NCBI RefSeq assembly: GCF_003119115.1
Contig: NZ_CP022366.1
Coordinates: 542,001-606,000 of the forward strand
Source: Azospirillum sp. TSH58
GTDB lineage: Bacteria; Pseudomonadota; Alphaproteobacteria; Azospirillales; Azospirillaceae
Reading direction: 5' to 3'
Length of the DNA stretch: 64,000 nucleotides
Shown: positions 1 through 64,000 of the stretch, in pieces
Layout of the letters: each line of letters begins with the position of its first letter
Numbering within the stretch: position 1 is the stretch's first letter
Made by a program: the position numbers and the translations under genes
The notes under the pieces: model-generated
What the model saw: the letters and a program-made list of their open reading frames with translations, nothing else
Databases searched by the model: none
What the model was told of the DNA's origin: nothing

Positions 1-218
1 GCCGCTACGGCCTGCGCATCGAGGAGGTCGTGCAGTCCATCGAGGCCACCTCGGCGGACGCCAACCTGGCGTCGCGCCTGTCGGTGGAGGTCGGCACCCC
101 GATCCTCGTGGTGATCCGCCATTATCTGGACGCCGAAGGAAACGCGCTGGAGGTTGCGGTCAGCAGCCACGCGGCCGGACGATACCGCTATGAAATGACG
201 CTGCAACGATCCGGGTAA
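1..218 (+). CDS. GntR-family regulator, C-terminal (UTRA) part, cut by window edge
   Basis: Only the last 71 codons are present; the reading frame is open from base 3 and the start lies outside the window. The piece matches the end of a UTRA ligand-binding domain, including the closing beta-strand pattern RYRYEMTLQR. It is clearly related to the end of the complete GntR protein at 3903-4685: about half of the residues are identical over 70 positions. UTRA domains bind small metabolites and release the regulator from DNA. Since it precedes an amidase and TRAP transporter operon on the same strand, control of that operon is a reasonable inference. The DNA-binding part is not visible. Confidence 0.85.
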   Translation, partial: RYGLRIEEVVQSIEATSADANLASRLSVEVGTPILVVIRHYLDAEGNALEVAVSSHAAGRYRYEMTLQRSG

Positions 219-296
219 AAGGGGGCGCCGAAGCCCCTGCCCGCGGCGAACGGCCGGAAGAGCCGCGCGGGGACAGCACCGGAAGGGAGGGAAGGA

Positions 297-533
297 ATGA
301 CGGAAAACCTCATCGGGGACGCCGCGGCTTGCGCGCGGACCCTGGCCAGGATTCAGGGGGTGACCCTGGACGAGGCCGACGCCGCCCTGTGCGGTCGCCT
401 GCTGGCCGCCGTGCCGGGCATCCTGGCGGCGGCGCATCCCGGCGGCTCGCTGTTCGACGTGCCGCTGGGCGCCCACGCCGCGCTGGCCCACACCGCGCTG
501 GCGGCTGGACGCATTGCCGGGGAGCGGGCATGA
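297..533 (+). CDS. AtzG-like small subunit (DUF4089-type) of an amidase
   Basis: A 78-residue acidic, alanine-rich protein. The start at 297 is preceded by a strong ribosome site (GGAAGGGAGGGAAGG). Its stop overlaps the amidase start in an ATGA junction, which implies translational coupling. In the cyanuric-acid pathway the small protein AtzG forms a complex with the amidase AtzE, and many AtzE-like amidases have such a partner just upstream. Size, position and helical character fit that family. The assignment rests on context plus general resemblance; the protein has no catalytic motif of its own. It could instead be an unrelated small chaperone-like protein. Confidence 0.65.
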   Translation: MTENLIGDAAACARTLARIQGVTLDEADAALCGRLLAAVPGILAAAHPGGSLFDVPLGAHAALAHTALAAGRIAGERA

Positions 534-1918
534 CCGACCCCACATCGCTGACCCTGACGGACGCCGCGAGGGCGGTCCGCGACGGCGCGCTGCGGGCGGA
601 GGCCCTGGCGGATGCCTGTCTGGACCGCATCGCCCGGCTGAATCCGACGCTCAACGCCTTCCTGTCGGTCGAGCCGGAGGAGGCGCTGGCCGCCGCCCGC
701 GCCGCCGACGCGGAGGCGCGGGCCGGGCGGCTGCGCGGGCCGCTGCACGGCGTGCCGCTGGCCCACAAGGACATGTTCTATCGCGCCGGCAAGCGCTGCA
801 CCTGCGGGTCCCCGACGATCCGCGGCGATTTCCGCCCCGAGCGGACGGCCACGGTGCTGGAGCGGCTGGACGCGGCGGGCGCGGTGACGCTCGGCACGCT
901 GCACATGGCGGAGTTCGCCATGGGGCCGACCGGGCACAACGCCCATCTCGGGCGTTGCCGCAACCCCTGGGACCCGGAGCGCATCACCGGCGGTTCCTCC
1001 TCCGGCTCCGGGGCGGCGGTGGCGGGGCGGCTGGCCTTCGGCTCGCTGGGCTCGGACACCGGCGGGTCGGTGCGGCTTCCGGCGGCGCTGTGCGGCGTGG
1101 TCGGGCTGAAGCCGACGCAGGGGGCGACGCCGATGGACGGCGTGATGCCGCTGTCGGAAAGCCTGGACTGCGTCGGTCCGCTGGCGCGCAGCGCCGAGGA
1201 CGCGGCGACGCTGTTCTCGGTCATCACCGGGCGGACGGACGCCGCGGACGCCATCGGCCAGGGGGTCGAGGGGCTGCGGCTGGGCATCCCGCGCCAGTTC
1301 TACTACGACGGCCTGGACCCCGCCGTGGCCGCCGCGCTGGAGCGGGCGCGGGCGGTGCTGGAGCGCGCCGGTGCCCGCGTCGTGGAGGTGGACATCCCCG
1401 ACCACGAGCCCTACGGCGACCTCGCCAACCTCGTCTTCACGCCGGAGGCGGCGGCCGTCCATGCGCCCTGGCTGCGCGAGCGTCCGCAGGACTACGGCCC
1501 GCAGGTGCGCGCCCGGCTTCTCCAGGGGCTGATGGTGCCGGCGGCCTCCTACCTCCAGGCGAAGCAACTGCGCGCGCTTCATCTCCGGGCGATGATCGAC
1601 GGCCCCTTCGCCCAGTGCGACGCGCTGTTCGTCCCCGCCCTGCGCAGCCGCGTGCCGACCGCCGCCCAGACCGACGTGGGGGCCGGGCCGGCGATGGCCG
1701 CGGTGGTCGCCGGGGTGGCGGCGCTGACCCGCCCGGTCTCCTACCTCGGCCTGCCGGCGCTCGTCACGCCCGCCGGATTCGATCCGGACGGGATGCCGAT
1801 CGCCATGCAGCTCATCGCCCGCCCGCAGGCGGAAGCCACGCTGCTGCGCATCGCCGACGCCTACGAGCGCGCCGCCGGCTGGCTGCGCCGCGTCCCCCAG
1901 ACACAGGCCTTCTCGTGA
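530..1918 (+). CDS. Amidase-signature-family hydrolase (AtzE-like)
   Basis: A 462-residue cytoplasmic hydrolase of the amidase signature family, which cleaves carboxamide or related C-N bonds. The Ser-cisSer-Lys triad is readable: Lys80 in PLAHKDMF, cis-Ser156 in GGSSSGSGAAV, and nucleophile Ser180 in SDTGGSVR, with the family's usual spacing of about 76 and 24 residues. The start at 530 overlaps the stop of the small AtzG-like gene and avoids an upstream in-frame extension that would run through that gene. It is followed after 14 bases by TRAP permease genes, suggesting that the transporter imports its substrate or a related carboxylate. Substrate cannot be read from sequence; AtzE acts on 1-carboxybiuret, and GatA-like or indoleacetamide hydrolases are alternatives. 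Confidence 0.9.
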   Translation: MTDPTSLTLTDAARAVRDGALRAEALADACLDRIARLNPTLNAFLSVEPEEALAAARAADAEARAGRLRGPLHGVPLAHKDMFYRAGKRCTCGSPTIRGDFRPERTATVLERLDAAGAVTLGTLHMAEFAMGPTGHNAHLGRCRNPWDPERITGGSSSGSGAAVAGRLAFGSLGSDTGGSVRLPAALCGVVGLKPTQGATPMDGVMPLSESLDCVGPLARSAEDAATLFSVITGRTDAADAIGQGVEGLRLGIPRQFYYDGLDPAVAAALERARAVLERAGARVVEVDIPDHEPYGDLANLVFTPEAAAVHAPWLRERPQDYGPQVRARLLQGLMVPAASYLQAKQLRALHLRAMIDGPFAQCDALFVPALRSRVPTAAQTDVGAGPAMAAVVAGVAALTRPVSYLGLPALVTPAGFDPDGMPIAMQLIARPQAEATLLRIADAYERAAGWLRRVPQTQAFS

Positions 1919-1932
1919 AGGGAGTTCCACCC

Positions 1933-2532
1933 ATGCCGGGAACCGATTCAATGACGTCCGTGTCGCCGCACACCCAGGCGGCGGCGTCTCCGGCGGACGC
2001 CGCTTCGTCACCGGGCCGCGGCTTGCCGGGCTGGTGGAGCTTCATCGAGGACCGCATCCTCCTGAACGTCGCCACCATCCTGATGATGGCGGCCATCGGC
2101 TTCATGTTCTACGAGGCGTCCAGCCGCTCCCTCCTGTCGGAAAGCCATTGGTGGGCGGAGGAGCTTGTCCGCTTCCTGGTGGTGTGGAGCGTCCTGCTGT
2201 CGCTGGGCGTCGGCACGCGCCACGGCCATTACATCCGCATGGACCTGCTGCTGAACATGATGCCGCACCGGGTGCGGCTGGCCTTCGCCTGGCTCAACAG
2301 CCTGATCGGGCTGGCCTTCAGCGTGCTTCTGGTGATCGCCGGGTACCAGGAGGTCACGCATCTCCAGGCCATCGGCATGTTCACCGAGTCCAACCTCGAC
2401 CTGCCGCTGTGGACGGTCCGGCTGGTGCTGCCGCTGGGCGGGGTGCTCTACGGCTTCGCCTTCGTCGGCAACATCATCCTGCTGCTGCGTGGCCACGACC
2501 CCGATCCGCCCGCCGAGGGCGAGAATCTCTGA
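1933..2532 (+). CDS. dctQ: TRAP transporter small permease (DctQ type)
   Basis: A 199-residue inner-membrane protein with about four hydrophobic segments. It carries the DctQ hallmark of a tryptophan/glutamate-containing loop (HWWAEELVRFLVVW) and a basic stretch GTRHGHYIRMD after the second segment. The start at 1933 has GAAGGGAG upstream; the first 35 residues are polar and poorly conserved, so a later start is possible. DctQ pairs with DctM (next gene) and a periplasmic binding protein to form a sodium-driven TRAP transporter for carboxylates. No DctP-type binding protein gene lies in the window; it may be to the left of the edge. Confidence 0.9.
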   Translation: MPGTDSMTSVSPHTQAAASPADAASSPGRGLPGWWSFIEDRILLNVATILMMAAIGFMFYEASSRSLLSESHWWAEELVRFLVVWSVLLSLGVGTRHGHYIRMDLLLNMMPHRVRLAFAWLNSLIGLAFSVLLVIAGYQEVTHLQAIGMFTESNLDLPLWTVRLVLPLGGVLYGFAFVGNIILLLRGHDPDPPAEGENL

Positions 2533-2561
2533 GCGACGGCTGAAAAAGGGGAGGAAACACC

Positions 2562-3833
2562 ATGACCACCATCATCGCCGTCGTCAGCCTGCTGTTCTTC
2601 GTGGCGGCGGGCGTGCACATCGCGCTGGCGCTGGGCGTCATCGCGGTCGGCCTGCTGACCTTCAACTTCAACATCCCGGTCGTCCTGGTTGCGCAGATGG
2701 CCTGGGATTCGGTCGACAAATACGCGCTGGTCTGCATCCCGTTCTTCATCTTCGCCGGCAACCTGATGTCGCGCGGCAACCTCGCGCTGGTCATCCTGGA
2801 ACTGGTCGGGACGATCATCCGCTACTTCCGCGGCGGCATCGCGCTGGCGCTGGCCATGTCCAGCGTGTTCTTCGCGGCGGTCAACGGCTCGTCGGTGGCC
2901 TGCGCCGTGGCGCTCGGCCCGGCGGCGGTGAAGCTGATGCCGAAAGAGGGCTATCCGCCCCGCTTCGCCGCCTCGCTGGTGGCGGTCTGCGGCACGCTGG
3001 GTCTGATGATCCCGCCGTCGCTGACCTTCATCCTGATCGGCTCCATCGTCGGCCTGCCGATCACCGACCTGTTCATCGCCGGCATCGTGCCCGGCCTGTT
3101 CGAGGCGTTCCTGCTCGCCGTCACCACGCTGATCGTCAGCCGGCTCAAGGGCTACGGCCATGTCGGCGAGCGTCCGGACTGGAAGGGCTTCGGCCAGCGC
3201 CTGCCGGGTGCCGCCGGGGCGCTGATGATGCCGGTGCTCATCATCGGCACGATCTACATGGGCTGGTTCACCCCGACCGAGGTGTCGGCGCTGGCTGCCA
3301 TCTACGCGGTCGTGCTGGTGACGGTGGTCTACCGCACCGCCAACCTCGTCGCGGTGTGGGAGACGGCGCGGGAGTCGGTGCTCCAGACCGTGATGATCTA
3401 CGGCGTGCTGCTCGGCTCCGGCCTGCTGACCGCGGTGCTGACCCGCCTCGGCCTGTCCGCCGAGCTGACCGCGATGCTGAAGGAGGCCCAGGTCTCCCCC
3501 TTCGAATTCCTGCTGGCGGTCAACCTGCTGCTGCTCGTCATCGGCATGTTCCTGGACGGCGTGTCGATGATCGTGCTGCTGGCGCCGATCCTGTTCCCAA
3601 TGGCGCAGGCGGTGGGGGTGAACCCGATCCACTTCGCCGTCATCATGACCGCGCTGGTGGAGGTGGCGACCCTGACCCCGCCGGTCGGCCTGAACCTGTT
3701 CGTGATGAGCCGCATCACCAAGATGCCGCTCCATTCCATCGTGAAGGGGGTGCTGCCCTTCTACGGGATGCGGGTGGTGGCGCTGGTCGCCATCAACGCC
3801 TTCCCGGCCCTGTCGCTGGTCCTGCTGACGTAA
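2562..3833 (+). CDS. dctM: TRAP transporter large permease (DctM type)
   Basis: A 423-residue polytopic inner-membrane protein with the full DctM layout of roughly 12 hydrophobic segments. Visible family marks are VCIPFFIFAGNLMSRG near residue 60, NGSSVACAVALGP near 110 and LMIPPSLTFILIG near 150, plus the C-terminal repeat-type motif ALVEVATLTPPVGLNLFV. Length is typical (about 425-430). The start at 2562 follows GGGGAGGAAAC. It forms the ion-coupled channel of the TRAP transporter with the DctQ gene 29 bases upstream and is probably cotranscribed with the amidase genes. Confidence 0.93.
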   Translation: MTTIIAVVSLLFFVAAGVHIALALGVIAVGLLTFNFNIPVVLVAQMAWDSVDKYALVCIPFFIFAGNLMSRGNLALVILELVGTIIRYFRGGIALALAMSSVFFAAVNGSSVACAVALGPAAVKLMPKEGYPPRFAASLVAVCGTLGLMIPPSLTFILIGSIVGLPITDLFIAGIVPGLFEAFLLAVTTLIVSRLKGYGHVGERPDWKGFGQRLPGAAGALMMPVLIIGTIYMGWFTPTEVSALAAIYAVVLVTVVYRTANLVAVWETARESVLQTVMIYGVLLGSGLLTAVLTRLGLSAELTAMLKEAQVSPFEFLLAVNLLLLVIGMFLDGVSMIVLLAPILFPMAQAVGVNPIHFAVIMTALVEVATLTPPVGLNLFVMSRITKMPLHSIVKGVLPFYGMRVVALVAINAFPALSLVLLT

Positions 3834-3902
3834 GCCGCCCCGCACGGATCATCCTCGTACGCCGGTTGCATCGGCGCCCCGGCTCGTCCATCTTCCGGCA
3901 TC

Positions 3903-4685
3903 ATGAGGGATGCGATGTCGGAAGAAGCGGACAGCCTGAAGGACAGCAGCGGCGCGGCGGAGCGGGCGGAAACCCCGCTCTACCAGGAGATCGTCCGCAC
4001 TTTGCTGGAGGAGATCGACGCCGGCACCTACGCCGTCGGCGACCGCCTGCCGACCGAGCAGGAGCTGTGCAGCCGCTTCGCCGTCAGCCGCCACACGGTG
4101 CGCGAGGCGCTGCGCCGGCTTCAGGAGATGGGCTACATCCTGCGCCGCCAGGGATCGGGATCGGTCCTGGCGGCGCGCCGCGCCGACGGGCGCTTCGTCA
4201 ATTCGATCAGTTCCCTGGACGAGCTGGTGCAGTACGCCACCTCGACCCGGCTGGAAATCCTCTCGGTGGACCGCATCATCGTGGAGGAGGAGCTGGCCGG
4301 CCGGCTGGGCTGCCGCCCGGACACGCAGTGGTTCCGCGTCAGCGCGCTGCGCCGCACCCGCGAGACGTCGGAGCCCTTCTCCTACGTCGAGGTCTACATC
4401 GACGCCGCCTTTTCCGACGTGGTGCGCAACCTGGAGGTGGTGCAGTACGCCATCTATACGGTGCTTGAGCAGCGCTACGGCGTCCGCATCGCCGAGGTGA
4501 TGCAGGACATCGAGGCCGCCCCGGCCAGCCTGAACGTCGCCTCGCGCCTGCACGTCCCGCCGCAGTCGCCGATCCTCGTCATCACCCGCCGCTATTTCAC
4601 CGACGACGGCCGTCTGGTGGAGATCGCCGTCAACACCCATCCGGGCGCCGGTTTCCGCTACACCATGTCCCTGCAGCGGCGCTGA
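3903..4685 (+). CDS. GntR-family transcriptional regulator with UTRA domain
   Basis: A 260-residue cytoplasmic repressor-type protein. Residues about 27-93 are the GntR winged helix-turn-helix, with the signature YAVGDRLPTEQELCSRFAV and SRHTVREALRRLQEMGYI. Residues about 110-258 are a UTRA effector-binding domain ending RYTMSLQRR. An alternative start at 3915 (MSEEADSL) would remove four residues. It lies 69 bases after dctM on the same strand and is a paralogue of the truncated regulator at the left edge; the pair bracket the amidase/TRAP operon. Regulation of that operon by one or both is inferred. Confidence 0.92.
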   Translation: MRDAMSEEADSLKDSSGAAERAETPLYQEIVRTLLEEIDAGTYAVGDRLPTEQELCSRFAVSRHTVREALRRLQEMGYILRRQGSGSVLAARRADGRFVNSISSLDELVQYATSTRLEILSVDRIIVEEELAGRLGCRPDTQWFRVSALRRTRETSEPFSYVEVYIDAAFSDVVRNLEVVQYAIYTVLEQRYGVRIAEVMQDIEAAPASLNVASRLHVPPQSPILVITRRYFTDDGRLVEIAVNTHPGAGFRYTMSLQRR

Positions 4686-4692
4686 GTTCGCC

Positions 4693-5028
4693 TCAGTCGC
4701 CGGCCGGGCAGCCGCCGCCGGGACGCGGCTGGCAGAGGTCCGCGTTGCCCTGGCAGCAATTCTCGGTGAGGAAGCCGAGCAGCGCCTGGAAGCGCCCGAC
4801 ATCGACGCTGTAGATGATCAGCCGGCCCTGGCGGCGCGACGCGACGAGCCCGGCGTTGCTCAATTGCGAGAGATGGAACGACAGGGTCGCCGGGGCGAGG
4901 CCCAGCCGCTCCGCCAGCACGCCCGCCGGCAGCCCGTCCGGCCCCTGCTGCACCAGTTCCCGGAACGCGGCCAGCCGGTGCTCCTGCGCCAGCGCTCCCA
5001 GCCCGGCGATGACATCCTTGACGTTCAT
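4693..5028 (-). CDS. arsR: ArsR/SmtB-family arsenic-responsive repressor
   Basis: A 111-residue winged-helix repressor. The HTH is readable as LAERLGLAPATLSFHLSQL, followed by the wing VASRRQGRLIIYSV. It lacks the E. coli-type CxC in the recognition-helix region. Instead it has a C-terminal cysteine set: Cys91-Cys92, Cys99 and Cys107 (ENCCQGNADLC). This recalls the C-terminal As(III) site described for Acidithiobacillus ferrooxidans ArsR. I chose the ATG at 5028, where family similarity begins; an in-frame GTG-free extension to 5082 adds 18 dissimilar residues. It is divergent from arsC-acr3 and shares the inverted-repeat operator at 5095-5118. It converges with the GntR gene, leaving only 7 bases. 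Confidence 0.92.
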   Translation of the reverse strand: MNVKDVIAGLGALAQEHRLAAFRELVQQGPDGLPAGVLAERLGLAPATLSFHLSQLSNAGLVASRRQGRLIIYSVDVGRFQALLGFLTENCCQGNADLCQPRPGGGCPAGD

Positions 5029-5094
5029 GGGGCGCAGCCTATCGGACGGGCACCCCGCCAGCAAGCGCGCCGCCGGCCGCACACGAATTCACTC

Positions 5095-5118
5095 TTCCAT
5101 ATTTTGACAAATATGGAA
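5095..5118. promoter_or_regulatory. Probable ArsR operator (perfect inverted repeat)
   Basis: Arms TTCCATATTT (5095-5104) and AAATATGGAA (5109-5118) are exact reverse complements around a 4-base spacer TGAC. The site lies between divergent arsR and arsC, where an ArsR dimer would be expected to bind, and is AT-rich in an otherwise GC-rich area. Function is inferred from position and symmetry. Confidence 0.8.
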
Positions 5119-5153
5119 ATATGAGGGCCTCAACGGCCCTGGCGGACATCCCC

Positions 5154-5606
5154 ATGACAGCCATCACCATCTACCACAACCCGGATTGCGGCACCTCGCG
5201 CAACACGCTGGCCCTGATCCGCAACAGCGGCGCCGAGCCGGCCGTCATCGAGTATCTGAAGACGCCGCCGAGCCGCGCTGAGCTTGCCGATCTCATCCGC
5301 CGCATGGGCGTGCCGGTGCGCGCCGTTCTGCGCGAGAAGGGCACGCCCTACGCGGAGCTTGGCCTGGACGATCCGACGCTCGATGACGACCGGATTCTCG
5401 ACGCCATGATCGCCCACCCCATCCTCATCAACCGGCCGATCGTGGTGACGCCGCTCGGCGTGCGGCTGTGCCGCCCGTCCGAATTGGTCCTGGACATCCT
5501 CCCCGATCCGCAGCGCGGCGCCTTCGCCAAGGAGGACGGCGAGGCGGTGGTGGACGGCGCCGGCCGGCGCATCGGCCAGGCCCGGCGCGGGGACGGACCG
5601 GCATGA
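5154..5606 (+). CDS. arsC: Arsenate reductase, glutaredoxin-linked type
   Basis: A 150-residue cytoplasmic enzyme that reduces arsenate to arsenite with glutathione/glutaredoxin. The active-site signature HNPDCGTSRNTL places the catalytic Cys at residue 12. The later arginine-containing segments VLREKG, INRPIVVTPLGVRLCRPSE also follow the E. coli plasmid ArsC pattern. The start at 5154 is preferred over an in-frame ATG at 5121, which sits almost on the operator and adds 11 unconserved residues. Its stop overlaps the acr3 start (ATGA), so reductase and efflux pump are translationally coupled. The C-terminal 15 residues are polar and variable. Confidence 0.95.
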   Translation: MTAITIYHNPDCGTSRNTLALIRNSGAEPAVIEYLKTPPSRAELADLIRRMGVPVRAVLREKGTPYAELGLDDPTLDDDRILDAMIAHPILINRPIVVTPLGVRLCRPSELVLDILPDPQRGAFAKEDGEAVVDGAGRRIGQARRGDGPA

Positions 5607-6685
5607 CCGCCGACGTCCATCGGGAGCCGGCCCCCCGTCCGGCGATGGGCCTGTTCGAGCGCTACCTCAGCGTCTGGGTGGCCCTGTGCATCGTCGCGGG
5701 CATCGCGCTCGGCTCCGTGGCGCCGGGCCTGTTCCGGGCGATCGCGGCGGCGGAGCTGGCCCAGGTCAACCTGCCGGTGGCGGTGCTGATCTGGCTGATG
5801 ATCGTGCCGATGCTGCTGAAGATCGACCTCGGCGCGCTGGGGCGGGTGAGGGAGCATTGGCGCGGCGTCGGCGTGACGCTGTTCATCAACTGGGCGGTCA
5901 AGCCCTTCTCCATGGCGCTCCTGGGCAGCCTGTTCATCGGCCATCTGTTCGCGCCGCTGCTGCCGCAGGACCAGATTCCCTCCTACATCGCCGGGCTGAT
6001 CCTGCTGGCGGCGGCGCCCTGCACGGCCATGGTCTTCGTCTGGTCGAACCTGTGCGAGGGGGAGCCGCACTACACGCTGAGCCAGGTGGCGCTGAACGAC
6101 CTCATCATGGTCTTCGCCTTCGCGCCGCTGGTCGGCCTGCTGCTCGGCGTCGCCTCGATCACCGTGCCGTGGGGCACGCTGCTGCTGTCGGTGCTGCTCT
6201 ACATCGTCATCCCCGTGGTGGCGGCCCAGCTGTGGCGGCGCGCCCTGCTGGCGTCGGGCGGCGAGGGCGCGCTGCAACGGACGCTGGGCGTCCTTCAGCC
6301 GCTGTCGCTTCTCGCCCTGCTGACCACGCTGGTCCTGCTGTTCGGCTTCCAGGGCGAGCAGATCCTGGCGCAGCCACTGGTCATCCTGCTGCTGGCCGTG
6401 CCGATCCTGATCCAGGTCTATCTCAACGCGGGGCTGGCCTACTGGCTGTCCCGCCGGTTCGGCGTGGCCTGGTGCGTCGCCGCTCCGGCGGCGCTGATCG
6501 GGGCGTCGAACTTCTTCGAGCTGGCGGTGGCCGCCGCCATCAGCCTGTTCGGGCTGGGCTCCGGCGCCGCGCTGGCCACCGTGGTCGGCGTGCTGGTCGA
6601 GGTGCCGGTGATGCTGTCGGTGGTCCGGATCGTGAAGCGGACCCGTGGCTGGTACGAGCGCGGGGACACCGCCGGACAAGGGTAA
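5603..6685 (+). CDS. acr3: ACR3-family arsenite efflux permease
   Basis: A 360-residue inner-membrane carrier with about ten hydrophobic segments that extrudes arsenite. Family marks include SVWVALCIVAGIALG at the N-terminus, WLMIVPMLLKIDLG near residue 70, the conserved Cys in LAAAPCTAMVFVWS (fourth segment), and ALIGASNFFELAVA near 300. The start at 5603 forms an ATGA overlap with arsC. It completes the arsR / arsC-acr3 resistance unit. The gene ends 19 bases from the convergent ABC permease gene, with no obvious terminator between them. Confidence 0.95.
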   Translation: MTADVHREPAPRPAMGLFERYLSVWVALCIVAGIALGSVAPGLFRAIAAAELAQVNLPVAVLIWLMIVPMLLKIDLGALGRVREHWRGVGVTLFINWAVKPFSMALLGSLFIGHLFAPLLPQDQIPSYIAGLILLAAAPCTAMVFVWSNLCEGEPHYTLSQVALNDLIMVFAFAPLVGLLLGVASITVPWGTLLLSVLLYIVIPVVAAQLWRRALLASGGEGALQRTLGVLQPLSLLALLTTLVLLFGFQGEQILAQPLVILLLAVPILIQVYLNAGLAYWLSRRFGVAWCVAAPAALIGASNFFELAVAAAISLFGLGSGAALATVVGVLVEVPVMLSVVRIVKRTRGWYERGDTAGQG

Positions 6686-6704
6686 CGCGGCAGCCGCCAC
6701 CCCC

Positions 6705-7514
6705 TCACCGCCGCGGGTCGAGGCCCTCGCGCAGCCCCTCGGCCAGCAGGTTGACGGCCAGCGCGACGGCGGCGACGGTGACGGTCGTCGCGGCGATCAG
6801 GTGGGGGGCGTCGCGCAGGGCGGCCAGCCCGTCGCGGATCAGGGTGCCCAGCGACACCGCCGGCTCCTGGATGCCCAGCCCCAGGCCGCTCAGCGTCGCC
6901 TCCGCCACCATGGCCGGGCCGATGGACAGGGCGGCGCGAATGGCCACCGGCCCGGCGACCGCCGGCAGCAGATGACGGCGGACGGTGTGCAGCGGCCCCG
7001 CGCCGAGGGCGGCGGAGGCCCGCACATGCTCGGCGGTCCGGTTCGACAGGGCCAGCGCCCGGCACCAGCGGACCTGCGAGGGCCACGCCGCCAGGGCGAG
7101 CGTCAGCACCATGGCCTCCGTGCCCGGCCCCAGCAGCGCGGACGCGACGATGGCGAGCGACAGCTCGGGAAAGCCGTGCAGCAGGTCGGCCAGCCGCAGG
7201 ACCACGGCGTCCGTGCGCCCGCCAATCCAGCCCGCCACCCCGCCCGATGCGACGCCGAGCCCCACCGCCAGGGCGAGCGCCAGCCCGGCGATGGCGAAGG
7301 AGGTTCCCGTCCCGGCGATCAGCCGGGCGGCGACGTCGCGGCCCAGCCCGTCGCACCCCAGCGGATGGGCGGCGGACGGCCCGGCCCAGGCCTGCCCGAG
7401 ATCCATGGCGGACGGGTCGAGCGGCAGCAGAAAGGCGGCCAGGGCCAGCGGCACCGCCAACGCCGCCGCGAGCAGCAACCCGGCGCGCCCGGCGAGGGAA
7501 CGGACCGCGGTCAC
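6705..7514 (-). CDS. Peptide/nickel-type ABC transporter permease (DppC-like)
   Basis: A 269-residue inner-membrane permease with about five to six hydrophobic segments. It has the DppC-type N-terminal motif HPLGCDGLGRDVAARLIAG, and the EAA loop region RASAALGAGPLHTVRRHLLP that contacts the ATPase. The GTG start at 7514 overlaps the stop of the upstream permease by four bases (GTGA). It is the last gene of a three-gene minus-strand operon (binding protein, permease, permease); no ATPase gene follows, because acr3 converges here. The N-terminal cytoplasmic part is shorter than in E. coli DppC. Confidence 0.9.
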   Translation of the reverse strand: MTAVRSLAGRAGLLLAAALAVPLALAAFLLPLDPSAMDLGQAWAGPSAAHPLGCDGLGRDVAARLIAGTGTSFAIAGLALALAVGLGVASGGVAGWIGGRTDAVVLRLADLLHGFPELSLAIVASALLGPGTEAMVLTLALAAWPSQVRWCRALALSNRTAEHVRASAALGAGPLHTVRRHLLPAVAGPVAIRAALSIGPAMVAEATLSGLGLGIQEPAVSLGTLIRDGLAALRDAPHLIAATTVTVAAVALAVNLLAEGLREGLDPRR

Positions 7515-8449
7515 GGCGCCTCCGCAGCGTCGCGCAGCCGTGGATCGGCGAGGCCGATCAGCAGCTCGGCGGTCAGGCTGATGGCGACCTGCAGCAGGAC
7601 GAAGACCAGGACGGCGGCCCCCGCCACCGTGTGGTCGCGGGCCAGCACCGCCTGGACGGTCAGCCGCCCGATCCCCGGCAGGGCGAAGACGCTTTCCACC
7701 GCCGCCGTGGTGGTGAGGATCGTCCCGGCCACCGAACCGACCGCCGCCGCCAGCGGCACCAGGGCGTTCGGCAGGGCGTGGCGCAGCAGAAGGGCGGCCC
7801 GGCCCAGCCCCTTGGCGCGGGCGGTGCGGATGAAGTCTCGTTCCAGCACCTCCATCAGCTGGGTCCGCGTCAGGCGGGCGATCATCGCCGCCGCCGGCAG
7901 GGCCAGCGCCGCCACCGCCCAGGGCGCGGTTCCGGACCCCGCCAGCATCAGCCACGTCGCCAGCGCCAGCGGCGGCACCGACAGGGCCAGCACCGATCCG
8001 ATGGTGAGGGCCGTGCCCGGCCATGCCCGCCGGACATCGGCCGCGGCGAGCCCCAGCGCGAGGCCGAGGGGCAGGGCGAGCGCCGACGCGCCCGCCATCA
8101 GCCCCAGCGTCACCGGCAGGGCCTCGCCCAGCAGCGCCGTCACCGGAACGCCGCCGTAGCGCAGCGATTGGCCGAGGTCGCCGCGCAGCAGGCCCAGCGT
8201 GTAGGACAGGAATTGAACGGCCAGAGGCTGGTCCAGCCCGGCGTTTTCCCGCAGCCGGCGGATCATCTCCGGGTCCGCGGCGCGCCCATCGACCATCAGC
8301 ATGACCGGGTCGCCGGGAAGGGCGTGGGACGCCAGGAAGCTCGCCAGCACGGCGGCTCCGGCCAGAAGAAGAAGACCGGGCAGGCGCCGGGTCAATCGCC
8401 AAGCCAATCGCCAATACAGACCGCGGCGGCCGGGCCGGCGTCCCGTCAT
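7511..8449 (-). CDS. Peptide/nickel-type ABC transporter permease (DppB-like)
   Basis: A 312-residue permease with a hydrophobic N-terminal segment, then the DppB family pattern: ASFLASHALPGDPV, LGLLRGDLGQSLRYG, and the EAA motif DFIRTARAKGLGRAALLLRHALPNAL. It ends in the usual LIGLADPRLR. The ATG at 8449 overlaps the stop of the binding-protein gene and its own stop overlaps the next permease, so the three genes form one coupled unit. It should form the membrane channel together with the DppC-like partner. Substrate class (oligopeptide, nickel, opine or other) cannot be told. Confidence 0.92.
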   Translation of the reverse strand: MTGRRPGRRGLYWRLAWRLTRRLPGLLLLAGAAVLASFLASHALPGDPVMLMVDGRAADPEMIRRLRENAGLDQPLAVQFLSYTLGLLRGDLGQSLRYGGVPVTALLGEALPVTLGLMAGASALALPLGLALGLAAADVRRAWPGTALTIGSVLALSVPPLALATWLMLAGSGTAPWAVAALALPAAAMIARLTRTQLMEVLERDFIRTARAKGLGRAALLLRHALPNALVPLAAAVGSVAGTILTTTAAVESVFALPGIGRLTVQAVLARDHTVAGAAVLVFVLLQVAISLTAELLIGLADPRLRDAAEAP

Positions 8450-10011
8450 GGCAAGCGGGCGGCGTGGTAGTCGGTCGTGCCGTCGGGCCGGATGACCACC
8501 CCGGTCACGCCCGGCCGCACCAGCGCCACGAACTGCGGCACCGGCAGCGGCAGCGCCACGGCCTGGTCCCGGAGCAGGGCTTCGGCCTCCCGGTAGAGCG
8601 CGTTGCGTGCGGCGGGGTCGGCGAGGCCGCGCGCCCGCTCCACGAGCCGGTCGAAGTCCGCGTTGCGCCAGTGGATGCGGTTGGTCGGGCTGGCGCTGTG
8701 CCACTGGGTGGCGAGCTGGTCCATGGGATCGGGGAAATCCGCCGTCCAGCCGTTGATGAACAGCGCCTCGCGCCCCTCGTTGATCGCCGCCACGAAGGCC
8801 GCCCGCTCCTGGATGCGCACGCCGACCGGAATTCCCAGCACCGCGGTCAACTGGGCGGCGAAATAGGTGGCCTCCTCGCGCACGTTGGGGCCACCGGCGA
8901 TCTGGAGCGGCGGCAGGCCGCGTCCGCCGGCGTGGCCGGCCTCCGCCAGCAGGGCCTTGGCCCGGCCCGGATCGGTCGGGGGCAACGGCACCGCGTCGGG
9001 CTGGTAGCCACCCAGGCCGGGCGTGACGAATCCGTTCGTCAACTCCGCCCGCCCGGCGTGGAGTCCGTTGACCGTGGCGACCCGGTCCAGCGCGAGGCCG
9101 ACCGCCTCGCGCACGCGCCGGTCGCGGAAGGGCGGGTACAGGTCCTGGTTCAGCGCGAGATGGCGGACCTGCGCGCGGGCGAAGGCCTTGATCTGCCCGT
9201 CGTAGCGCGGCTGGCGGACCACGGTGCGCACGGCGTTGTCGGGAAGCGGCGCGACGTCGAGGTCTCCGGCGTCGTAGCGCGCCAGCAGCGTGTTGATGTC
9301 GGGCAGCACCGCCAGCGCCACCGCGTCCACGGCGGGGGCGCCGCCCCAATAGGCGGCATGGGCCTCCAGACGCACGGACTCGCCGCGCCGCCAGGACGTG
9401 AGGCGGAACGGCCCGGTGCCGCCGGACGCCCGTTCGTGCCACGCCGGTCCGAACTCCGCCTCCATGCCGCGGTCGACGAACAGGAACGGGTAGAGCGGGA
9501 ACAGCGCGTCGGGTTCGGTCAGCCGCACGACGAGCGTGTGGGGGTCGGGAATCGTGACGCCGGTCAGCGCGGCCGCTGTCCCCTGCTGCAGCGCCGCGGC
9601 CCCCTCGACGCCGCGCAGGTAGAAGGCGCTGTAGCCGGGCTGCGGCTTGCGCGTCAGATGCTGCTCCCAGGTCCACAGGACGTCGGCGGCGGTGAAGGCG
9701 CGCCCGGAATGGAACCGCGCGTCCGGGCGCAGGGTGAAGCGCCAGGTCCGTCCGCCGTCCGGCGTTTCCCAGCGGGTGGCCAGCGCCGGAACGGCGTTGC
9801 CGGCGGCGTCGATGGCGGTGAAGCCCTCATAGACCTGCCGCAGGACGCCCGACGAGACCAGTCCGGGAAAGACGAACGGATCGATCGTCGTCAGATCGTC
9901 GGACAGGCCGGCCCGCAAGGTTCCCGCCATGGCCGGAAACGCGGCGCTGCAAACGCCGGCCATGATGGCCAGAAGGGTCAGAAGCGTGCGGAGGGCGGCG
10001 GGCAGAGGCAT
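8446..10011 (-). CDS. Periplasmic binding protein of peptide/nickel ABC transporter (SBP_bac_5)
   Basis: A 521-residue secreted binding protein. The start at 10011 gives a clean Sec signal peptide ending near FPAMA-GTLRAG; an in-frame GTG/ATG start at 10050 would add 13 residues ahead of it. Family 5 features are visible: TIDPFVFPGLVSSGVLRQVYEGF near the mature N-terminus, WRFTLRPDARFHSGRAFTAADV near residue 100, NRIHWRNADFDRL and the C-terminal PLPVPQFVALVRP. It begins the minus-strand operon with two permeases. The ATPases needed to power transport are not in the window, so this system either borrows them or has them elsewhere. Confidence 0.93.
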   Translation of the reverse strand: MPLPAALRTLLTLLAIMAGVCSAAFPAMAGTLRAGLSDDLTTIDPFVFPGLVSSGVLRQVYEGFTAIDAAGNAVPALATRWETPDGGRTWRFTLRPDARFHSGRAFTAADVLWTWEQHLTRKPQPGYSAFYLRGVEGAAALQQGTAAALTGVTIPDPHTLVVRLTEPDALFPLYPFLFVDRGMEAEFGPAWHERASGGTGPFRLTSWRRGESVRLEAHAAYWGGAPAVDAVALAVLPDINTLLARYDAGDLDVAPLPDNAVRTVVRQPRYDGQIKAFARAQVRHLALNQDLYPPFRDRRVREAVGLALDRVATVNGLHAGRAELTNGFVTPGLGGYQPDAVPLPPTDPGRAKALLAEAGHAGGRGLPPLQIAGGPNVREEATYFAAQLTAVLGIPVGVRIQERAAFVAAINEGREALFINGWTADFPDPMDQLATQWHSASPTNRIHWRNADFDRLVERARGLADPAARNALYREAEALLRDQAVALPLPVPQFVALVRPGVTGVVIRPDGTTDYHAARLP

Positions 10012-10197
10012 GATGCGGGACGTTGTGGGGTGGTGACCGGGGAATGGCAAAACCAGACGCCCCTGCCTCCTTCACAGCCTCCGGCCAGAGCGGAGCCGGA
10101 AGCGCACCGGACGTCCGCCATATGTATGCATAAGAGGGCATCCATATCCAGGTAATCGCGCCGCCGGCGATGCGTTGGGAAGGATACCCGGATTCGA

Positions 10198-11253
10198 TCA
10201 GGCGCGCGACCCGAAATGCCAACAGATCGTCGTCACCTGCCGCACGATCCCCGCCTGGTTGCGCAGCCCGGTCTTGCCCAGGATCGACGAGACCTGATTG
10301 TAGACGGTGCGCCGCTCCACCCCGCGGTCCTCGGCGATCTCGTCGACGCTCCGGCCGGAGCACAGGGCCAGCGCGATCTCGGCTTCCGAGGTGGTGATCT
10401 GGAGAAGCTCGGCGACGGCGCGCGCCGACACGGTGGGCAGCACATCCGGATCGACCAGCGTGAGAAGAAGGATGCCGTTCATCGGGCCGCCGCTCCCGAC
10501 GCTCTGGGCGGGCGGCTCCGACAGAGTGGCGAAGTAGGGCGACGGCTGGTCCAGGCGCGACACGCGCAGCGTGATCGGCGTGCGGGTGCGGCGGCGGAAG
10601 AAGCCGGCGGCCCGCTTGCCCAGCTCCGCCTGCTCGGTCGGGGCGCCGGGGATGCACAGCCGTCCGCCGACGATGGACAGCCCGTCCCCCCGCGACAGGA
10701 TGGAGGCGAAGGACGGGTTGCCGTCGATGACCTGGCAGCGCGGCGTCAGCAGCGCCGCCGGATAGGGCAGGGCGTCGAGAAGCCGGACGACGAAGGCGGG
10801 CTGGGCCGGTTGCGGAAGGGCGCCGCTGCCGTTGAGGGAGATCAGGCTGTCGAAGCCACCCCGGACGCTTTCCTGGACGTTGCTGGTGACGTCGCGCCGG
10901 ATCTGGTACCACCAGCCGTCCGTGTCATCCAACCTTTCGTAGGTGATCTGGATGACCCGCCCGTCGGAATGAAGCGTGAAAGACTGCCAGAACCGGTTGA
11001 ACCGGCGCAGATTTTCGGCATAGCCGATCCACCGGTCCGGATCGGAATAGATGGTGTCCGAACCGAATTTCTTGTGCTTTACGCATTCCCACACGATGTC
11101 GCGGAAGGTGACCGACCGCGAATAGTCGATGAAGGGATAGATGGTCTTCTGCTTGTCGTTGGTCGCCAGCAGCGTGTCGCTCTTGTCGAAGATGGCGAGC
11201 CCGGCGTTCATGTCCCTGGCGCGGCCGGAAAGATCGTGGACCAGATCAGACAT
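10198..11253 (-). CDS. LuxR-type HTH regulator with N-terminal PAS-like region
   Basis: A 351-residue protein. Residues about 10-120 read like a PAS fold (NAGLAIFDKSDTLLATNDK then WWYQIRRDVT), and a second PAS-like stretch follows around 155-260 (LLDALPYPAALLTPRCQVIDGN). The C-terminal 65 residues are a LuxR/GerE HTH: TTSEAEIALALCSGRSVDEIAE and GVERRTVYNQVSSILGKTG. I chose the ATG at 11253, which has AGGAGGG five bases upstream, over the adjacent TTG. There is no receiver domain, so it senses a ligand or redox state directly rather than phosphorylation. It lies between the peptide ABC operon and the small WHEHI gene, all on the minus strand; either is a candidate target. Confidence 0.85.
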   Translation of the reverse strand: MSDLVHDLSGRARDMNAGLAIFDKSDTLLATNDKQKTIYPFIDYSRSVTFRDIVWECVKHKKFGSDTIYSDPDRWIGYAENLRRFNRFWQSFTLHSDGRVIQITYERLDDTDGWWYQIRRDVTSNVQESVRGGFDSLISLNGSGALPQPAQPAFVVRLLDALPYPAALLTPRCQVIDGNPSFASILSRGDGLSIVGGRLCIPGAPTEQAELGKRAAGFFRRRTRTPITLRVSRLDQPSPYFATLSEPPAQSVGSGGPMNGILLLTLVDPDVLPTVSARAVAELLQITTSEAEIALALCSGRSVDEIAEDRGVERRTVYNQVSSILGKTGLRNQAGIVRQVTTICWHFGSRA

Positions 11254-11293
11254 CAATCCCTCCTCTTTCTCTCGCTGCCGGGGGTGAGGGGTA

Positions 11294-11330
11294 CCCCCCT
11301 GAACGGGGCCTTGACCGCCGTTCAGGGGGG
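11294..11330 (-). other. Strong hairpin between the WHEHI gene and the LuxR-type gene
   Basis: A perfect 13-bp inverted repeat, CCCCCCTGAACGG (11294-11306) and CCGTTCAGGGGGG (11318-11330), with an 11-base loop. On the minus strand it follows the WHEHI gene by 82 bases and precedes the regulator start by 41 bases. No U-run follows on either strand, so a classical terminator is not supported; an mRNA leader structure, a processing site or a regulator-binding site fits as well. Confidence 0.7.
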
Positions 11331-11412
11331 CGTCGCGAAGCGCGCTGCCGTTCGAACGAATTTAGCAGAAAACCGGCCGTATCATGCAACGCTCAATACG
11401 ATGGTATGACGC

Positions 11413-11820
11413 TCAGGCCGCCTCGACCGTGAGGAAGCAGCCGGCGAGTTCCTCCGTCCGCAGCTCCACGCCGAGCGTCGCCCGGAAAGCGTCCTGGGTG
11501 TTGGCGACGGCCTTCTGCCACGCGGCGGCGTCGGGAGCGTCCGGGTGATGATGGACGCGGGCGCCGACCAGCCGCATCATGTCCGCCTCGTAGCGGTCCA
11601 TGAACAGGATGTGCTCGTGCCACGCCGCGTCCGCCGCCTTCGTCGGCACCAGGATCAGGTTCGGCTTGGCCGCCACCACGACGAGGAACTGGCGGTAGGC
11701 CTCGACCGAGTCCGTGGCCTGCTCCGGCGTGTAGCCGGCCATCTCGAGCCGCTTGTTGATGAAGGAGAGGTCGAGGTTCGCCGGCTGCACGGACAGGACG
11801 CGTTCGCTGTTGTCGTTCAT
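11413..11820 (-). CDS. Small protein with WHEHI motif, resembles GRDP-like (PF07173-type) proteins
   Basis: A 135-residue soluble protein starting at 11820 behind AAAGGATC. The notable segment is residues about 63-85: PTKAADAAWHEHILFMDRYEADM. A Trp-His-x-His-Ile pattern preceded by a small/acidic helix is typical of the glycine-rich-domain-containing-protein-like family (DUF1399), whose biochemical role is unknown. A further histidine cluster (VHHHPDAPD) follows, so metal binding is possible. The frame stays open upstream to a second well-furnished start at 12081, which would give a 222-residue product; see the separate entry. Function not recognised; context is a LuxR-type regulator immediately downstream. 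Confidence 0.7.
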   Translation of the reverse strand: MNDNSERVLSVQPANLDLSFINKRLEMAGYTPEQATDSVEAYRQFLVVVAAKPNLILVPTKAADAAWHEHILFMDRYEADMMRLVGARVHHHPDAPDAAAWQKAVANTQDAFRATLGVELRTEELAGCFLTVEAA

Positions 11821-12081
11821 TCTCGATGATCCTTTCAGAAGGGAATGAGGTTCACTGCGGTCCTCAAGGGCCTCCGCCCGATGACGCCGGCCGGTGCGCT
11901 GCGGCAGAAGGGGGGCCGCCGGCATGTCCGGTCCGATCGAGAGGGAGGCTGGCGGCGTCCCGACGGCCGTCGCCTGCGTATGGCGTCGGTCGGCATGGTC
12001 CGGCAGCGCGCCGGGGGAAACCGCCAAGGCTGCGTTCGTGTGCGCAACGCGCCCCGTTAGCTCCTGCAACAGGCCCGTCAT
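11821..12081 (-). other. In-frame upstream extension or remnant of a LuxR-type N-terminus
   Basis: The minus strand has an ATG at 12081 with an excellent ribosome site (AGGAGGGG) and no stop before the WHEHI protein. Its first residues, MTGLLQELTGRVAHTNAALAV, resemble the first residues of the LuxR-type protein, DLVHDLSGRARDMNAGLAI (pattern L-x-G-R-x4-N-A-x-L-A). After that the sequence becomes a proline/arginine-rich stretch without likeness to anything. It could be a true N-terminal extension, a short leader peptide, or the stump of a duplicated regulator fused in frame to the small gene. Confidence 0.4.
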
Positions 12082-12094
12082 GCACCCCTCCTGC

Positions 12095-12215
12095 ATACCC
12101 GAGTGTATCTTAGTACCGGTTGTGCAAGTGCTCAAGAGCATATCGCGTATTTGTATTGAATCTGAACGATCAATTCTTCGGAATTGCATGCATACGCAAT
12201 CCATTTCGCGGGAAT
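12095..12215. promoter_or_regulatory. AT-rich promoter region upstream of the WHEHI locus
   Basis: About 120 bases clearly richer in A/T than surrounding DNA, placed just upstream of the strong start at 12081 on the minus strand. It holds an imperfect dyad ATTGC-N8-GCAAT (12183-12200) and the word TATGCAT (minus strand, 12188-12194), also present upstream of the binding-protein operon at 10125-10131. The rest of 12216-12376 shows no gene or clear signal. Confidence 0.35.
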
Positions 12216-12376
12216 CATGGTTTGGGGCCCCGCTTCGCAGGGAAGGGGAGGGCGCGGCCTCGCGATCACCTCTTCGTTTGAAGCCCGCGCGCAAACCATG
12301 GGTCCGCGCTGACGCGGCAGGCCGATCTTCGGTCCGTCGGGGGCGGGGAAGGGCCGGGACAGAGGGCGGACGTCGC

Positions 12377-13084
12377 TCAACCGTCCAGCGCCACCGCCTC
12401 CAGCGCCGGCAGGTCGCAGGCGAAGACGTTCGGCGCCCGCTCGACCACGAGACCCGCGCGCTTGAACTCGGCGATGGTGCGGCTGGCCGTTTCCATGCCG
12501 ACGCCGAGCATGGCGCCCAGATCCTCGCGGCCCGACAGCAGGACCGGTTCGTTCGGAGCGTCGGCGGCGAGCTTCAGGAACAGCCGGGCCAACCGCCGCC
12601 GGGCGCTGCCGGTGGACAGCTCGGTCAGCCACTCGTCGGCCTGGTGCAGGGATTGGTACCAGCGCTCCATCAGGCGGGCGTGCAGGCGCGGCGTCTCCTT
12701 GCTCAGCCGTTCGACCACCGCGCGCGGCAGGCGGCAGGTCTCCGCCTCCTGAAGCACGACGGCGGTGTGCTCGTAGGGCTTGCCGACCAGCACCTCCAGC
12801 CCGGCGACGGCGCCCCGGCGGAGCAATCGGACGATGCGCTGCGTGCCGTCGGGCAGGAATTGGACCAGCTTCACCAGCCCGCTGCGGATCGTGTAGAGGG
12901 AGCCGCCCTCGTCCCCCGCGCTGTAGAGCGTGGCGCCGGGCTGGAAACGCAGCTCGTCGATGGGGATGTGGATCAGGTCGAAGTCCTGGTCGCGCAGGTC
13001 GCCGAACAGGACGAGGTCCCGGATGGCGCAACTGCTGCAGCGCGCGGTGCCCAGCCGTGCGGCGTCGATTCCGTTCCGATGCAC
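12377..13084 (-). CDS. Crp/Fnr-family transcriptional regulator
   Basis: A 235-residue regulator with an N-terminal cyclic-nucleotide-binding-type beta barrel (residues about 25-145) and a C-terminal winged helix (about 150-225; GREDLGAMLGVGMETASRTIAEFKRAGLV). It has an N-terminal Cys pair, ARCSSCAIRDLVLFGDL, and one further barrel Cys (AETCRLP), but not the four-cysteine set of oxygen-sensing FNR. The GTG at 13084 follows GGAAGGCAGGCAGGG; a GTG at 13183 would add 33 low-complexity residues. It is divergent from the bacteriophytochrome gene with a 337-base spacer, suggesting control of that light-signalling cluster. A redox or heme/NO role is possible. Confidence 0.88.
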   Translation of the reverse strand: MHRNGIDAARLGTARCSSCAIRDLVLFGDLRDQDFDLIHIPIDELRFQPGATLYSAGDEGGSLYTIRSGLVKLVQFLPDGTQRIVRLLRRGAVAGLEVLVGKPYEHTAVVLQEAETCRLPRAVVERLSKETPRLHARLMERWYQSLHQADEWLTELSTGSARRRLARLFLKLAADAPNEPVLLSGREDLGAMLGVGMETASRTIAEFKRAGLVVERAPNVFACDLPALEAVALDG

Positions 13085-13221
13085 CCCTGCCTGCCTTCCG
13101 TCCGCCGGACCCGTTCCGCCCGAAGCTCCGGAACGAATTTTACGCGGTCCGGTCGAAAAGTTCCAACCGCGTGGATCCGTCACGGTCGGTATCCCGTATC
13201 CTGTCCTACCCCCTTTCCCAT

Positions 13222-13233
13222 GTTGCGCGCAAC
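13222..13233. promoter_or_regulatory. Perfect 12-bp palindrome between Crp/Fnr and bphP genes
   Basis: GTTGCGCGCAAC reads the same on both strands and sits inside the divergent intergenic region. It could be an operator for the neighbouring Crp/Fnr protein, although it does not match the FNR box. The remaining intergenic sequence (13085-13421) is AT-richer and presumably contains both promoters. Confidence 0.35.
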
Positions 13234-13421
13234 GAAAGGCAATCTATATGACCAATCGCTTATGCCCTTGTTCTGAAGTGGTATTGTTTCAGTCTCCTGC
13301 CGTTGATAACCAAAGAGATGCCCGCCAAGCCAAACATTCGACATTATCTGAAATCATCGAATAGACCGGACAGCGAGCAGGGCATTAAGGAGCGACCTAT
13401 TGGATTGTCTTTGTTCTTGGA

Positions 13422-15728
13422 GTGAACGCTGCCGTGAGGACCGGCGCCGTGACCGTTGGTGATTTGGATCTCGACGCCTGCAGCCGGGAACCGATCCATC
13501 GCCCCGGCAGCATCCAGCCCCACGGCATGCTGTTGGCTTTCTCCGGAAGCGCCCCCGGCGCCACCCTGATCCAGGCCAGCGCCAACGCCGCCCCGGCGCT
13601 GGCCCTGCCGCTGGAGCAGGCGTTGGGTCAGCCGTTGGAGCAGGCCCTGCACCCGCTGATCGCCACCGCGGCCGGATCCTTTCTCGCCGCCGGTCCGGTG
13701 CCGTCCCGCCCGGTGCCGGTCGCCGTGACCGACCTGCCCGGCGCCGGCCGTCACCAGCTTCTCGCCCACGCCATCCGTGACGCGGCGGGCAACGACGTGG
13801 TGATTCTGGAACTGGAGCGGCTGGACGGGCTGGAGACCGGCCTCATCGACCACGTCTATCCGCGCATGCGCGAGGCGCTGGAGCGGCTGGACGCGCTGAA
13901 CGCGCCGGCGGACCTGCTGAGCTGCGCCGCGCAGGAGGTGCGGGCGCTGACCGGTTTCGACCGCGTGCTGATCTACCGCTTCGACGCCGACTGGCACGGC
14001 ACGGTGGTGGCGGAGGACGGGAACGGGCGGCTGCCCTCCTACATGGACCTGCGCTTTCCCGCCTCCGACATCCCCACCCAGGCGCGCGAGCTGTACCGGC
14101 TGAACCGCCAGCGGCTGATCCCCGACGCCGGCTACGCGCCGGTGCCCCTGGTCGCGATGCCGCTTCTTCCCGCCGGGGCGCCGCTGCTCGACCTCAGCTT
14201 CTCCGTCCTGCGCAGCGTGTCGCCGGTGCATGTCCAGTACATGCGGAACATGGAAACCGCCTCCTCCATGTCGGTGTCGATCCTGCTGCACGGGTCCCTG
14301 TGGGGCCTGGTCTCCTGCCACCACCGGGAGCCGAAGGCGGTGTCCTACGCCGTGCGCGCGGCCTGCGACCTGATCGCCCAGATCCTGTCCGTGCGCATCG
14401 CCGCGGTGGAGGACCGGCGCGACGCGGAGCACCGCATCGCCCTGCAGGGCATCCAGGCGCGGCTGCTGGCCGCCATGGCGCAGACCGATCCCTTCATCGC
14501 CGGGCTGACCGAGCATCCCGACGACCTGCTGCGCTTCGCCAACGCCAGTGGAGCCGCCGTCGTCTTCGAGCGGCGCTGCACGCTGGTCGGCGACACCCCG
14601 ACGGAAGAGCAGGTGCGCGACCTCGTGGACTGGCTGGCCGCCCAGGGCGAGCCGGAGCAGTTCGAGACCGACAGCCTGCCCGCCCTCTACCCGCCCGCCG
14701 CGGCGTTCGAAGGCAAGGCGGCGGGGCTGCTGGCCATCGCCGTGTCGAAGCTGCACGCCAGCTACGTGCTGTGGTTCCGGCCCGAGGTCGTGCGGACCGT
14801 CCGCTGGGGCGGCGACCCGCGCAAGCCGCTCGACCGCGAGGGGCAGGCGCTGAGCCCGCGCGCCTCCTTCGAGACCTGGAAGGAGACGGTGCGCCACCGC
14901 GCGCTGCCCTGGACCGCGGCGGAGCGCGACACTGCCGCGGCGCTGCGCCACGCCGTCATCGGCATCGTCCTGCGCAAGGCGGAGGAGCTGGCCGCCCTGT
15001 CGCGGGAGCTGGCGCGCTCCAACAAGGAGCTGGAGTCCTTCTCCTACTCCGTCTCCCACGACCTGCGCGCGCCGTTCCGCCACATCGTCGGCTACGCCGA
15101 ACTGCTGCAGGAGCTGGAGTCGGACCAGTTGAGCGACACCGGGAAGCGCTATCTGGGCGTCATCGTGGACGCGGCCAACAGCGCCGGCACGCTGGTGGAC
15201 AACCTGCTGCACTTCTCCCAGATGGGACGCAGCGAGCTGACCCCCGTCTCCATGGACATGAACGCCCTGGTGGCGGAGGTGCGGGAGACGCTGGCGCCCG
15301 ACACCGCCGGGCGGGCCATCGAGTGGGACATCGCCCCGCTGCCCACGGTGCGCGGCGATCCCGTGATGATGCGGCTGGTTCTGCAAAATCTTCTGTCGAA
15401 CGCCATCAAATACTCCCGCGGCCGGGAACCGGCGCGCATCGCCGTGGGTTGCGAAGACCGACCCACCGAAACCCTCTTCTTCGTCAGGGACAACGGGGTC
15501 GGTTTCAACCAGGCTTACGAGAAGAAGCTGTTCGGGGTGTTCCAGCGGCTTCACCGCAACGAGGAGTTCGAAGGCATCGGTATCGGTCTGGCCAACGTGC
15601 GCCGCGCCGTGGACCGCCATGGCGGACGGACCTGGGCCGACGGGCGGCTCGACAAAGGGGCCATCTTCTACTTCACGCTGCCGAAGGCCGGGGCGGCGAA
15701 ACCGGATCTGCGAGCTCTCGATGAGTGA
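13422..15728 (+). CDS. bphP: Bacteriophytochrome sensor histidine kinase
   Basis: A 768-residue red/far-red photoreceptor kinase. Domain order is PAS (1-115), GAF (about 130-310), PHY (about 320-510), HisKA and HATPase_c (about 525-755). The biliverdin-binding Cys is residue 20 (LDACSREPIHRPGSIQPHG). The GAF has the PASDIPTQARELY motif near 214; the PHY tongue shows SPRASFETWKE. The phospho-acceptor is His546 in SVSHDLRAPFRH, and GIGIGLANVRR is the G2 box. The GTG start at 13422 places the Cys at the usual distance. The response regulator gene overlaps its end by 8 bases, the normal bphP-regulator arrangement. Confidence 0.96.
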   Translation: MNAAVRTGAVTVGDLDLDACSREPIHRPGSIQPHGMLLAFSGSAPGATLIQASANAAPALALPLEQALGQPLEQALHPLIATAAGSFLAAGPVPSRPVPVAVTDLPGAGRHQLLAHAIRDAAGNDVVILELERLDGLETGLIDHVYPRMREALERLDALNAPADLLSCAAQEVRALTGFDRVLIYRFDADWHGTVVAEDGNGRLPSYMDLRFPASDIPTQARELYRLNRQRLIPDAGYAPVPLVAMPLLPAGAPLLDLSFSVLRSVSPVHVQYMRNMETASSMSVSILLHGSLWGLVSCHHREPKAVSYAVRAACDLIAQILSVRIAAVEDRRDAEHRIALQGIQARLLAAMAQTDPFIAGLTEHPDDLLRFANASGAAVVFERRCTLVGDTPTEEQVRDLVDWLAAQGEPEQFETDSLPALYPPAAAFEGKAAGLLAIAVSKLHASYVLWFRPEVVRTVRWGGDPRKPLDREGQALSPRASFETWKETVRHRALPWTAAERDTAAALRHAVIGIVLRKAEELAALSRELARSNKELESFSYSVSHDLRAPFRHIVGYAELLQELESDQLSDTGKRYLGVIVDAANSAGTLVDNLLHFSQMGRSELTPVSMDMNALVAEVRETLAPDTAGRAIEWDIAPLPTVRGDPVMMRLVLQNLLSNAIKYSRGREPARIAVGCEDRPTETLFFVRDNGVGFNQAYEKKLFGVFQRLHRNEEFEGIGIGLANVRRAVDRHGGRTWADGRLDKGAIFYFTLPKAGAAKPDLRALDE

Positions 15729-16203
15729 CCTGAAACCCATCCTGCTGGTCGAAGACAACCCGCGGGACCTCGAACTGACCCTGGCGGCGCTGGAGAAATG
15801 CCAGCTCGCCAACGACGTGATCGTCGCCCGCGACGGTGAGGAGGCGTTGCGGATGCTGACCCGGCGCGATCCGGAAACCGGAAAGCCGACCCAGCTTCCC
15901 GCCGTCGTCCTGCTCGACCTCAAGCTGCCGAAGATCGACGGGCTGGAGGTGCTGGAGCGGGTGAAGAGCGATCCGGAGACCCGGCACGTCCCCATCGTGA
16001 TGCTCACCGCGTCGCGCGAGGAAAGCGACCTCGTGCGCAGCTACCGGCTGGGCGTGAACGCCTTCGTGGTGAAGCCGGTGGACTTCAAGGCGTTCTTCCA
16101 GGCGATCCGCGACCTGGGCGCCTTCTGGGCGATCCTGAACGAACCCCCGGTCGGCTGCACCCGCCGCCCGGCGGGAATCCCGCCCGCGGGAAAAGGCGCC
16201 TGA
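15721..16203 (+). CDS. Single-domain response regulator (Rcp1-like)
   Basis: A 160-residue CheY-like receiver with no output domain. Acidic pocket Glu11/Asp12, phospho-acceptor Asp66 in VVLLDLKLPKIDG, the LTAS threonine/serine and the VKPVD lysine are all present, as is the enlarged loop after beta-4 seen in phytochrome partners such as cyanobacterial Rcp1. The start overlaps the end of bphP by 8 bases, so it is the obvious phosphorylation partner. The last 20 residues are a proline/glycine-rich tail. Downstream is a hybrid kinase gene after only 4 bases, making a three-gene signalling operon. Confidence 0.94.
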   Translation: MSDLKPILLVEDNPRDLELTLAALEKCQLANDVIVARDGEEALRMLTRRDPETGKPTQLPAVVLLDLKLPKIDGLEVLERVKSDPETRHVPIVMLTASREESDLVRSYRLGVNAFVVKPVDFKAFFQAIRDLGAFWAILNEPPVGCTRRPAGIPPAGKGA

Positions 16204-16207
16204 AGGA

Positions 16208-19099
16208 ATGCCTGCCGGAATGCCCGCTGCCGTGACCATCCTGCATCTGGAAGACAGCCCGCTGGACTGCGAGCTGGCCTGCGCGCGGCTGCGCAAGGCG
16301 GGAATCTCCTGCGACGTGACCCGCGTGGACACCCGCGCGGCCTTCGAGGCGGCGCTGGACGGGCGGCGCTTCGACCTGATCCTGGCCGACTTCTCGCTCC
16401 CCGATTTCGACGGGCTGGAGGCGCTGGAGATCGCCAAGGCCCGTGCCCCGGAAACCCCCTTCCTGTTCCTGTCCGGGCGCATGGGGGAGGAGACGGCGGT
16501 GTCGGCGCTGAAGATGGGGGCGCGCGACTATGTGCTGAAGCAGCGGCTGGCCCATCTGCCCGCCGCGGTGGAGCGGGCGATCGTGGAGGCGCGCACCCTG
16601 GCCGAGCGGCGGCTGGCCGAGGAGAATCTGCGCCGGCTGCGGCAGGCCATCGACGACATCCGCGACTACGCCATCGTCACGCTGGACCCGGAGGGGCGCA
16701 TCACCTCGTGGAACGAGGGCAGCCGCCGCCTGTTCGGCCACACCGAGGAGGAGGCGCTCGGCCGCCCGCTCTCCCTGCTCTTCGCGCCGGAGGAGCGTTG
16801 CGCGGAGAACATCCACGGCCTGCTGGCCGGGGTGGCGGAGAAGGAGCGCTGCGAGGTCGAATGGATCCACGCGGCGCGGGACGGGCGGCGCTTCTTCGGC
16901 TCCACCGTGCTGACCGTGGCGCGCGACGCCACCGGCGCGCCGGCCGCCTATTCGGTGGTGGTGCGCGACATCACCGACCGCCGCGCCTCGGAGATCGCGC
17001 TGCGCGACAGCGAGGCCAAGTTCCGCGCCATCGCGGAGAGCATGCCGCAACTCGTCTGGTCGGCCCCGCCGGACGGCCTCCCCGACTATTACAACCTGCA
17101 TTGGTTCGCCTACACCGGCACCCGGCCGGAGGCGATGACCGGAACGGCCTGGATGGATGTGGTCCATCCCGACGACCGGGCGCGGACCGCCGCGCTGTGG
17201 AACGGCGCGGTGCGGTCGGGCGACGCCTACGAGGTCGAGTACCGGCTGCGCGAGGCCGGGGGCCGGTATCGCTGGTTCCTCGGGCGGGCGGTGCCGCTGC
17301 GCGACGCGGACGGGCGGATCACCCGCTGGTTCGGCACCTGCACCGACATCGACGACGCGGTGAAGGCGCGCGCGGCCCAGGCCGATGCCCGCGAGGATCT
17401 GGAGCGGCAGGTGGCCGAGCGCACGGCGGAGCTGGTGGCCGCCAACCGCCGGCTGCTGGGCGAGGTGGCGGAGCGGCAGCGCGCCCAGGCCGACCTCAGC
17501 GCGCTCTACGCCAAGACGCCGGTGCCGCTGCATTCCCTGGACGCCGAGGGCCGGCTGCTGAGCGTCAGCGACCGCTGGCTGGAGTTCATGGGCTATGACA
17601 GCCGGGGTCAGGTCCTCGGCCGCAACATCGTCGACTTCATGCCGCCGGACGTCGCGCGGGAGCACCGGGAGCACCTCTGGCCGGAGCTTATGCGGCTCGG
17701 GGCGTTCCAGGACATGCCCTACCGGCTGGTCAAGCGGTCGGGGGAGGTCGCCGACGTGCTGGTCTCCGCCCGGATCGAGCGGGACGGCTGGGGGGCCTTC
17801 CTGCGCACCATGGCCGCGGTGGTCGACGTTTCCGCCCGCCTGCGCGCCGAAGCCGAGCGCGAACGGGCGGAGGAGGCCCTGCGCCACTCCCAGAAGATGG
17901 ACGCGCTGGGTCAGCTCACCGGCGGCATCGCCCATGATTTCAACAACCTGCTGACGGCGATCTCCGGAAACCTGGACCTGCTGCTGTCCCGGCTGGACAC
18001 CGCGGAGCGGGCGGACCTGCGCGACTACGCCACCCACGCCAAGGTCGGGGCGACCCGCGCCGCCGGATTGACGCAGCGCCTTCTCGCCTTCGCCCGGCGG
18101 CAGCCGCTGCGTCCCGACGCGACGGAGCCCCGCGTGCTGGTCGAGGGAATGGAGGACCTGCTGCGCCGCACGGTGGGCGAGCAGGTGTCCATCGCGACCG
18201 ATTGCCCGCCGGACGTCTGGGCGGCCTGGTGCGATTCCAACCAGCTGGAGATCGCGCTGCTGAATCTGGTGGTGAACGCCCGTGACGCCATGCCGGATGG
18301 CGGGCGCATCACCATCACCGCCGCCAACGCCCATCTGACGGCGGCCGACGTGGCGGGCGACGCTTCCGGCGCGTCGCCCGGCGACTACGTCGTCCTGACC
18401 GTCGCCGACACCGGGATGGGCATGCCGCCCGACATCATCAAGCGCGCCTTCGACCCCTTCTTCACCACCAAGCCGATCGGGCAGGGGACCGGGCTGGGGC
18501 TGTCCCAGGTCTATGGCTTCGTCAGCCAGTCCCGCGGGCTGGTGCGCATCGACAGCGAATCCGGGCGGGGCACCGCCGTGCGCCTCTACCTGCCGCGCTG
18601 CGACGGGGAGGAGGGGGTCGGCCTGCCGCCGGGAGCCGCCGCGGCGCCCGCCGACGAGGCGGTGGACGGCACCGCCGGAACCGTGCTGCTGGTGGAGGAC
18701 GAGGCGCTGGTCCGCATGGTCGCGGTGCAGGCGCTGGAGGACGCCGGGCTGGACGTCGTCGAGGCGTCGGACGGAACGGAGGCGCTGGAGCTGCTGGACG
18801 GCGGCCTGCGCGCCGATCTGGTGGTCACCGATGTCGGGCTTCCCGGCATGAACGGGCGGCAGCTCGCCGAGGCGGTGCACGAGCGGCGGCCCGAGCTGGG
18901 CGTTCTGTTCATGACCGGCTACGCCTACGACGCCACGCTCGGCACCGGCATCCTGGAACCGGGCTGCGAGGTGCTGCAGAAGCCCTTCGAGACGACGGCG
19001 CTGGTCGCCCGCGTCACCGGCATGCTGGCCCACACGCGCGGCGGCGGCAGTGGTGGTGGCGCCCTGCGCGAATCTGTCCCGGAACGCCACTGCGACTGA
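16208..19099 (+). CDS. Hybrid histidine kinase, REC-PAS-PAS-PAS-HisKA-HATPase-REC
   Basis: A 963-residue soluble kinase without membrane segments. The N-terminal receiver (8-125) keeps Asp61 in LADFSLPDFDG. PAS modules follow at about 145-265, 275-400 and 430-550, the first two with PAC ends (VVVRDITDRRASE, GTCTDIDDAVKAR). A coiled coil runs at about 400-430. The kinase H-box is His576 in GGIAHDFNNLLTAISG; the ATPase has DTGMGMP and GTGLGLSQVYGF. The C-terminal receiver has Asp875 in VVTDVGLPGMNG. It is 4 bases after the response regulator, so it probably receives or integrates the phytochrome signal through its N-terminal receiver. Whether one PAS binds flavin is not apparent; no LOV cysteine motif was seen. 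Confidence 0.94.
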   Translation: MPAGMPAAVTILHLEDSPLDCELACARLRKAGISCDVTRVDTRAAFEAALDGRRFDLILADFSLPDFDGLEALEIAKARAPETPFLFLSGRMGEETAVSALKMGARDYVLKQRLAHLPAAVERAIVEARTLAERRLAEENLRRLRQAIDDIRDYAIVTLDPEGRITSWNEGSRRLFGHTEEEALGRPLSLLFAPEERCAENIHGLLAGVAEKERCEVEWIHAARDGRRFFGSTVLTVARDATGAPAAYSVVVRDITDRRASEIALRDSEAKFRAIAESMPQLVWSAPPDGLPDYYNLHWFAYTGTRPEAMTGTAWMDVVHPDDRARTAALWNGAVRSGDAYEVEYRLREAGGRYRWFLGRAVPLRDADGRITRWFGTCTDIDDAVKARAAQADAREDLERQVAERTAELVAANRRLLGEVAERQRAQADLSALYAKTPVPLHSLDAEGRLLSVSDRWLEFMGYDSRGQVLGRNIVDFMPPDVAREHREHLWPELMRLGAFQDMPYRLVKRSGEVADVLVSARIERDGWGAFLRTMAAVVDVSARLRAEAERERAEEALRHSQKMDALGQLTGGIAHDFNNLLTAISGNLDLLLSRLDTAERADLRDYATHAKVGATRAAGLTQRLLAFARRQPLRPDATEPRVLVEGMEDLLRRTVGEQVSIATDCPPDVWAAWCDSNQLEIALLNLVVNARDAMPDGGRITITAANAHLTAADVAGDASGASPGDYVVLTVADTGMGMPPDIIKRAFDPFFTTKPIGQGTGLGLSQVYGFVSQSRGLVRIDSESGRGTAVRLYLPRCDGEEGVGLPPGAAAAPADEAVDGTAGTVLLVEDEALVRMVAVQALEDAGLDVVEASDGTEALELLDGGLRADLVVTDVGLPGMNGRQLAEAVHERRPELGVLFMTGYAYDATLGTGILEPGCEVLQKPFETTALVARVTGMLAHTRGGGSGGGALRESVPERHCD

Positions 19100-19121
19100 C
19101 GCGTTATCCTCCTCTAAGGAC

Positions 19122-19154
19122 GAGTCCGGCCCCGCGCATGGACTCCGCGCGGGG
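19122..19154 (+). promoter_or_regulatory. Two mutually exclusive hairpins ahead of fruB
   Basis: Arms GAGTCC (19122-19127) and GGACTC (19140-19145) can pair, and CCCCGCGC (19130-19137) can pair with GCGCGGGG (19147-19154). The two stems overlap and cannot both form. The second abuts the GGAGGA ribosome site of fruB, so it could influence translation start. This is read from sequence only. Confidence 0.45.
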
Positions 19155-19166
19155 GGAGGACGGGCG

Positions 19167-21677
19167 ATGCTTCAGGTCTCCGAATCGCAGGTGCGCCTGG
19201 GGCTTTCGGCGCCGGACAAGACGGAGGCCATCCGCATCGCCGGGCGGGCGATGGTCGACAGCGGCCTGATCGAGCCCGGATACATCGACAGCATGCTGGG
19301 CCGCGAGGCGGTGTCCGGCACCTATCTCGGCAGCGGCATCGCCATTCCCCACGGGCTTCCCGACGCCCGCGATCTGGTGCGGCGGACCGGCGTGGTGGTG
19401 GTCCAGTTCCCTCAAGGTGTCGATTGGGGCGGCGGGGAGCCGGCGCGGCTGGTCGTCGGCATCGCCGCCAAGTCGGACGAGCACATCGCCGTCCTGCAAC
19501 GGCTGACCGGCGTGCTGGGCGACCCCGCGGAGGCCGAGCGGCTGGGCGCCACGAGCGACCCGCGCGCCATCATGGCCGTGCTGAACGGGGAGGCGCCCGC
19601 CGCACCCGCGCCGGAGCCGGTCGCGCTTCCCATCGAAGGGGACGCCATCGCGGTCACCGCCCCGTCGCCCCACGGGCTGCACGCCCGCCCGGCGACGGCG
19701 CTGGTCGAGGTCGCCAAGCGCTTCCGCGCCGAGATCGCCGTCCGGCACGGCGGCACCACGGCCAACGCCAAGAGCCTGATTTCCCTGCTGCGCCTCGGCG
19801 CGTCCGGCGGCCAGCCTCTGACTGTCAGCGCGTCGGGCGAGGACGCCGCCGCGGCGCTCCAGGCCATCCGCGCCGCCTTCGAGGCGGGGCTGGACGAGCC
19901 GGTCCCTGGCGGGCCGGCGCCCGCGGAGGAGCCGGCCCCGCGGGCCGTTCCGGCCGACCTCGATTACGACGGGCGGGTGATCGCCGGCATCTCCGCCTCC
20001 CCCGGCGTCTCCATCGGCCCGCTCTGGAAGTTCCAGCGGGAGGAGCTGACGGTCGCCGAGACCGCCCCCGATCCCGAGGCGCAGCACCGGCGGCTGGACC
20101 AGGCGCTCGCCGCCGCCGCCGCCGACCTGCGCAACCTGCACGAGGAGTTCTGGAAGAAGGCCGGCGCCGCCAAGGCCGCCATCTTCAAGGCGCATCAGGA
20201 GCTGCTCGACGATCCCGAGATGGTCGCCGAGGCCCACGCCCTGATCGACCGCGGCAAGAGCGCCGGCTGGGCGTGGCGCGCGGTCTACGAGGAGCGCGCC
20301 GGCACGCTGGCCCAGCTCGCCGACCCGCTGCTGGCCGGACGGGCCGCCGACCTCAGCGACGTCGGGCGCCGGGTGCTGCGCCTGCTCGCCGTGGTGACGG
20401 AAAGCGTGGCGGCCCTGCCGGACCACCCCGTCATCCTGCTGGCCGAGGATCTGGAGCCGTCCGACACGGCGAAGCTCGACCCGGCCAGGGTGCTGGGGCT
20501 GTGCACGGCGGGGGGCGGCGCCACCTCGCACACGGCGATCATCGCGCGCTCGCTGGACATTCCCGCGGTGGTCGCCGCCGGGCCGTCCGTGCTGGATCTG
20601 GAGAACGGGCGCGCGGCGATCCTCGACGGCGACGGCGGCGTGCTGGTCGCCGACCCCAGCGAGCGCGACCGCGGCCGGGCGGCCGAGGCCCGGGTCAAGG
20701 TGGGCGAGCGGCGGGAGGCCGAGCGGCTCGACCGCTACAAGCCGGCCATCACCACGGACGGCAAGCGCGTCGAGGTCGCCGCCAACATCTCCGACCCGGC
20801 GGAGGCGGTGCAGGCCGTGGAGGCGGGCGGCGAGGGCGTCGGGCTGATGCGCACGGAGTTCCTGTTCCTTCAGCGCGACCTGCCGCCGGACGAGGAGGAG
20901 CAGTTCGCCGCCTACCAGACCATGGTGCGGGCGATGAACGGGCTGCCGATCATCCTGCGCACGCTGGACATCGGCGGCGACAAGAACGTCCCCTACCTGC
21001 GCATGCCGGCGGAGGGAAACCCGTTCCTGGGGGTGCGCGGCATCCGCCTGTGCTTCGAGCGGGAGGACCTGTTCCGCACCCAGCTCCGCGCCATGCTGCG
21101 GGCTTCGGTGGAGGGGCCGGTGCGCATCATGTACCCGATGATCGCCGTGCCCGCGGAGCTGGAGCGCGCCAAGGCCATCACCGAGGCGGTGCGGCGGGAA
21201 CTGAACGTGCCGCCGGTGGAGCTTGGCATCATGATCGAGGTGCCGTCCGCCGTGATGATGGCCGACCGGCTGGCGCGGGAGGTGTCCTTCTTCTCCATCG
21301 GCACCAACGACCTGACGCAGTATGTGCTGGCGATGGACCGGCTGCACCCGGTCCTGGCCCCGCAGGCGGACGGGCTGCACCCCGCCGTCCTGCGCATGGT
21401 GGAGCGCACCGTGGAGGCCGCCCGCCGCGCCGGAATCTGGGTCGGCGCCTGCGGCGGCGTGGCCGGCGACCCGGCGGGAGCGGTCCTGCTGGCCGGGCTG
21501 GGCGTCGCCGAGCTGAGCGTGGCGATCCCCGCCGTGGCCTCCGTGAAGGCGCGGCTGCGCGCCATCGCCATGGCCGACGCCGAACGCACCGCCCGCGAGG
21601 CGCTGGACTGCGCCGACGCGGCGGAGGTGCGGGCGCTGGTCCGTCACCGTTTCGCCGACGCCGGAGGCCTGTCATGA
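19167..21677 (+). CDS. fruB: Fructose PTS multiphosphoryl protein EIIA-HPr-EI
   Basis: An 836-residue fusion carrying all soluble phosphotransfer steps for fructose. Residues 1-145 are EIIA-Fru with His62 in GSGIAIPHG. Residues about 160-250 are HPr with His172 in HGLHARPAT. Residues about 270-835 are enzyme I, with His455 in [13 protein letters not shown], the PEP-binding RTEFLFLQR and the C-terminal [10 protein letters not shown] cysteine. The start at 19167 follows GGGGGGAGGA and excludes a 39-residue extension overlapping the preceding gene. It passes phosphate from PEP to FruA. The operon order fruB-fruK-fruA is the classical one; fruK begins on its stop (ATGA). Confidence 0.96.
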
Positions 21678-22645
21678 CCGCTGCGACCACCCCACGCCCC
21701 GGCGTCGTCACCGTGACGCTGAACGCCGCCATCGACCAGACGCTCGACGTGCCGGGATTCGCCGCCGGAGCGGTCAACCGGGCGGTGGCCGAGACGCGGA
21801 CCGCCGGCGGCAAGGGCATCAACGTCGCCGCCTTCCTGTCCGGTGGCCCGGCTCCGGTGACCGCCACCGGCTTCCTCGGCGAGGAGAACACCGCCGTCTT
21901 CGACGCGCTGTTCCGCCGCCGCGGCATCCGCGACCGCTGCCTGCGCCTGGCCGGCCGCAGCCGGGTGAACATCAAGCTGGTGGACCGCGAGGGCCGCTCC
22001 GTCACCGACATCAACCTGCCGGGCCTGCATGTGCCGGCGGAAAGCTGGCGGGGGCTGCTGACCGTGGTGAACGACCTCGCCGCCGCCAACCGGACCTTCG
22101 TTCTGTCGGGCAGCGTCCCGGCGGGCGTGCCGGACACCGCTTATGCCGAGATGGTCACCGCCCTGCACGCCCGCGGCGCCTTCGTGGTGGTGGACGCCAG
22201 CGGCCCGCCCCTGCGCCACGCCGTGGCCGCCCGCCCCGACATGGTGAAGCCGAACGCCGCGGAGCTGGCCGAACTGCTGGGCCGCCCGCTGAAGGATCGG
22301 GCCGAGGTGGTGCGCGCCGCCCGCGAGCTGTCGGAGTCCGGCATCGCGCTGGTCGTCGTCTCGCTGGGCGCCGAGGGCGCCGTCTTCGTGGAGGGCGGCC
22401 GCGCCCTGCTCGCCGTGCCGCCGCCCGTGGAGGTCGCCAGCACGGTCGGCGCCGGCGACGCCATGGTCGCCGGGGTCGTCGCCGCCCGGCTGGAGGGGCT
22501 GGGGCTGGAGGAGTGCGCGCGGCGCGGCACCGCCTACGCCGCCGGCACGCTGTCCCGCCTCGGCCCCGAACTGCCGCCGCCGGAGCGGCTCGCCGAGCTG
22601 ATGCGGGCCGTTCGAACAGAAGACGCGCGGGTGGAGCAACTGTAA
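21674..22645 (+). CDS. fruK: 1-phosphofructokinase
   Basis: A 323-residue PfkB-family sugar kinase that converts fructose 1-phosphate to fructose 1,6-bisphosphate. Visible features: N-terminal [14 protein letters not shown], the glycine-rich [11 protein letters not shown] near residue 46, the [13 protein letters not shown] substrate loop, and the catalytic/anion-hole motif [12 protein letters not shown] near 260. Length matches the family (about 310-325). Its start overlaps the fruB stop and fruA follows after 26 bases. Confidence 0.96.
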
Positions 22646-22671
22646 GGCTTTTCAGCGCCGGAGGGATCGCG

Positions 22672-24522
22672 ATGGCAAAGCTCGTGGCTGTGACCGCCTG
22701 CCCGACGGGGATCGCCCACACCGTCATGGCGGCCGAGGCGCTGCGCCGCACCGCCGTGCTGATGGGCCACGCCATCGCGGTGGAAACCCAAGGGTCGAAC
22801 GGCGTGCAGACGCCGCTCTCCGCCGCCGACATCGCGGCGGCCGACGCGGTGATCCTGGCCACCGACATCGCCGTGGACGATTCCCGCTTCGCCGGCAAGC
22901 CGATCCTGCGCACCTCGACCGCCGCCGCGATCCGCGACACCAAATCGGTGATCGGCAACGCCCTGGGCCACGATCCGGCCGCCCCGCCCGAAACCGCCGC
23001 TCCGCAGCCGGCCCCGAAGCCGGCCCCGAAACCGGCACCCACCGCGGTGCGCAGCCCCGGCCTGCTGGTCGCCATCACCGCCTGCCCGACCGGCATCGCC
23101 CACACCTTCATGGCGGCGGAGGCGCTGAAGCAGGCCGCCCAGGCCAAGGGCTACCGCATCAAGGTCGAGACCCAGGGCTCGGTCGGCGCGAAGAACGCGC
23201 TGACGGAGGAGGAGATCGCCGAGGCCGAGGCCGTCATCATCGGCGCCGACACCCATGTCGCCACCGACCGCTTCGCCGGCAAGCGGCTGCTGAAGACCTC
23301 GGTGGGGGAGGCGCTGAAGCAGCCCGCCCGCGTGATCGACGAGGCGCTCGCCCTGCCGGCGCCCGCCGCGCCGGGAGGCGCCGCCGCACCCGCCTTCGCC
23401 GACGCGGTATCGGGCGCCAAGGCGCGGCAGAAGGAGGCGCAGTCCGGCCCCTACAAGCATCTGCTGACCGGCGTGTCCTTCATGCTGCCCCTCGTGGTGG
23501 CCGGCGGCCTGATCATCGCCCTGTCCTTCGTCTTCGGCATCGAGGCCTTCAAGGAGCCGGGAACCCTGCCCGCGGCGCTGATGCAGATCGGCGGGGAGGC
23601 GGCCTTCGGGCTGATGGTGCCGGTGCTGGCGGGCTACATCGCCTATTCCATCGCCGACCGGCCCGGCCTCGCCCCCGGATTCATCGGTGGGATGCTGGCG
23701 GCCAAGATCGGCGCCGGATTCCTGGGCGGCATCGTGGCGGGCTTCCTGGCCGGCTACATCGCCCGCTGGCTGCGCGACACCATCCGGCTGCCGCAGAACC
23801 TGGAGGGGCTGAAGCCGGTGCTGATCATCCCGCTCCTGGGCACGCTGGCGGTCGGTTTGCTGATGATCTACGTCATCGGCACGCCGGTCGCCGCGATCAT
23901 GAACGGGCTGACGGCCTTCCTGCAGAGCATGACCGGCGCCAACGCGGTGGCGCTCGGCGCGCTGCTGGGCGCCATGATGGCGCTGGACATGGGCGGGCCG
24001 GTCAACAAGGCGGCCTACACCTTCGCGGTCGGGCTTCTCGCCTCCAACACCTACACGCCGATGGCCGCGGTGATGGCGGCCGGCATGACGCCGCCGCTCG
24101 GGCTGGCGCTCGCCACGATGATCGTGCCCAGCCGCTTCACCCTTCAGGAGCGCGAGGCGGGCAAGGCCGCGGGCGTGCTCGGCCTCGCCTTCATCACGGA
24201 AGGGGCGATTCCCTTCGCGGCCAAGGACCCGCTGCGCGTCATCCCCGCGGCCATGGCCGGGTCGGCGGTGGCCGGCGCCCTGTCGATGTGGTTCGGCTGC
24301 GGCCTGCGGGCGCCGCACGGCGGCGTCTTCGTGCTGGCGATCCCCAACGCGGTGGCGCCGCTCGCCCCCTACGTCCTGGCCATCGTCGCCGGGACCATCG
24401 TCACCACGCTCGGCCTGATGATCCTGAAGCGCCGCGTGGATGCGGACCCCGCCGCGGCGCCGGCCCTCGACACGGCGGCTGCGACCTCGACCAGCCCCGC
24501 GCCCAGCGGGGCGGGGCGCTGA
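22672..24522 (+). CDS. fruA: Fructose-specific PTS permease EIIB-EIIB-EIIC
   Basis: A 616-residue membrane permease that imports fructose and phosphorylates it at C1. There are two EIIB domains (1-105 and about 128-230), and both keep the phospho-cysteine motif ACPTGIAHT (Cys10 and Cys138); they are joined by a proline/lysine linker ([11 protein letters not shown]). The EIIC domain, about 255-600, has eight to ten hydrophobic segments including [15 protein letters not shown] and [15 protein letters not shown]. Start at 22672 follows GGAGGGATC. The retained Cys in the first B domain is worth noting, since in E. coli FruA the extra B-prime domain lacks it. The tail after the last segment is Ala/Pro/Thr-rich. 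Confidence 0.96.
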
Positions 24523-24532
24523 CGGGCCGGGA

Positions 24533-24567
24533 CCGCTGCACCCTCCGCTGCACCCTCCGCTACACCC
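24533..24567 (+). repeat. Short tandem repeat, 12-base unit, about three copies
   Basis: The unit CCGCTGCACCCT occurs twice exactly and then once with one or two changes, just after the fruA stop. It is too short and few-copied for a CRISPR array. The rest of 24568-24728 is AT-richer and likely carries the promoter of the next gene. Confidence 0.6.
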
Positions 24568-24728
24568 GTTGCCACACCCACTGATTGCCGGTCATACCGC
24601 AAATTAGTTTTAATTTTCGCCAAAATTGAAAGAACTCGACAACTCCAGAGTGCTATCGCTAGCTTTGCGATGTTCCGCCGCCGGCCTGTTCCGCAGTCCC
24701 CTGGAGGAACGGCAGCCGGCGGAGCGTG

Positions 24729-27086
24729 ATGAGGATCTCGTATCGCATAGCGACGGTGGGTGGAATCCCGGTGGTCATCGCGGCGCTGATCGCGGTGTCC
24801 GCGTGGATTTTGCTGGAGCGCGCCGGCCGCTCGCGCGAGGCCGCGGTCCTGGCCGGCACCGTCTACCGCGAGATGATCGCCGCCACCGCGGCCCGCAACG
24901 ACTTCATCCACTCCACCCCCGAAGGCCGCCTGCCCCATGAGGTCACCTTCCGCCGCGCCACCCACGGCGCGGGGGAGGCTCTGGAGGCGCTGGGAGGGCT
25001 GGCGGCTCAGGGCATCCAGGCCGACGCCGTGGAAACCGCCCGCCGCGCGTCCGACCGTCACGCCGCCCGGCTGGAGGAGCTGGTCGACGCCATCGCCTTC
25101 AGCGACGCCCGCGCCCGCGGCATGGCGGAGCAGGAGGCGCGACTGCTCGCCCTGGCCGAACAGGCGCGTCAGCGGCAGCACGCCACCAACGCGGCGCTCG
25201 TCGCCTCCCTGGCCGACACCGACCGGCGGATGCGCGACGGCCGCGTCCTTGTCGACGGCCTGCACGCTCTGCGGGAAGCGGTGCTGAACGCCCGGCTGGC
25301 GGCCAAGGACGAAACAGGCATCGCCGGCTTGTCCGATCCGCTGCCCAATCCGCTGCCCGATCCGCTGTTGCGCTCCGATGACTTGTCCCTGCGGCTGGAC
25401 CGGGTGGGGCGAGCCGCCGACCGGCTTGCCGCATTGCTCTCCGCCGACACCGTTCAGGGAACGGCCCTGGCCGCACTGACGCGGTTGCGGGCCGAACGGC
25501 TGGACCGGGACACGCTTCCGGATCTGGCGTCCCGCTATGATGCGTTCGTCGAGCGGGTGCTGAAAGCCGCCGACACCGGCTACAGCGCCTCTCAGGCCGA
25601 GGTGGCGGAGCTTCTGCGCCACACCGTGTCGGCCCACGCCATGGAGCAGGAGACCCAGACGCTGGCCATGACCGCCCTGACGCTCAGCGGACGGACCCTG
25701 AGAGCGCTGGAGCGGCGCGATCCCCGCAGCCTGCGCGACGTCGCAACCGACAGCGGGCGGCTGCTCGACCGGGTGGCCGGGCTGCCCATCTCCCCGCTGA
25801 TCCAGGACGAGATGCTGGCCGCCCTCACCGCGTGGCGCGATGGGCTGGAGCGCGCCACCGACGGGCTGGCCCGCCAGAACGGCGCCATCGCCGCCATGGA
25901 CATGGACGCGGCCGCGGTGATGAACACCGCCCGCCGCCTGAACGACCTGTTCCAGGACAGCGCGGTGCGCAGCGCCGGCCTGCTGCGCTCCACCCTGCTC
26001 ATCGGGGCGACCATCGGCCTGCTGTTCGCCGCCGGAGCCGCGCTCCTGGTGGCCGGCGGCATCACGCGGCCCCTGCGCCGTCTCCAGGGCGCCACCCGGC
26101 GGCTGGCCCGCGACCCGCGCGACGGGCGGGTGACCGACCTGGAGCGGCGGGACGAGCTGGGCGACATGGCCCGCGCCGTCCATCACTTCGCCGCCGAGAT
26201 CAACCGCCGCGAGGATGATCTGCGCCGCGCCAAGGAGCAGGCCGATGCGACCCTGGCGGAGCTGCGGCGGACCCAGGCCCATCTGGTGCAGGCGGAGAAG
26301 CTGGCCGCGCTGGGGCAGGTGGTGGCCGGGGTGGCGCACGAGATCAACACGCCGCTCGGCATCACGCTCACCACCTCCACGCTGATCCGCGAGAAGGTGC
26401 CGAAGATGAAGCACCTTCTCGAGTCCGGCCAGTTGCGCCGCCGCGAGCTGGAGCGTTTTCTGACCGACATGGGCGACGTGTCCGACCTGCTGGTCAACAA
26501 CACCGTCCGTGCGGCGGAGCTGGTCCAGCGCTTCAAGGAGCTGGCGGTCGACCCGGCGGTCGAGAAGCGCGGCCGCTTCGACCTCCGCCTCTGTCTGATG
26601 CAGGCGGTCGAGGCGCTGGAGCCCTTCTGGGGATCGCCGGAGCATCGGATCATCGTGGACTGCCCGCCGGGGCTGGTGGTGGATGGCTATCCGCAGGCGG
26701 TCGCGCAGATCGTCTCGCATCTGCTGCTGAACGCGGTCAGCCACGGCTTCGCGGGCGACGGGACTGCGGAGGCGGAAGGGGGCGCGGAGGGCGGGCGGCG
26801 CGGCACCGTGACGGTTCACGCCCGCAAGGCGGCAGCGGAGGTCGTCGAGCTGGTCGTCGCCGACGATGGGCGAGGCATCCCGGCGGAGCTGCGGGCGCGG
26901 ATCTTCGATCCCTTCTTCACCACGCGCCGCGATCGGGGCCACGCCGGGCTCGGCCTGCACATCGTCCACAACGCGGTCAGCCAGCTCGGCGGCACGATCG
27001 CCCTGGAGGATGGAGAGGAGAGGACGGGCGGGGCCCGCTTCGTCATCCGTCTGCCTCCGGCCGCGCGGGAGACGAACGGCGCCTGA
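24729..27086 (+). CDS. Membrane sensor histidine kinase with long periplasmic sensor
   Basis: A 785-residue kinase. A transmembrane segment at about 8-28 and a second near 415-437 enclose a periplasmic, alanine/arginine-rich helical sensor of nearly 390 residues. A HAMP domain follows (about 440-490; RPLRRLQGATRRLARDPRDG), then a coiled coil and the kinase core with His537 in VVAGVAHEINTPLG, N-box HLLLNAVSHGF, and G-boxes VADDGRGIP and HAGLGLHIVHN. I chose ATG 24729 because GGAG at 24721 is too close to the GTG at 24726. No response regulator gene is adjacent, so its partner is unknown. The sensor contains a small proline repeat (DPLPNPLPDPLL). Confidence 0.93.
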   Translation: MRISYRIATVGGIPVVIAALIAVSAWILLERAGRSREAAVLAGTVYREMIAATAARNDFIHSTPEGRLPHEVTFRRATHGAGEALEALGGLAAQGIQADAVETARRASDRHAARLEELVDAIAFSDARARGMAEQEARLLALAEQARQRQHATNAALVASLADTDRRMRDGRVLVDGLHALREAVLNARLAAKDETGIAGLSDPLPNPLPDPLLRSDDLSLRLDRVGRAADRLAALLSADTVQGTALAALTRLRAERLDRDTLPDLASRYDAFVERVLKAADTGYSASQAEVAELLRHTVSAHAMEQETQTLAMTALTLSGRTLRALERRDPRSLRDVATDSGRLLDRVAGLPISPLIQDEMLAALTAWRDGLERATDGLARQNGAIAAMDMDAAAVMNTARRLNDLFQDSAVRSAGLLRSTLLIGATIGLLFAAGAALLVAGGITRPLRRLQGATRRLARDPRDGRVTDLERRDELGDMARAVHHFAAEINRREDDLRRAKEQADATLAELRRTQAHLVQAEKLAALGQVVAGVAHEINTPLGITLTTSTLIREKVPKMKHLLESGQLRRRELERFLTDMGDVSDLLVNNTVRAAELVQRFKELAVDPAVEKRGRFDLRLCLMQAVEALEPFWGSPEHRIIVDCPPGLVVDGYPQAVAQIVSHLLLNAVSHGFAGDGTAEAEGGAEGGRRGTVTVHARKAAAEVVELVVADDGRGIPAELRARIFDPFFTTRRDRGHAGLGLHIVHNAVSQLGGTIALEDGEERTGGARFVIRLPPAARETNGA

Positions 27087-27190
27087 GGCGGGAGAGCGGG
27101 TATTCCGTCTCGCCAAAACTTGCGCGCCATGCCGATACCGGTTTACTGAAAAGCGAGTCCGCTTGACGGTAACAACGCTGGGTTCGGAGC

Positions 27191-28741
27191 ATGGCGACGA
27201 TCGAGGAAGCCTACGCGGTCGCCATCGAACACCATCAGGCCGGGCGCCTGGACGAGGCGGCGATCATCTACCAACGCATCCTGGACGCCGATCCGGAGCA
27301 GGCCCACGCCTCGCACCTGCTGGGCATCGTCGCCGGGCAGCGGGGCCGACCTGCCGAAGCCGTCGCGCTGATCGCCGCCGCGGTGGCGCGGGACGGGCTG
27401 AACACCGCCTTCCTCGGGAATCTGGGCGCGGCGCTGAAGGCCGCCGGCCGGTACGACGAGGCCATCCGCCATTTCGCCCGCGCCTTGGCTCTGGAGCCGG
27501 CGGCGCGCGGTGTTCCGGGCAATCTCGGCTCCGCCCTGGCCGCCGATGGCCGGATCGGCGGGGCCGTGTCCTGGCTGGGGCGCGCCGCCGCCCTCGACCC
27601 GGCGCATTTCGAGACGCTCCTGAATCTGGGCATCGCGCTGCGCGACGCGGGCCGGTTCGGCGAGGCGGAAGCGGCGCTGGAGGCTGCCAAGGCGCTGCGC
27701 CCGGACCATCCGCACCCGGTCTGCGAACTGGCGGTGCTGAAGCTGGCGCTCGGCGATTTCGAAGAGGGTTTGGCGCTTTACGAACGGCGCTGGGACTACA
27801 CCGGCCAAGCCGCGGCGGTGTCCGGCAAGCCGGTGTGGCGGGGCGAGGACATCGCCGGGAGGACCATCCTCCTCTATTACGAGCAGGGCCTGGGCGACAC
27901 CCTGCAATTCGTCCGCTATGCGCCGCTGCTGGCCGACCGCGGCGCGCGGGTGCTGCTGATCGTCCAGCCGGAGCTGCGGCGCCTGCTGGCCTCGGTGCGG
28001 GGCATCGACCGTCTGGCCACCTACGACGACGCGGCGGCGCTGCCGGACTTCGACCTGTGCTGCCCGCTGATGAGCCTGCCCTTCGCCTTCGGCACGCGCA
28101 TCGACGGGATTCCCTCCGGCGAGCCCTACATCACGCCGCCCCCCGCTCTGGTGGCGGCCTGGGCGGAGCGGCTCGGCTGGAACCGGACCGGGGAATCCGC
28201 CGGGAAACGCCCGTTGCGCGTCGGATTCGTCTGGTCGGGCAACCCACGGCGCCACGACCCCACCTCCCATGCGATGGACCGCCGCCGCAGCGTGCCCTTC
28301 GCGCTGATGGAACCGCTGCTGTCGGTGCCGGGGGTCGAGGCGGTCAGCCTCCAGGTCGGGGATGCGGCGGAGCAGGCGCGGGCGGCCGTCGCGGCGGGGC
28401 TGCTCAACGACGCCATGGCGGGCGTGACCGACTTCGCCGACAGCGCGGCCATCGCGGCGCATCTGGACCTCGTCATCACCGTGGACACGTCGGTCGCCCA
28501 CCTCGCGGCGGCGATCGGGCGCCCGGTGTGGATGCTGTCGCGCTCCGACGCCTGCTGGCGCTGGTTCCGCGGGCGCGACGACAGCCCGTGGTACCCGACG
28601 ATGCGCCTCTACCGGCAGGACTCGCCCGGCGACTGGGGGCCGGTCATGGCCCGTGTGGGCCATGACCTTGCCGCAGCCGCCGCGGAGCGGGATCAGAACT
28701 GCGCCGAGGCGCTCAGCAGGAAGGCCCGGCCCGGCTGGTAG
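27191..28741 (+). CDS. TPR protein with glycosyltransferase-9-like C-terminal domain
   Basis: A 516-residue protein. The first 200 residues contain about five tetratricopeptide repeats (for example AGRLDEAAIIYQRILDADPEQA, NLGAALKAAGRYDEAIRHF). After a linker, the C-terminal half resembles heptosyltransferase-like folds: LLYYEQGLGDTLQFVRYAPLL near 230, RVGFVWSGNP near 345, and VDTSVAHLAAAIGRPVWMLS near 435. Such proteins are common in Azospirillum and Magnetospirillum and are thought to modify proteins or polysaccharides; activity is unproven. Its last 16 codons overlap the 3-prime end of the convergent TonB receptor gene by 49 bases, which is unusual and leaves no room for a terminator. Confidence 0.88.
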   Translation: MATIEEAYAVAIEHHQAGRLDEAAIIYQRILDADPEQAHASHLLGIVAGQRGRPAEAVALIAAAVARDGLNTAFLGNLGAALKAAGRYDEAIRHFARALALEPAARGVPGNLGSALAADGRIGGAVSWLGRAAALDPAHFETLLNLGIALRDAGRFGEAEAALEAAKALRPDHPHPVCELAVLKLALGDFEEGLALYERRWDYTGQAAAVSGKPVWRGEDIAGRTILLYYEQGLGDTLQFVRYAPLLADRGARVLLIVQPELRRLLASVRGIDRLATYDDAAALPDFDLCCPLMSLPFAFGTRIDGIPSGEPYITPPPALVAAWAERLGWNRTGESAGKRPLRVGFVWSGNPRRHDPTSHAMDRRRSVPFALMEPLLSVPGVEAVSLQVGDAAEQARAAVAAGLLNDAMAGVTDFADSAAIAAHLDLVITVDTSVAHLAAAIGRPVWMLSRSDACWRWFRGRDDSPWYPTMRLYRQDSPGDWGPVMARVGHDLAAAAAERDQNCAEALSRKARPGW

Positions 28742-30993
28742 AGCGGGGTGACGGTGCCGAATTCCTGCCCGTAGGTGGCGCGGTCGGCGTAGGTCTCGTC
28801 GAAGAGGTTGCGGACGTCGAGGCGCAGCGCCAGATTGGCGTGTTCCGGCAACCGGTGCTCCACGAAAAGGTTGGCCGTCTGATAGCCCTTCAGCGGCCGC
28901 TGCCCGGCCTGCACCTTGTCGTAGTCGAGCACGAACTCCAGGTCGGCGCCCAGGGTCAGGTTCCAGGACTGGACGGTGTGGGCGCCGCCGACGGTGAAGA
29001 CCTGCCCGATCGGCGTGGCGAGGTAGGTGCCGGTGTCGGAATCCGCGGGCAGGCCGTCGATCGTCACGTCGATGTCGGCGTATTTGGCGCGGATGAAGCC
29101 GTTCGTCCAGGCGTAGCCGAGACCCAGCTCATAGCCTTCCGACCGCACGTCTCGGGCGAGGGTGGCGCTTGTGGCGGCGAAGCGCGCGGCGCGGGCGTCG
29201 TCCAGCTTGGTGCGGAAGATCCGGCCTTCCGCGGTGAAACCCTCGTAGCGGGCCTCAAGCCCGGCGGTGCTGTTGTAGGCCGTCACCGGGCGCGGACCGG
29301 CGCCGTAGTTCCAGGCCGGGTTCATGATGTAGTTCTCGGCCAGCTGGACGCCGCCCCAGCCGCGGGACACGCCGGCCTTGGCGGTCAGATAGCGCGGCAG
29401 CAGGTCGAACTCGCCCGAGAGGTTGTGGCTGAGGCCGTGGTTGGTCCATTCCCGCCCGGTCGTCCCCTCGAAGGTCTGGCGGTCGCCGCGCAGGCCGAAG
29501 GACAGGCGCAGCCGCTCCATCGGCTCCAGCCGGGCCTGCCCATACAGGCCGTTGTTGCGCGCCCGCTCGGTCGCGGTCATCGTCCGGTCCCGGTAGTTGG
29601 CGCGGTCCACGTAGAAGTCGGTGCCCGTCGTGAAAGTGCCGATCCGGAAGCCGAAGCTGTTCTCAAGCTTGCCGTTGAAGGAGCTGGTCGCCCCCTTGCC
29701 CGGGTAGCTCCCCGGCACGGTGCTGCTGCCGACCGGGCGGGTGAAGATCGGCGTCTCCACGTCGGTGCGGCCATAGGCGAGCACCAGCTTCGGATTCCAC
29801 AACTCCGTCGGCAGGGCGTCGGTGTAGGTGAAGACCATGTTCTGGCGGTCGAGCGTGTAGTCGCGCACGCGCGGCTCCCAGGCCGGGCGCCCGGCCAGCG
29901 ACCCGATGTTCGCGCGGAAGGGCCGCGGCGCGTCGTCGTAGACCCGCTCGTAGCTGGCCTGGAAGCGGTGGCCGCTCTCCGTCTGCACCGCCGCCTTGCC
30001 GAGGCCGCTGACCACGTCCGTCTCGGTGCCGTCCACCGTGCGCCCGTTGCCCGCCGTGTATTTGCCGCCCTTGCCGTAGGTCACGGTGCCCAGCGCCTCC
30101 AGCCCCTGGTGGCGTCCGAAGCCGGCGAGGTTGGTGGTCAGGCCGGAGCCGTTCGTGTTGAAGGTGGTCTTGCCGAAGGCGCCGACGCCGTCGCTCGCCA
30201 GGAAGTCGCTGGCGTCCTTCGTCTCATAGGCGATGGAGCCGGCCAGCGCGCCCGGCCCGGCGTCGGCGGGGGCGACGCCGGCGTCCACCCGCGCCACCTT
30301 GAGCAGCGCCGGGTCGATCAGCGTGGTGCCGTTGTGGTGGAACACCTTGTTGTTCTGGCGGCTGCCGTCGATGGTGACCGCCAGATTGGTCTCCTCGACG
30401 CCGTTCACATAGACCTTCTGCGACATCGGCACGGAACTGCCCACGCGGATCGTCGGCTCGCCGGAGAAGACGTCGCGGAGGTCGCTGGGATTCTTGCGCT
30501 CCAGATCCTCCCTGGTGATGGTGACGGTGCCGCTTCCGCTGCCGGCGCCGGTCGAGGCGGTGACCGACACCGGCGCCAGCATCGTGACGTCGCCGGTCGG
30601 GGCCGGAACCAGAGTCGCGGAGCCGGTGCCGCTCATGCGGTAGCCGACGCCCGTCCCGGACAGCAGCGTGTCGAGCGCCTGGGCGGGCGTCATGCTGCCC
30701 GACACCGGGCGGGAGCTGCGCCCGGCGGCCAGATCGGCGGAGTAGCCGATCTGCCAGCCGGTCTGGCGCGCGAAGGCGTCGAGCGCCGCCGGCAGGGGCT
30801 GCGCCGGCAGCGCGAACGCCATCGTCTGCACGGCGCTCGCGGCGGACGCGGGCTGCTGGGCCAGGGACGGGGAGGGGAGGGCCAGGACACCGCCGAGCGC
30901 GGTGGTCGCCATCAGGGCCATGACCAGATGCCGGGCGGCGGTTCCCCGCGCGCATTCCACGAACTTGCCTGTCGAAACCGTCCGGCCTTCCAT
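28693..30993 (-). CDS. TonB-dependent outer-membrane receptor with STN signalling domain
   Basis: A 766-residue receptor. After a signal peptide ending near PSLAQ, residues about 58-110 form an STN (secretin/TonB short N-terminus) domain (FALPAQPLPAALDAFARQTG), which signals to FecR. The plug follows, with KVYVNGVEETNLAVTIDG and the heme-receptor-like block QNNKVFHHNGTTLIDPALLK plus AGPGALAGSIAYETKDASD. A beta barrel ends in the required aromatic residue (SASAQF). The plug resembles heme/hemoglobin receptors, but a ferric-siderophore ligand is not excluded. It is 142 bases after fecR on the minus strand, forming with fecI a surface-signalling set under a Fur-type promoter. Confidence 0.92.
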   Translation of the reverse strand: MEGRTVSTGKFVECARGTAARHLVMALMATTALGGVLALPSPSLAQQPASAASAVQTMAFALPAQPLPAALDAFARQTGWQIGYSADLAAGRSSRPVSGSMTPAQALDTLLSGTGVGYRMSGTGSATLVPAPTGDVTMLAPVSVTASTGAGSGSGTVTITREDLERKNPSDLRDVFSGEPTIRVGSSVPMSQKVYVNGVEETNLAVTIDGSRQNNKVFHHNGTTLIDPALLKVARVDAGVAPADAGPGALAGSIAYETKDASDFLASDGVGAFGKTTFNTNGSGLTTNLAGFGRHQGLEALGTVTYGKGGKYTAGNGRTVDGTETDVVSGLGKAAVQTESGHRFQASYERVYDDAPRPFRANIGSLAGRPAWEPRVRDYTLDRQNMVFTYTDALPTELWNPKLVLAYGRTDVETPIFTRPVGSSTVPGSYPGKGATSSFNGKLENSFGFRIGTFTTGTDFYVDRANYRDRTMTATERARNNGLYGQARLEPMERLRLSFGLRGDRQTFEGTTGREWTNHGLSHNLSGEFDLLPRYLTAKAGVSRGWGGVQLAENYIMNPAWNYGAGPRPVTAYNSTAGLEARYEGFTAEGRIFRTKLDDARAARFAATSATLARDVRSEGYELGLGYAWTNGFIRAKYADIDVTIDGLPADSDTGTYLATPIGQVFTVGGAHTVQSWNLTLGADLEFVLDYDKVQAGQRPLKGYQTANLFVEHRLPEHANLALRLDVRNLFDETYADRATYGQEFGTVTPLYQPGRAFLLSASAQF

Positions 30994-31135
30994 TCCTCAC
31001 AACTCCCGTCTGCGCTGGTGGCGGGGGCGTGATGACCGGTGTATGGACCGCGCCCCTCTTTTCGGCAGACGCACGGAGCCGCGCCGTCTCACAAAAAAAG
31101 TCCTGAAAATTGGATAAAGCCGATCGAAGCGGGAT

Positions 31136-32170
31136 TTACCGGAGCAGGATGATTCCGGCGGGAAGCTCGGTCACGCGGGCTCCCACAACGCCGGCCAGCG
31201 AGCGGATCGCCGCGGCGGGATCGTCCAACCGGTAGTTTCCGCTGACCCTTGCGCCGGCCAGACGGTCGCCGATCAGGATGACCGGCGCGTCATGGTAGCG
31301 CCGGATGGTGTCGACGACCGCGGCGAAGGGCTGGTCGTGGAACACATACCGCCCATCCTTCCAGGCCAGGGCGACTGCCGGATCGGGGCGGCCGGGCGCT
31401 GAGAGACCGTCCGCGGTGGCCGTCACCCCGTCACCCGGAACGAGGGTCACCGTCCGGCCCGGCGGCTCGCGCCGGCTGACCGACACCCGTCCGCGCTCCA
31501 GGAAGACGGTGTCCCGGCCGCCGTCCGACTGCACGGTGAAGGCGGTCCCGGTCACCTCCACCGCGCTGAAGCCGGCGGTGACGCGGAAGGGGCGGGCAGG
31601 GTCGCTGACCACGTCGAAGTAGGCCTGCCCCCGCAACAGCCGGACGTGGCGCCGGCCTTCGGCGAAATCGAGCGCGACCGCTGAATCGGTGTCCAGGATC
31701 AGCCGCGACCGGTCGGGCAGGGCGATCTCCCGCCGCTCCCCGGTGGCGGTGCGGTGGTCGGCGGTCAGGCGGAGCGTCAGCATGGGTTGAAGATGAACGC
31801 CGATGGCCAGCAGCAGCGCGGCGGCCGCCAGCGAGGCCCGCCACCCGCCACCCCGCCATAACCGCTGCGCCGCCGCGGGACGGGAACCGGCTGTCCGGCT
31901 GGAGGGGGAGGCGGGAGGAAGGGGCGTCTGCGGCTGGTGGGCGAGCGTCGCCGCCTGCAACTCGGGCATGGCCCCAAGCGCCGACAGACGGTCGAACGCC
32001 GCGGCGTGGCGCGGGTCGCTGTTTCGCCAAGCCAGATAGGCGGCGTGGGTGTCCGGGTTCGCAGGCGCGTCGAGGAGCGTCACGAACCAGGCGAGCGCCT
32101 CGTCCATGATCGGGTCCGCATGCCGATAGGCCCCGGCATCCTGTCGACCGTCTGCCTTGTCCTGCTCCAC
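31136..32170 (-). CDS. fecR: FecR-family anti-sigma/signal-transfer protein
   Basis: A 344-residue inner-membrane protein. N-terminal residues 20-75 are the cytoplasmic FecR anti-sigma part with the conserved WRNSDPRHAAAFDRL. A transmembrane segment lies near 108-128 (ASLAAAALLLAIGVH). The periplasmic FecR core follows with GERREIALPDRSRLILDTDSA and VEVTGTAFTVQ, then an STN-like C-terminal segment that contacts the receptor. The GTG start at 32170 has GGAAAG upstream; an ATG at 32107 is an alternative. It transmits receptor occupancy to the sigma factor encoded divergently 259 bases away. The split orientation of fecI and fecR-fecA is less common than fecIRA in one line. Confidence 0.92.
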   Translation of the reverse strand: MEQDKADGRQDAGAYRHADPIMDEALAWFVTLLDAPANPDTHAAYLAWRNSDPRHAAAFDRLSALGAMPELQAATLAHQPQTPLPPASPSSRTAGSRPAAAQRLWRGGGWRASLAAAALLLAIGVHLQPMLTLRLTADHRTATGERREIALPDRSRLILDTDSAVALDFAEGRRHVRLLRGQAYFDVVSDPARPFRVTAGFSAVEVTGTAFTVQSDGGRDTVFLERGRVSVSRREPPGRTVTLVPGDGVTATADGLSAPGRPDPAVALAWKDGRYVFHDQPFAAVVDTIRRYHDAPVILIGDRLAGARVSGNYRLDDPAAAIRSLAGVVGARVTELPAGIILLR

Positions 32171-32322
32171 GCTGGCTTTCCACTCTTCCTGTGACCGGGC
32201 TCACGTACAGTTGAGACGTTTCATCGTTCAACGGGTCACAATTCGCAAACGGAAGCCGCAAATTGCAGCCTGCGGATGGTCATCCTGCGCGCCTTCGTCG
32301 AACCGGCTTGGCATATGAAATC

Positions 32323-32352
32323 TTGACATATGAAATTGAGAATCATTATCAG
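32323..32352 (+). promoter_or_regulatory. Fur box overlapping the promoter of the fecI-type sigma gene
   Basis: GAAATTGAGAATCATTATC at 32332-32350 matches 16 of 19 positions of the consensus Fur box GATAATGATAATCATTATC. A perfect TTGACA -35 element lies at 32323-32328, and the expected -10 region (32346-32352) falls inside the box. Iron-dependent repression of the sigma gene is therefore likely; the box may also serve the divergent fecR promoter. Confidence 0.8.
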
Positions 32353-32429
32353 TTTCAGCATTGCAAGGCCGCCGATGTCGCACCGACCGCGGTGGTGCCC
32401 CCTCCGCCGCCGCGACCGACAGGCCTATC

Positions 32430-33020
32430 ATGTCCGCAAGCCTCATTGCGATCTATCTCGATCACCGCCGCTCGCTGTTCGGGTGCGCGATGAAGATCGT
32501 GCGTGATCTTCAGGTCGCCGAGGATCTGCTGCAGGAAAGCTACTTGCGGGCTTGCAAGGCCGTGGAGAAGGGGCCCATCGACAACATCGGGGCCTTCCTC
32601 CACCGGACGGTCCACAATCTCGCGCTGGACCATCTCCGACGCTGCCGGACCCAGGAACGGTTCGAGGCCGGCCCGGCGGACACCGTCGAAGCGTTGCGCA
32701 TCGCGTCGGAAACCCCTTCGGCGGAAGAGCGCCTGCTGCACCGTGAGCGGCTCTCCTGCTTCATGGACGCTCTGGACCGTTTGCCGGCCCGCGCCCGTCA
32801 GGTGTGGCTTCTGAACCGGGTCGAAGGCATGTCCTATCCCCAGATCGCCGCCCACTTGGGCGTGTCGCAGGGCACGGTGTTCAACGACATGAAGCTGGCG
32901 ATGGGCCATTTCGTGGACGCCATGGCGCGCCGCGACCGCGCCGAGCCAACCGCAAGCCGGTCCGACGGACCGTCCTGGCCGTGGAGCGTTCTCCCGAATG
33001 ACCGGAAGGGGGGAGCCTGA
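32430..33020 (+). CDS. fecI: ECF sigma factor, FecI-like
   Basis: A 196-residue extracytoplasmic-function sigma factor. Region 2 is seen at residues 10-80 (DLQVAEDLLQESYLRACKA, LHRTVHNLALDHLRR), and region 4 at about 110-165 (LDRLPARARQVWLLNRVEGMSYPQIAAHLGVSQGTVFND). The ATG at 32430 gives the standard length; the upstream reading frame is in the promoter. The 30-residue tail is polar. It would direct RNA polymerase to the fecR-receptor promoter when the receptor is loaded with ligand. A Fur box covers its own promoter. Confidence 0.94.
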   Translation: MSASLIAIYLDHRRSLFGCAMKIVRDLQVAEDLLQESYLRACKAVEKGPIDNIGAFLHRTVHNLALDHLRRCRTQERFEAGPADTVEALRIASETPSAEERLLHRERLSCFMDALDRLPARARQVWLLNRVEGMSYPQIAAHLGVSQGTVFNDMKLAMGHFVDAMARRDRAEPTASRSDGPSWPWSVLPNDRKGGA

Positions 33021-33117
33021 CCCCGCGAGTCGGCGAGCAGATGCACCGTTGCGGTGTTTGGTGTCTGTCATGATGTGTTCGGTTGGGATGGCGCATATAA
33101 ATCCCATAAGGTGTCTT

Positions 33118-33216
33118 ATGGAAAATATCTTGAGTGAGATTTACGGTGCCGCATCCCTTGTCAGATCTGCGACACTCAGTGAGTTCCGGCTCTGGGATTC
33201 CGCAAACGACGGCTAA
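33118..33216 (+). CDS. Possible small ORF of 32 codons
   Basis: An ATG with AAGGTG six bases upstream opens a 32-residue reading frame (MENILSEIYGAASLVRSATL then SEFRLWDSANDG). It lies in the lower-GC segment after fecI. No family is recognised, and such short frames occur by chance; only spacing of the ribosome site and the tidy N-terminus support it. Confidence 0.2.
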   Translation: MENILSEIYGAASLVRSATLSEFRLWDSANDG

Positions 33217-33231
33217 GGTATATCCAATCAG

Positions 33232-33900
33232 CTATCGGAAAGACTGTCGGCACCCTTCGAGCCAAACGTCACCATGCCCTTCGGGAACACACGCTCCTGC
33301 CGCCAAACGTGCAATCCGCCTGACACGTTCGTCGAGCGCAGCATCATCTGCACGAAGCTTGAAGGATGCTGGTGAGATAAGAACGGCTGCCAATCGAGCA
33401 AATTCCGTACGGCTTAACTCAGCCGGCGGCCGCCCATAGATTGCTTCACTTGCCTTATGGAAGCCAGTCACCCAGCCTTCCGGACCTTCACCCATTTCCA
33501 GTGTATCGAGCCAAAGGGCAAGGATCTGATCCTTGGAGAGTCGGCTTTCCAGCCCCATCGCGTACCCGGTCTGTCGTATCTTCCCGACACCCGGTTGGAA
33601 TTTTTCGAAAGCAAGGCGCTTGGAAGCCGATTGCGTGATCGTCGTCGCTCCAGCGCCGGGGGTCGAAAAATCCACTCCGGCGTGATCGACGAAATTTGGG
33701 TCTTCAACTTTCAGCAACATCGCCAGATGGTCCGTGCCGAGCGAATCTCCTCCTAAACCCTGAGCGATCAGATCGTCTGCACGCTGACGTAATTGTGGAG
33801 CATCCGATAGAGCGTCCCAGTATCCTTTCCCACCGTAAGTAAGGGCCGCGACGACAAGCGAAACAACAAGAAGACTTGCGAGCTTGAAAAATCGTCTCAT
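33232..33900 (-). CDS. Monofunctional GT51 peptidoglycan transglycosylase (MtgA-like)
   Basis: A 222-residue inner-membrane protein with an N-terminal anchor (about residues 5-22) and a GT51 domain. The catalytic-glutamate motif VEDPNFVDHAGVD, the ATTITQSASKRL block (family GGSTITQQLAKNL) and GLESRLSKDQILALWLDTLEMG are readable, so it should polymerise glycan strands from lipid II. The motifs deviate from the consensus, and the protein is slightly short. The ATG at 33900 is favoured; in-frame starts up to 33975 would lengthen a polar N-terminus. GC content is only about 50-60 %, unlike the neighbours, and no cell-wall gene is adjacent, suggesting acquisition by transfer. Confidence 0.8.
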   Translation of the reverse strand: MRRFFKLASLLVVSLVVAALTYGGKGYWDALSDAPQLRQRADDLIAQGLGGDSLGTDHLAMLLKVEDPNFVDHAGVDFSTPGAGATTITQSASKRLAFEKFQPGVGKIRQTGYAMGLESRLSKDQILALWLDTLEMGEGPEGWVTGFHKASEAIYGRPPAELSRTEFARLAAVLISPASFKLRADDAALDERVRRIARLAAGACVPEGHGDVWLEGCRQSFR

Positions 33901-34257
33901 GGGGCGTTCCCCAAGGCGTGATGTATGAGCCGAAGCATTCATCTGGTCTCCCGCTGGTCTGGCCAAGCTGGTCATTCGGACAAGGTGGGCGGCATGATTG
34001 CGGTATTATTGCCGGGCGGGGCGATGGTTTCCAGCGTCATGCAGCACGCTCGCTGGACGGCCCATCCGTCATCATGGTCGCCCGCGACGGCAATGGTTGG
34101 AGCGCCCATGGGATCACGGTGAACGGCAATGCCGCCGCCCTGCAGGAAAATTCGGCACCGGGAACACGCAGGCCGTGTCCAGCCCCCACACCCGTGACTA
34201 TGTGATCACCTGGTAACCCCTCCGCTGCGCGGATGAGGCTGTCTGAGTGGGCAGGCA
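33901..34257 (+). pseudogene. Low-GC spacer with possible coding debris
   Basis: No intact gene is seen over this 357-base stretch. Two plus-strand frames look protein-like in short pieces: GPSVIMVARDGNGWSAHGI around 34063-34120, and TRDYVITW before a stop near 34216, in different frames. This suggests a gene end broken by frameshifts, perhaps from a secreted repeat protein, but no family can be named. Composition resembles the adjacent transglycosylase rather than cysE. Confidence 0.3.
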
Positions 34258-34276
34258 ATTTTCACAGTGTGAAAAT
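34258..34276. promoter_or_regulatory. Perfect dyad upstream of cysE
   Basis: ATTTTCACA (34258-34266) and TGTGAAAAT (34268-34276) are exact inverted arms around one G. It lies 146 bases ahead of cysE in AT-rich sequence and looks like an operator or a short hairpin. Which regulator binds is unknown. Confidence 0.45.
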
Positions 34277-34421
34277 GTGTAAAAATTCGTGGTGGCCCTT
34301 CATTTCCCGCAACATGGCTCCCCTTCCGGAAAGCGGCGTGCTAGGCTTTCGTCCGGCCTGTTGAAGGCCCCATGACCGGACCGACGGCCGGACCGGTCGG
34401 GAACATCAGGACAAGCGTACC

Positions 34422-35306
34422 ATGAACCACATCGTCGCCCCCTCCTTTAAGGATCAGGGACTTAAGGACCAGACTCTCAAGGGGTTGGACCGCCCGGAAT
34501 CGCCCCTTCTGGAGGGTGTGGACGGCATGTGGGCGATGCTGCGCGCCGAGGCGGAGAACGTCGTCGTCAAGGAGCCGTGGCTGCGCCCCTTCATCGACAC
34601 GGCCATCCTGCTGCACCACGACTTCCCATCGGCGCTGGGCAGCCTGCTGGCGCGCAAGCTGGGCGATTCCTACATCTCCGCCGACCAGCTCGCGATGCTC
34701 GTGCGCTCGGCCGTCGCCGACGCGCCCTGCATCGTGGAGGAGGCCTGCTCCGACCTCCAGGCCATCTGCACGCGCGACCCGGCGGCCGACAACTGCCTGA
34801 CGCCGTTCCTCTATTACAAGGGTTTCCACGCGCTGGAATGGCACCGCATCGGCCATTGGCTGTGGCGGCGCGAGCGGCGCGACCTCGCCCACTTCCTGCA
34901 AAGCCGGGTGTCGGAAGTGTTCGCGGTGGACATCCATCCGGCGGTTCCGGTCGGGCGCGGCGTCTTCATCGACCATGGCACCGGCGTGGTGATCGGCGAG
35001 ACCGCGGTGGTCGGCAACGACGTGTCGATCCTTCAGGAGGTCACGCTCGGCGGCACCGGCAAGGAGCATGGCGACCGCCACCCGAAGGTGCGCGACGGCG
35101 TCCTGCTGTCGGCCGGGGCCAAGATCCTCGGCAACATCGAGATCGGCAGCCGCGCCAAGGTCGGGGCCGGCAGCGTCGTGCTGAAGGACGTGCCGCCCTG
35201 CGCCACCGTGGTCGGCGTCCCGGCGCGGATCGTCGGCTGGTGCCGCGACACCGTGCCGGCGCTCGCCATGGACCAGACCGTGCCGGAGCCGGAGTATCAC
35301 ATCTGA
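34422..35306 (+). CDS. cysE: Serine O-acetyltransferase
   Basis: A 294-residue cytoplasmic enzyme making O-acetylserine from serine and acetyl-CoA, the first step of cysteine synthesis. The N-terminal helical SATase domain (about 33-165) is followed by left-handed hexapeptide repeats (about 170-275) with the active-site blocks DIHPAVPVGRGVFIDHGTGVVIGE and TLGGTGKEHGDRHPKV. The C-terminal tail is the part that normally binds cysteine synthase and ends in Ile, as required for that complex. The first 20 residues contain a small repeat (FKDQGLKDQTLKG). It converges with the LysR gene, overlapping it by 10 bases. Regulation may involve the dyad at 34258. Confidence 0.95.
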   Translation: MNHIVAPSFKDQGLKDQTLKGLDRPESPLLEGVDGMWAMLRAEAENVVVKEPWLRPFIDTAILLHHDFPSALGSLLARKLGDSYISADQLAMLVRSAVADAPCIVEEACSDLQAICTRDPAADNCLTPFLYYKGFHALEWHRIGHWLWRRERRDLAHFLQSRVSEVFAVDIHPAVPVGRGVFIDHGTGVVIGETAVVGNDVSILQEVTLGGTGKEHGDRHPKVRDGVLLSAGAKILGNIEIGSRAKVGAGSVVLKDVPPCATVVGVPARIVGWCRDTVPALAMDQTVPEPEYHI

Positions 35307-36247
35307 CGGGCCGGGTGATGGACCGGGCCGGGCCGGAACTCCGGCGCGGTCATCTCCTCGCGGGTCAGGGCGATGAACAGGTCCACCACCGGGCTCTTGG
35401 AGCGGTTGGCGTCGAAGGCCACCTGAAAGGGCGCCTGATAGGACAGGACCTTGGGCAGCAGCACCCGCAGCCGCCCGGCCTTGACGTAGGGTGCCGCGTA
35501 ATGGTCCGGCAGATAGCCGGCGTAGGCGCCGGACAGGATCAGCCGCGCCGCCCCCTCCATGTCGCTGACCGTCGCCTTGGGCGTTGAAATGGCGAAGATC
35601 TTCAGGTCGCGGGCGCCCCAATAGCTGCGCGCCACCAGCCGGTAGCGGCGGATTTCGTCCAGGTCGATGGCCTCGTCCGGCAGGGTGAACAGCGGGTGTC
35701 CGTCCGCCACGCAGAAGTGGATCGTCTCGTTGTAGAGGTCCTGGTAGGACAGGCTGGGCACGATGCGCGGAAAGCTGGCGATGGCGAGTTGCAACTGCCC
35801 GCCGATGACGTCGCGCAGAAGCTCGTTCGGCGGGCGCACATTGATGATCAGCGAGACCTCCGGCGCCGCCTCGGTGAAGCGGGCGAAGACGCGCTCCAGC
35901 GGGGCGCGCGGATCGGTCAGCGTGTTGTCCACCAGCCCGACCGCCAGCGTGCCGGTCAGCCGCTCGCGCAGGCCGCGCACCCGCCCGCGGAACCGCTCCA
36001 GCGTGTCGAACACCCGCCGCGCCTCGTCATAGACCGCCTGCCCTTCCGGCGTGAGCTGGAATCCCGACCGCCCCCGCCGGCACAGCCGCAGGCCCAACCG
36101 CGTCTCCAGATCGGCGAAATGGGTGGAGATGGTGGACAGCGACAGGTTCAGTTCGCTTTGCGCCGCACTGAATCCACCGGCCTCGACGATGGTCATGAAC
36201 AACCGCAACAGGCGGAGATCCACGGTTTCCAGCTGAATCATCGCCAT
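35297..36247 (-). CDS. LysR-family transcriptional regulator
   Basis: A 316-residue regulator. Residues about 8-67 are the LysR winged HTH (LRLFMTIVEAGGFSAAQSELN, SLSTISTHFADLETRLGLRLC); residues about 95-300 are the periplasmic-binding-protein-like effector domain. An alternative start two codons in (MIQLE) is possible. It is divergent from the polyamine-type ABC transporter and ureohydrolase operon, with a perfect inverted repeat at 36294-36315 between them. Control of that operon in response to its substrate is therefore likely. Its 3-prime end overlaps cysE. Confidence 0.93.
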   Translation of the reverse strand: MAMIQLETVDLRLLRLFMTIVEAGGFSAAQSELNLSLSTISTHFADLETRLGLRLCRRGRSGFQLTPEGQAVYDEARRVFDTLERFRGRVRGLRERLTGTLAVGLVDNTLTDPRAPLERVFARFTEAAPEVSLIINVRPPNELLRDVIGGQLQLAIASFPRIVPSLSYQDLYNETIHFCVADGHPLFTLPDEAIDLDEIRRYRLVARSYWGARDLKIFAISTPKATVSDMEGAARLILSGAYAGYLPDHYAAPYVKAGRLRVLLPKVLSYQAPFQVAFDANRSKSPVVDLFIALTREEMTAPEFRPGPVHHPARQM

Positions 36248-36293
36248 GGCGCCTGCCCTCCCCTGCCCCCACCCGATGGGTCCGGCCGCCTGA

Positions 36294-36315
36294 TACTTCG
36301 ACCCGGATCGAAGTA
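36294..36315. promoter_or_regulatory. Probable LysR operator (perfect inverted repeat)
   Basis: TACTTCGA (36294-36301) and TCGAAGTA (36308-36315) are exact 8-base arms around CCCGGA, located 47 bases from the LysR start in the divergent region. Its T-N-A symmetric shape suits a LysR recognition site. A second dyad AGGCCA-N6-TGGCCT (36369-36386) lies closer to the transporter gene. Confidence 0.65.
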
Positions 36316-36426
36316 AGATACAAAACTTTCTGATTTTCGGGCAACGGCGCCGGGGGTCTAATGATCGCAGGCCACAATGCTGGCCTCACGAACAGATAAG
36401 CTCGTCCGCAAGGAAAGGTCGCATCC

Positions 36427-37548
36427 ATGAACGAGACGACGGGTAAACAGGGACTTCACGCCGCTTTGACCGGCGGCATCAGCCGGCGCGCCGTTCTGGC
36501 CGGAGCGGGCACGCTGGCCACGGTGGCCGCCATCGGCTTTCCGAACATCGTCCGCGCCCAGTCGAAGACGCTGAAGGTCGGCGTCTACGGCGGCTACTTC
36601 AAGGAATCCTTCGAAAAGCACATCTTCCCGGAATTCTCCAAGGCCACCGGCATCACGGTGGAGGCCATCGCCGAGCCGACCGGCGAGGCGTGGCTGGTCC
36701 AGCTCGAACAGGCGGCCCGCGCCCGTCAGGCGCCAGCCGACGTCTCGATGATGTCGCAGGTGGCGATGCTGAAGGGGGCCTCGGCGGAGCTTTGGGCGCC
36801 CTTCGACCTGTCGAAGATTCCCAACGCCGCCAAGGTCGTCCCGCACCTCGTCAACAAATACCCGGACGGCAAGGTCAGCGGCATCGGCGCGGTGTCCTGG
36901 TACATCACGCTGGTCACCAACACCAAGAGCTACCCGCAGGCCCCGGACAGCTGGGCGGCGCTGTGGGACCCGGCGAACAAGGACAAGCTCGGCCTGCTGG
37001 CGCTGGTCAGCAACAGCTTCCTGCTGGAGGTCACGGCGGCGACCTTCTTCGGCGGCACCAAGCATCTCGACAGCGAGCAGGGGCAGATCGACTGCTTCAA
37101 GAAGCTGGCGGAGCTGAAGTCCAACGTGAAGCTCTGGTACCGAGACGAGGCGCAGTTCGAGGCCTCGCTGAAGTCCGGCGAGATCCCGATGGGCCAGTAC
37201 TACCACGACGTGACCGGCCTCGCCGCCGCGGACGGGCAGCCGGTGCGCTCGACCTTCCCGAAGGAGGGCGGCATCCTCGATTCGGGAAGCTGGGCGGTCA
37301 CCCGCGCCTCCAAGGCCGGCGACCTCGCCCACGTCTTCGTGGACTACATGTGCCAGCCATCGATCCAGGCTCTGCTGTCGCGCAAGGTCGGCACCGCCCC
37401 GACCATCGACCGCAAGCTGACCGACCTGACCGATCAGGAGTTCGCCGCCGTGTCCTCCGACATCGCGCCGATCATCCCGCGCTACGACCTCTACACGAGC
37501 AAGTCCGACTGGCTGAACCAGAAGTGGACGGAAATGATCGTCGGGTGA
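36427..37548 (+). CDS. Polyamine-type ABC transporter substrate-binding protein (PotD/PotF class)
   Basis: A 373-residue periplasmic binding protein with a Tat-type signal (GGISRRAVLAGAGTLATVAA ending near VRAQ). The mature part has the SBP_bac_8/PotD-like layout: LKVGVYGGYFKESFEKHIFPEF, then DVSMMSQVAML, GAVSWYITLVTNT and SWAALWDPANKDKLG. The gene is first in an operon with an ATPase, two permeases, a ureohydrolase and an amidase. Together these point to import of a guanidino or polyamine compound such as agmatine or 4-guanidinobutyrate, but the ligand is inferred. A palindromic element (37556-37690) separates it from the ATPase gene. Confidence 0.9.
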   Translation: MNETTGKQGLHAALTGGISRRAVLAGAGTLATVAAIGFPNIVRAQSKTLKVGVYGGYFKESFEKHIFPEFSKATGITVEAIAEPTGEAWLVQLEQAARARQAPADVSMMSQVAMLKGASAELWAPFDLSKIPNAAKVVPHLVNKYPDGKVSGIGAVSWYITLVTNTKSYPQAPDSWAALWDPANKDKLGLLALVSNSFLLEVTAATFFGGTKHLDSEQGQIDCFKKLAELKSNVKLWYRDEAQFEASLKSGEIPMGQYYHDVTGLAAADGQPVRSTFPKEGGILDSGSWAVTRASKAGDLAHVFVDYMCQPSIQALLSRKVGTAPTIDRKLTDLTDQEFAAVSSDIAPIIPRYDLYTSKSDWLNQKWTEMIVG

Positions 37549-37555
37549 GTGAGAG

Positions 37556-37690
37556 CCCTTCTCCCCTCTGGGGAGAAGGGTTGGGATGAGGGGGCGGCCG
37601 CAGGCCGACCACGCCGGCTCATTGCCGTGCGTGGACGCCCTGACGGGCGCCCCCTCACCCTGACCCTCTCCCCAGGGGGGAGAGGGGATA
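37556..37690. repeat. Palindromic intergenic element, copy 1
   Basis: A 135-bp element bounded by short hairpins. The left end is CCCTTCTCCCC (37556-37566), loop TCT, GGGGAGAAGGG (37570-37580). The right end is CCCTCTCCCC (37664-37673), loop AGG, GGGGAGAGGG (37677-37686). Inner arms GATGAGGGGG-like and CCCCCTCACCC-like can pair with each other. Its centre differs from the other copies. It lies inside a transporter operon, between binding protein and ATPase genes. Confidence 0.85.
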
Positions 37691-37718
37691 TACAGCTCCA
37701 ATCAAAATAAGTTTGCCC

Positions 37719-38780
37719 ATGTCAGCCCTTGTCCTCGACGGTCTCACCAAACGATACGGTCCCGTGACCGCGGTGCACGGCGCGTCGCTGCGCATCCCGC
37801 ACGGGCAATTCGTCTGCCTGCTCGGCCCGTCCGGCTGCGGGAAGACGACGCTGCTGCGCATGATCGCCGGGCTGGAGGACCCCTCCGGCGGACGGCTGGT
37901 CATCGACGGGCGCGACATCACCACGGCCCCCGCCCACACGCGGGAATTCGGGATGGTGTTCCAGTCGCTGGCCCTCTTCCCGCACCTGACGGCGGGCGAG
38001 AACATCGCCTACCCCCTGCGCATCCGCGGCGCCACGAAGGCCGAGCAGCGCAAGCGCGCCGACGAGCTGCTGGAACTGGTCCGCCTGCCCGGCGTGGCCG
38101 ACCGGCCGGTCTCCAAGCTGTCGGGCGGGCAGCGGCAGCGCGTCGCCATCGCCCGCGCGCTGGCCCTGTCGCCCAAGCTGTTCCTGCTGGACGAGCCGCT
38201 GTCGGCGCTCGACGCCAAGCTGCGCGAGGCCATGCAGATCGAGCTGAAGCAGCTTCAGCAGCGGCTGGGCATCACCACCATCGTCGTCACCCACGACCAG
38301 CGGGAGGCGATGACCATGGCCGACCTCGTGGTGGTGATGTCGCAGGGCCGCATCCATCAGGCCGCCCCGCCGATGGAGGTCTACCGCCAGCCCGCCGACG
38401 CCTTCGTCGCCGACTTCATCGGCATGACCAACCTGCTGGAGGGCGAGGTGACCGCCCCCGGCACCGCCGCCGTGCCCGGCGGCGCCCTGCATCTGCCCGA
38501 CCTGCCGCCGACCGGCCGCGTCCTGCTGTCCGTCCGCCCGGAGGACGTGATCGTCCACCCCGCGGGCACCGACGGGCCGAACCGGCTGACCGGCACGCTG
38601 TCCTTCATGCGCGACCTCGGCGCCAGCGTGGAGTTCCGCATCGACGTGGCCGGGCGGGAGATCGTCGCCCTGACCCGCCCGCAGGACCGCCCGCCGGTCG
38701 CCCCCGGCGGCGCCCTGGCAGTGGAGTTCCCCCCGGCGGCCTGCGTCGTGCTGCCCCCGATGGGCGAGAGGGTCCCATGA
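37719..38780 (+). CDS. Polyamine-type ABC transporter ATPase (PotA/PotG class)
   Basis: A 353-residue ATPase. Walker A is GPSGCGKTTLL (about 36), the Q-loop is MVFQSLALFPHLTAGEN, the ABC signature is LSGGQRQRVAIARAL, Walker B is LFLLDEPLSALDAKLRE and the switch His is in VVTHDQREAM. The C-terminal 110 residues form the TOBE domain typical of PotA-like proteins. I prefer ATG 37719; a TTG at 37713 is in frame. The stop overlaps the first permease gene (ATGA). It powers uptake through the two permeases that follow. Confidence 0.94.
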   Translation: MSALVLDGLTKRYGPVTAVHGASLRIPHGQFVCLLGPSGCGKTTLLRMIAGLEDPSGGRLVIDGRDITTAPAHTREFGMVFQSLALFPHLTAGENIAYPLRIRGATKAEQRKRADELLELVRLPGVADRPVSKLSGGQRQRVAIARALALSPKLFLLDEPLSALDAKLREAMQIELKQLQQRLGITTIVVTHDQREAMTMADLVVVMSQGRIHQAAPPMEVYRQPADAFVADFIGMTNLLEGEVTAPGTAAVPGGALHLPDLPPTGRVLLSVRPEDVIVHPAGTDGPNRLTGTLSFMRDLGASVEFRIDVAGREIVALTRPQDRPPVAPGGALAVEFPPAACVVLPPMGERVP

Positions 38781-39631
38781 TCCGCCGCGCGCCCCGCGGT
38801 CTGGCCGAGCACGCGCCGATCCTCTTCCCGGCGCTGATGCTGGTCGTCTTCTTCGTCATCCCCTTCAGCCTGATGATCGCGGTCAGCGTCTTCCGGCGCG
38901 TGCCCGGCGGCTTCTACGAGCCGGACCTCGTCTTCGCCAACTACGAGCGGTTCCTGACCGCCTTCTTCGGCGGGGTGATGTCCTTCTCGCTGGGGCTGGC
39001 GGCGCTGGTCGCGGCGCTGTCGGTGGGCATCGCCTTCCCCTTCACCTACCGGCTGGTGAAGCTGTCGCGCGGCGCGCAGATCCGCTGGCTAGTCTTCCTG
39101 CTGTCGATCCTGTCGCTGTCGGAAGTCATCATCGGCTTCGCCTGGTCCACCCTGCTGTCGCGCACGGCGGGCATCACCAACCTGTTCGTGGCGCTGGGCC
39201 TGATGGCCGAGCCGCAATCCCTCAGCCCGAGCTTCGGCGCGCTGCTGGCCGGGCTGGTCTATCAGGCCTTCCCCTACACGGTGCTGGTGCTCTACCCGGC
39301 GCTCGCCCGCCTCGACCCCTATCTGGAGGAGGCGGCGCGCACGCTCGGCTCCTCGCCGCTGCGCGCCTTCTTCACGGTGGTGGTTCCGGCGCTGCGCAAC
39401 ACCATCGTGGCGACCACGATCATGGTGTTCGTCTTCGCGCTCGGCTCCTACCTGCTGCCGCAGCTTCTGGGACGGCCCCAGCACTGGACGCTGTCGGTGC
39501 TCATCACCGATCAGGCGATCTACCAGTCCAACATGCCCTTCGCGGCGGCCATGGCCGTCTTCCTGGTGCTGGTCAGCCTCGCCCTCGTCGGGCTGGCGCT
39601 GCTCGCCGGGCGGCGGGAGGAGACGGCCTGA
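38777..39631 (+). CDS. Polyamine-type ABC transporter permease (PotB class)
   Basis: A 284-residue permease with six hydrophobic segments. The first follows a short cytoplasmic N-terminus (ILFPALMLVVFFVIPFSLMI). The EAA motif that docks to the ATPase is DPYLEEAARTLGSSPLRAFFTVVVPALR near residue 175. It starts within the ATPase stop codon and its own stop (TGATG) overlaps the next permease by one base. It heterodimerises with the PotC-class protein. Confidence 0.94.
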   Translation: MIRRAPRGLAEHAPILFPALMLVVFFVIPFSLMIAVSVFRRVPGGFYEPDLVFANYERFLTAFFGGVMSFSLGLAALVAALSVGIAFPFTYRLVKLSRGAQIRWLVFLLSILSLSEVIIGFAWSTLLSRTAGITNLFVALGLMAEPQSLSPSFGALLAGLVYQAFPYTVLVLYPALARLDPYLEEAARTLGSSPLRAFFTVVVPALRNTIVATTIMVFVFALGSYLLPQLLGRPQHWTLSVLITDQAIYQSNMPFAAAMAVFLVLVSLALVGLALLAGRREETA

Positions 39632-40431
39632 TGCTGATGCGCACGCTGAATTCCCTGGCCGCCGGCCTGATCGCCCTGGTCCTGTCGGCGCCGATCCTGG
39701 TGGTGGCCGGCGTCTCGGTGAACGAGAAGAAGGCGCTGACCTTCCCGCCGCAAGGCTTCTCGCTCGCCTGGTACGCGGAGGTCTTCACCGACCCCGGCTG
39801 GCGCGGCGCGCTCGTCACCAGCCTCGTCGTCGCCACCCTGTCGGCGGCGCTGGCGGTGCTGATCGCCTTCCCGCTGGCCTGGTTCCTGTGGCGCTGGCGC
39901 GCGCCCTGGGCACGGACGTTCGAGGTGCTGGGCATGACGCCCTTCATCCTGCCGCCGGTCATCACCGCCCTGGGATTCCTCAGCTTCTGGGCGGCGGTCG
40001 GCGAATACGGGTCGCCCTGGACGGTGGTGGTCAGCCACGCGGTGTTCTTCGTGACGCTGCCGCTGGTCACGCTGTCGCTGGGCTTCGGGGCGGTGGACCG
40101 CTCCTACGTCGAGGCGGCGGCGACCATGGGGGCGGACGACCGGACGGTGCTGCGCACGGTGGTGATGCCGCTGGTGCGGCCCTACGTCATCTCGGGCTTC
40201 GCCTTCGCCTTCGTGCTGTCGCTGAACGAGTACATCGTGGCCTACATGGTGGTCGGCTTCACGCTGGAGACGCTGCCCATCAAGATCTTCAACGCACTCC
40301 GCTACGGCTACACCCCGACCATGGCCGCGGTGACGGTGCTGTTCGTGTCGCTGACGGCGGTGGTCTTCGGGCTGATCGCGTGGTTCGGCGACCTGCCCCG
40401 CCTGCTCGGCGCCTGGGCCAAGAACGACTGA
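39631..40431 (+). CDS. Polyamine-type ABC transporter permease (PotC class)
   Basis: A 266-residue permease with six hydrophobic segments and the PotC-type periplasmic opening (GVSVNEKKALTFPPQGFSL, then WYAEVFTDPGWRGAL). The EAA motif is SYVEAAATMGADDRTVLRTVVMPL near residue 150. It is translationally linked to the previous gene through a TGATG junction. The ureohydrolase gene follows after 44 bases, so catabolic genes are probably cotranscribed with the transporter. Confidence 0.94.
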   Translation: MLMRTLNSLAAGLIALVLSAPILVVAGVSVNEKKALTFPPQGFSLAWYAEVFTDPGWRGALVTSLVVATLSAALAVLIAFPLAWFLWRWRAPWARTFEVLGMTPFILPPVITALGFLSFWAAVGEYGSPWTVVVSHAVFFVTLPLVTLSLGFGAVDRSYVEAAATMGADDRTVLRTVVMPLVRPYVISGFAFAFVLSLNEYIVAYMVVGFTLETLPIKIFNALRYGYTPTMAAVTVLFVSLTAVVFGLIAWFGDLPRLLGAWAKND

Positions 40432-40475
40432 CATCCAAGAACGACCGACACCCTTTTCTCAGAGAGATTCGGACG

Positions 40476-41531
40476 ATGATCGACCCTCAGAAGCTTGATC
40501 GTTTGCGTACGAAGTACAGTGGCTCCGGCGGCGACGACTTCCACGATCCGGAGTTCCAGCGGGTGGCCGCCCTCCAGTTCTCCGGCGGCAAGCGGGTCCA
40601 GCCCTTCGCCGGGGTGTCCACCCTGCTCGACGCCCCCTACCGCCCCGACGCGGCGGAGGCCGCGGACTTCGGCGGGCTGGACATCGCGTTGATCGGCGTG
40701 CCGATGGACCTGGGAGTCACCAACCGGGCCGGCGCCCGCCTCGGCCCGCGCGCCGTGCGCGGGATGGAGCGCATCGGCCCCTACGAGCACGCCCTGCGCA
40801 TGGTCCCGGCGGCGTCCTGCAAGCTGGCCGACGTCGGCGACGTTCCGCTGTCCAGCCGCTTCAGCCTGGAGGCGTGCCACGGCGACATCCTGGCCTTCTA
40901 CAACCGCGTGATGGACGCGGGCGTCATCCCGCTGTCGGTGGGCGGCGACCATTCCATCACCTATTCGATCCTGAAGGCGCTGGGCCGCGAACGCCCGGTG
41001 GGCATGATCCATTTCGACGCCCATTGCGACACCGGCGGCCCCTACGAGGGCGCCAAGTTCCACCATGGCGGCCCCTTCCGGCAGGCGGTTCTGGACGGCG
41101 TCCTGGACCCGGAGCGCACGGTGCAGATCGGCATCCGCGGCAGCACGGAGTATCTGTGGGAGTTCTCCTACGACAGCGGCATGACCGTGATCCACGCGGA
41201 GGACATCCCGGAGCGCGGCATCGCCAGCGTCATCGAGACGGCGCGCAAGGTGGTGGGCAACGGGCCGGTCTACGTCTCCTTCGACGTGGATTGCCTGGAC
41301 CCGGTCTTCGCCCCCGGCACCGGCACGCCGGAGGTCGGCGGCCTGACCACGCGGGAGGCGCTGGCGATCCTGCGCGGGCTCGACGGGCTGGACATCGTCG
41401 GCGGCGACGTGGTGGAGGTGGCGCCCCAGTACGACGCCACGACCAACACCGCCCACGCCGGCGCGCAGATGCTGTTCGAAATCCTCTGCCTGTCGGTGCG
41501 CGCCCTCGCCAACCGCCAGGACCGAGGCTGA
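40476..41531 (+). CDS. Ureohydrolase (agmatinase/guanidinobutyrase-like)
   Basis: A 351-residue metalloenzyme of the arginase/agmatinase fold that removes urea from a guanidino group. Metal ligands are readable: His159 in SVGGDHS, Asp181/His183/Asp185 in HFDAHCD, and the two aspartates of SFDVDCLDP. It has an N-terminal extension of about 60 residues beyond E. coli agmatinase, a feature of guanidinobutyrase/guanidinopropionase-type and guanidine-hydrolase-type enzymes as well. Start 40476 excludes a long upstream overlap with the permease gene. Neighbours are a transporter and a nitrilase-fold amidase 4 bases downstream. Family is certain; substrate is not. Confidence 0.92.
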   Translation: MIDPQKLDRLRTKYSGSGGDDFHDPEFQRVAALQFSGGKRVQPFAGVSTLLDAPYRPDAAEAADFGGLDIALIGVPMDLGVTNRAGARLGPRAVRGMERIGPYEHALRMVPAASCKLADVGDVPLSSRFSLEACHGDILAFYNRVMDAGVIPLSVGGDHSITYSILKALGRERPVGMIHFDAHCDTGGPYEGAKFHHGGPFRQAVLDGVLDPERTVQIGIRGSTEYLWEFSYDSGMTVIHAEDIPERGIASVIETARKVVGNGPVYVSFDVDCLDPVFAPGTGTPEVGGLTTREALAILRGLDGLDIVGGDVVEVAPQYDATTNTAHAGAQMLFEILCLSVRALANRQDRG

Positions 41532-41535
41532 CGGC

Positions 41536-42342
41536 ATGCGGCTGAGCCTGCTCCAGGCGGACGCGGAGCCCGGTGCGCCGGACCGCAACCTCGACCGTCT
41601 GGAGCGGGCGGCGGTGGAGGCGGCGGGGCGCGGCTCCGCCCTGCTGGTCGGGCCGGAGATGGGCCTGACCGGCTACGCCATCGGCGCGGAGGCGGTGCGC
41701 GCCCTCGCCGAGCCAGCGGACGGGCCAATGGCCGCGCGGGTCGCCGCCATCGCCCGGCGGCACGGCATCGCGCTGCTCTACGGCTACCCGGAGCGGGGGA
41801 TGGACGGCGCCGTCCACAACGCGGCGCAACTGATCGGGGCGGATGGGCGGCCCCTGCTGAACCAACGCAAGACGCATCTTTACGGCGATCTCGACCGCGG
41901 CTCCTTCGCGCCGGGCGGCGACGCCTTCCCGACCGCCGAGGTCGGCGGCATGCGGGTTGGCGTCGTCATCTGCTACGACGTGGAGTTCCCGGAACTGGTG
42001 CGCCGCCACGCGCTGGCCGGGGTGGATCTGTTGCTGGTGCCAACCGCGCTGATGGCACCCTACGAGATCGTCGCCACCACCATCGTCCCCGCCCGCGCCT
42101 TCGAGAACGGCCTCTTTGTCGTCTACGCCAACCGCTGCGGGCGCGAGGGGACATTGCGCTATTGCGGGCTCAGCAGCGTAGCGGCGCCGGACGGGTCGGT
42201 GCTGGCGCGGGCCGGCGAGGACGAGGCGCTGCTGACCGTCGATCTCGACCCCGCGTTGCGCCGGGTCGGCACGCATCTGGCGGACCGCCGCCCGGACCTG
42301 TACGGTGCGGTCTCCAGCGCGCCTGGGAAGGGCGGTTTGTAG
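41536..42342 (+). CDS. Nitrilase-superfamily amidase (carbon-nitrogen hydrolase)
   Basis: A 268-residue cytoplasmic hydrolase. The Glu-Lys-Cys triad is visible: Glu41 in VGPEMGLTGY, Lys in NQRKTHLYGD near residue 114, and Cys in VVICYDVEFPE near 146. These enzymes hydrolyse amides such as N-carbamoylputrescine, omega-amides or 4-guanidinobutyramide. Being 4 bases after the ureohydrolase, it likely acts in the same route; hydrolysis of 4-guanidinobutyramide before or after urea release would be coherent. That pathway placement is inference. Confidence 0.9.
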   Translation: MRLSLLQADAEPGAPDRNLDRLERAAVEAAGRGSALLVGPEMGLTGYAIGAEAVRALAEPADGPMAARVAAIARRHGIALLYGYPERGMDGAVHNAAQLIGADGRPLLNQRKTHLYGDLDRGSFAPGGDAFPTAEVGGMRVGVVICYDVEFPELVRRHALAGVDLLLVPTALMAPYEIVATTIVPARAFENGLFVVYANRCGREGTLRYCGLSSVAAPDGSVLARAGEDEALLTVDLDPALRRVGTHLADRRPDLYGAVSSAPGKGGL

Positions 42343-42356
42343 AGGAAGCACAGGAC

Positions 42357-43601
42357 ATGCCGGTCACCATCGACGACATTCACGCCGCCGCCGAACGGCT
42401 GGCCGGACGGATCAGCCGCACGCCCTTCCTGCGCTCCGAAACCCTGTCGCAGATCACCGGCGCCGAGGTCTGGGTCAAGCTGGAGAACCTCCAGTTCACC
42501 GCGTCCTTCAAGGAGCGCGGGGCGGCCAACCGGCTGCTGCACCTGACGCCGGAGGAGCGGCAGGCCGGGGTGATCGCCATGTCGGCCGGCAACCACGCCC
42601 AGGCCGTGGCCTACCACGCGAAGCGGCTGGGCATCGCGGCGACCATCGTCATGCCGCGCTTCACCCCCTTCGTGAAGGTCAAGCGCACGCGCTACCACGG
42701 CGCCACCGTCATCCTGGAGGGCGAGTCCCTGGCCGAGGCCGCGGCCTTCGCCCACGACCTCGCCAAGCGGGACGGGCTGGTCTTCGTCCATCCCTACGAC
42801 GACGACGCGGTGATCGCCGGCCAGGGCACCGTCGTGCTGGAGATGCTGGCGGAGGTGCCGGACCTCGACGCGCTGGCCATCCCGGTCGGCGGCGGCGGGC
42901 TGGCCGCCGGGGCCGCGGTCGCCGCCCGCGCGCTGCGGCCCGGCCTGGAGGTCGTCGGGGTGGAGGTGGAGACCTACCCCGCCGCGGCGCAGCGCCTCGC
43001 CGGGCAGCCGGTCAAGGTCGGCGGCCCGACCGTGGCGGAGGGCATCGCCGTGCGCGACGTCGGCGACCGGCCCATCGACATCCTGAGGCAGAACGGCTGC
43101 GACGTGGTGCTGGTCCCCGAGGCGGTGATCGAGCGCGCCATCGCCATGCTGATCGAGGTGGAGAAGACCGTCGCGGAGGGCGCCGGAGCCGCCGGGCTGG
43201 CCGCCCTGCTCTTCCACCCCGAGCGTTTCCGCGGCAAGCGGGTCGGCCTGATCGTGTCGGGCGGCAACATCGACACGCGCACGCTGGCGAATGTGCTGAT
43301 GCGCGGCTTCGCCCGCGACGGCCGCCTGATCAACCTGGACATCGACGTGGCCGACCAGCCCGGCGCGCTGGCCCAGGTGGCCCGCATCGTGGCGGAGTGC
43401 GGCGGCAACATCATCGACGTGCAGCACCAGCGCCTGTTCGGCGCCTTCTCCGTCAAGTCCGCCGAGGTCGCCCTGCTGATCGAGGTGGAGGACGAGGGCC
43501 ACGGCGACCGCATCACCGAAGCCCTGCGCGGCGCCGGCCTGCCCGTCCGCAAGGCGGTGGTGGCGGAAGCCGCGCAACCGCTGTCCAGCGCGCGGCCCTG
43601 A
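42357..43601 (+). CDS. Threonine/serine dehydratase with ACT domain
   Basis: A 414-residue PLP enzyme of fold type II. The Schiff-base lysine is Lys52 in TASFKERGAANR; the phosphate-binding loop is PVGGGGLAAG near 180. SAGNHAQAVAYHAKRLG is the serine-binding segment. A C-terminal ACT domain (about 325-400; LDIDVADQPGALAQVARIVAE) implies feedback by an amino acid. It deaminates threonine to 2-oxobutyrate or serine to pyruvate. IlvA is usually longer with two ACT-like modules, so this is the shorter catabolic or regulatory type. It ends the transporter/ureohydrolase operon, 14 bases after the amidase gene; its tie to guanidino catabolism is unclear. Confidence 0.93.
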   Translation: MPVTIDDIHAAAERLAGRISRTPFLRSETLSQITGAEVWVKLENLQFTASFKERGAANRLLHLTPEERQAGVIAMSAGNHAQAVAYHAKRLGIAATIVMPRFTPFVKVKRTRYHGATVILEGESLAEAAAFAHDLAKRDGLVFVHPYDDDAVIAGQGTVVLEMLAEVPDLDALAIPVGGGGLAAGAAVAARALRPGLEVVGVEVETYPAAAQRLAGQPVKVGGPTVAEGIAVRDVGDRPIDILRQNGCDVVLVPEAVIERAIAMLIEVEKTVAEGAGAAGLAALLFHPERFRGKRVGLIVSGGNIDTRTLANVLMRGFARDGRLINLDIDVADQPGALAQVARIVAECGGNIIDVQHQRLFGAFSVKSAEVALLIEVEDEGHGDRITEALRGAGLPVRKAVVAEAAQPLSSARP

Positions 43602-43630
43602 GCGAAAGTCTGTCACATACGGCGGAATAA

Positions 43631-43751
43631 CCCTCTCCCCTCTGGGGAGAGGGTGGCCCGGAGGGCCGGTGAGGGGGTTGCGCTTTTGCCGGACGATCCG
43701 CCACGCGCAGCCCCCTCACCCTAACCCTCTCCCCAGAGGGGAGAGGGGATA
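43631..43751. repeat. Palindromic intergenic element, copy 2
   Basis: A 121-bp element: end hairpin CCCTCTCCCC-TCT-GGGGAGAGGG, then TGGCCCGGAGGGCCGGTGAG, a spacer, CCCCCTCACCCTAACC, and a closing hairpin CCCTCTCCCC-AGA-GGGGAGAGGG. The inner G- and C-tracts are complementary, so the whole folds as one long stem with hairpin tips. It lies between the dehydratase and the permease gene. It lacks the 66-69 base cassette seen in copies 3 and 4 after GGCCCGGAGGGCC. Confidence 0.88.
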
Positions 43752-43897
43752 TAGGCCTGCCCATGGATTGAGCATCCCTCCCGAACACCGCTGCTTTTCG
43801 CGGCACATCCCGGGGTGCCGCGCATGGATATCCCGCCCTACCGGTTGTGGCACGGGCCATGCACTTCGCGCCTGTTCATTCGCGGAGGTCATGGATC

Positions 43898-45259
43898 ATG
43901 TCGTCGCTGGAGTCTTCAACCGCACCCCACCCGGTTGACGAAAAGCTTCCGCTGCTGCGCCTGCTGGCGCTGGGCATGCAGCATGTGATGGTGATGTACG
44001 CAGGGGCCATCGCCGTGCCGCTCATCATCGGCGGCGCGCTGAAGCTGCCCAAGGACCAGATCGCCCTGCTCATCAACGCCGACCTGTTCGCCTGCGGCAT
44101 CGTCACGCTGATCCAGACACTGGGCTTCTGGAAGTTCGGCATTCGCCTGCCGGTGATGATGGGCGTCACCTTCGCCGCGGTCGGGCCAATGGTCGCCATG
44201 GCGGGAAACCCCTCGCTGGGGCTGCTGGGCATCTACGGCGCGGTGATCGGGGCCGGCGTCTTCGCCACGCTGGCGGCACCGCTGGTCGGGCGCCTGCTGC
44301 CGCTGTTCCCGCCGGTGGTGACGGGGACGGTCATCGCCATCATCGGCATTTCGCTGATGCGGGTGGGCATCACCTGGGCCGGCGGCGGCGCCGGGAACCC
44401 GAACTTCGGCGACCCGCTCTATCTCGGCATCGCGCTGTTCGTGCTGGCGGTGATCCTGCTGGTGACCAAATACGCCAAAGGCTTCTGGGCGAACATCTCG
44501 GTCCTGCTGGGCATCGTCGCGGGCTTCGCCCTGACCATGGTGCTCGGGCTGGTCAGCTTCGACGGGGTGGGACAGGCCAAGTGGGTGGACGTGATCTACC
44601 CGTTCCAGTTCGGCATGCCGGTGTTCGAGTTCTGGTCGATCCTGACCATGTCGCTGGTGATGATCGTCGTGATGATCGAGTCCACCGGCATGTTCCTGGC
44701 GGTGGGCGAGATGGTCGGCCGCCCGGTGACGCCGGAGCAACTGACCCGCGGCCTGCGCACGGACGGGCTGGGCACGCTGATCGGCGGCGTCTTCAACACC
44801 TTCCCCTACACCTCCTTCTCGCAGAATGTCGGGCTGGTCGGGATCACCGGGGTGCGCAGCCGCTGGGTCTGCGTGGCGGGCGGCGTCATCCTGATCGCCT
44901 TCGGCCTGTTCCCGAAGCTGGCGCACGTCGTCGCCTCCGTCCCCACCTATGTGCTGGGCGGGGCCGGGCTGGTGATGTTCGGCATGGTCGCGGCGACCGG
45001 CATCAAGATCCTGGCGAAGGTCGATTACACGGCCAACCGCGGCAACATCTACGTCGTCGCCATCAGCATCAGCCTGGGCATGGTGCCGCTGGTCGCCGAC
45101 AAGATCTTCCAGAAGATGCCGCCCTTCCTGTCGCCGCTGCTGCACAGCGGCATCCTTCTGGGCACCATCGCGGCGGTCCTGCTGAACCTGTTCTTCAACG
45201 GGATGGGCAAGGCGGACGCGAAGGAGTTCGTCGCCGCCGCCAAGACCGCGGAGGCGTAA
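43898..45259 (+). CDS. Nucleobase:cation symporter-2 family permease (uracil/xanthine/urate type)
   Basis: A 453-residue inner-membrane carrier with about 12-14 hydrophobic segments. NCS2 marks include LGMQHVMVMYAGAIAVPLI in the first segment, the ESTGMFLAVGE motif in segment 8 and the signature QNVGLVGITGVRSRWV near residue 310. The start at 43898 is preceded by GGAGG at suitable distance; an in-frame ATG at 43847 adds 17 residues before it. Substrate is probably a purine, given the GVRSR variant, but uracil cannot be excluded. It stands between two palindromic elements and probably has its own promoter. Confidence 0.93.
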   Translation: MSSLESSTAPHPVDEKLPLLRLLALGMQHVMVMYAGAIAVPLIIGGALKLPKDQIALLINADLFACGIVTLIQTLGFWKFGIRLPVMMGVTFAAVGPMVAMAGNPSLGLLGIYGAVIGAGVFATLAAPLVGRLLPLFPPVVTGTVIAIIGISLMRVGITWAGGGAGNPNFGDPLYLGIALFVLAVILLVTKYAKGFWANISVLLGIVAGFALTMVLGLVSFDGVGQAKWVDVIYPFQFGMPVFEFWSILTMSLVMIVVMIESTGMFLAVGEMVGRPVTPEQLTRGLRTDGLGTLIGGVFNTFPYTSFSQNVGLVGITGVRSRWVCVAGGVILIAFGLFPKLAHVVASVPTYVLGGAGLVMFGMVAATGIKILAKVDYTANRGNIYVVAISISLGMVPLVADKIFQKMPPFLSPLLHSGILLGTIAAVLLNLFFNGMGKADAKEFVAAAKTAEA

Positions 45260-45276
45260 GGGGACGAACCGTTTAG

Positions 45277-45463
45277 CCCTCTCCCCCCTGGGGAGAGGGT
45301 GGCCCGGAGGGCCTCTCGCGCTGGCTGAAAGCCCGCGCTGACGGCGACAGGCGGATGCCTCTGGCATCCGCTGAGAGCCGGTGAGGGGGTTGCGCATCGC
45401 GGGACGTCCGGCAAATGCACAACCCCCTCACCCTAACCCTCTCCCCGGAGGGGAGAGGGGATA
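45277..45463. repeat. Palindromic intergenic element, copy 3 (with internal cassette)
   Basis: The ends match copy 2. Between GGCCCGGAGGGCC (45301-45313) and GGTGAGGGGG (from 45380) there is an additional 66-base cassette (45314-45379) containing its own dyad GCGGATGCC-TCT-GGCATCCGC. It lies between the convergent NCS2 permease and aldehyde dehydrogenase genes, where it could serve as a bidirectional terminator. Confidence 0.88.
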
Positions 45464-45483
45464 ATAGTCACCACTTCAGCCCC

Positions 45484-46923
<1,440 letters not shown>

Positions 46924-47048
46924 CTCTAATCCCCTCGCTCTCTGCGTTGGCGTTTTCGGGTGAAGCGATCCTGCCCCGTCCGGAGCCGTTTGCCAAAGCT
47001 TTCCATTGGGAAAAACCGGATAGGTCAGAAGACCGGACCCTGTTGACA

Positions 47049-47079
47049 GTTCAATGGTTTCACGGTCTGATCGTTGAAC
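47049..47079. promoter_or_regulatory. Dyad GTTCAA-N19-TTGAAC in divergent promoter region
   Basis: GTTCAA (47049-47054) and TTGAAC (47074-47079) form an inverted repeat immediately after a TTGACA element (47043-47048), upstream of the dpp-type binding protein. The rest of 46924-47205 has no gene; it is comparatively AT-rich and presumably holds the promoters of the aldehyde dehydrogenase (minus) and transporter (plus) genes. Confidence 0.35.
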
Positions 47080-47205
47080 ACATACGTGCCGCCGCACCTT
47101 TTGCGGCGCGCCGAACGACAAGAATCGGGCCGCAGCAACCGCGGTCCAAGGGCTGGGAGCCTGCTTCACGGATACAATTCAAACGTACAATCAGGGGGAC
47201 GAGGG

Positions 47206-48867
47206 ATGGCCTTACGTGATCGGCATTGGCGTGATCGACGTCTTGCGGGTGTGCTGCGTTCCGGAATCGTCAAACCACTCCTGCCGGCGGCCGCGGCCCT
47301 GGCCCTGCTGGCCGCCGTCCCGGCGCCGGGCCAAGCCGCGACCCTGACGGTCGGGACCTCGGCGGAGCCGAGCGCGCTCGACCCGCACTACCACAACCTC
47401 GGCCCCAACACGCGCGCCCGCAAGCATGTGTTCGAATCGCTGGTCAGCATGGACGCCAAGATGCGGCTCCAGCCCGAACTGGCGGAAAGCTGGCGCGCCG
47501 TCGACGAGACAACCTGGGAATTCAAGCTGCGCAAAGGCGTGAAGTTCCACGACGGCACGGAGTTCACGGCGCAGGATTTCGTCTACACGGTCTGCCGCAT
47601 CCCGAACGTCGCCAACAGCCCCTCCTCCTTCACCGTCTACACCAAGGGCATCGCGGGGATCGAGGCGCCGGACCCGCACACCCTCGTCATCAGGACCGGC
47701 AAGCCCTACCCGCTGCTGCCGGTGGAGCTGTCGACCTTCGGCATCATCTCCGCCAAGGCGGCGGGCGGCGAGGCGGTGACCTTCGACAAGGCGGGCTGCA
47801 AGGCCGATTCCTGGCCGACCACCCAGGCCTTCAACGACGGCTCCCTGATGATCGGCACCGGGCCGTTCAAGCACAAGTCCTACACCAAGGGCGACCGGCA
47901 AATCCTGGAGCGCAACCCCGATTACTGGGGGCCGCAGGCCGCCTGGGACACGGTGGTCTTCCGCCCGATCACCAGCGACGGGCCGCGCGTCGCCGCCCTG
48001 CTGGCCGGCGACGTGGACATCATCGAATCGCCCCCGGTGCAGGACATCGAGCGGCTGAAGTCCGCCCCCAACGTCTCCTTGGCCCAGGCCCAGTCGAACC
48101 GCGTAATCTATCTGGCGTTGGGCGTGCAGGACACCCCGCCGACCATCACCGGCACCGACGGCAAGAACCCGCTGAAGGACCCGAAGGTGCGCAAGGCGCT
48201 GTCGCTGGCGGTGGACCGCGACGCCATCGTGAAGCGCATCATGATGGGCGTGGCGGAGCCGGCGAACCAGTACCTCCCCGCCGGCTTCTACGGCAACAAC
48301 CCGGAGGTCACGGTCGCCACCGACGCGAACAAGGCCAAGCAGCTCCTGGCCGAGGCCGGCTATCCGAAAGGCTTCCAGCTCACGCTCGGCACGCCGAACG
48401 ACCGCTACATCAACGACGACAAGGTGGCCCAGGCGGTCGCCCAGATGTTCACCCGCATCGGCGTCCAGACGCAGGTCGACGCGACCACCGCCAACGTCTT
48501 CTTCTCCAAGCGCAACAAGCAGGAATACAGCGTCTTCCTGGCCGGCTGGGGCGCCGATTCGGGCGAGATGTCCTCGCCGCTGAAGGCGCTGATCGCCACG
48601 CCGATCAAGGAGAAGGGCTACGGCACCACCAACTACACCAGCTACTCCGACCCGGAGCTGGACGGCATGCTGGACACCGCGCTGGCGACCGTGGACGACG
48701 CCAAGCGGGAAAAGCTGCTCCAGGACGCGGTGAAGCGGGCGATGGACGCCGACATCATCATCCCCCTGCATTACGAGGTGACGGTGTGGGCGATGAAGAA
48801 GGGGCTGAGCTACGAACCGCGCGCCGACCAGTACACGCTGGCGCAGAAGGTGACCCCCGCGAAGTGA
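47206..48867 (+). CDS. Periplasmic binding protein of dipeptide-type ABC transporter
   Basis: A 553-residue SBP_bac_5 protein. The signal peptide ends around PAPGQAA-TLTVG. Family features: SAEPSALDPHYHNLGPNTRARKH, the WEFKLRKGVKFHDGTEFTAQDF block near residue 130, GTGPFKHKSYTKGD near 215 and RKALSLAVDRDAIVKRIM near 330. The start at 47206 follows GGGGGACGAGGG and leaves a 30-residue basic n-region before the hydrophobic core, longer than usual; a later start is possible. It begins an operon with two permeases and two ATPases ending in an M20 deacylase, so peptides or acylated amino acids are likely ligands. Confidence 0.93.
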   Translation: MALRDRHWRDRRLAGVLRSGIVKPLLPAAAALALLAAVPAPGQAATLTVGTSAEPSALDPHYHNLGPNTRARKHVFESLVSMDAKMRLQPELAESWRAVDETTWEFKLRKGVKFHDGTEFTAQDFVYTVCRIPNVANSPSSFTVYTKGIAGIEAPDPHTLVIRTGKPYPLLPVELSTFGIISAKAAGGEAVTFDKAGCKADSWPTTQAFNDGSLMIGTGPFKHKSYTKGDRQILERNPDYWGPQAAWDTVVFRPITSDGPRVAALLAGDVDIIESPPVQDIERLKSAPNVSLAQAQSNRVIYLALGVQDTPPTITGTDGKNPLKDPKVRKALSLAVDRDAIVKRIMMGVAEPANQYLPAGFYGNNPEVTVATDANKAKQLLAEAGYPKGFQLTLGTPNDRYINDDKVAQAVAQMFTRIGVQTQVDATTANVFFSKRNKQEYSVFLAGWGADSGEMSSPLKALIATPIKEKGYGTTNYTSYSDPELDGMLDTALATVDDAKREKLLQDAVKRAMDADIIIPLHYEVTVWAMKKGLSYEPRADQYTLAQKVTPAK

Positions 48868-48890
48868 ACGGAGCGAGCGCCGCCCTCTTT

Positions 48891-49078
48891 CCCTCTCCCC
48901 TCCGGGGAGAGGGTTAGGGTGAGGGGGTTTGCGCTTTTGCCGAACGCTCCGCAACGCGCATCCCCCTCACCGGCTCTCAGCGGATGCTGTAGGCATCCGC
49001 CTGCCGCCGTCAGCGCTGGCGGCCTTCGGCCAGCGCGAAAGGCCCTCCGGGCCACCCTCTCCCCCGAGTGGAGAAGGT
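48891..49078. repeat. Palindromic intergenic element, copy 4 (inverted, with internal cassette)
   Basis: This copy lies in the opposite orientation to copy 3. Reading its complement gives GGCCCGGAGGGCC (49041-49053) followed by a 69-base cassette (48972-49040) that closely matches the cassette of copy 3, including the GCGGATGCC/GGCATCCGC dyad. The outer right hairpin is degenerate (CCCTCTCCCCCGAGTGGAGA). It sits inside an operon, between binding-protein and permease genes. Confidence 0.87.
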
Positions 49079-49097
49079 TAGATATTAGCGGAGCGCC

Positions 49098-50075
49098 ATG
49101 CTTGTCTTCATCCTCCGGCGGCTGGCGCAGAGCGCGGTCGTCGTGGTGGCGATGTCGGTGCTGGTCTTCGCCGGCATCTTCGCCATCGGCAACCCCATCG
49201 ACGTGCTCATCAGCCCGGAGGCCGATGAGTTCGAGCGCGCCGCCGCCATCGCCCGGCTGGGGCTCGACAAGCCGATGCACGAGCAGTTCCTGCGCTTCGT
49301 GGAAAGCGCCGTCGGCGGCGACCTCGGCACCAGTTTCGTTCATGGGGTGCCGGCCCTCGGCCTCGTCCTCCAGCGCTTTCCGGCGACGCTGGAGCTGGCG
49401 CTCTGCGCCATGCTGGTGGCGGTGGTGCTGGGCATCCCGCTGGGGCTGTGGGCCGGGCTGAAGCCGGACTCCCTGGCCGGGCGGGTCATCATGACCGGCT
49501 CGATCCTGGGCTTCTCGCTGCCCACCTTCTGGGTCGGGATGATGCTCATCATGGCCTTCGCGGTGACGCTGGGCTGGCTGCCGGCGGGCGGGCGCGGCGA
49601 GACGGCCGGCCTGTTCGGCGTGCAGTGGAGTTTCCTGACCGCCGACGGGCTGGCCCATCTGATCCTGCCCGCCGTCAATCTGGCCCTGTTCAAGCTGTCG
49701 CTGGTCATCCGTCTGGCCCGCGCCGGCACGCGGGAGGTCGCCTTGCAGGACTATGTGAAGTTCGCCCGCGCCAAGGGGCTGGCGCCCGCGCGGGTGGTCG
49801 GGGTGCACATCCTGAAGAACATCATGATCCCGGTGGTCACCGTGCTGGGGCTGGAGTTGGGCAGCGTCATCGCCTTCTCGGTGGTCACGGAATCGGTCTT
49901 CGCCTGGCCGGGCATGGGCAAGCTGCTGATCGACAGCATCCTCCAGCTCGACCGGCCGGTGGTGATCGCCTATCTGCTGGTGACGGTTCTGCTGTTCGTC
50001 GTCATCAACCTGATCGTCGATCTGGTCTATTCGCTGCTCGACCCGCGAATCCGGCTGGGCGGGGGGCGGGCATGA
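49098..50075 (+). CDS. dppB: Dipeptide-type ABC permease (DppB class)
   Basis: A 325-residue permease. It starts MLVFILRRLAQSAVVVVAMS, the typical DppB opening, and has six hydrophobic segments. VGGDLGTSFVHG is near residue 75, and the EAA region is YVKFARAKGLAPARVVGVHILKN. It ends DLVYSLLDPRIRLGG, the family's conserved tail. Its stop overlaps the DppC-class start (ATGA). The palindromic element just upstream separates it from the binding-protein gene but the operon probably continues through it. Confidence 0.94.
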   Translation: MLVFILRRLAQSAVVVVAMSVLVFAGIFAIGNPIDVLISPEADEFERAAAIARLGLDKPMHEQFLRFVESAVGGDLGTSFVHGVPALGLVLQRFPATLELALCAMLVAVVLGIPLGLWAGLKPDSLAGRVIMTGSILGFSLPTFWVGMMLIMAFAVTLGWLPAGGRGETAGLFGVQWSFLTADGLAHLILPAVNLALFKLSLVIRLARAGTREVALQDYVKFARAKGLAPARVVGVHILKNIMIPVVTVLGLELGSVIAFSVVTESVFAWPGMGKLLIDSILQLDRPVVIAYLLVTVLLFVVINLIVDLVYSLLDPRIRLGGGRA

Positions 50076-50974
50076 GCGGCGTCGCGGCCAAGACCCCGGC
50101 GGTCGAGACGCCCTTCCTGCGGCTGGCGCGGGAGTTCGCGCGGTCGCGCACGGCGCTGGCCGGGCTGGCGGTGCTGGTGCTGATCGTCCTGGCCGCCCTG
50201 CTCGCCCGCTGGGTGGTGCCGCAGGACCCCTACGACCTCGCCCAGCTGGACATTCTCGACAGCATGATGGCGCCGGGCACGCTGGGCGGCGGGGGTTGGA
50301 CCTATTGGCTGGGCACCGACGACCAGGGGCGCGACATGCTGTCGGCCATCGTCTTCGGCCTGCGCACCAGCCTGCTGGTCGGGGTGGTCGCCACGCTGAT
50401 CGCGCTCGCCGTCGGCGTGGCGGTCGGGCTGCTGGCCGCCTATGCCGGGGACCGGGTGGACGGGCTGGTCATGCGGCTGGTCGACATCCAGCTCTCCTTC
50501 CCGGCCATCCTGATCGCGCTGATCCTGCTGGCCCTGCTGGGCAAGGGGGTGGACAAGGTGATCGTCGCGCTGGCCGCCGTGCAGTGGGCCTACTACGCGC
50601 GGACCATCCGCGGCTCCGCCCTGGTCGAGCGGCGCAAGGAATACATCGAGGCCGCGCAGTGCCTGGCATTGCCCCACCGGCGGATCATGATGCGCCATCT
50701 GCTGCCCAACTGCCTGCCGCCGCTGATCGTGGTGGCGACGGTTCAGGTCGCCCACGCCATCGCGCTGGAGGCGACGCTGAGCTTCCTCGGCGTCGGCGTG
50801 CCGGTGACCCAGCCGTCGCTGGGGATGCTGATCGCGTCGGGCTACCAGTACATGCTGTCGGGCGATTACTGGATCAGCCTGTTCCCCGGTCTCGCGCTTC
50901 TGCTCACCATCGTGGCGATCAATCTGGTGGGGGACCGGCTGCGCGACGTCCTCAACCCGCGCCTGAACCATTAG
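50072..50974 (+). CDS. dppC: Dipeptide-type ABC permease (DppC class)
   Basis: A 300-residue permease with an N-terminal cytoplasmic stretch, an OppC-type first helix (ALAGLAVLVLIVLAALLA) and the periplasmic motif YWLGTDDQGRDMLSAIVFG. The EAA loop is EYIEAAQCLALPHRRIMMRHLLPN near residue 190. It ends DRLRDVLNPRL, as is usual. Translationally coupled to dppB; dppD follows after 12 bases. Confidence 0.94.
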   Translation: MSGVAAKTPAVETPFLRLAREFARSRTALAGLAVLVLIVLAALLARWVVPQDPYDLAQLDILDSMMAPGTLGGGGWTYWLGTDDQGRDMLSAIVFGLRTSLLVGVVATLIALAVGVAVGLLAAYAGDRVDGLVMRLVDIQLSFPAILIALILLALLGKGVDKVIVALAAVQWAYYARTIRGSALVERRKEYIEAAQCLALPHRRIMMRHLLPNCLPPLIVVATVQVAHAIALEATLSFLGVGVPVTQPSLGMLIASGYQYMLSGDYWISLFPGLALLLTIVAINLVGDRLRDVLNPRLNH

Positions 50975-50986
50975 GAGGGGCACGCG

Positions 50987-51972
50987 ATGACCGAACCCCT
51001 GCTGCGTGTGGACGGGCTGAAGACCCATTTCCTCACCCGCGCCGGCACCGTGAAGGCGGTGGACGGGGTCAGCCTGCGGCTCGACCGCGGCGAGATCCTC
51101 GGGCTGGTCGGCGAGTCCGGCTCCGGCAAGTCGGTGACCGGGCAGTCCATCCTCGGCCTCGTCGATCCGCCGGGGCGGGTGGTCGGCGGGCGGGTGCTGT
51201 TCCATGGCGAGGATCTGGTCGGTGCCGGGGAGAAGCGGCTGCGCACCATCCGCGGGCGGCGCATCGCCATGATCTTCCAGGACCCGATGATGACCCTGAA
51301 CCCGGTGCTGAGCATCGGCACGCAGATGGTCGAGGCCGTGCGGGCCCACGAGAGGGTCAGCCGGGCCGAGGCCTGGGAGCGCTCGCGCCGGGCGCTGGCC
51401 CGCGTCGGCATCGCCTCCCCCGACGAGCGGCTGGCCGCCTACCCGCACCAGTTCTCCGGCGGGATGCGCCAGCGCGTCGCCATCGCCATCGCGCTGCTGC
51501 ACTCCCCCGACCTGATCATCGCCGACGAGCCGACCACCGCGCTCGACGTCACCATCCAGGCGCAGATCCTGTTCGAGGTTCAGAAACTCTGCCGCGAGAC
51601 GGGGACGGCGCTGATCTGGGTGACCCACGACCTCGCCGTCGTGTCGGCGCTGGCCGACCGGGTGGCGGTGATGTACGCGGGCCGGGTGGTGGAAACCGGG
51701 ACGGTGGCGGAGATCATCGGCAACCCGCGCCATCCCTACACCCGCGGTCTGCTGGAATCGGTGCCCAGCCGGAACCGGCGCGGCGTGCCGCTGCGCTCCA
51801 TTCCCGGCATGACGCCCTCCGTCCTCGACCTGCCGGAAGGCTGCGCCTTCCGACCGCGCTGCGACCGGGCCACCGGGGCCTGCACGACCATGCCCGAACT
51901 GGTGGGAGAGCGGGAGGACCGCGCCTGGCGCTGCTGGAATCCCGTCGGGGCCGAAGCGCGGGGAGACGCCGC

Positions 51973-51976
<4 letters not shown>
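50987..51976 (+). CDS. dppD: Dipeptide-type ABC ATPase (DppD class)
   Basis: A 329-residue ATPase. Walker [14 protein letters not shown]-loop [11 protein letters not shown], signature [15 protein letters not shown], Walker [14 protein letters not shown] and switch WVTHDLAVV are present. The C-terminal oligopeptide-transporter zone has the cysteine-containing [15 protein letters not shown], where related proteins bind an iron-sulphur cluster. Start 50987 is preceded by AGGAGGGG. The stop overlaps dppF (ATGA). Confidence 0.95.
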
Positions 51977-52976
<1,000 letters not shown>

Positions 52977-52980
<4 letters not shown>

Positions 52981-54173
52981 TGCCCGCATCCGATCCCGCC
53001 GGCCCTTCCGCGTGCAGCCCGCGCACGCTGGAGCTGCTGCGCGACCTGATCGCCTTCGACACGACCAGCCGCAACTCCAACCTCGACCTGATCCACTACA
53101 TCCGCGACCATCTCGCGGCGCTGGGGGTGCCCAGCACGCTGGTGTTCAACGAGGAGCGGACCAAGGCCAATCTCTACGCCACCATCGGCCCGGCGGACCG
53201 CGGCGGCGTCTGCCTGTCCGGCCACACCGACGTGGTGCCGGTGGACGACCAGGACTGGTCGAGCGATCCCTTCACCCTGACGGAGCGCGACGGCAAGCTG
53301 TTCGGGCGCGGCACCGCGGACATGAAGGGTTTCATCGCGGCGGCGCTGGCCATGGCGCCGGACTTCCTGGCCGCCAATCTCACGACTCCGATCCATTACG
53401 CCTTCTCCTATGACGAGGAGCTGGGCTGCCTCGGCGTGCCCGGCCTGCTGACCCAACTTGCCGGAATGGCGGTCAAGCCGCGCCTGTGCATCGTCGGGGA
53501 GCCGACGCGGATGCGGGTGATCGTCGGCCACAAGGGCAAGGTGGCGATGCGCTGCCGCGTCCACGGCCACGCCTGCCACTCCTCGCTCGCCCCGCAGGGG
53601 GTGAACGCCGTGGAGTACGCGGCGGAGCTGGTGTCCTTCCTGCGCGGCATGGGCCGCCGCTTCGCCGAGCAGGGGCCGTTCGACCACGACTACGACGTGC
53701 CCTTCACCACCGTGCACACCGGGGTGATGCAGGGCGGCACCGCCCGCAACATCGTCCCCTCCGACGCCTCCTTCGAGTTCGAGATCCGGCATCTCGCCGA
53801 CCATCCCGTGGCGCCGATGCTGAAGGAACTGCGGGACTTCGCGAAGACGCTGGAGCCGGAGATGCGCGCCGTGCGGCCCGAGGCTGGATTCTCCTGGGAA
53901 ACCCTGTCGGACAGCCCGGCGCTCGACACCCCGCCGGAGTCGGAGGAGGTGACGCTGGTCAAGAACCTCGCGGAGCAGAACGGCCACGGCAAGGTGGCCT
54001 TCGGCACGGAGGGCGCGCTGTTCACCAGCATCGCCAACATCCCCGCCGTGGTCTGCGGCCCCGGCGACATCGAGCAGGCCCACAAGCCCGACGAGTATGT
54101 GGAGCTGAGCGAACTCGCCCGCGCCGAGCGCTTCCTGCGCCGGCTGAAGGACGCCGCCCAGAAGGGCCTGTAA
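52977..54173 (+). CDS. argE: M20-family amidohydrolase, acetylornithine deacetylase-like
   Basis: A 398-residue zinc-dependent deacylase. Metal and catalytic residues: CLSGHTDVVPVD (His, and general-acid Asp), GRGTADMKGF (bridging Asp), SYDEELGCLG (catalytic Glu pair) and IVGEPTRMR. The dimerisation lid region follows at about 185-295 and the last metal His is in IEQAHKPDEYVE. It resembles ArgE, which frees ornithine from N-acetylornithine. Encoded as the last gene of a peptide-type transporter operon with an ATGA overlap, it may instead deacylate an imported N-acyl amino acid or peptide. A terminator follows. Confidence 0.9.
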
Positions 54174-54197
54174 AGCAAAAGGGCCTGTAACGCGGAA

Positions 54198-54227
54198 GGG
54201 CCGGAGCGTTTCCGCTCCGGCCCCTTT
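54198..54227 (+). terminator. Intrinsic terminator after the dpp operon
   Basis: GGGCCGGAGCG (54198-54208), loop TTTC, CGCTCCGGCCC (54213-54223), an exact 11-bp GC-rich stem followed by a short CTTT run. It lies 24 bases after the deacylase stop and 34 bases from the convergent small gene, and may work in both directions. Confidence 0.85.
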
Positions 54228-54260
54228 CAAAGTGTCCCCTGGACCGTTGCGCTTCGCCGG

Positions 54261-54518
54261 TCAGTGGACCTCCACGCTGACGATGGCCGGCAGGGTGCGC
54301 AGGAAGTTCGCGCCCGTGTCGGTCGCCTCGACGACGAGGTGACCGCAGCGGTCGTGCCCGCGCAGGCGGGCTTCCGCGCCCATGCCGGCGGTGCGCAGCA
54401 CCTCCGACAGGTCGGACACCGCGGTGCGGACCCAGGCCCGATGCTCGGCCAGACTCTTGTACGCCGTTGCTTCCGAGTGATTCAGGGTAACGGTAAAGGT
54501 GTGCAGCTCGATGGTCAT
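54261..54518 (-). CDS. Small unknown protein, 85 residues
   Basis: Starts at 54518 with GGAG six bases upstream. The sequence begins MTIELHTFTVTLNHSEATAY, then KSLAEHRAWVRTAVSDLSEVLR, and ends in an alternating pattern GHLVVEATDTGANFLRTLPA IVSVEVH-like, suggesting a beta-alpha-beta fold of a small soluble protein. No family is recognised. It is monocistronic, converging with the dpp operon. Codon use matches the neighbours, so a real gene is likely. The ligand-binding look of the last strands is only an impression. Confidence 0.6.
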   Translation of the reverse strand: MTIELHTFTVTLNHSEATAYKSLAEHRAWVRTAVSDLSEVLRTAGMGAEARLRGHDRCGHLVVEATDTGANFLRTLPAIVSVEVH

Positions 54519-54790
54519 AAGAGCTCCGGAATGAACCGATTGTTCTGGGACAAGCTCAGTGTTTGACGCTGTTCGAGCATCCGCTCCGCCCCAACCGGAC
54601 GGTGTGTGACAACAAGCTGGAAAGGGACGTGCGGACACTTGCCGGTTGGCGGATTGAATCCGGGGATCAGCCGATCGGCGAAAAGGGTCCCTTTCGATTT
54701 GGGGAGCAAACAAACCGTAGTGTAACCGAAACCCGCGGCCGATGCTTGTGATATCGTGGGAACGCTGCCCTGCACAAAGCGCGCTCACAG

Positions 54791-54842
54791 GCGCGGAATG
54801 GGGGCGCGGAATGGGGGCGCGGAAGAGGAGCGCGAAAGGGGT
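54791..54842 (+). repeat. Tandem repeat of a 13-base unit, four copies
   Basis: Two exact copies of GCGCGGAATGGGG (54791-54803, 54804-54816) are followed by two diverged ones (GCGCGGAAGAGGA, GCGCGAAAGGGGT). It lies in the 374-base gap between the small unknown gene and the SDR gene; this gap otherwise shows no coding signal. Confidence 0.75.
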
Positions 54843-54892
54843 GGGCCCGGCACGGCCTCCCCCCTGCGCTTCGCGGTTTCTTCGGAATGCCC

Positions 54893-55720
54893 TCAATCCA
54901 GGAAGATGTCCGGCGCCAACGGGGCGCCCGGCTTGACCGCATAGGGCTCCAGGTCGGTCACGCCCTCCTCCGCCAGAACCTCGTCGTCGATGAAGAAATG
55001 GCCGGTGCAGGTCCTGGCGTCGCGGGTCAGGATGGCGTGGGCGGCGTCGGCCAGGATCTCCGGCTTGCGGCAGTTGTCGAACTCGGCGGCGCCCTTCAGC
55101 ATGGCGATGGCCGCCGTGCCGATGATCGTGCGCGGCCACAGGGAGTTCACGGCGACCCTGCCGCGGAACTCGGCGCTCATGCCCAGCGTGCACAGGCTCA
55201 TCGCGTATTTGGCGATGGTGTAGGCGGTGTGGTGCTGGAACCAGCGCGGGTTCAGGTTCAACGGCGGCGACAGCGTCAGGATGTGCGGGTTCCCGGCCTT
55301 CAGCAGATGCGGCAGGCAGGCCTGGGAGCAGGCGAAGGTGCCCCGCCCGTTGACGCCCATCATCAGGTCCCAGCGCTTCAGCGGGGTGTCCAGCGTGCCG
55401 GTCAGGCTGATCGCGCTGGCGTTGTTGACCAGGATGTCGATGCCGCCGAACGTCTCCACCGTGCGGGCCACCGCCTCGGCCACCTGGGCGTCGTCGCGGA
55501 TGTCGCAGAGGATCGGCAGCCCCTTGCCGCCCGCGGCCTCGACCTCCTCCGCGGCGGAGAAGATGGTGCCCGGCAGCTTGGGGTGCGGTTCCGACGTCTT
55601 GGCGGCGATGACGACGTTGGCGCCGTCGCGGGCGGCGCGCAGCGCGATCGCCTTGCCGATGCCCCGGCTGGCGCCGGTGATGAACAGGGTCTTGCCCTTC
55701 AGCGTGCGCGCGTCCGTCAT
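54893..55720 (-). CDS. Short-chain dehydrogenase/reductase, HSDL2-like
   Basis: A 275-residue NAD(P)-binding SDR. Rossmann motif LFITGASRGIGKAIALRAA, NNAS motif LVNNASAISLTGT, active-site Tyr-x3-Lys in AYTIAKYAMS. The stretches KTSEPHPKLPGTIFSAAEEVE and KRWDLMMGVNGRGTF are characteristic of the group around human hydroxysteroid-dehydrogenase-like protein 2. The natural substrate of this group is unclear; fatty acyl or hydroxy-ketone compounds are suspected. Start 55720 follows GGGGAGGGAAAC. Divergent from the secreted unknown at 55891, with a dyad in the gap. Confidence 0.9.
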   Translation of the reverse strand: MTDARTLKGKTLFITGASRGIGKAIALRAARDGANVVIAAKTSEPHPKLPGTIFSAAEEVEAAGGKGLPILCDIRDDAQVAEAVARTVETFGGIDILVNNASAISLTGTLDTPLKRWDLMMGVNGRGTFACSQACLPHLLKAGNPHILTLSPPLNLNPRWFQHHTAYTIAKYAMSLCTLGMSAEFRGRVAVNSLWPRTIIGTAAIAMLKGAAEFDNCRKPEILADAAHAILTRDARTCTGHFFIDDEVLAEEGVTDLEPYAVKPGAPLAPDIFLD

Positions 55721-55818
55721 GTCGTTTCCCTCCCCATGGTTCTTCCGCCGCTGCCGGCCGGTTGTCGGCGATGCTAGCACAAATCCCCCGGGGCGCGTCC
55801 AGACGCGTGCGTCATTCA

Positions 55819-55836
55819 ATTGACCTATGCGTCAAT
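55819..55836. promoter_or_regulatory. Dyad ATTGAC-N6-GTCAAT in divergent gap
   Basis: ATTGAC (55819-55824) and GTCAAT (55831-55836) form an exact inverted repeat about 100 bases from the SDR start and 55 bases from the secreted-protein start. It is a candidate operator for either promoter. Confidence 0.4.
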
Positions 55837-55890
55837 GTACCCTTCGCGTCTAGACTGCGCTTGCCCCCTTTTGCCTGGGAGTTCCGGCCG

Positions 55891-56637
55891 GTGCGCCGTC
55901 TTGCCCTCGCCCTCGCGCTGATCCTCGGCGCCGCGCCCGCCTACGCGCAGGCGGTGGCGCAACACCTGTTCTTCGAGGCCGTGCCCGCCGGCGCACCGCC
56001 CGACGCCCCGTACGAGGCGCGGCAGCGCCTGACCGAGCGCGCCCGGACCGAGTTGCTGCCTGCCATCCTCGACGCCGCCGGCCTGGACGGGGCGGGCGCG
56101 GTCGCCGACCTGCGGATGGGCGGCTACCGGCTCCAGACCAACCCGTCGCTCCACCTGACCTTGCGGCTGGAGGATGGTCCCGCCGACCGGCTGGCCGGGG
56201 CCATCGCCTGGAGCCTCGAACAGGACAGCGTGCTGGTGGCCGATTTCGACAGCGCCGACGGCGCCACCGGCTACGCCCTGGTCCGCTTTCCCGCCGGCAG
56301 CCTGACGCCGGACCGCGCCCAGCGCTTCTTCCTCGCCGCCGCGGCGGAGCATGAGGGGCTGGGCGGCGGCTACACCGCCTTCGGGGACACGCTGCTGTTC
56401 CTGAATCTGCGCGGCGACGATGGAAGGCCCTACAGCGGCCTGCCCGACGACGCCTTCGCGGAGTTCCTGCGCCGCGCCGCCACCGCCTTCCCCGGCACCG
56501 TCCTGGCGGCGACCGGGCGCGCCGACGCGCGGCTGGTCCTCCAGCCGCCCCGGCCCGACAGCCCCGCCCTGCCCCCGTTGCGGGCGCGGCATGCGGCGCT
56601 GGTGTCCGAAACCCTGACCGCCGAGCCCGCCCGATGA
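55891..56637 (+). CDS. Secreted protein of unknown function
   Basis: A 248-residue protein. The GTG at 55891 gives a compact signal peptide (VRRLALALALILGAAPAYAQ); in-frame starts further upstream would bury it. The mature part has no cysteines that I can see and alternates short strands and helices, e.g. HLTLRLEDGPADRLAGAIAW and LVADFDSADGATGYALVRF, possibly a small two-domain alpha/beta fold. No family is recognised. Its stop overlaps the BMP-family binding protein gene (ATGA), so both are made together, and a shared periplasmic role is likely. Confidence 0.65.
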   Translation: MRRLALALALILGAAPAYAQAVAQHLFFEAVPAGAPPDAPYEARQRLTERARTELLPAILDAAGLDGAGAVADLRMGGYRLQTNPSLHLTLRLEDGPADRLAGAIAWSLEQDSVLVADFDSADGATGYALVRFPAGSLTPDRAQRFFLAAAAEHEGLGGGYTAFGDTLLFLNLRGDDGRPYSGLPDDAFAEFLRRAATAFPGTVLAATGRADARLVLQPPRPDSPALPPLRARHAALVSETLTAEPAR

Positions 56638-57626
56638 CGACCCACCTCTCCCGCCGTTCCGTCCTGGCGCTGGGCGCCGCCGGCCTCGCCACGCTCGCCG
56701 GTCCGGCGCGGGCGCAGGAGTTCACGCCGGGGCTGCTCTACGCGGTCGGGCAGAAGTTCGACAAGAGCTTCAACGAGGGCGCCTTCACCGGGGCGGAGCG
56801 GTTCAAGGACGCCACCGGGATCGCCTACCGCGACTATCTGCCCTCCAGCACGGCGCAGTTCGAACAGGCGGTGGCCGCCCTGCTGCGCCGCGGCGTGACC
56901 GACCTCGCGCTGATCGGCTTCTACTACGCCGCCCCGCTCGCCAGCCTCGCGCCGAAGCATCCCGCCGTCCGCTTCACCCTCGTCGATGCGGTGGTGGAGG
57001 CGCCGAACGTCCAGTCCGTGACCTTCAAGGAGCAGGAAGGGTCCTTCCTCGTCGGCATGCTGGCGGCCATGGCCTCGCGGACGGGAACCGTCGGCTTCAT
57101 CGGGGCGCTGGACATCCCGCTGATCCGCAAGTTCATCGCCGGCTTCCAGCAGGGCGCCCGCCACGCCCGGCCGGACATCGGCCTGCTGGTCAATTTCGTC
57201 GGCACCACCCCCGCCGCCTTCAACGACCCGACCACCGGGGCGGAGGTGGCGAAGGCCCAGTTCCAGCGCGGTGCCGACGTGGTGTTCGCCGGGGCCGGCG
57301 TGTCGAATTTCGGAATCTTCGCGGCGGCCAAGGACGGCGGGCGCTTCGCCATCGGGGTGGACAGCAACCAGAACCACCTCTACCCCGGCACCATCCTGAC
57401 CTCGATGCTGAAGCGGGTGGATCTGGCGGTGGAGCGCGCCTTCGGGGAGGGGCGCAGCGGCGTCTGGCCCCCCGGCACGCGCTCCCTCGGGCTGGCCGAG
57501 CGCGGCGTCGACTACGCGTTGGACGACAACAACCGCGCGCTGGTCACCCCGGTCATGAAGGACCGGCTGGAGGAGGCGCGCGAGGCCATCATCCAGGGCC
57601 GAATCCGGGTGCCCGACGCGTCGTAG
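56634..57626 (+). CDS. BMP-family (PnrA/Med-type) periplasmic binding protein
   Basis: A 330-residue binding protein with a Tat-like signal (HLSRRSVLALGAAGLATLAG, cleavage near ARAQ). The family pattern is clear: QKFDKSFNEGAFTGAERF near residue 40, VQSVTFKEQEGSFLVGMLAAMAS near 125, GFIGALDIPLIRKFIAGFQQGA, and FAIGVDSNQNHLYPGTILTSMLKR near 240. BMP proteins bind nucleosides or related ligands for ABC import. No permease or ATPase is adjacent; instead it is coupled to an unknown secreted protein. It may feed a transporter elsewhere or act as a sensor subunit. Confidence 0.9.
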   Translation: MTTHLSRRSVLALGAAGLATLAGPARAQEFTPGLLYAVGQKFDKSFNEGAFTGAERFKDATGIAYRDYLPSSTAQFEQAVAALLRRGVTDLALIGFYYAAPLASLAPKHPAVRFTLVDAVVEAPNVQSVTFKEQEGSFLVGMLAAMASRTGTVGFIGALDIPLIRKFIAGFQQGARHARPDIGLLVNFVGTTPAAFNDPTTGAEVAKAQFQRGADVVFAGAGVSNFGIFAAAKDGGRFAIGVDSNQNHLYPGTILTSMLKRVDLAVERAFGEGRSGVWPPGTRSLGLAERGVDYALDDNNRALVTPVMKDRLEEAREAIIQGRIRVPDAS

Positions 57627-57632
57627 CCACCG

Positions 57633-58817
57633 TCAGGCGTATTGCGGCTCGACCCCGACGGCGAAGCTCAGATCGGCGCCGCGCAGCGTCTCCACCGTGG
57701 CGCGGATGCGCGTCAGGTCGGTGCCGTGCAGGATGGCGCGGGCGAGGCTGGTGTCGCGCAGATCCGCGCCGGTCAGGCTGGCCTCGGCGAGGTTGGTCGG
57801 CCACAGGCGGCTGCCGTCCCCGGCGAGGTCCACCGGGCGCAGCCGCGCCCGCCACAGCTTGGCCCCCGCCAGATTGGCGCCGCGCAGGTTGCAGCCGGAC
57901 AGGTCGGCGCTGGTGAAGTCCGCCTCGCGCAGGTCGCAGTAGGACAGGTCCGCCATCACCAGCTTCGCCCCGGAGAAATCCGCCCCGCGCAAGCCGCAGA
58001 AGCGCATCACGCAGCCGGCCAGGAGCTGGTTGGCGAAGTTGTAGCCGCGCAGGTCGACGCGCTGCATCTCCAGCCGCAGGCCGGCGGCGGCGTTGCGCTC
58101 GACCCAGAGCTGGTGGGCGGAAATGCTCTCGGCCATCCGCCCGGCGAGGCTCACCAGCCCGGTGCCGTCCACATCGATGCCGCGCCGCTCCAGCGTCTGG
58201 CGCAATTCGTCGTCCAGCCGGGCGCCGCACAGCAGGGCGCCCTGCATCTCCACCCGCTCCATCACCGCGCCGATCAGATTGGCGCCGATCAGGATCGTTC
58301 CGGTCATGTCGCTGCCGGAAAAGGTCGCCCCGGCCATGTCGCAGCCGGAAAAGTCGCATTGCGCCAAACGCGCGTCGGACAGGATGGCGCGGGCCATCTT
58401 GGACCCGATGAAGGTCGTGCTGCCGTCGGCGTTGCCCGCCGGCTTGCGCTCGTCGGCGCCCAGCATCATGCCCTTGCGCAGGTCGGCGCCCCGCAGGTTG
58501 GCCTCCTCCAGCGTGGCGCCCTCCACCCGCGCGCCGCGCAGGTCGGCGCTTTCCAGGGACGCGCCGGTGAGTTCGGCCTTCGACAGGTCGGCGCCGAACA
58601 GGTCGGTGCGCGACAGGTCGGCGCCGGTCAGCCGGGCGCTGCTCAGATTCGCCCCGCTGAGCTTGGCGCTGCTGAGGTTGATGCGGCGCAGCCCCAGGCC
58701 CGACAGGTTGTGGAAGCTGAGGTCGGCGCAACGGCCCTTCATGCTGGGGTCGCGCGTCAGCCATTGCTGATGCCGGACCAGCGCGTTGCGGATCGCCCTC
58801 AGATATCGCTCTTCCAC
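57633..58817 (-). CDS. Pentapeptide-repeat protein
   Basis: A 394-residue protein with two right-handed quadrilateral beta-helix zones built from A(D/N)LXX repeats: about residues 30-120 (LSGANLSSARLTGADLSRTD) and about 265-385 (LREADFTSADLSGCNLRGAN). A non-repeat segment near 195-265 holds WVERNAAAGLRLEMQ. I prefer the GTG at 58817 (GGAG upstream, conserved start VEERYLRAIRNALVRHQQWL); a GTG at 58892 has no ribosome site. Some members mimic DNA and protect gyrase, but most have unknown scaffolding roles. It converges with the BMP gene (6-base gap). Confidence 0.88.
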   Translation of the reverse strand: MEERYLRAIRNALVRHQQWLTRDPSMKGRCADLSFHNLSGLGLRRINLSSAKLSGANLSSARLTGADLSRTDLFGADLSKAELTGASLESADLRGARVEGATLEEANLRGADLRKGMMLGADERKPAGNADGSTTFIGSKMARAILSDARLAQCDFSGCDMAGATFSGSDMTGTILIGANLIGAVMERVEMQGALLCGARLDDELRQTLERRGIDVDGTGLVSLAGRMAESISAHQLWVERNAAAGLRLEMQRVDLRGYNFANQLLAGCVMRFCGLRGADFSGAKLVMADLSYCDLREADFTSADLSGCNLRGANLAGAKLWRARLRPVDLAGDGSRLWPTNLAEASLTGADLRDTSLARAILHGTDLTRIRATVETLRGADLSFAVGVEPQYA

Positions 58818-58947
58818 GTGCGACGTCTCCGCGCCGTCCGTCCGTTTCCGCCGGCCCAGGACAGCCGGTTGAACGATCGGGACCCTTGCCACGCAGGGAT
58901 GTTACCAGAGCCGCTTGGAAAAAGCGAAAGCCCTGATCCGCCGCGCC

Positions 58948-59700
58948 TCAGCGCAGCGTGTCGGCCAGCAGCGCGCCGCGCGACGCCATCATGTAGAGGC
59001 CCATGTGGTGCGCCGGCTCCTGCGGGTGGGCCGCGGTCTCCGGCAGGCCGAGATCCCGCGCCGTCTCCGCCGGCAGGTCGTAGGTGGCGCAGCCCGGCTC
59101 GTAGACCACCACGTCCTTCAGCGTCGGCATCATGCCGTGGTTGCGCGCGGACAGCAGGGTCAGGACGAAATCCATCACGCACACGTCGGTGCAGATGCCG
59201 ACGGTGACGACCGACACCAGCCGGTTGCCGTTGACCCAATCCACCAGCCGGTTGCGCCCGGCCTTGCCCGCGCCGTCCGTTTCGGTCGCGCCGATGAAGA
59301 AATTGATGCAGTCCTTGGCGATCAGGGTCGCCGACGGCTCCGACTCGAGCCAGGCCAGTTCGGACACCAGCTCGTCATGGCCGGTGCCGACCAGGCAATG
59401 CGGGGGATACGGCGGCTCCGGCTTGTCCGGGGCGTGGCGGTCCAGCGAGACGCAGATCGGCCAGCCGGCCCCGGCGAAGCGGCGGGCCAGCCGGTCCGTC
59501 TCGGCGATCATGCGGTCCACCTGGGCGTTCGGCGCCGCCGGGGCGAGCGGACCGCAACCGACGGCGGCAAACCCCTTCACCTCGTCGATGATCACCAGCC
59601 CGGTGCCCCCGGCGGGCATGGCGTAATCGCCGAGCGCCACCGGGAAGGTGTGACGGATGGTGTCCAGCGCCTCGTCGCTGCGAGTCATCAGGTCCAGCAT
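58948..59700 (-). CDS. Nicotinamidase, plant NIC-like cysteine hydrolase
   Basis: A 250-residue isochorismatase-fold hydrolase. The triad is Asp39 (LVIIDEVKGF), Lys129 (LIAKDCINFF) and Cys174 (GICTDVCVMDF). The blocks VSLDRHAPDKPEPPYPPHC, WLESEPSATLIAKDC and EPGCATYDLP are strongly reminiscent of Arabidopsis NIC nicotinamidases rather than of the shorter E. coli PncA. It would convert nicotinamide to nicotinate for NAD salvage. It stands alone; the next gene leftwards is on the same strand after 56 bases of spacer. Confidence 0.85.
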   Translation of the reverse strand: MLDLMTRSDEALDTIRHTFPVALGDYAMPAGGTGLVIIDEVKGFAAVGCGPLAPAAPNAQVDRMIAETDRLARRFAGAGWPICVSLDRHAPDKPEPPYPPHCLVGTGHDELVSELAWLESEPSATLIAKDCINFFIGATETDGAGKAGRNRLVDWVNGNRLVSVVTVGICTDVCVMDFVLTLLSARNHGMMPTLKDVVVYEPGCATYDLPAETARDLGLPETAAHPQEPAHHMGLYMMASRGALLADTLR

Positions 59701-59713
59701 GGGTCCTCCCCTT

Positions 59714-59759
59714 GAAATGTGGAAATGTCAGCCCTGTGACCGGAGGGGCGCAACATTTC
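59714..59759. promoter_or_regulatory. Repeated GAAATGT words upstream of the nicotinamidase gene
   Basis: GAAATGT occurs twice in tandem (59714-59720, 59722-59728) and once inverted as ACATTTC (59753-59759), directly upstream of the nicotinamidase start on the minus strand. A repressor site is possible. The rest of the 279-base divergent gap (59701-59979) shows no gene. Confidence 0.35.
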
Positions 59760-59979
59760 AGGACTGTGTCCGAGCACTGCGACATTGTGGCCGAACGCTT
59801 GCGCATGGGTCCGAAAAGATCAATCGGATTCAGGCCGATCGACCGGTTGTTGCAACCGCGGGACATATTCCTGTCTGCATCCGGCGGCCCATGCGACGGA
59901 ATACCGCAATGCCAAGCCGTGAAACCCGGTCCTCAATAAAGGCGACGCGAAGCTTCCGCCGCAACCATAAGGTACACCA

Positions 59980-60540
59980 ATGGTTCTATCGGCCGAGTTC
60001 CTGGGCATGCTTCTGCTGGTCACCAGCGCCGCGGCGCTCGGCCTGTCCATCGTCATCGACGTCGGGCAGATCACGTCGGAGAAGGCGCGCCAGACCATGA
60101 TGATGCGCCAGCACGACCGGAAGAAGACCGCGCTGGGCGAATGGACCCGCAAACTGGAGCAGCGGCAGGAGGAAATGACCGCCTTCCAGGCCCGCTACAC
60201 CGAATGCAACGGCCGGCGGCAGAAGGCGCTGTCCGAGATCAGGGCGCTGGAACTCACCAAGGTGGAGTTCGTGCATGAGCTGGGCGACGGCGAGGAGGCC
60301 AGCGGCTTCTGGGTCCGGCTGACCGTGCAGGACGAATTCCCGACCATCGAACGGCGCGACGTGATCTTCGCCCGCCAGATCTGGAGTTACTCCAACGTCG
60401 CCCATGTCTGGACCTATTCCGTCGATCAGGCGGCGGCGATGGCCCGCGTCGCCTTCACCGTGAAGAACGGCGTCCTGCCGACCATGGTCGTTCCGCTCGC
60501 CCAGGCGCCCGATCCCGACGCGGAAGGAGCGTCGGCATGA
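59980..60540 (+). CDS. Membrane-anchored coiled-coil protein of unknown function (first of a pair)
   Basis: A 186-residue protein. Residues about 5-27 form one transmembrane helix (FLGMLLLVTSAAALGLSIVI), residues about 35-95 a charged heptad-rich helix, and residues about 100-165 a small globular part with aromatic residues (GFWVRLTVQDEFPTIERRDV, RQIWSYSNVAHVW). No family is recognised. Its stop overlaps the next gene (ATGA), and that gene has the same architecture. The pair probably forms a membrane hetero-oligomer; no other partner is nearby. Confidence 0.7.
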   Translation: MVLSAEFLGMLLLVTSAAALGLSIVIDVGQITSEKARQTMMMRQHDRKKTALGEWTRKLEQRQEEMTAFQARYTECNGRRQKALSEIRALELTKVEFVHELGDGEEASGFWVRLTVQDEFPTIERRDVIFARQIWSYSNVAHVWTYSVDQAAAMARVAFTVKNGVLPTMVVPLAQAPDPDAEGASA

Positions 60541-61145
60541 CCGGGATGATGCTCTATCTCAGCCTCGGGCTGATGGTGCTGACGGTGCTGTCCAACCGCT
60601 ACTGGCGGCGGCAACTGGAAGGTCTGCGGCAGGCGCAGTTGCGCATCCGCGAGAAGATGGAGGAGGTGGGGAAGGATGTGGAGGACATCGCCACCGCCTA
60701 TTCCCAGGTCGCCCAGAAGCACACCGAGGCCGAGAAGCGCGCCCTGAAGGCGGAACAGGACATGCAGGCCGCCCTGAACGAGCTGGACGCGCGGCAGGCC
60801 TCACCGGTCGTGCGCTATCACGTGTTCGACCGCTCCGAGCCCCGTCCGGGCCGGTTCTGGGAGGTCGCGGTGCGCCATGTGCCGAACGACGCCACGGTGA
60901 TGACCGGCCAGCGCGGCTGGGTTGGCATCCGGCGCTGTCTCCTGACCGCCGAAACGGAACGCGAGGTGCGCGAGCGCGTCAGCGCCCGCTACCCGCGCAA
61001 GGCGGGATTCCAGGTGTTGGAGGTGGTGCCCTGCCGGGTCGCCGGCCTGTCGGTGAACCGCATCCCCGAACTCAGCACCTTCCGCCGATCCGCCCCGCCG
61101 GAAGAGGCCGCGCGCCCTCCGCGCCGGGCCGCCGGCGGTCGCTGA
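60537..61145 (+). CDS. Membrane-anchored coiled-coil protein of unknown function (second of a pair)
   Basis: A 202-residue protein: short N-terminal transmembrane helix (residues about 3-20, MMLYLSLGLMVLTVLS), a long coiled coil at about 25-88 (LRQAQLRIREKMEEVGKDVE), then a globular part at about 90-170 (VVRYHVFDRSEPRPGRFWEV) and a proline/arginine-rich tail. Function unknown. Translational coupling and parallel architecture tie it to the preceding gene. It ends 83 bases from the convergent galU gene. Confidence 0.7.
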   Translation: MTGMMLYLSLGLMVLTVLSNRYWRRQLEGLRQAQLRIREKMEEVGKDVEDIATAYSQVAQKHTEAEKRALKAEQDMQAALNELDARQASPVVRYHVFDRSEPRPGRFWEVAVRHVPNDATVMTGQRGWVGIRRCLLTAETEREVRERVSARYPRKAGFQVLEVVPCRVAGLSVNRIPELSTFRRSAPPEEAARPPRRAAGGR

Positions 61146-61228
61146 CGGCGCCCGGCCAACCGGAAAGGGGCCAACCAGAAAACGGCCGGCGGGAAAAGGG
61201 CGGCGCCCCTCCCCGCCGGCCAGCCGCG

Positions 61229-62098
61229 TCAGCAGTACTTGCGCAGCATGTCGCGGACCTTGTCCGCCATGTCCGGACGACGCAGGGCGTGGGCCAGCGT
61301 GGCCTCGATGAAGCCGACCTTGTCGCCGCAGTCGTAGCGGGTGCCTTCGAAGCGCAGGCCGTGGAAGGGCTGCGCGCCGATCAGCTTGGCCATGGCGTCG
61401 GTCAGCTGGATCTCGTTGCCGGCGCCGCGCTGCTGCTTCTCCAGATGATCGAACACCTCCGGCTGCAGGATGTAGCGGCCGATGATCGACAGGGTGGAGG
61501 GCGCCTCTTCCGGCTTCGGCTTCTCGACGAGGCCGCGGACGGTGGCCAGGCGGCCGTCGTCCTTTTCCACGTCCAGGATGCCGTAGCTGCTGGTCCGCTC
61601 GCGCGGGACGTCCACGACGGCGACGACGTTGCCGCCCACCTCGTTGTAGGCGTCGACCATCTGCTTCAGGCAGGGGGTGTCGCCCTGGACGAAGTCGTCG
61701 GGCAGGACGATGGCGAAGGGGTCGTTGCCGATCACCGCCCGCGCGCACCACACCGCGTGGCCGAGGCCCAGCGGGACCTGCTGGCGGGTGTAGAAGCAGC
61801 GGCCCGGCGCGATCTCGCTGTGGCGCACCACCTCGAGGGCGTCCTGCTTGCCGCGCTCCTCAAGGGTGCGGTTCAGTTCCGTGTCGGCGTCGAAATGGTC
61901 TTCGATGGCGCGTTTGCTGCGGCCCGTGACGAACACGAAATCCTCGATGCCGGCGGCCCGCGCCTCTTCCACGGCGTGCTGAAGCAGAGGCCGGTCGACC
62001 AAAGGCAGCATTTCCTTTGGAATCGCCTTGGTGGCCGGCAGAAAGCGCGTACCGAGACCGGCGACGGGGAACACCACCTTGCGCACAGGCTTTCGCAT
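61229..62098 (-). CDS. galU: UTP-glucose-1-phosphate uridylyltransferase
   Basis: A 289-residue nucleotidyltransferase that makes UDP-glucose for exopolysaccharide, lipopolysaccharide and trehalose synthesis. Signature VVFPVAGLGTRFLPATKAIPK at the N-terminus (nucleotide loop), LPDDFVQGD, and VEKPKPEEAPSTL with the sugar-phosphate-binding Glu-Lys. Length and ends match bacterial GalU. The ATG at 62098 is right at the start of similarity. It is monocistronic between convergent and upstream genes. Confidence 0.96.
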   Translation of the reverse strand: MRKPVRKVVFPVAGLGTRFLPATKAIPKEMLPLVDRPLLQHAVEEARAAGIEDFVFVTGRSKRAIEDHFDADTELNRTLEERGKQDALEVVRHSEIAPGRCFYTRQQVPLGLGHAVWCARAVIGNDPFAIVLPDDFVQGDTPCLKQMVDAYNEVGGNVVAVVDVPRERTSSYGILDVEKDDGRLATVRGLVEKPKPEEAPSTLSIIGRYILQPEVFDHLEKQQRGAGNEIQLTDAMAKLIGAQPFHGLRFEGTRYDCGDKVGFIEATLAHALRRPDMADKVRDMLRKYC

Positions 62099-62231
62099 TG
62101 GGGTTCTCTTGTGGTTGCTTGAGGAAATACTTCGAATATGGAGACGATTCGCAGGTTTGCAAAACGCTCGTCCAGCTTTCTGCCACAGGCAATTCGGTGA
62201 CGCAACTCCCCTTCCGTAACCCGGCAAAAGG

Positions 62232-63020
<789 letters not shown>

Positions 63021-63038
63021 CTCTAGCCGAATCCCGCC

Positions 63039-63785
63039 CTATGATGCATGGGTCTGCCCCCCACGTCCCCCCTGACCGTCCGCGAGCTGGCTGGTAAGCA
63101 GCCGAACCGCGTCGCCCCGCCCGCGGCTGTAATGCTCCAGCGCCGCCCGGCCACCCGCCGCGTAGACGGCGACCGCGCTCAGCAGGTCCCGCAATTGCTG
63201 GGCGGACGAGCCGTCAAACGGGCAATAGGCGCCGCCGCTCAGCCGCGCGATGGTCTGGAAGGCGCGCTTGGCGATCAGATCCCCGCGCTCATGGAAAATG
63301 AACACCGGGACGCCCAGCAACCCCAATTGCCCCGCCTGATGGGCGAGTTGATCGACGTCCTCCTCCATGCAGTCGCCGACGAAGACCAGCGCGTTGACCT
63401 TGCGGTCCCGTGTCTGCTTGATGCAGTGCCCCAGCACGCGGGCGATCTGGGTCTGGCCGGCCATGCAGGACACTGCGGTCATCCGCCGCAGCAGGTCCTG
63501 CGCGTTGCCGACCCATGGGCTGGCTTGGCACTCGCGGAATCCGCGGTAGTAGACGAGCTGGATGTCCAGCCCGCCCAGCGCCGAGGTCGCCTGGAACATC
63601 TCCCCCTGGATCTGGCAGGCGCGGTCCCAGGTCGGTTCGCGGCTGGCCGTGGCGTCCATGGCGAACATCAGCCGCCCGCGCGGTCCGCCCGGCGTCCGCG
63701 GCAAGGCCGCGACACGGCGCAGGAAATCATCCACCTCGGTCTGGGTGGACCGCTGCTGCGCCGGCAGATTGTCGCGTTCCCCCAT
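63039..63785 (-). CDS. VWA-like domain protein
   Basis: A 248-residue cytoplasmic protein. The start at 63785 has GAGGGG upstream; longer in-frame starts add unlike sequence. A von Willebrand A-like core begins RGRLMFAMDATASREP, with a metal-site-like D-x-T-x-S (Asp44, Thr46, Ser48), followed by NALVFVGDCMEEDVDQL and VPVFIFHERGD, and helical ends. Cysteines occur in several strands. It lies 18 bases upstream of the membrane J-domain gene, so the two likely function together, perhaps in assembly of a membrane or metal-containing complex. No specific function is recognised. Confidence 0.8.
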   Translation of the reverse strand: MGERDNLPAQQRSTQTEVDDFLRRVAALPRTPGGPRGRLMFAMDATASREPTWDRACQIQGEMFQATSALGGLDIQLVYYRGFRECQASPWVGNAQDLLRRMTAVSCMAGQTQIARVLGHCIKQTRDRKVNALVFVGDCMEEDVDQLAHQAGQLGLLGVPVFIFHERGDLIAKRAFQTIARLSGGAYCPFDGSSAQQLRDLLSAVAVYAAGGRAALEHYSRGRGDAVRLLTSQLADGQGGRGGQTHAS

Positions 63786-63979
63786 CGCCCGTACCCCTCG
63801 CCACGGTGATTCGTCATTCCGTAAAGATGGGCGGCGTGGCGGCGTGGGTCCAGACGCCTGGGTCCAGACTTGTCCACGGCGCCGCCCGTAGGGCAACAGG
63901 CCGTGCGCCGATGTGGTTCCGCAGCGCGACAGAGCCGGCGGGCTTGCCCCACCCGCCGCGCCGTGCTTGGGTGGCGGCC

Positions 63980-64000
63980 ATGAGCGACGCCGGTCCCACC
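63980..64000 (+). CDS. Possible start of a gene running off the right edge
   Basis: ATG at 63980 with GGTGG a short distance upstream opens MSDAGPT and continues to the window end. It is divergent from the VWA-like gene across 194 bases. Seven codons cannot identify it. Confidence 0.25.

What the first reader, a model, noticed from the sequence alone, without database searches (positions are those of the whole stretch)
37556..49078. Family of long palindromic intergenic elements with a mobile-looking internal cassette
Four elements (37556-37690, 43631-43751, 45277-45463, 48891-49078) share hairpin tips of the CCCTCTCCCC / GGGGAGAGGG type and complementary inner G- and C-tracts. Copies 3 and 4 carry a 66-69 base cassette with its own dyad, inserted at the same point after GGCCCGGAGGGCC, while copy 2 is uninterrupted there; copy 4 is in the opposite orientation. 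All four fall within 11.5 kb and none was seen elsewhere in the window. This looks like a REP/MITE-like family in two versions, one nested in the other. Two copies sit inside operons, where they could process or attenuate mRNA.
Basis: seen in the sequence. Interest (0 to 1): 0.75.

Follow-up and report, generated by a model that had tools for sequence, protein, structure and literature searches.

The report
BoxC repeats carrying nested double-hairpin inserts
Four long palindromes between genes of an Azospirillum replicon belong to a repeat family already known from E. coli (BoxC, a triplex-forming motif), and two of them carry a smaller two-hairpin repeat that sits at fixed points inside other palindromes and comes and goes between related strains.

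Summary
One half of each of the four elements matches the published BoxC/PIT/TM_ECO intrastrand-triplex consensus exactly (4 matches, 0 in 100 shuffles). They are two such units face to face, an arrangement known from E. coli (PMC4666352). They are not local: 68 strict consensus copies lie in this genome, and 43 of 45 genus genomes searched have some.

The cassette is a separate module: two covarying hairpins and a linker, found in loop 2 of BoxC units, at BoxC-like hairpin tips, and in an unrelated multi-hairpin repeat (72 copies parsed). At element 4 it is present in two genomes and absent, with the host pair intact, in four relatives. The RAYT idea fails: this genome has no Y1 transposase.

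Sites turn over quickly: pair, pair with module, solo tip, another palindrome family, or none. Elements lie downstream of genes and avoid divergent gaps (2 of 70). I read them as transcribed 3' hairpins reshaped by recombination and palindrome-driven deletion; neither function nor mobility is shown. Known kind; I did not find the nested module described in the papers I could search.

The parts
37556..37690 (.). Element 1: BoxC-type inverted pair, divergent left tip; between a binding-protein gene (36427-37548, +) and an ABC ATPase gene (from about 37713, +)
   Evidence: (orthologous annotation); orthologous sites
37652..37686 (-). Strict TM_ECO/BoxC unit of element 1 (short loop 2 = TCA)
43631..43751 (.). 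Element 2: BoxC inverted pair without cassette, between threonine ammonia-lyase and nucleobase symporter genes (tandem, +)
   Evidence: (orthologous annotation)
43654..43667 (+). Loop-2 hairpin TGGCCCGGAGGGCC of the partner (type-B-like) unit; the point where copies 3 and 4 carry the cassette
43713..43747 (-). Strict TM_ECO unit of element 2 (type A, loop 2 = TTA)
45277..45463 (.). Element 3: BoxC inverted pair with cassette, between convergent genes (symporter +, aldehyde dehydrogenase -)
   Evidence: orthologous annotation
45314..45376 (+). Cassette/module of element 3 (TCTC-hairpin 1-TGACGGCGACA-hairpin 2-GAGA, 63 nt)
45425..45459 (-). Strict TM_ECO unit of element 3 (type A)
48891..49078 (.). 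Element 4: BoxC inverted pair with cassette, reversed; between a family-5 binding-protein gene (ends 48867, +) and an ABC permease gene (from 49098, +)
48891..48925 (+). Strict TM_ECO unit of element 4 (type A)
48975..49040 (-). Cassette/module of element 4 (66 nt)

Best explanation
Each element is a head-to-head pair of BoxC (PIT, TM_ECO) units. A unit is a C-strand/G-strand hairpin followed, after loop 2, by a third G-rich strand; usually one unit has a short loop 2 (type A) and its partner a loop-2 hairpin. The cassette is a second repeat family, a module of two facing hairpins laid out like a REP dimer, nested at fixed points of BoxC units and other palindromes. Shown: identity, dispersal, nesting, presence/absence of the cassette at an orthologous site, rapid turnover, location downstream of genes. 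Inferred: (1) turnover comes from palindrome-driven deletion between the two tips, which leaves a solo tip, and from ectopic recombination or conversion among many near-identical copies, which swaps interiors, modules and whole palindrome families; (2) transcribed copies act as 3' hairpins that limit exonuclease decay or set unequal expression, perhaps especially between a binding-protein gene and the genes of its membrane partners. How new sites are seeded is unknown.
For: Identity: strict TM_ECO consensus in all four elements, 68 copies in this genome, 43 of 45 genus genomes. Nesting: 72 modules parsed; automatic classes 47 tip, 16 BoxC loop 2, 7 multi-hairpin host, 2 other. Hairpin 1: 69 of 72 modules have 8-9 bp arms with at most one mismatch; their 16 distinct arm pairs keep 7.3 of 8 pairs (at least 7 by that selection) against 5.0 when arms are exchanged. 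Polymorphism: at element 4 the cassette is in the window and G001; G003, G005, G006 and G008 have the pair without it. Solo tips: element 2 in G004, G007, G015, G019, G038 and MTCC4038; element 3 in G009 and G015 and MTCC4035. In 400-kb chromosomal pieces of four genomes (236-297 kb aligned per pair), 10 of 13 clean indel sites involve BoxC-like elements, modules or multi-hairpin repeats (sites grouped by eye). Location: of 71 cores, 0 in predicted genes, 51 tandem, 17 convergent, 2 divergent, 1 unclear. At element 4 a palindrome with an arm of at least 10 bp is kept in 16 of 16 close genomes although two families alternate; two distant genomes have 24- and 37-nt gaps without one. Binding-protein families are upstream of 9 of 47 tandem copies; in 7 of these 9 the next gene is a transporter membrane or ATPase component.
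Against: No expression data were available. PIT elements showed no promoter or terminator activity and no effect on RNA polymerase in earlier work, as told in PMC4666352. Avoiding divergent gaps could simply mean that insertions near promoters are removed. Close genomes are not independent trials, and at element 1 a perfect arm of at least 10 bp is in only 14 of 17 intervals (2 of 19 sources gave none). The binding-protein bias is weak: with equal limits (E up to 1e-8) it is 9 of 47 upstream against 3 of 47 downstream, one-sided P 0.06 (downstream genes with a family at 1e-12 were not rescanned); at 1e-12 it is 8 against 2, P 0.045. Its genome base rate was not measured. Conversion is inferred from states, not from mapped tracts.
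Confidence: 0.58

Rival explanations
1. REPIN-like elements moved by a REP-associated tyrosine (Y1/HUH) transposase.
For: Inverted pairs of palindromes, intergenic location and high copy number resemble REPINs (general knowledge; PMC3116915 seen only as a search listing).
Against: No Y1_Tnp match in this genome, whereas 5 of 14 control genomes ring, E. coli and Caulobacter among them. Of 30 genomes chosen as close relatives or as carriers of the BoxC core, 6 have one; G003 and G005, with 100 and 123 strict units, have none. PMC3733652 reports the same lack of a dedicated transposase for CGTC repeats.
Confidence: 0.04
2. The module is an actively transposing non-autonomous element whose enzyme, acting in trans, targets hairpin apices or loops at a GC dinucleotide and duplicates it.
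For: At element 4 the empty GGGCCGG becomes GGGCC-module-GCCGG. In G015, CCGC^TTTGCGG becomes CCGC-module-GCTTTGCGG. The 5' flanks end in GC (45) or GCC (24) in 69 of 72. Several host types.
Against: The 3' GC was part of the search expression, so it is not evidence. CCCCTCCGGGG tips have no GC to duplicate. Hairpin-2 subtype is tied to host position: 47 of 47 in the tip class short, 16 of 16 loop-2 and 7 of 7 multi-hairpin long, with one exception by eye (L300, put in the tip class but lying in a loop 2). Orientation is constant where visible. This suggests few founding events. No naked module was seen.
Confidence: 0.15
3. DNA-level role: the units form triplexes or cruciforms that stall forks and promote rearrangement; the sequence is kept for, or merely tolerated despite, that effect.
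For: TM_ECO oligonucleotides fold into triplexes in vitro and their loci are more variable among E. coli strains (PMC4666352). Here sites are highly variable. At element 3 synteny breaks in G001, G003, G004 and G008; in the last three the two flanks lie about 55-60 kb apart in opposite orientation.
Against: In vivo footprinting in E. coli did not support stable triplex formation (PMC4666352). In G003 the left breakpoint shows no BoxC and the right only a solo tip, so the element as cause is unproved. A pure DNA role does not predict avoidance of divergent gaps.
Confidence: 0.2
4. Intrinsic transcription terminators.
For: GC-rich hairpins close to gene ends; 17 of 70 between convergent genes (P 0.003 against the background stretch).
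Against: No terminator-like site (hairpin plus T-tract) at any of the four elements, and elements 1 and 4 lie inside apparent transporter operons.
Confidence: 0.05

Closest known systems
BoxC / PIT / TM_ECO intrastrand-triplex repeats (E. coli, Enterobacter and others; PMC4666352)
   Same: Exact strict consensus; inverted pairs; unlike loop-2 types in most pairs; intergenic; copy number varies greatly between relatives; sites unstable.
   Different: The partner unit often has a loop-2 hairpin of 13-14 nt or more instead of three bases, and units carry nested modules. The word Azospirillum does not occur in that paper's text.
CGTC-tagged REPs (PMC3733652; its figure 2 includes A. lipoferum, which I take to be Azospirillum lipoferum)
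   Same: The module is two facing hairpins of mostly 7-9 bp with CGTCA (opposite strand) next to hairpin 1 in 61 of 72, in an alpha-proteobacterium; that paper finds no dedicated transposase and reports REP dimers inserted within palindromes.
   Different: Stems do not begin with the two complementary A-T positions described for CGTC repeats, and the outer ends are TCTC/GAGA-type, not CCA. Its figures and supplements were not seen.
Composite short repeats with internal inserts: Correia/NEMIS 107/155-bp forms (passages of PMC2229807); ERIC with about 70-bp inserts (recalled)
   Same: Long and short versions of one palindromic repeat, often transcribed.
   Different: Here the insert is itself a family found in several unrelated hosts.
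malE-malF REP sequences of E. coli (recalled)
   Same: Palindrome between a binding-protein gene and membrane-component genes; mRNA-stabilising role there.
   Different: Different sequence family; no functional test here.

Membership tests
BoxC / TM_ECO | Consensus CCCTCNCCC N3-6 GGGNGAGGG N3 GGGNGAGGG | tested here: met
   One unit of each of the 4 elements, no mismatch; 0 in 100 shuffles
BoxC / TM_ECO | Intergenic location | tested here: met
   0 of 71 distinct cores inside genes predicted by my own caller
BoxC / TM_ECO | Inverted pairs made of unlike loop-2 types | tested here: inconclusive
   27 facing pairs: 19 short loop with loop hairpin (6 of them with cassette), 4 short/short, 4 short/other, 0 hairpin/hairpin. 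The rule mostly holds, but 4 pairs break it and the loci were found mainly with type-A queries
BoxC / TM_ECO | Triplex formation | not testable with these tools
   Shown in vitro for E. coli sequences only (PMC4666352)
REPIN/RAYT system | Associated Y1 tyrosine transposase | tested here: not met
   0 matches to PF01797 in the window's genome; 5 of 14 controls ring
CGTC-tagged REP (for the module) | Tag CGTC, TGTC or CCTC next to the stem | tested here: inconclusive
   CGTCA on the opposite strand beside hairpin 1 in 61 of 72; CGAC/CGGC-like letters beside hairpin 2
CGTC-tagged REP (for the module) | Complementary A-T at the first two stem positions and a CCA-like tail | tested here: not met
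   Stems begin mostly GC (hairpin 1) or GGCGG (hairpin 2); outer ends are TCTC/GAGA-type
MITE | Target-site duplication of constant length | tested here: inconclusive
   GC or GCC repeats at some module ends; none clear for whole BoxC pairs
Intrinsic terminator | Hairpin followed by T-tract | tested here: not met
   No site at the four elements

The most novel reading that the evidence does not exclude
The module is a new kind of miniature element that inserts at a GC dinucleotide at the apex of pre-existing palindromes (hairpin-in-hairpin targeting), moved by a non-HUH recombinase acting in trans, so that bacterial 3' hairpins grow by successive nesting.
Probability: 0.12. Interest if true: 0.75.

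Novelty: new variant of a known kind. Interest (0 to 1): 0.42.

Why it matters
BoxC has been known since the 1990s (as told in PMC4666352) without an agreed origin or function. Azospirillum offers many copies per genome, a set of close relatives, and sites in all states (none, solo, pair, nested, replaced), so how such palindromes spread, shrink and acquire inserts becomes directly testable. The swap of one palindrome family for another in the same binding-protein/permease gap, with a hairpin always kept among the close relatives examined, is a natural experiment on whether hairpin shape rather than sequence is selected in 3' regions.

Tried and rejected
Rejected: RAYT mobilisation; Rfam membership (window 37000-50000: 6 hits at E up to 1, all below gathering scores; the two mir-3151 hits and the mir-H20 hit overlap copies 1 and 2); intrinsic termination; confinement to this locus; the cassette as a BoxC-only insertion/deletion variant (it occurs in other hosts). 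By my reading, 19 of the 119 are true modules (paired hairpin 2 and a TGACG-like linker), 18 titled Azospirillum and 1 'Roseomonas genomospecies 6'; the other 100 look like chance matches. Genus restriction is therefore likely, not proved. Within the genus the module core was found in 37 of 45 genomes, not all; G011 has 15 strict BoxC units and no module match. BoxC core without mismatch was in 15 of 289 genomes sampled over the class, two of them in this genus.

Limits. The 71 cores, 95 units and 47 neighbour genes come from loci L001-L112, brought in by copy 2, the type-A core, the cassette and the module core, so type-B-only elements are under-sampled; one search scored 40 of 221 candidates, and searches gave loci for 30 places each. 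The background for gene gaps is one 400-kb chromosomal stretch with genes called by my own simple codon-usage caller. Of 51 tandem copies, 47 distinct upstream genes were scanned. The module expression misses some copies (13 of the 16 loop-2 copies of this genome are in it). By eye, L300 and L363 lie in loop 2 of the other palindrome family, L377 at a tip, and L255 is unclear. One search failed part-way; its finished lines were kept (71 of 72 modules with a hairpin 1, 72 of 72 with a hairpin 2) and the rest was redone. The 31 pairwise indel events were grouped into 13 sites by eye; one search's output was cut and the missing sites were printed.

Literature. PMC4666352: outline, parts 1-5 of 10, section 19 and part 1 of 2 of section 20. 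PMC3733652: abstract, passages, sections 7, 14 and 15. PMC2229807 and PMC2267715: passages. Other papers: search listings only. 'Not found described' rests on the ten searches; no supplements and no figures were seen.
Full report
The observation. The four elements are present as described, and window-wide pattern searches find the core and the strict consensus only there, with no match in shuffled sequence. Copies 3 and 4 carry the cassette at the same point, and copy 4 is reversed. Copy 1 is the most divergent. RNA folds of copies 1, 2 and 4 are far more stable than shuffles (z -14.1, -12.9, -9.3).

What the element is. A literature search for the core letters led to Holder et al. 2015 (PMC4666352; read in part), which describes the E. 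coli BoxC or PIT repeat as an intrastrand triplex motif, TM_ECO. One unit of each window element fits its consensus without mismatch. In E. coli K-12 the five inverted pairs each combine a loop-2 type A with a type B unit (PMC4666352). Here 27 facing pairs comprised 19 short-loop units paired with a loop-2 hairpin (6 of them with cassette), 4 short/short, 4 short/other and no hairpin/hairpin (5.3 of the last expected, P 0.003), with the caveat that loci were found mainly with type-A queries.

Copy number. With up to two mismatches the type-A core occurs 117 times in the window's genome, none in the reversed control. The strict consensus occurs 68 times here and up to 149 times in a relative (G036), and in 43 of 45 genus genomes. 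In a spread sample of the class 15 of 289 genomes had the core without mismatch.

The cassette. A search with the cassette alone returned 25 matches. Sixteen (L061-L076) lie in the loop-2 position of BoxC pairs; several others share only its second half and lie in different palindromes. A pattern for its core gave 27 matches in this genome and matches in 37 of 45 genus genomes. Parsing the loci held gave 72 distinct modules from this and other genomes: 47 classed as tip, 16 as BoxC loop 2, 7 in a multi-hairpin host, 2 other. By eye L300 (tip class) and L363 (other) lie in loop 2 of a second palindrome family, L377 (other) at a tip, and L255 is unclear. The plan is TCTC, hairpin 1, TGACG-type linker (61 of 72), hairpin 2, GAGA. 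In 69 of 72 modules hairpin 1 has arms of 8-9 bp with at most one mismatch; their 16 distinct arm pairs keep 7.3 of 8 pairs (at least 7 by that selection), against 5.0 if arms are exchanged, and several stem positions show G-C, A-T and reversed pairs. The long hairpin 2 is in 16 of 16 loop-2 and 7 of 7 multi-hairpin copies, the short one in 47 of 47 of the tip class, L300 being the exception by eye. In the tip class a third-strand-like tract is on the 3' side in 36 of 47 and on the 5' side in 0. L285 has both module types in one element. I read this as a few founding insertions followed by spread of composites.

Orthologous sites. Element 2: pair in the window, Az39, MTCC4035, G003, G006, G008, G009, G037 and G042 (the last with a tip module); solo tip in G004, G007, G015, G019, G038 and MTCC4038; absent in G001; G005 unresolved at a contig end. 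Element 3: BoxC pair in the window (with cassette), Az39 and G005; another palindrome family in G006, G007, G038, G042; solo tip in G009, MTCC4035, G015; about 630 bp of other sequence in G019 and G037; broken synteny in G001, G003, G004, G008. Element 4: cassette in the window and G001; pair without cassette in G003, G005, G006, G008; degenerate loop 2 in G004; short module in the tip instead in Az39 and G015; another palindrome family in MTCC4035, G007, G009, G019, G037, G038, G042. In 400-kb chromosomal pieces of four genomes (G000, G003, G015, G004; 236-297 kb aligned per pair) 31 pairwise clean indels fall into 13 sites by eye; 10 involve these palindromes or modules and 3 do not. One is a short module in a tip of G015 where relatives have the plain tip; another a 174-bp multi-hairpin insert in G004 that carries a module.

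Mobility. The window's genome has no Y1 transposase, and 24 of 30 chosen genomes have none, so RAYTs do not explain the family now. Whole BoxC pairs show no clear target duplication. Modules are often flanked by GC or GCC on both sides, but the 3' GC was part of my search expression. Solo tips are what a deletion between the two tips would leave; PMC4666352 describes a similar 'palindrome effect' in E. coli.

Position and likely function. Of 71 distinct cores none is in a predicted gene, 51 are between tandem genes, 17 convergent, 2 divergent and 1 unclear. Divergent gaps hold 36% of intergenic bases in the background stretch (chance of 2 or fewer of 70 about 1e-11, or 2e-7 by number of gaps). 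PMC3733652 reports the same preference for other REPs. Among 47 upstream genes of tandem copies 9 match periplasmic binding-protein families; downstream 3 of 47 do at the same limit (one-sided P 0.06), so the bias is only suggestive. In 7 of the 9 the next gene is a transporter membrane or ATPase component. Elements 1 and 4 have that arrangement; element 4 (L075) is one of the 9, element 1 is not among the 47. At element 4 all 16 close genomes examined keep a palindrome with an arm of at least 10 bp though two families alternate, while distant G010 and G028 have short gaps without one; at element 1, 14 of 17 intervals have such an arm. No T-tract follows the four elements. I therefore favour transcribed 3' hairpins that protect or process mRNA; this is inference.

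Against my reading. Earlier work told in PMC4666352 found no promoter or terminator activity for these motifs and no function. The related genomes are not independent. A DNA-level role in instability remains open, and the rearrangement next to element 3 in G003, G004 and G008 (flanks about 55-60 kb apart, opposite orientation) would fit it, though in G003 only a solo tip was seen at one breakpoint.

Verdict. A known repeat (BoxC), with a nested REP-dimer-like module that I did not find described, and unusually informative site turnover. New variant of a known kind.

Noticed in passing
window about 45266 (element 3) against G003 C7 564098-567865 / 624268-627815, G004 C4 447305-450942 / 502563-506041, G008 C5 69165-72931 / 10625-14180: The two flanks of element 3 lie about 55-60 kb apart and in opposite orientation in these genomes, as if one inversion breakpoint fell at the element.
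   Followed up: partly
G000 C2 loci L077-L080; G004 insertion at the place matching about G000:C2:674765: A separate repeat of about 174 bp made of several successive hairpins that carries the same module, cleanly inserted in one of four chromosomes compared.
   Followed up: partly
Elements 1, 3 and 4 in several relatives (L113, L115, L147, L148, L151, L153-L156, L390-L396): A second palindrome family with CCCTCTCCCG..CGGGAGAGGG tips occupies the same gaps in other strains, apparently replacing BoxC pairs.
   Followed up: partly
G004, at the place matching about G000:C2:873100: A clean 224-bp insertion with internal CACGGATTTCACGG-type inverted repeats, another possible repeat family.
   Followed up: no
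window 57715-58718: Repeats of 15-base period (16 copies listed in family D1), probably pentapeptide-repeat coding sequence (the naming is mine).
   Followed up: no
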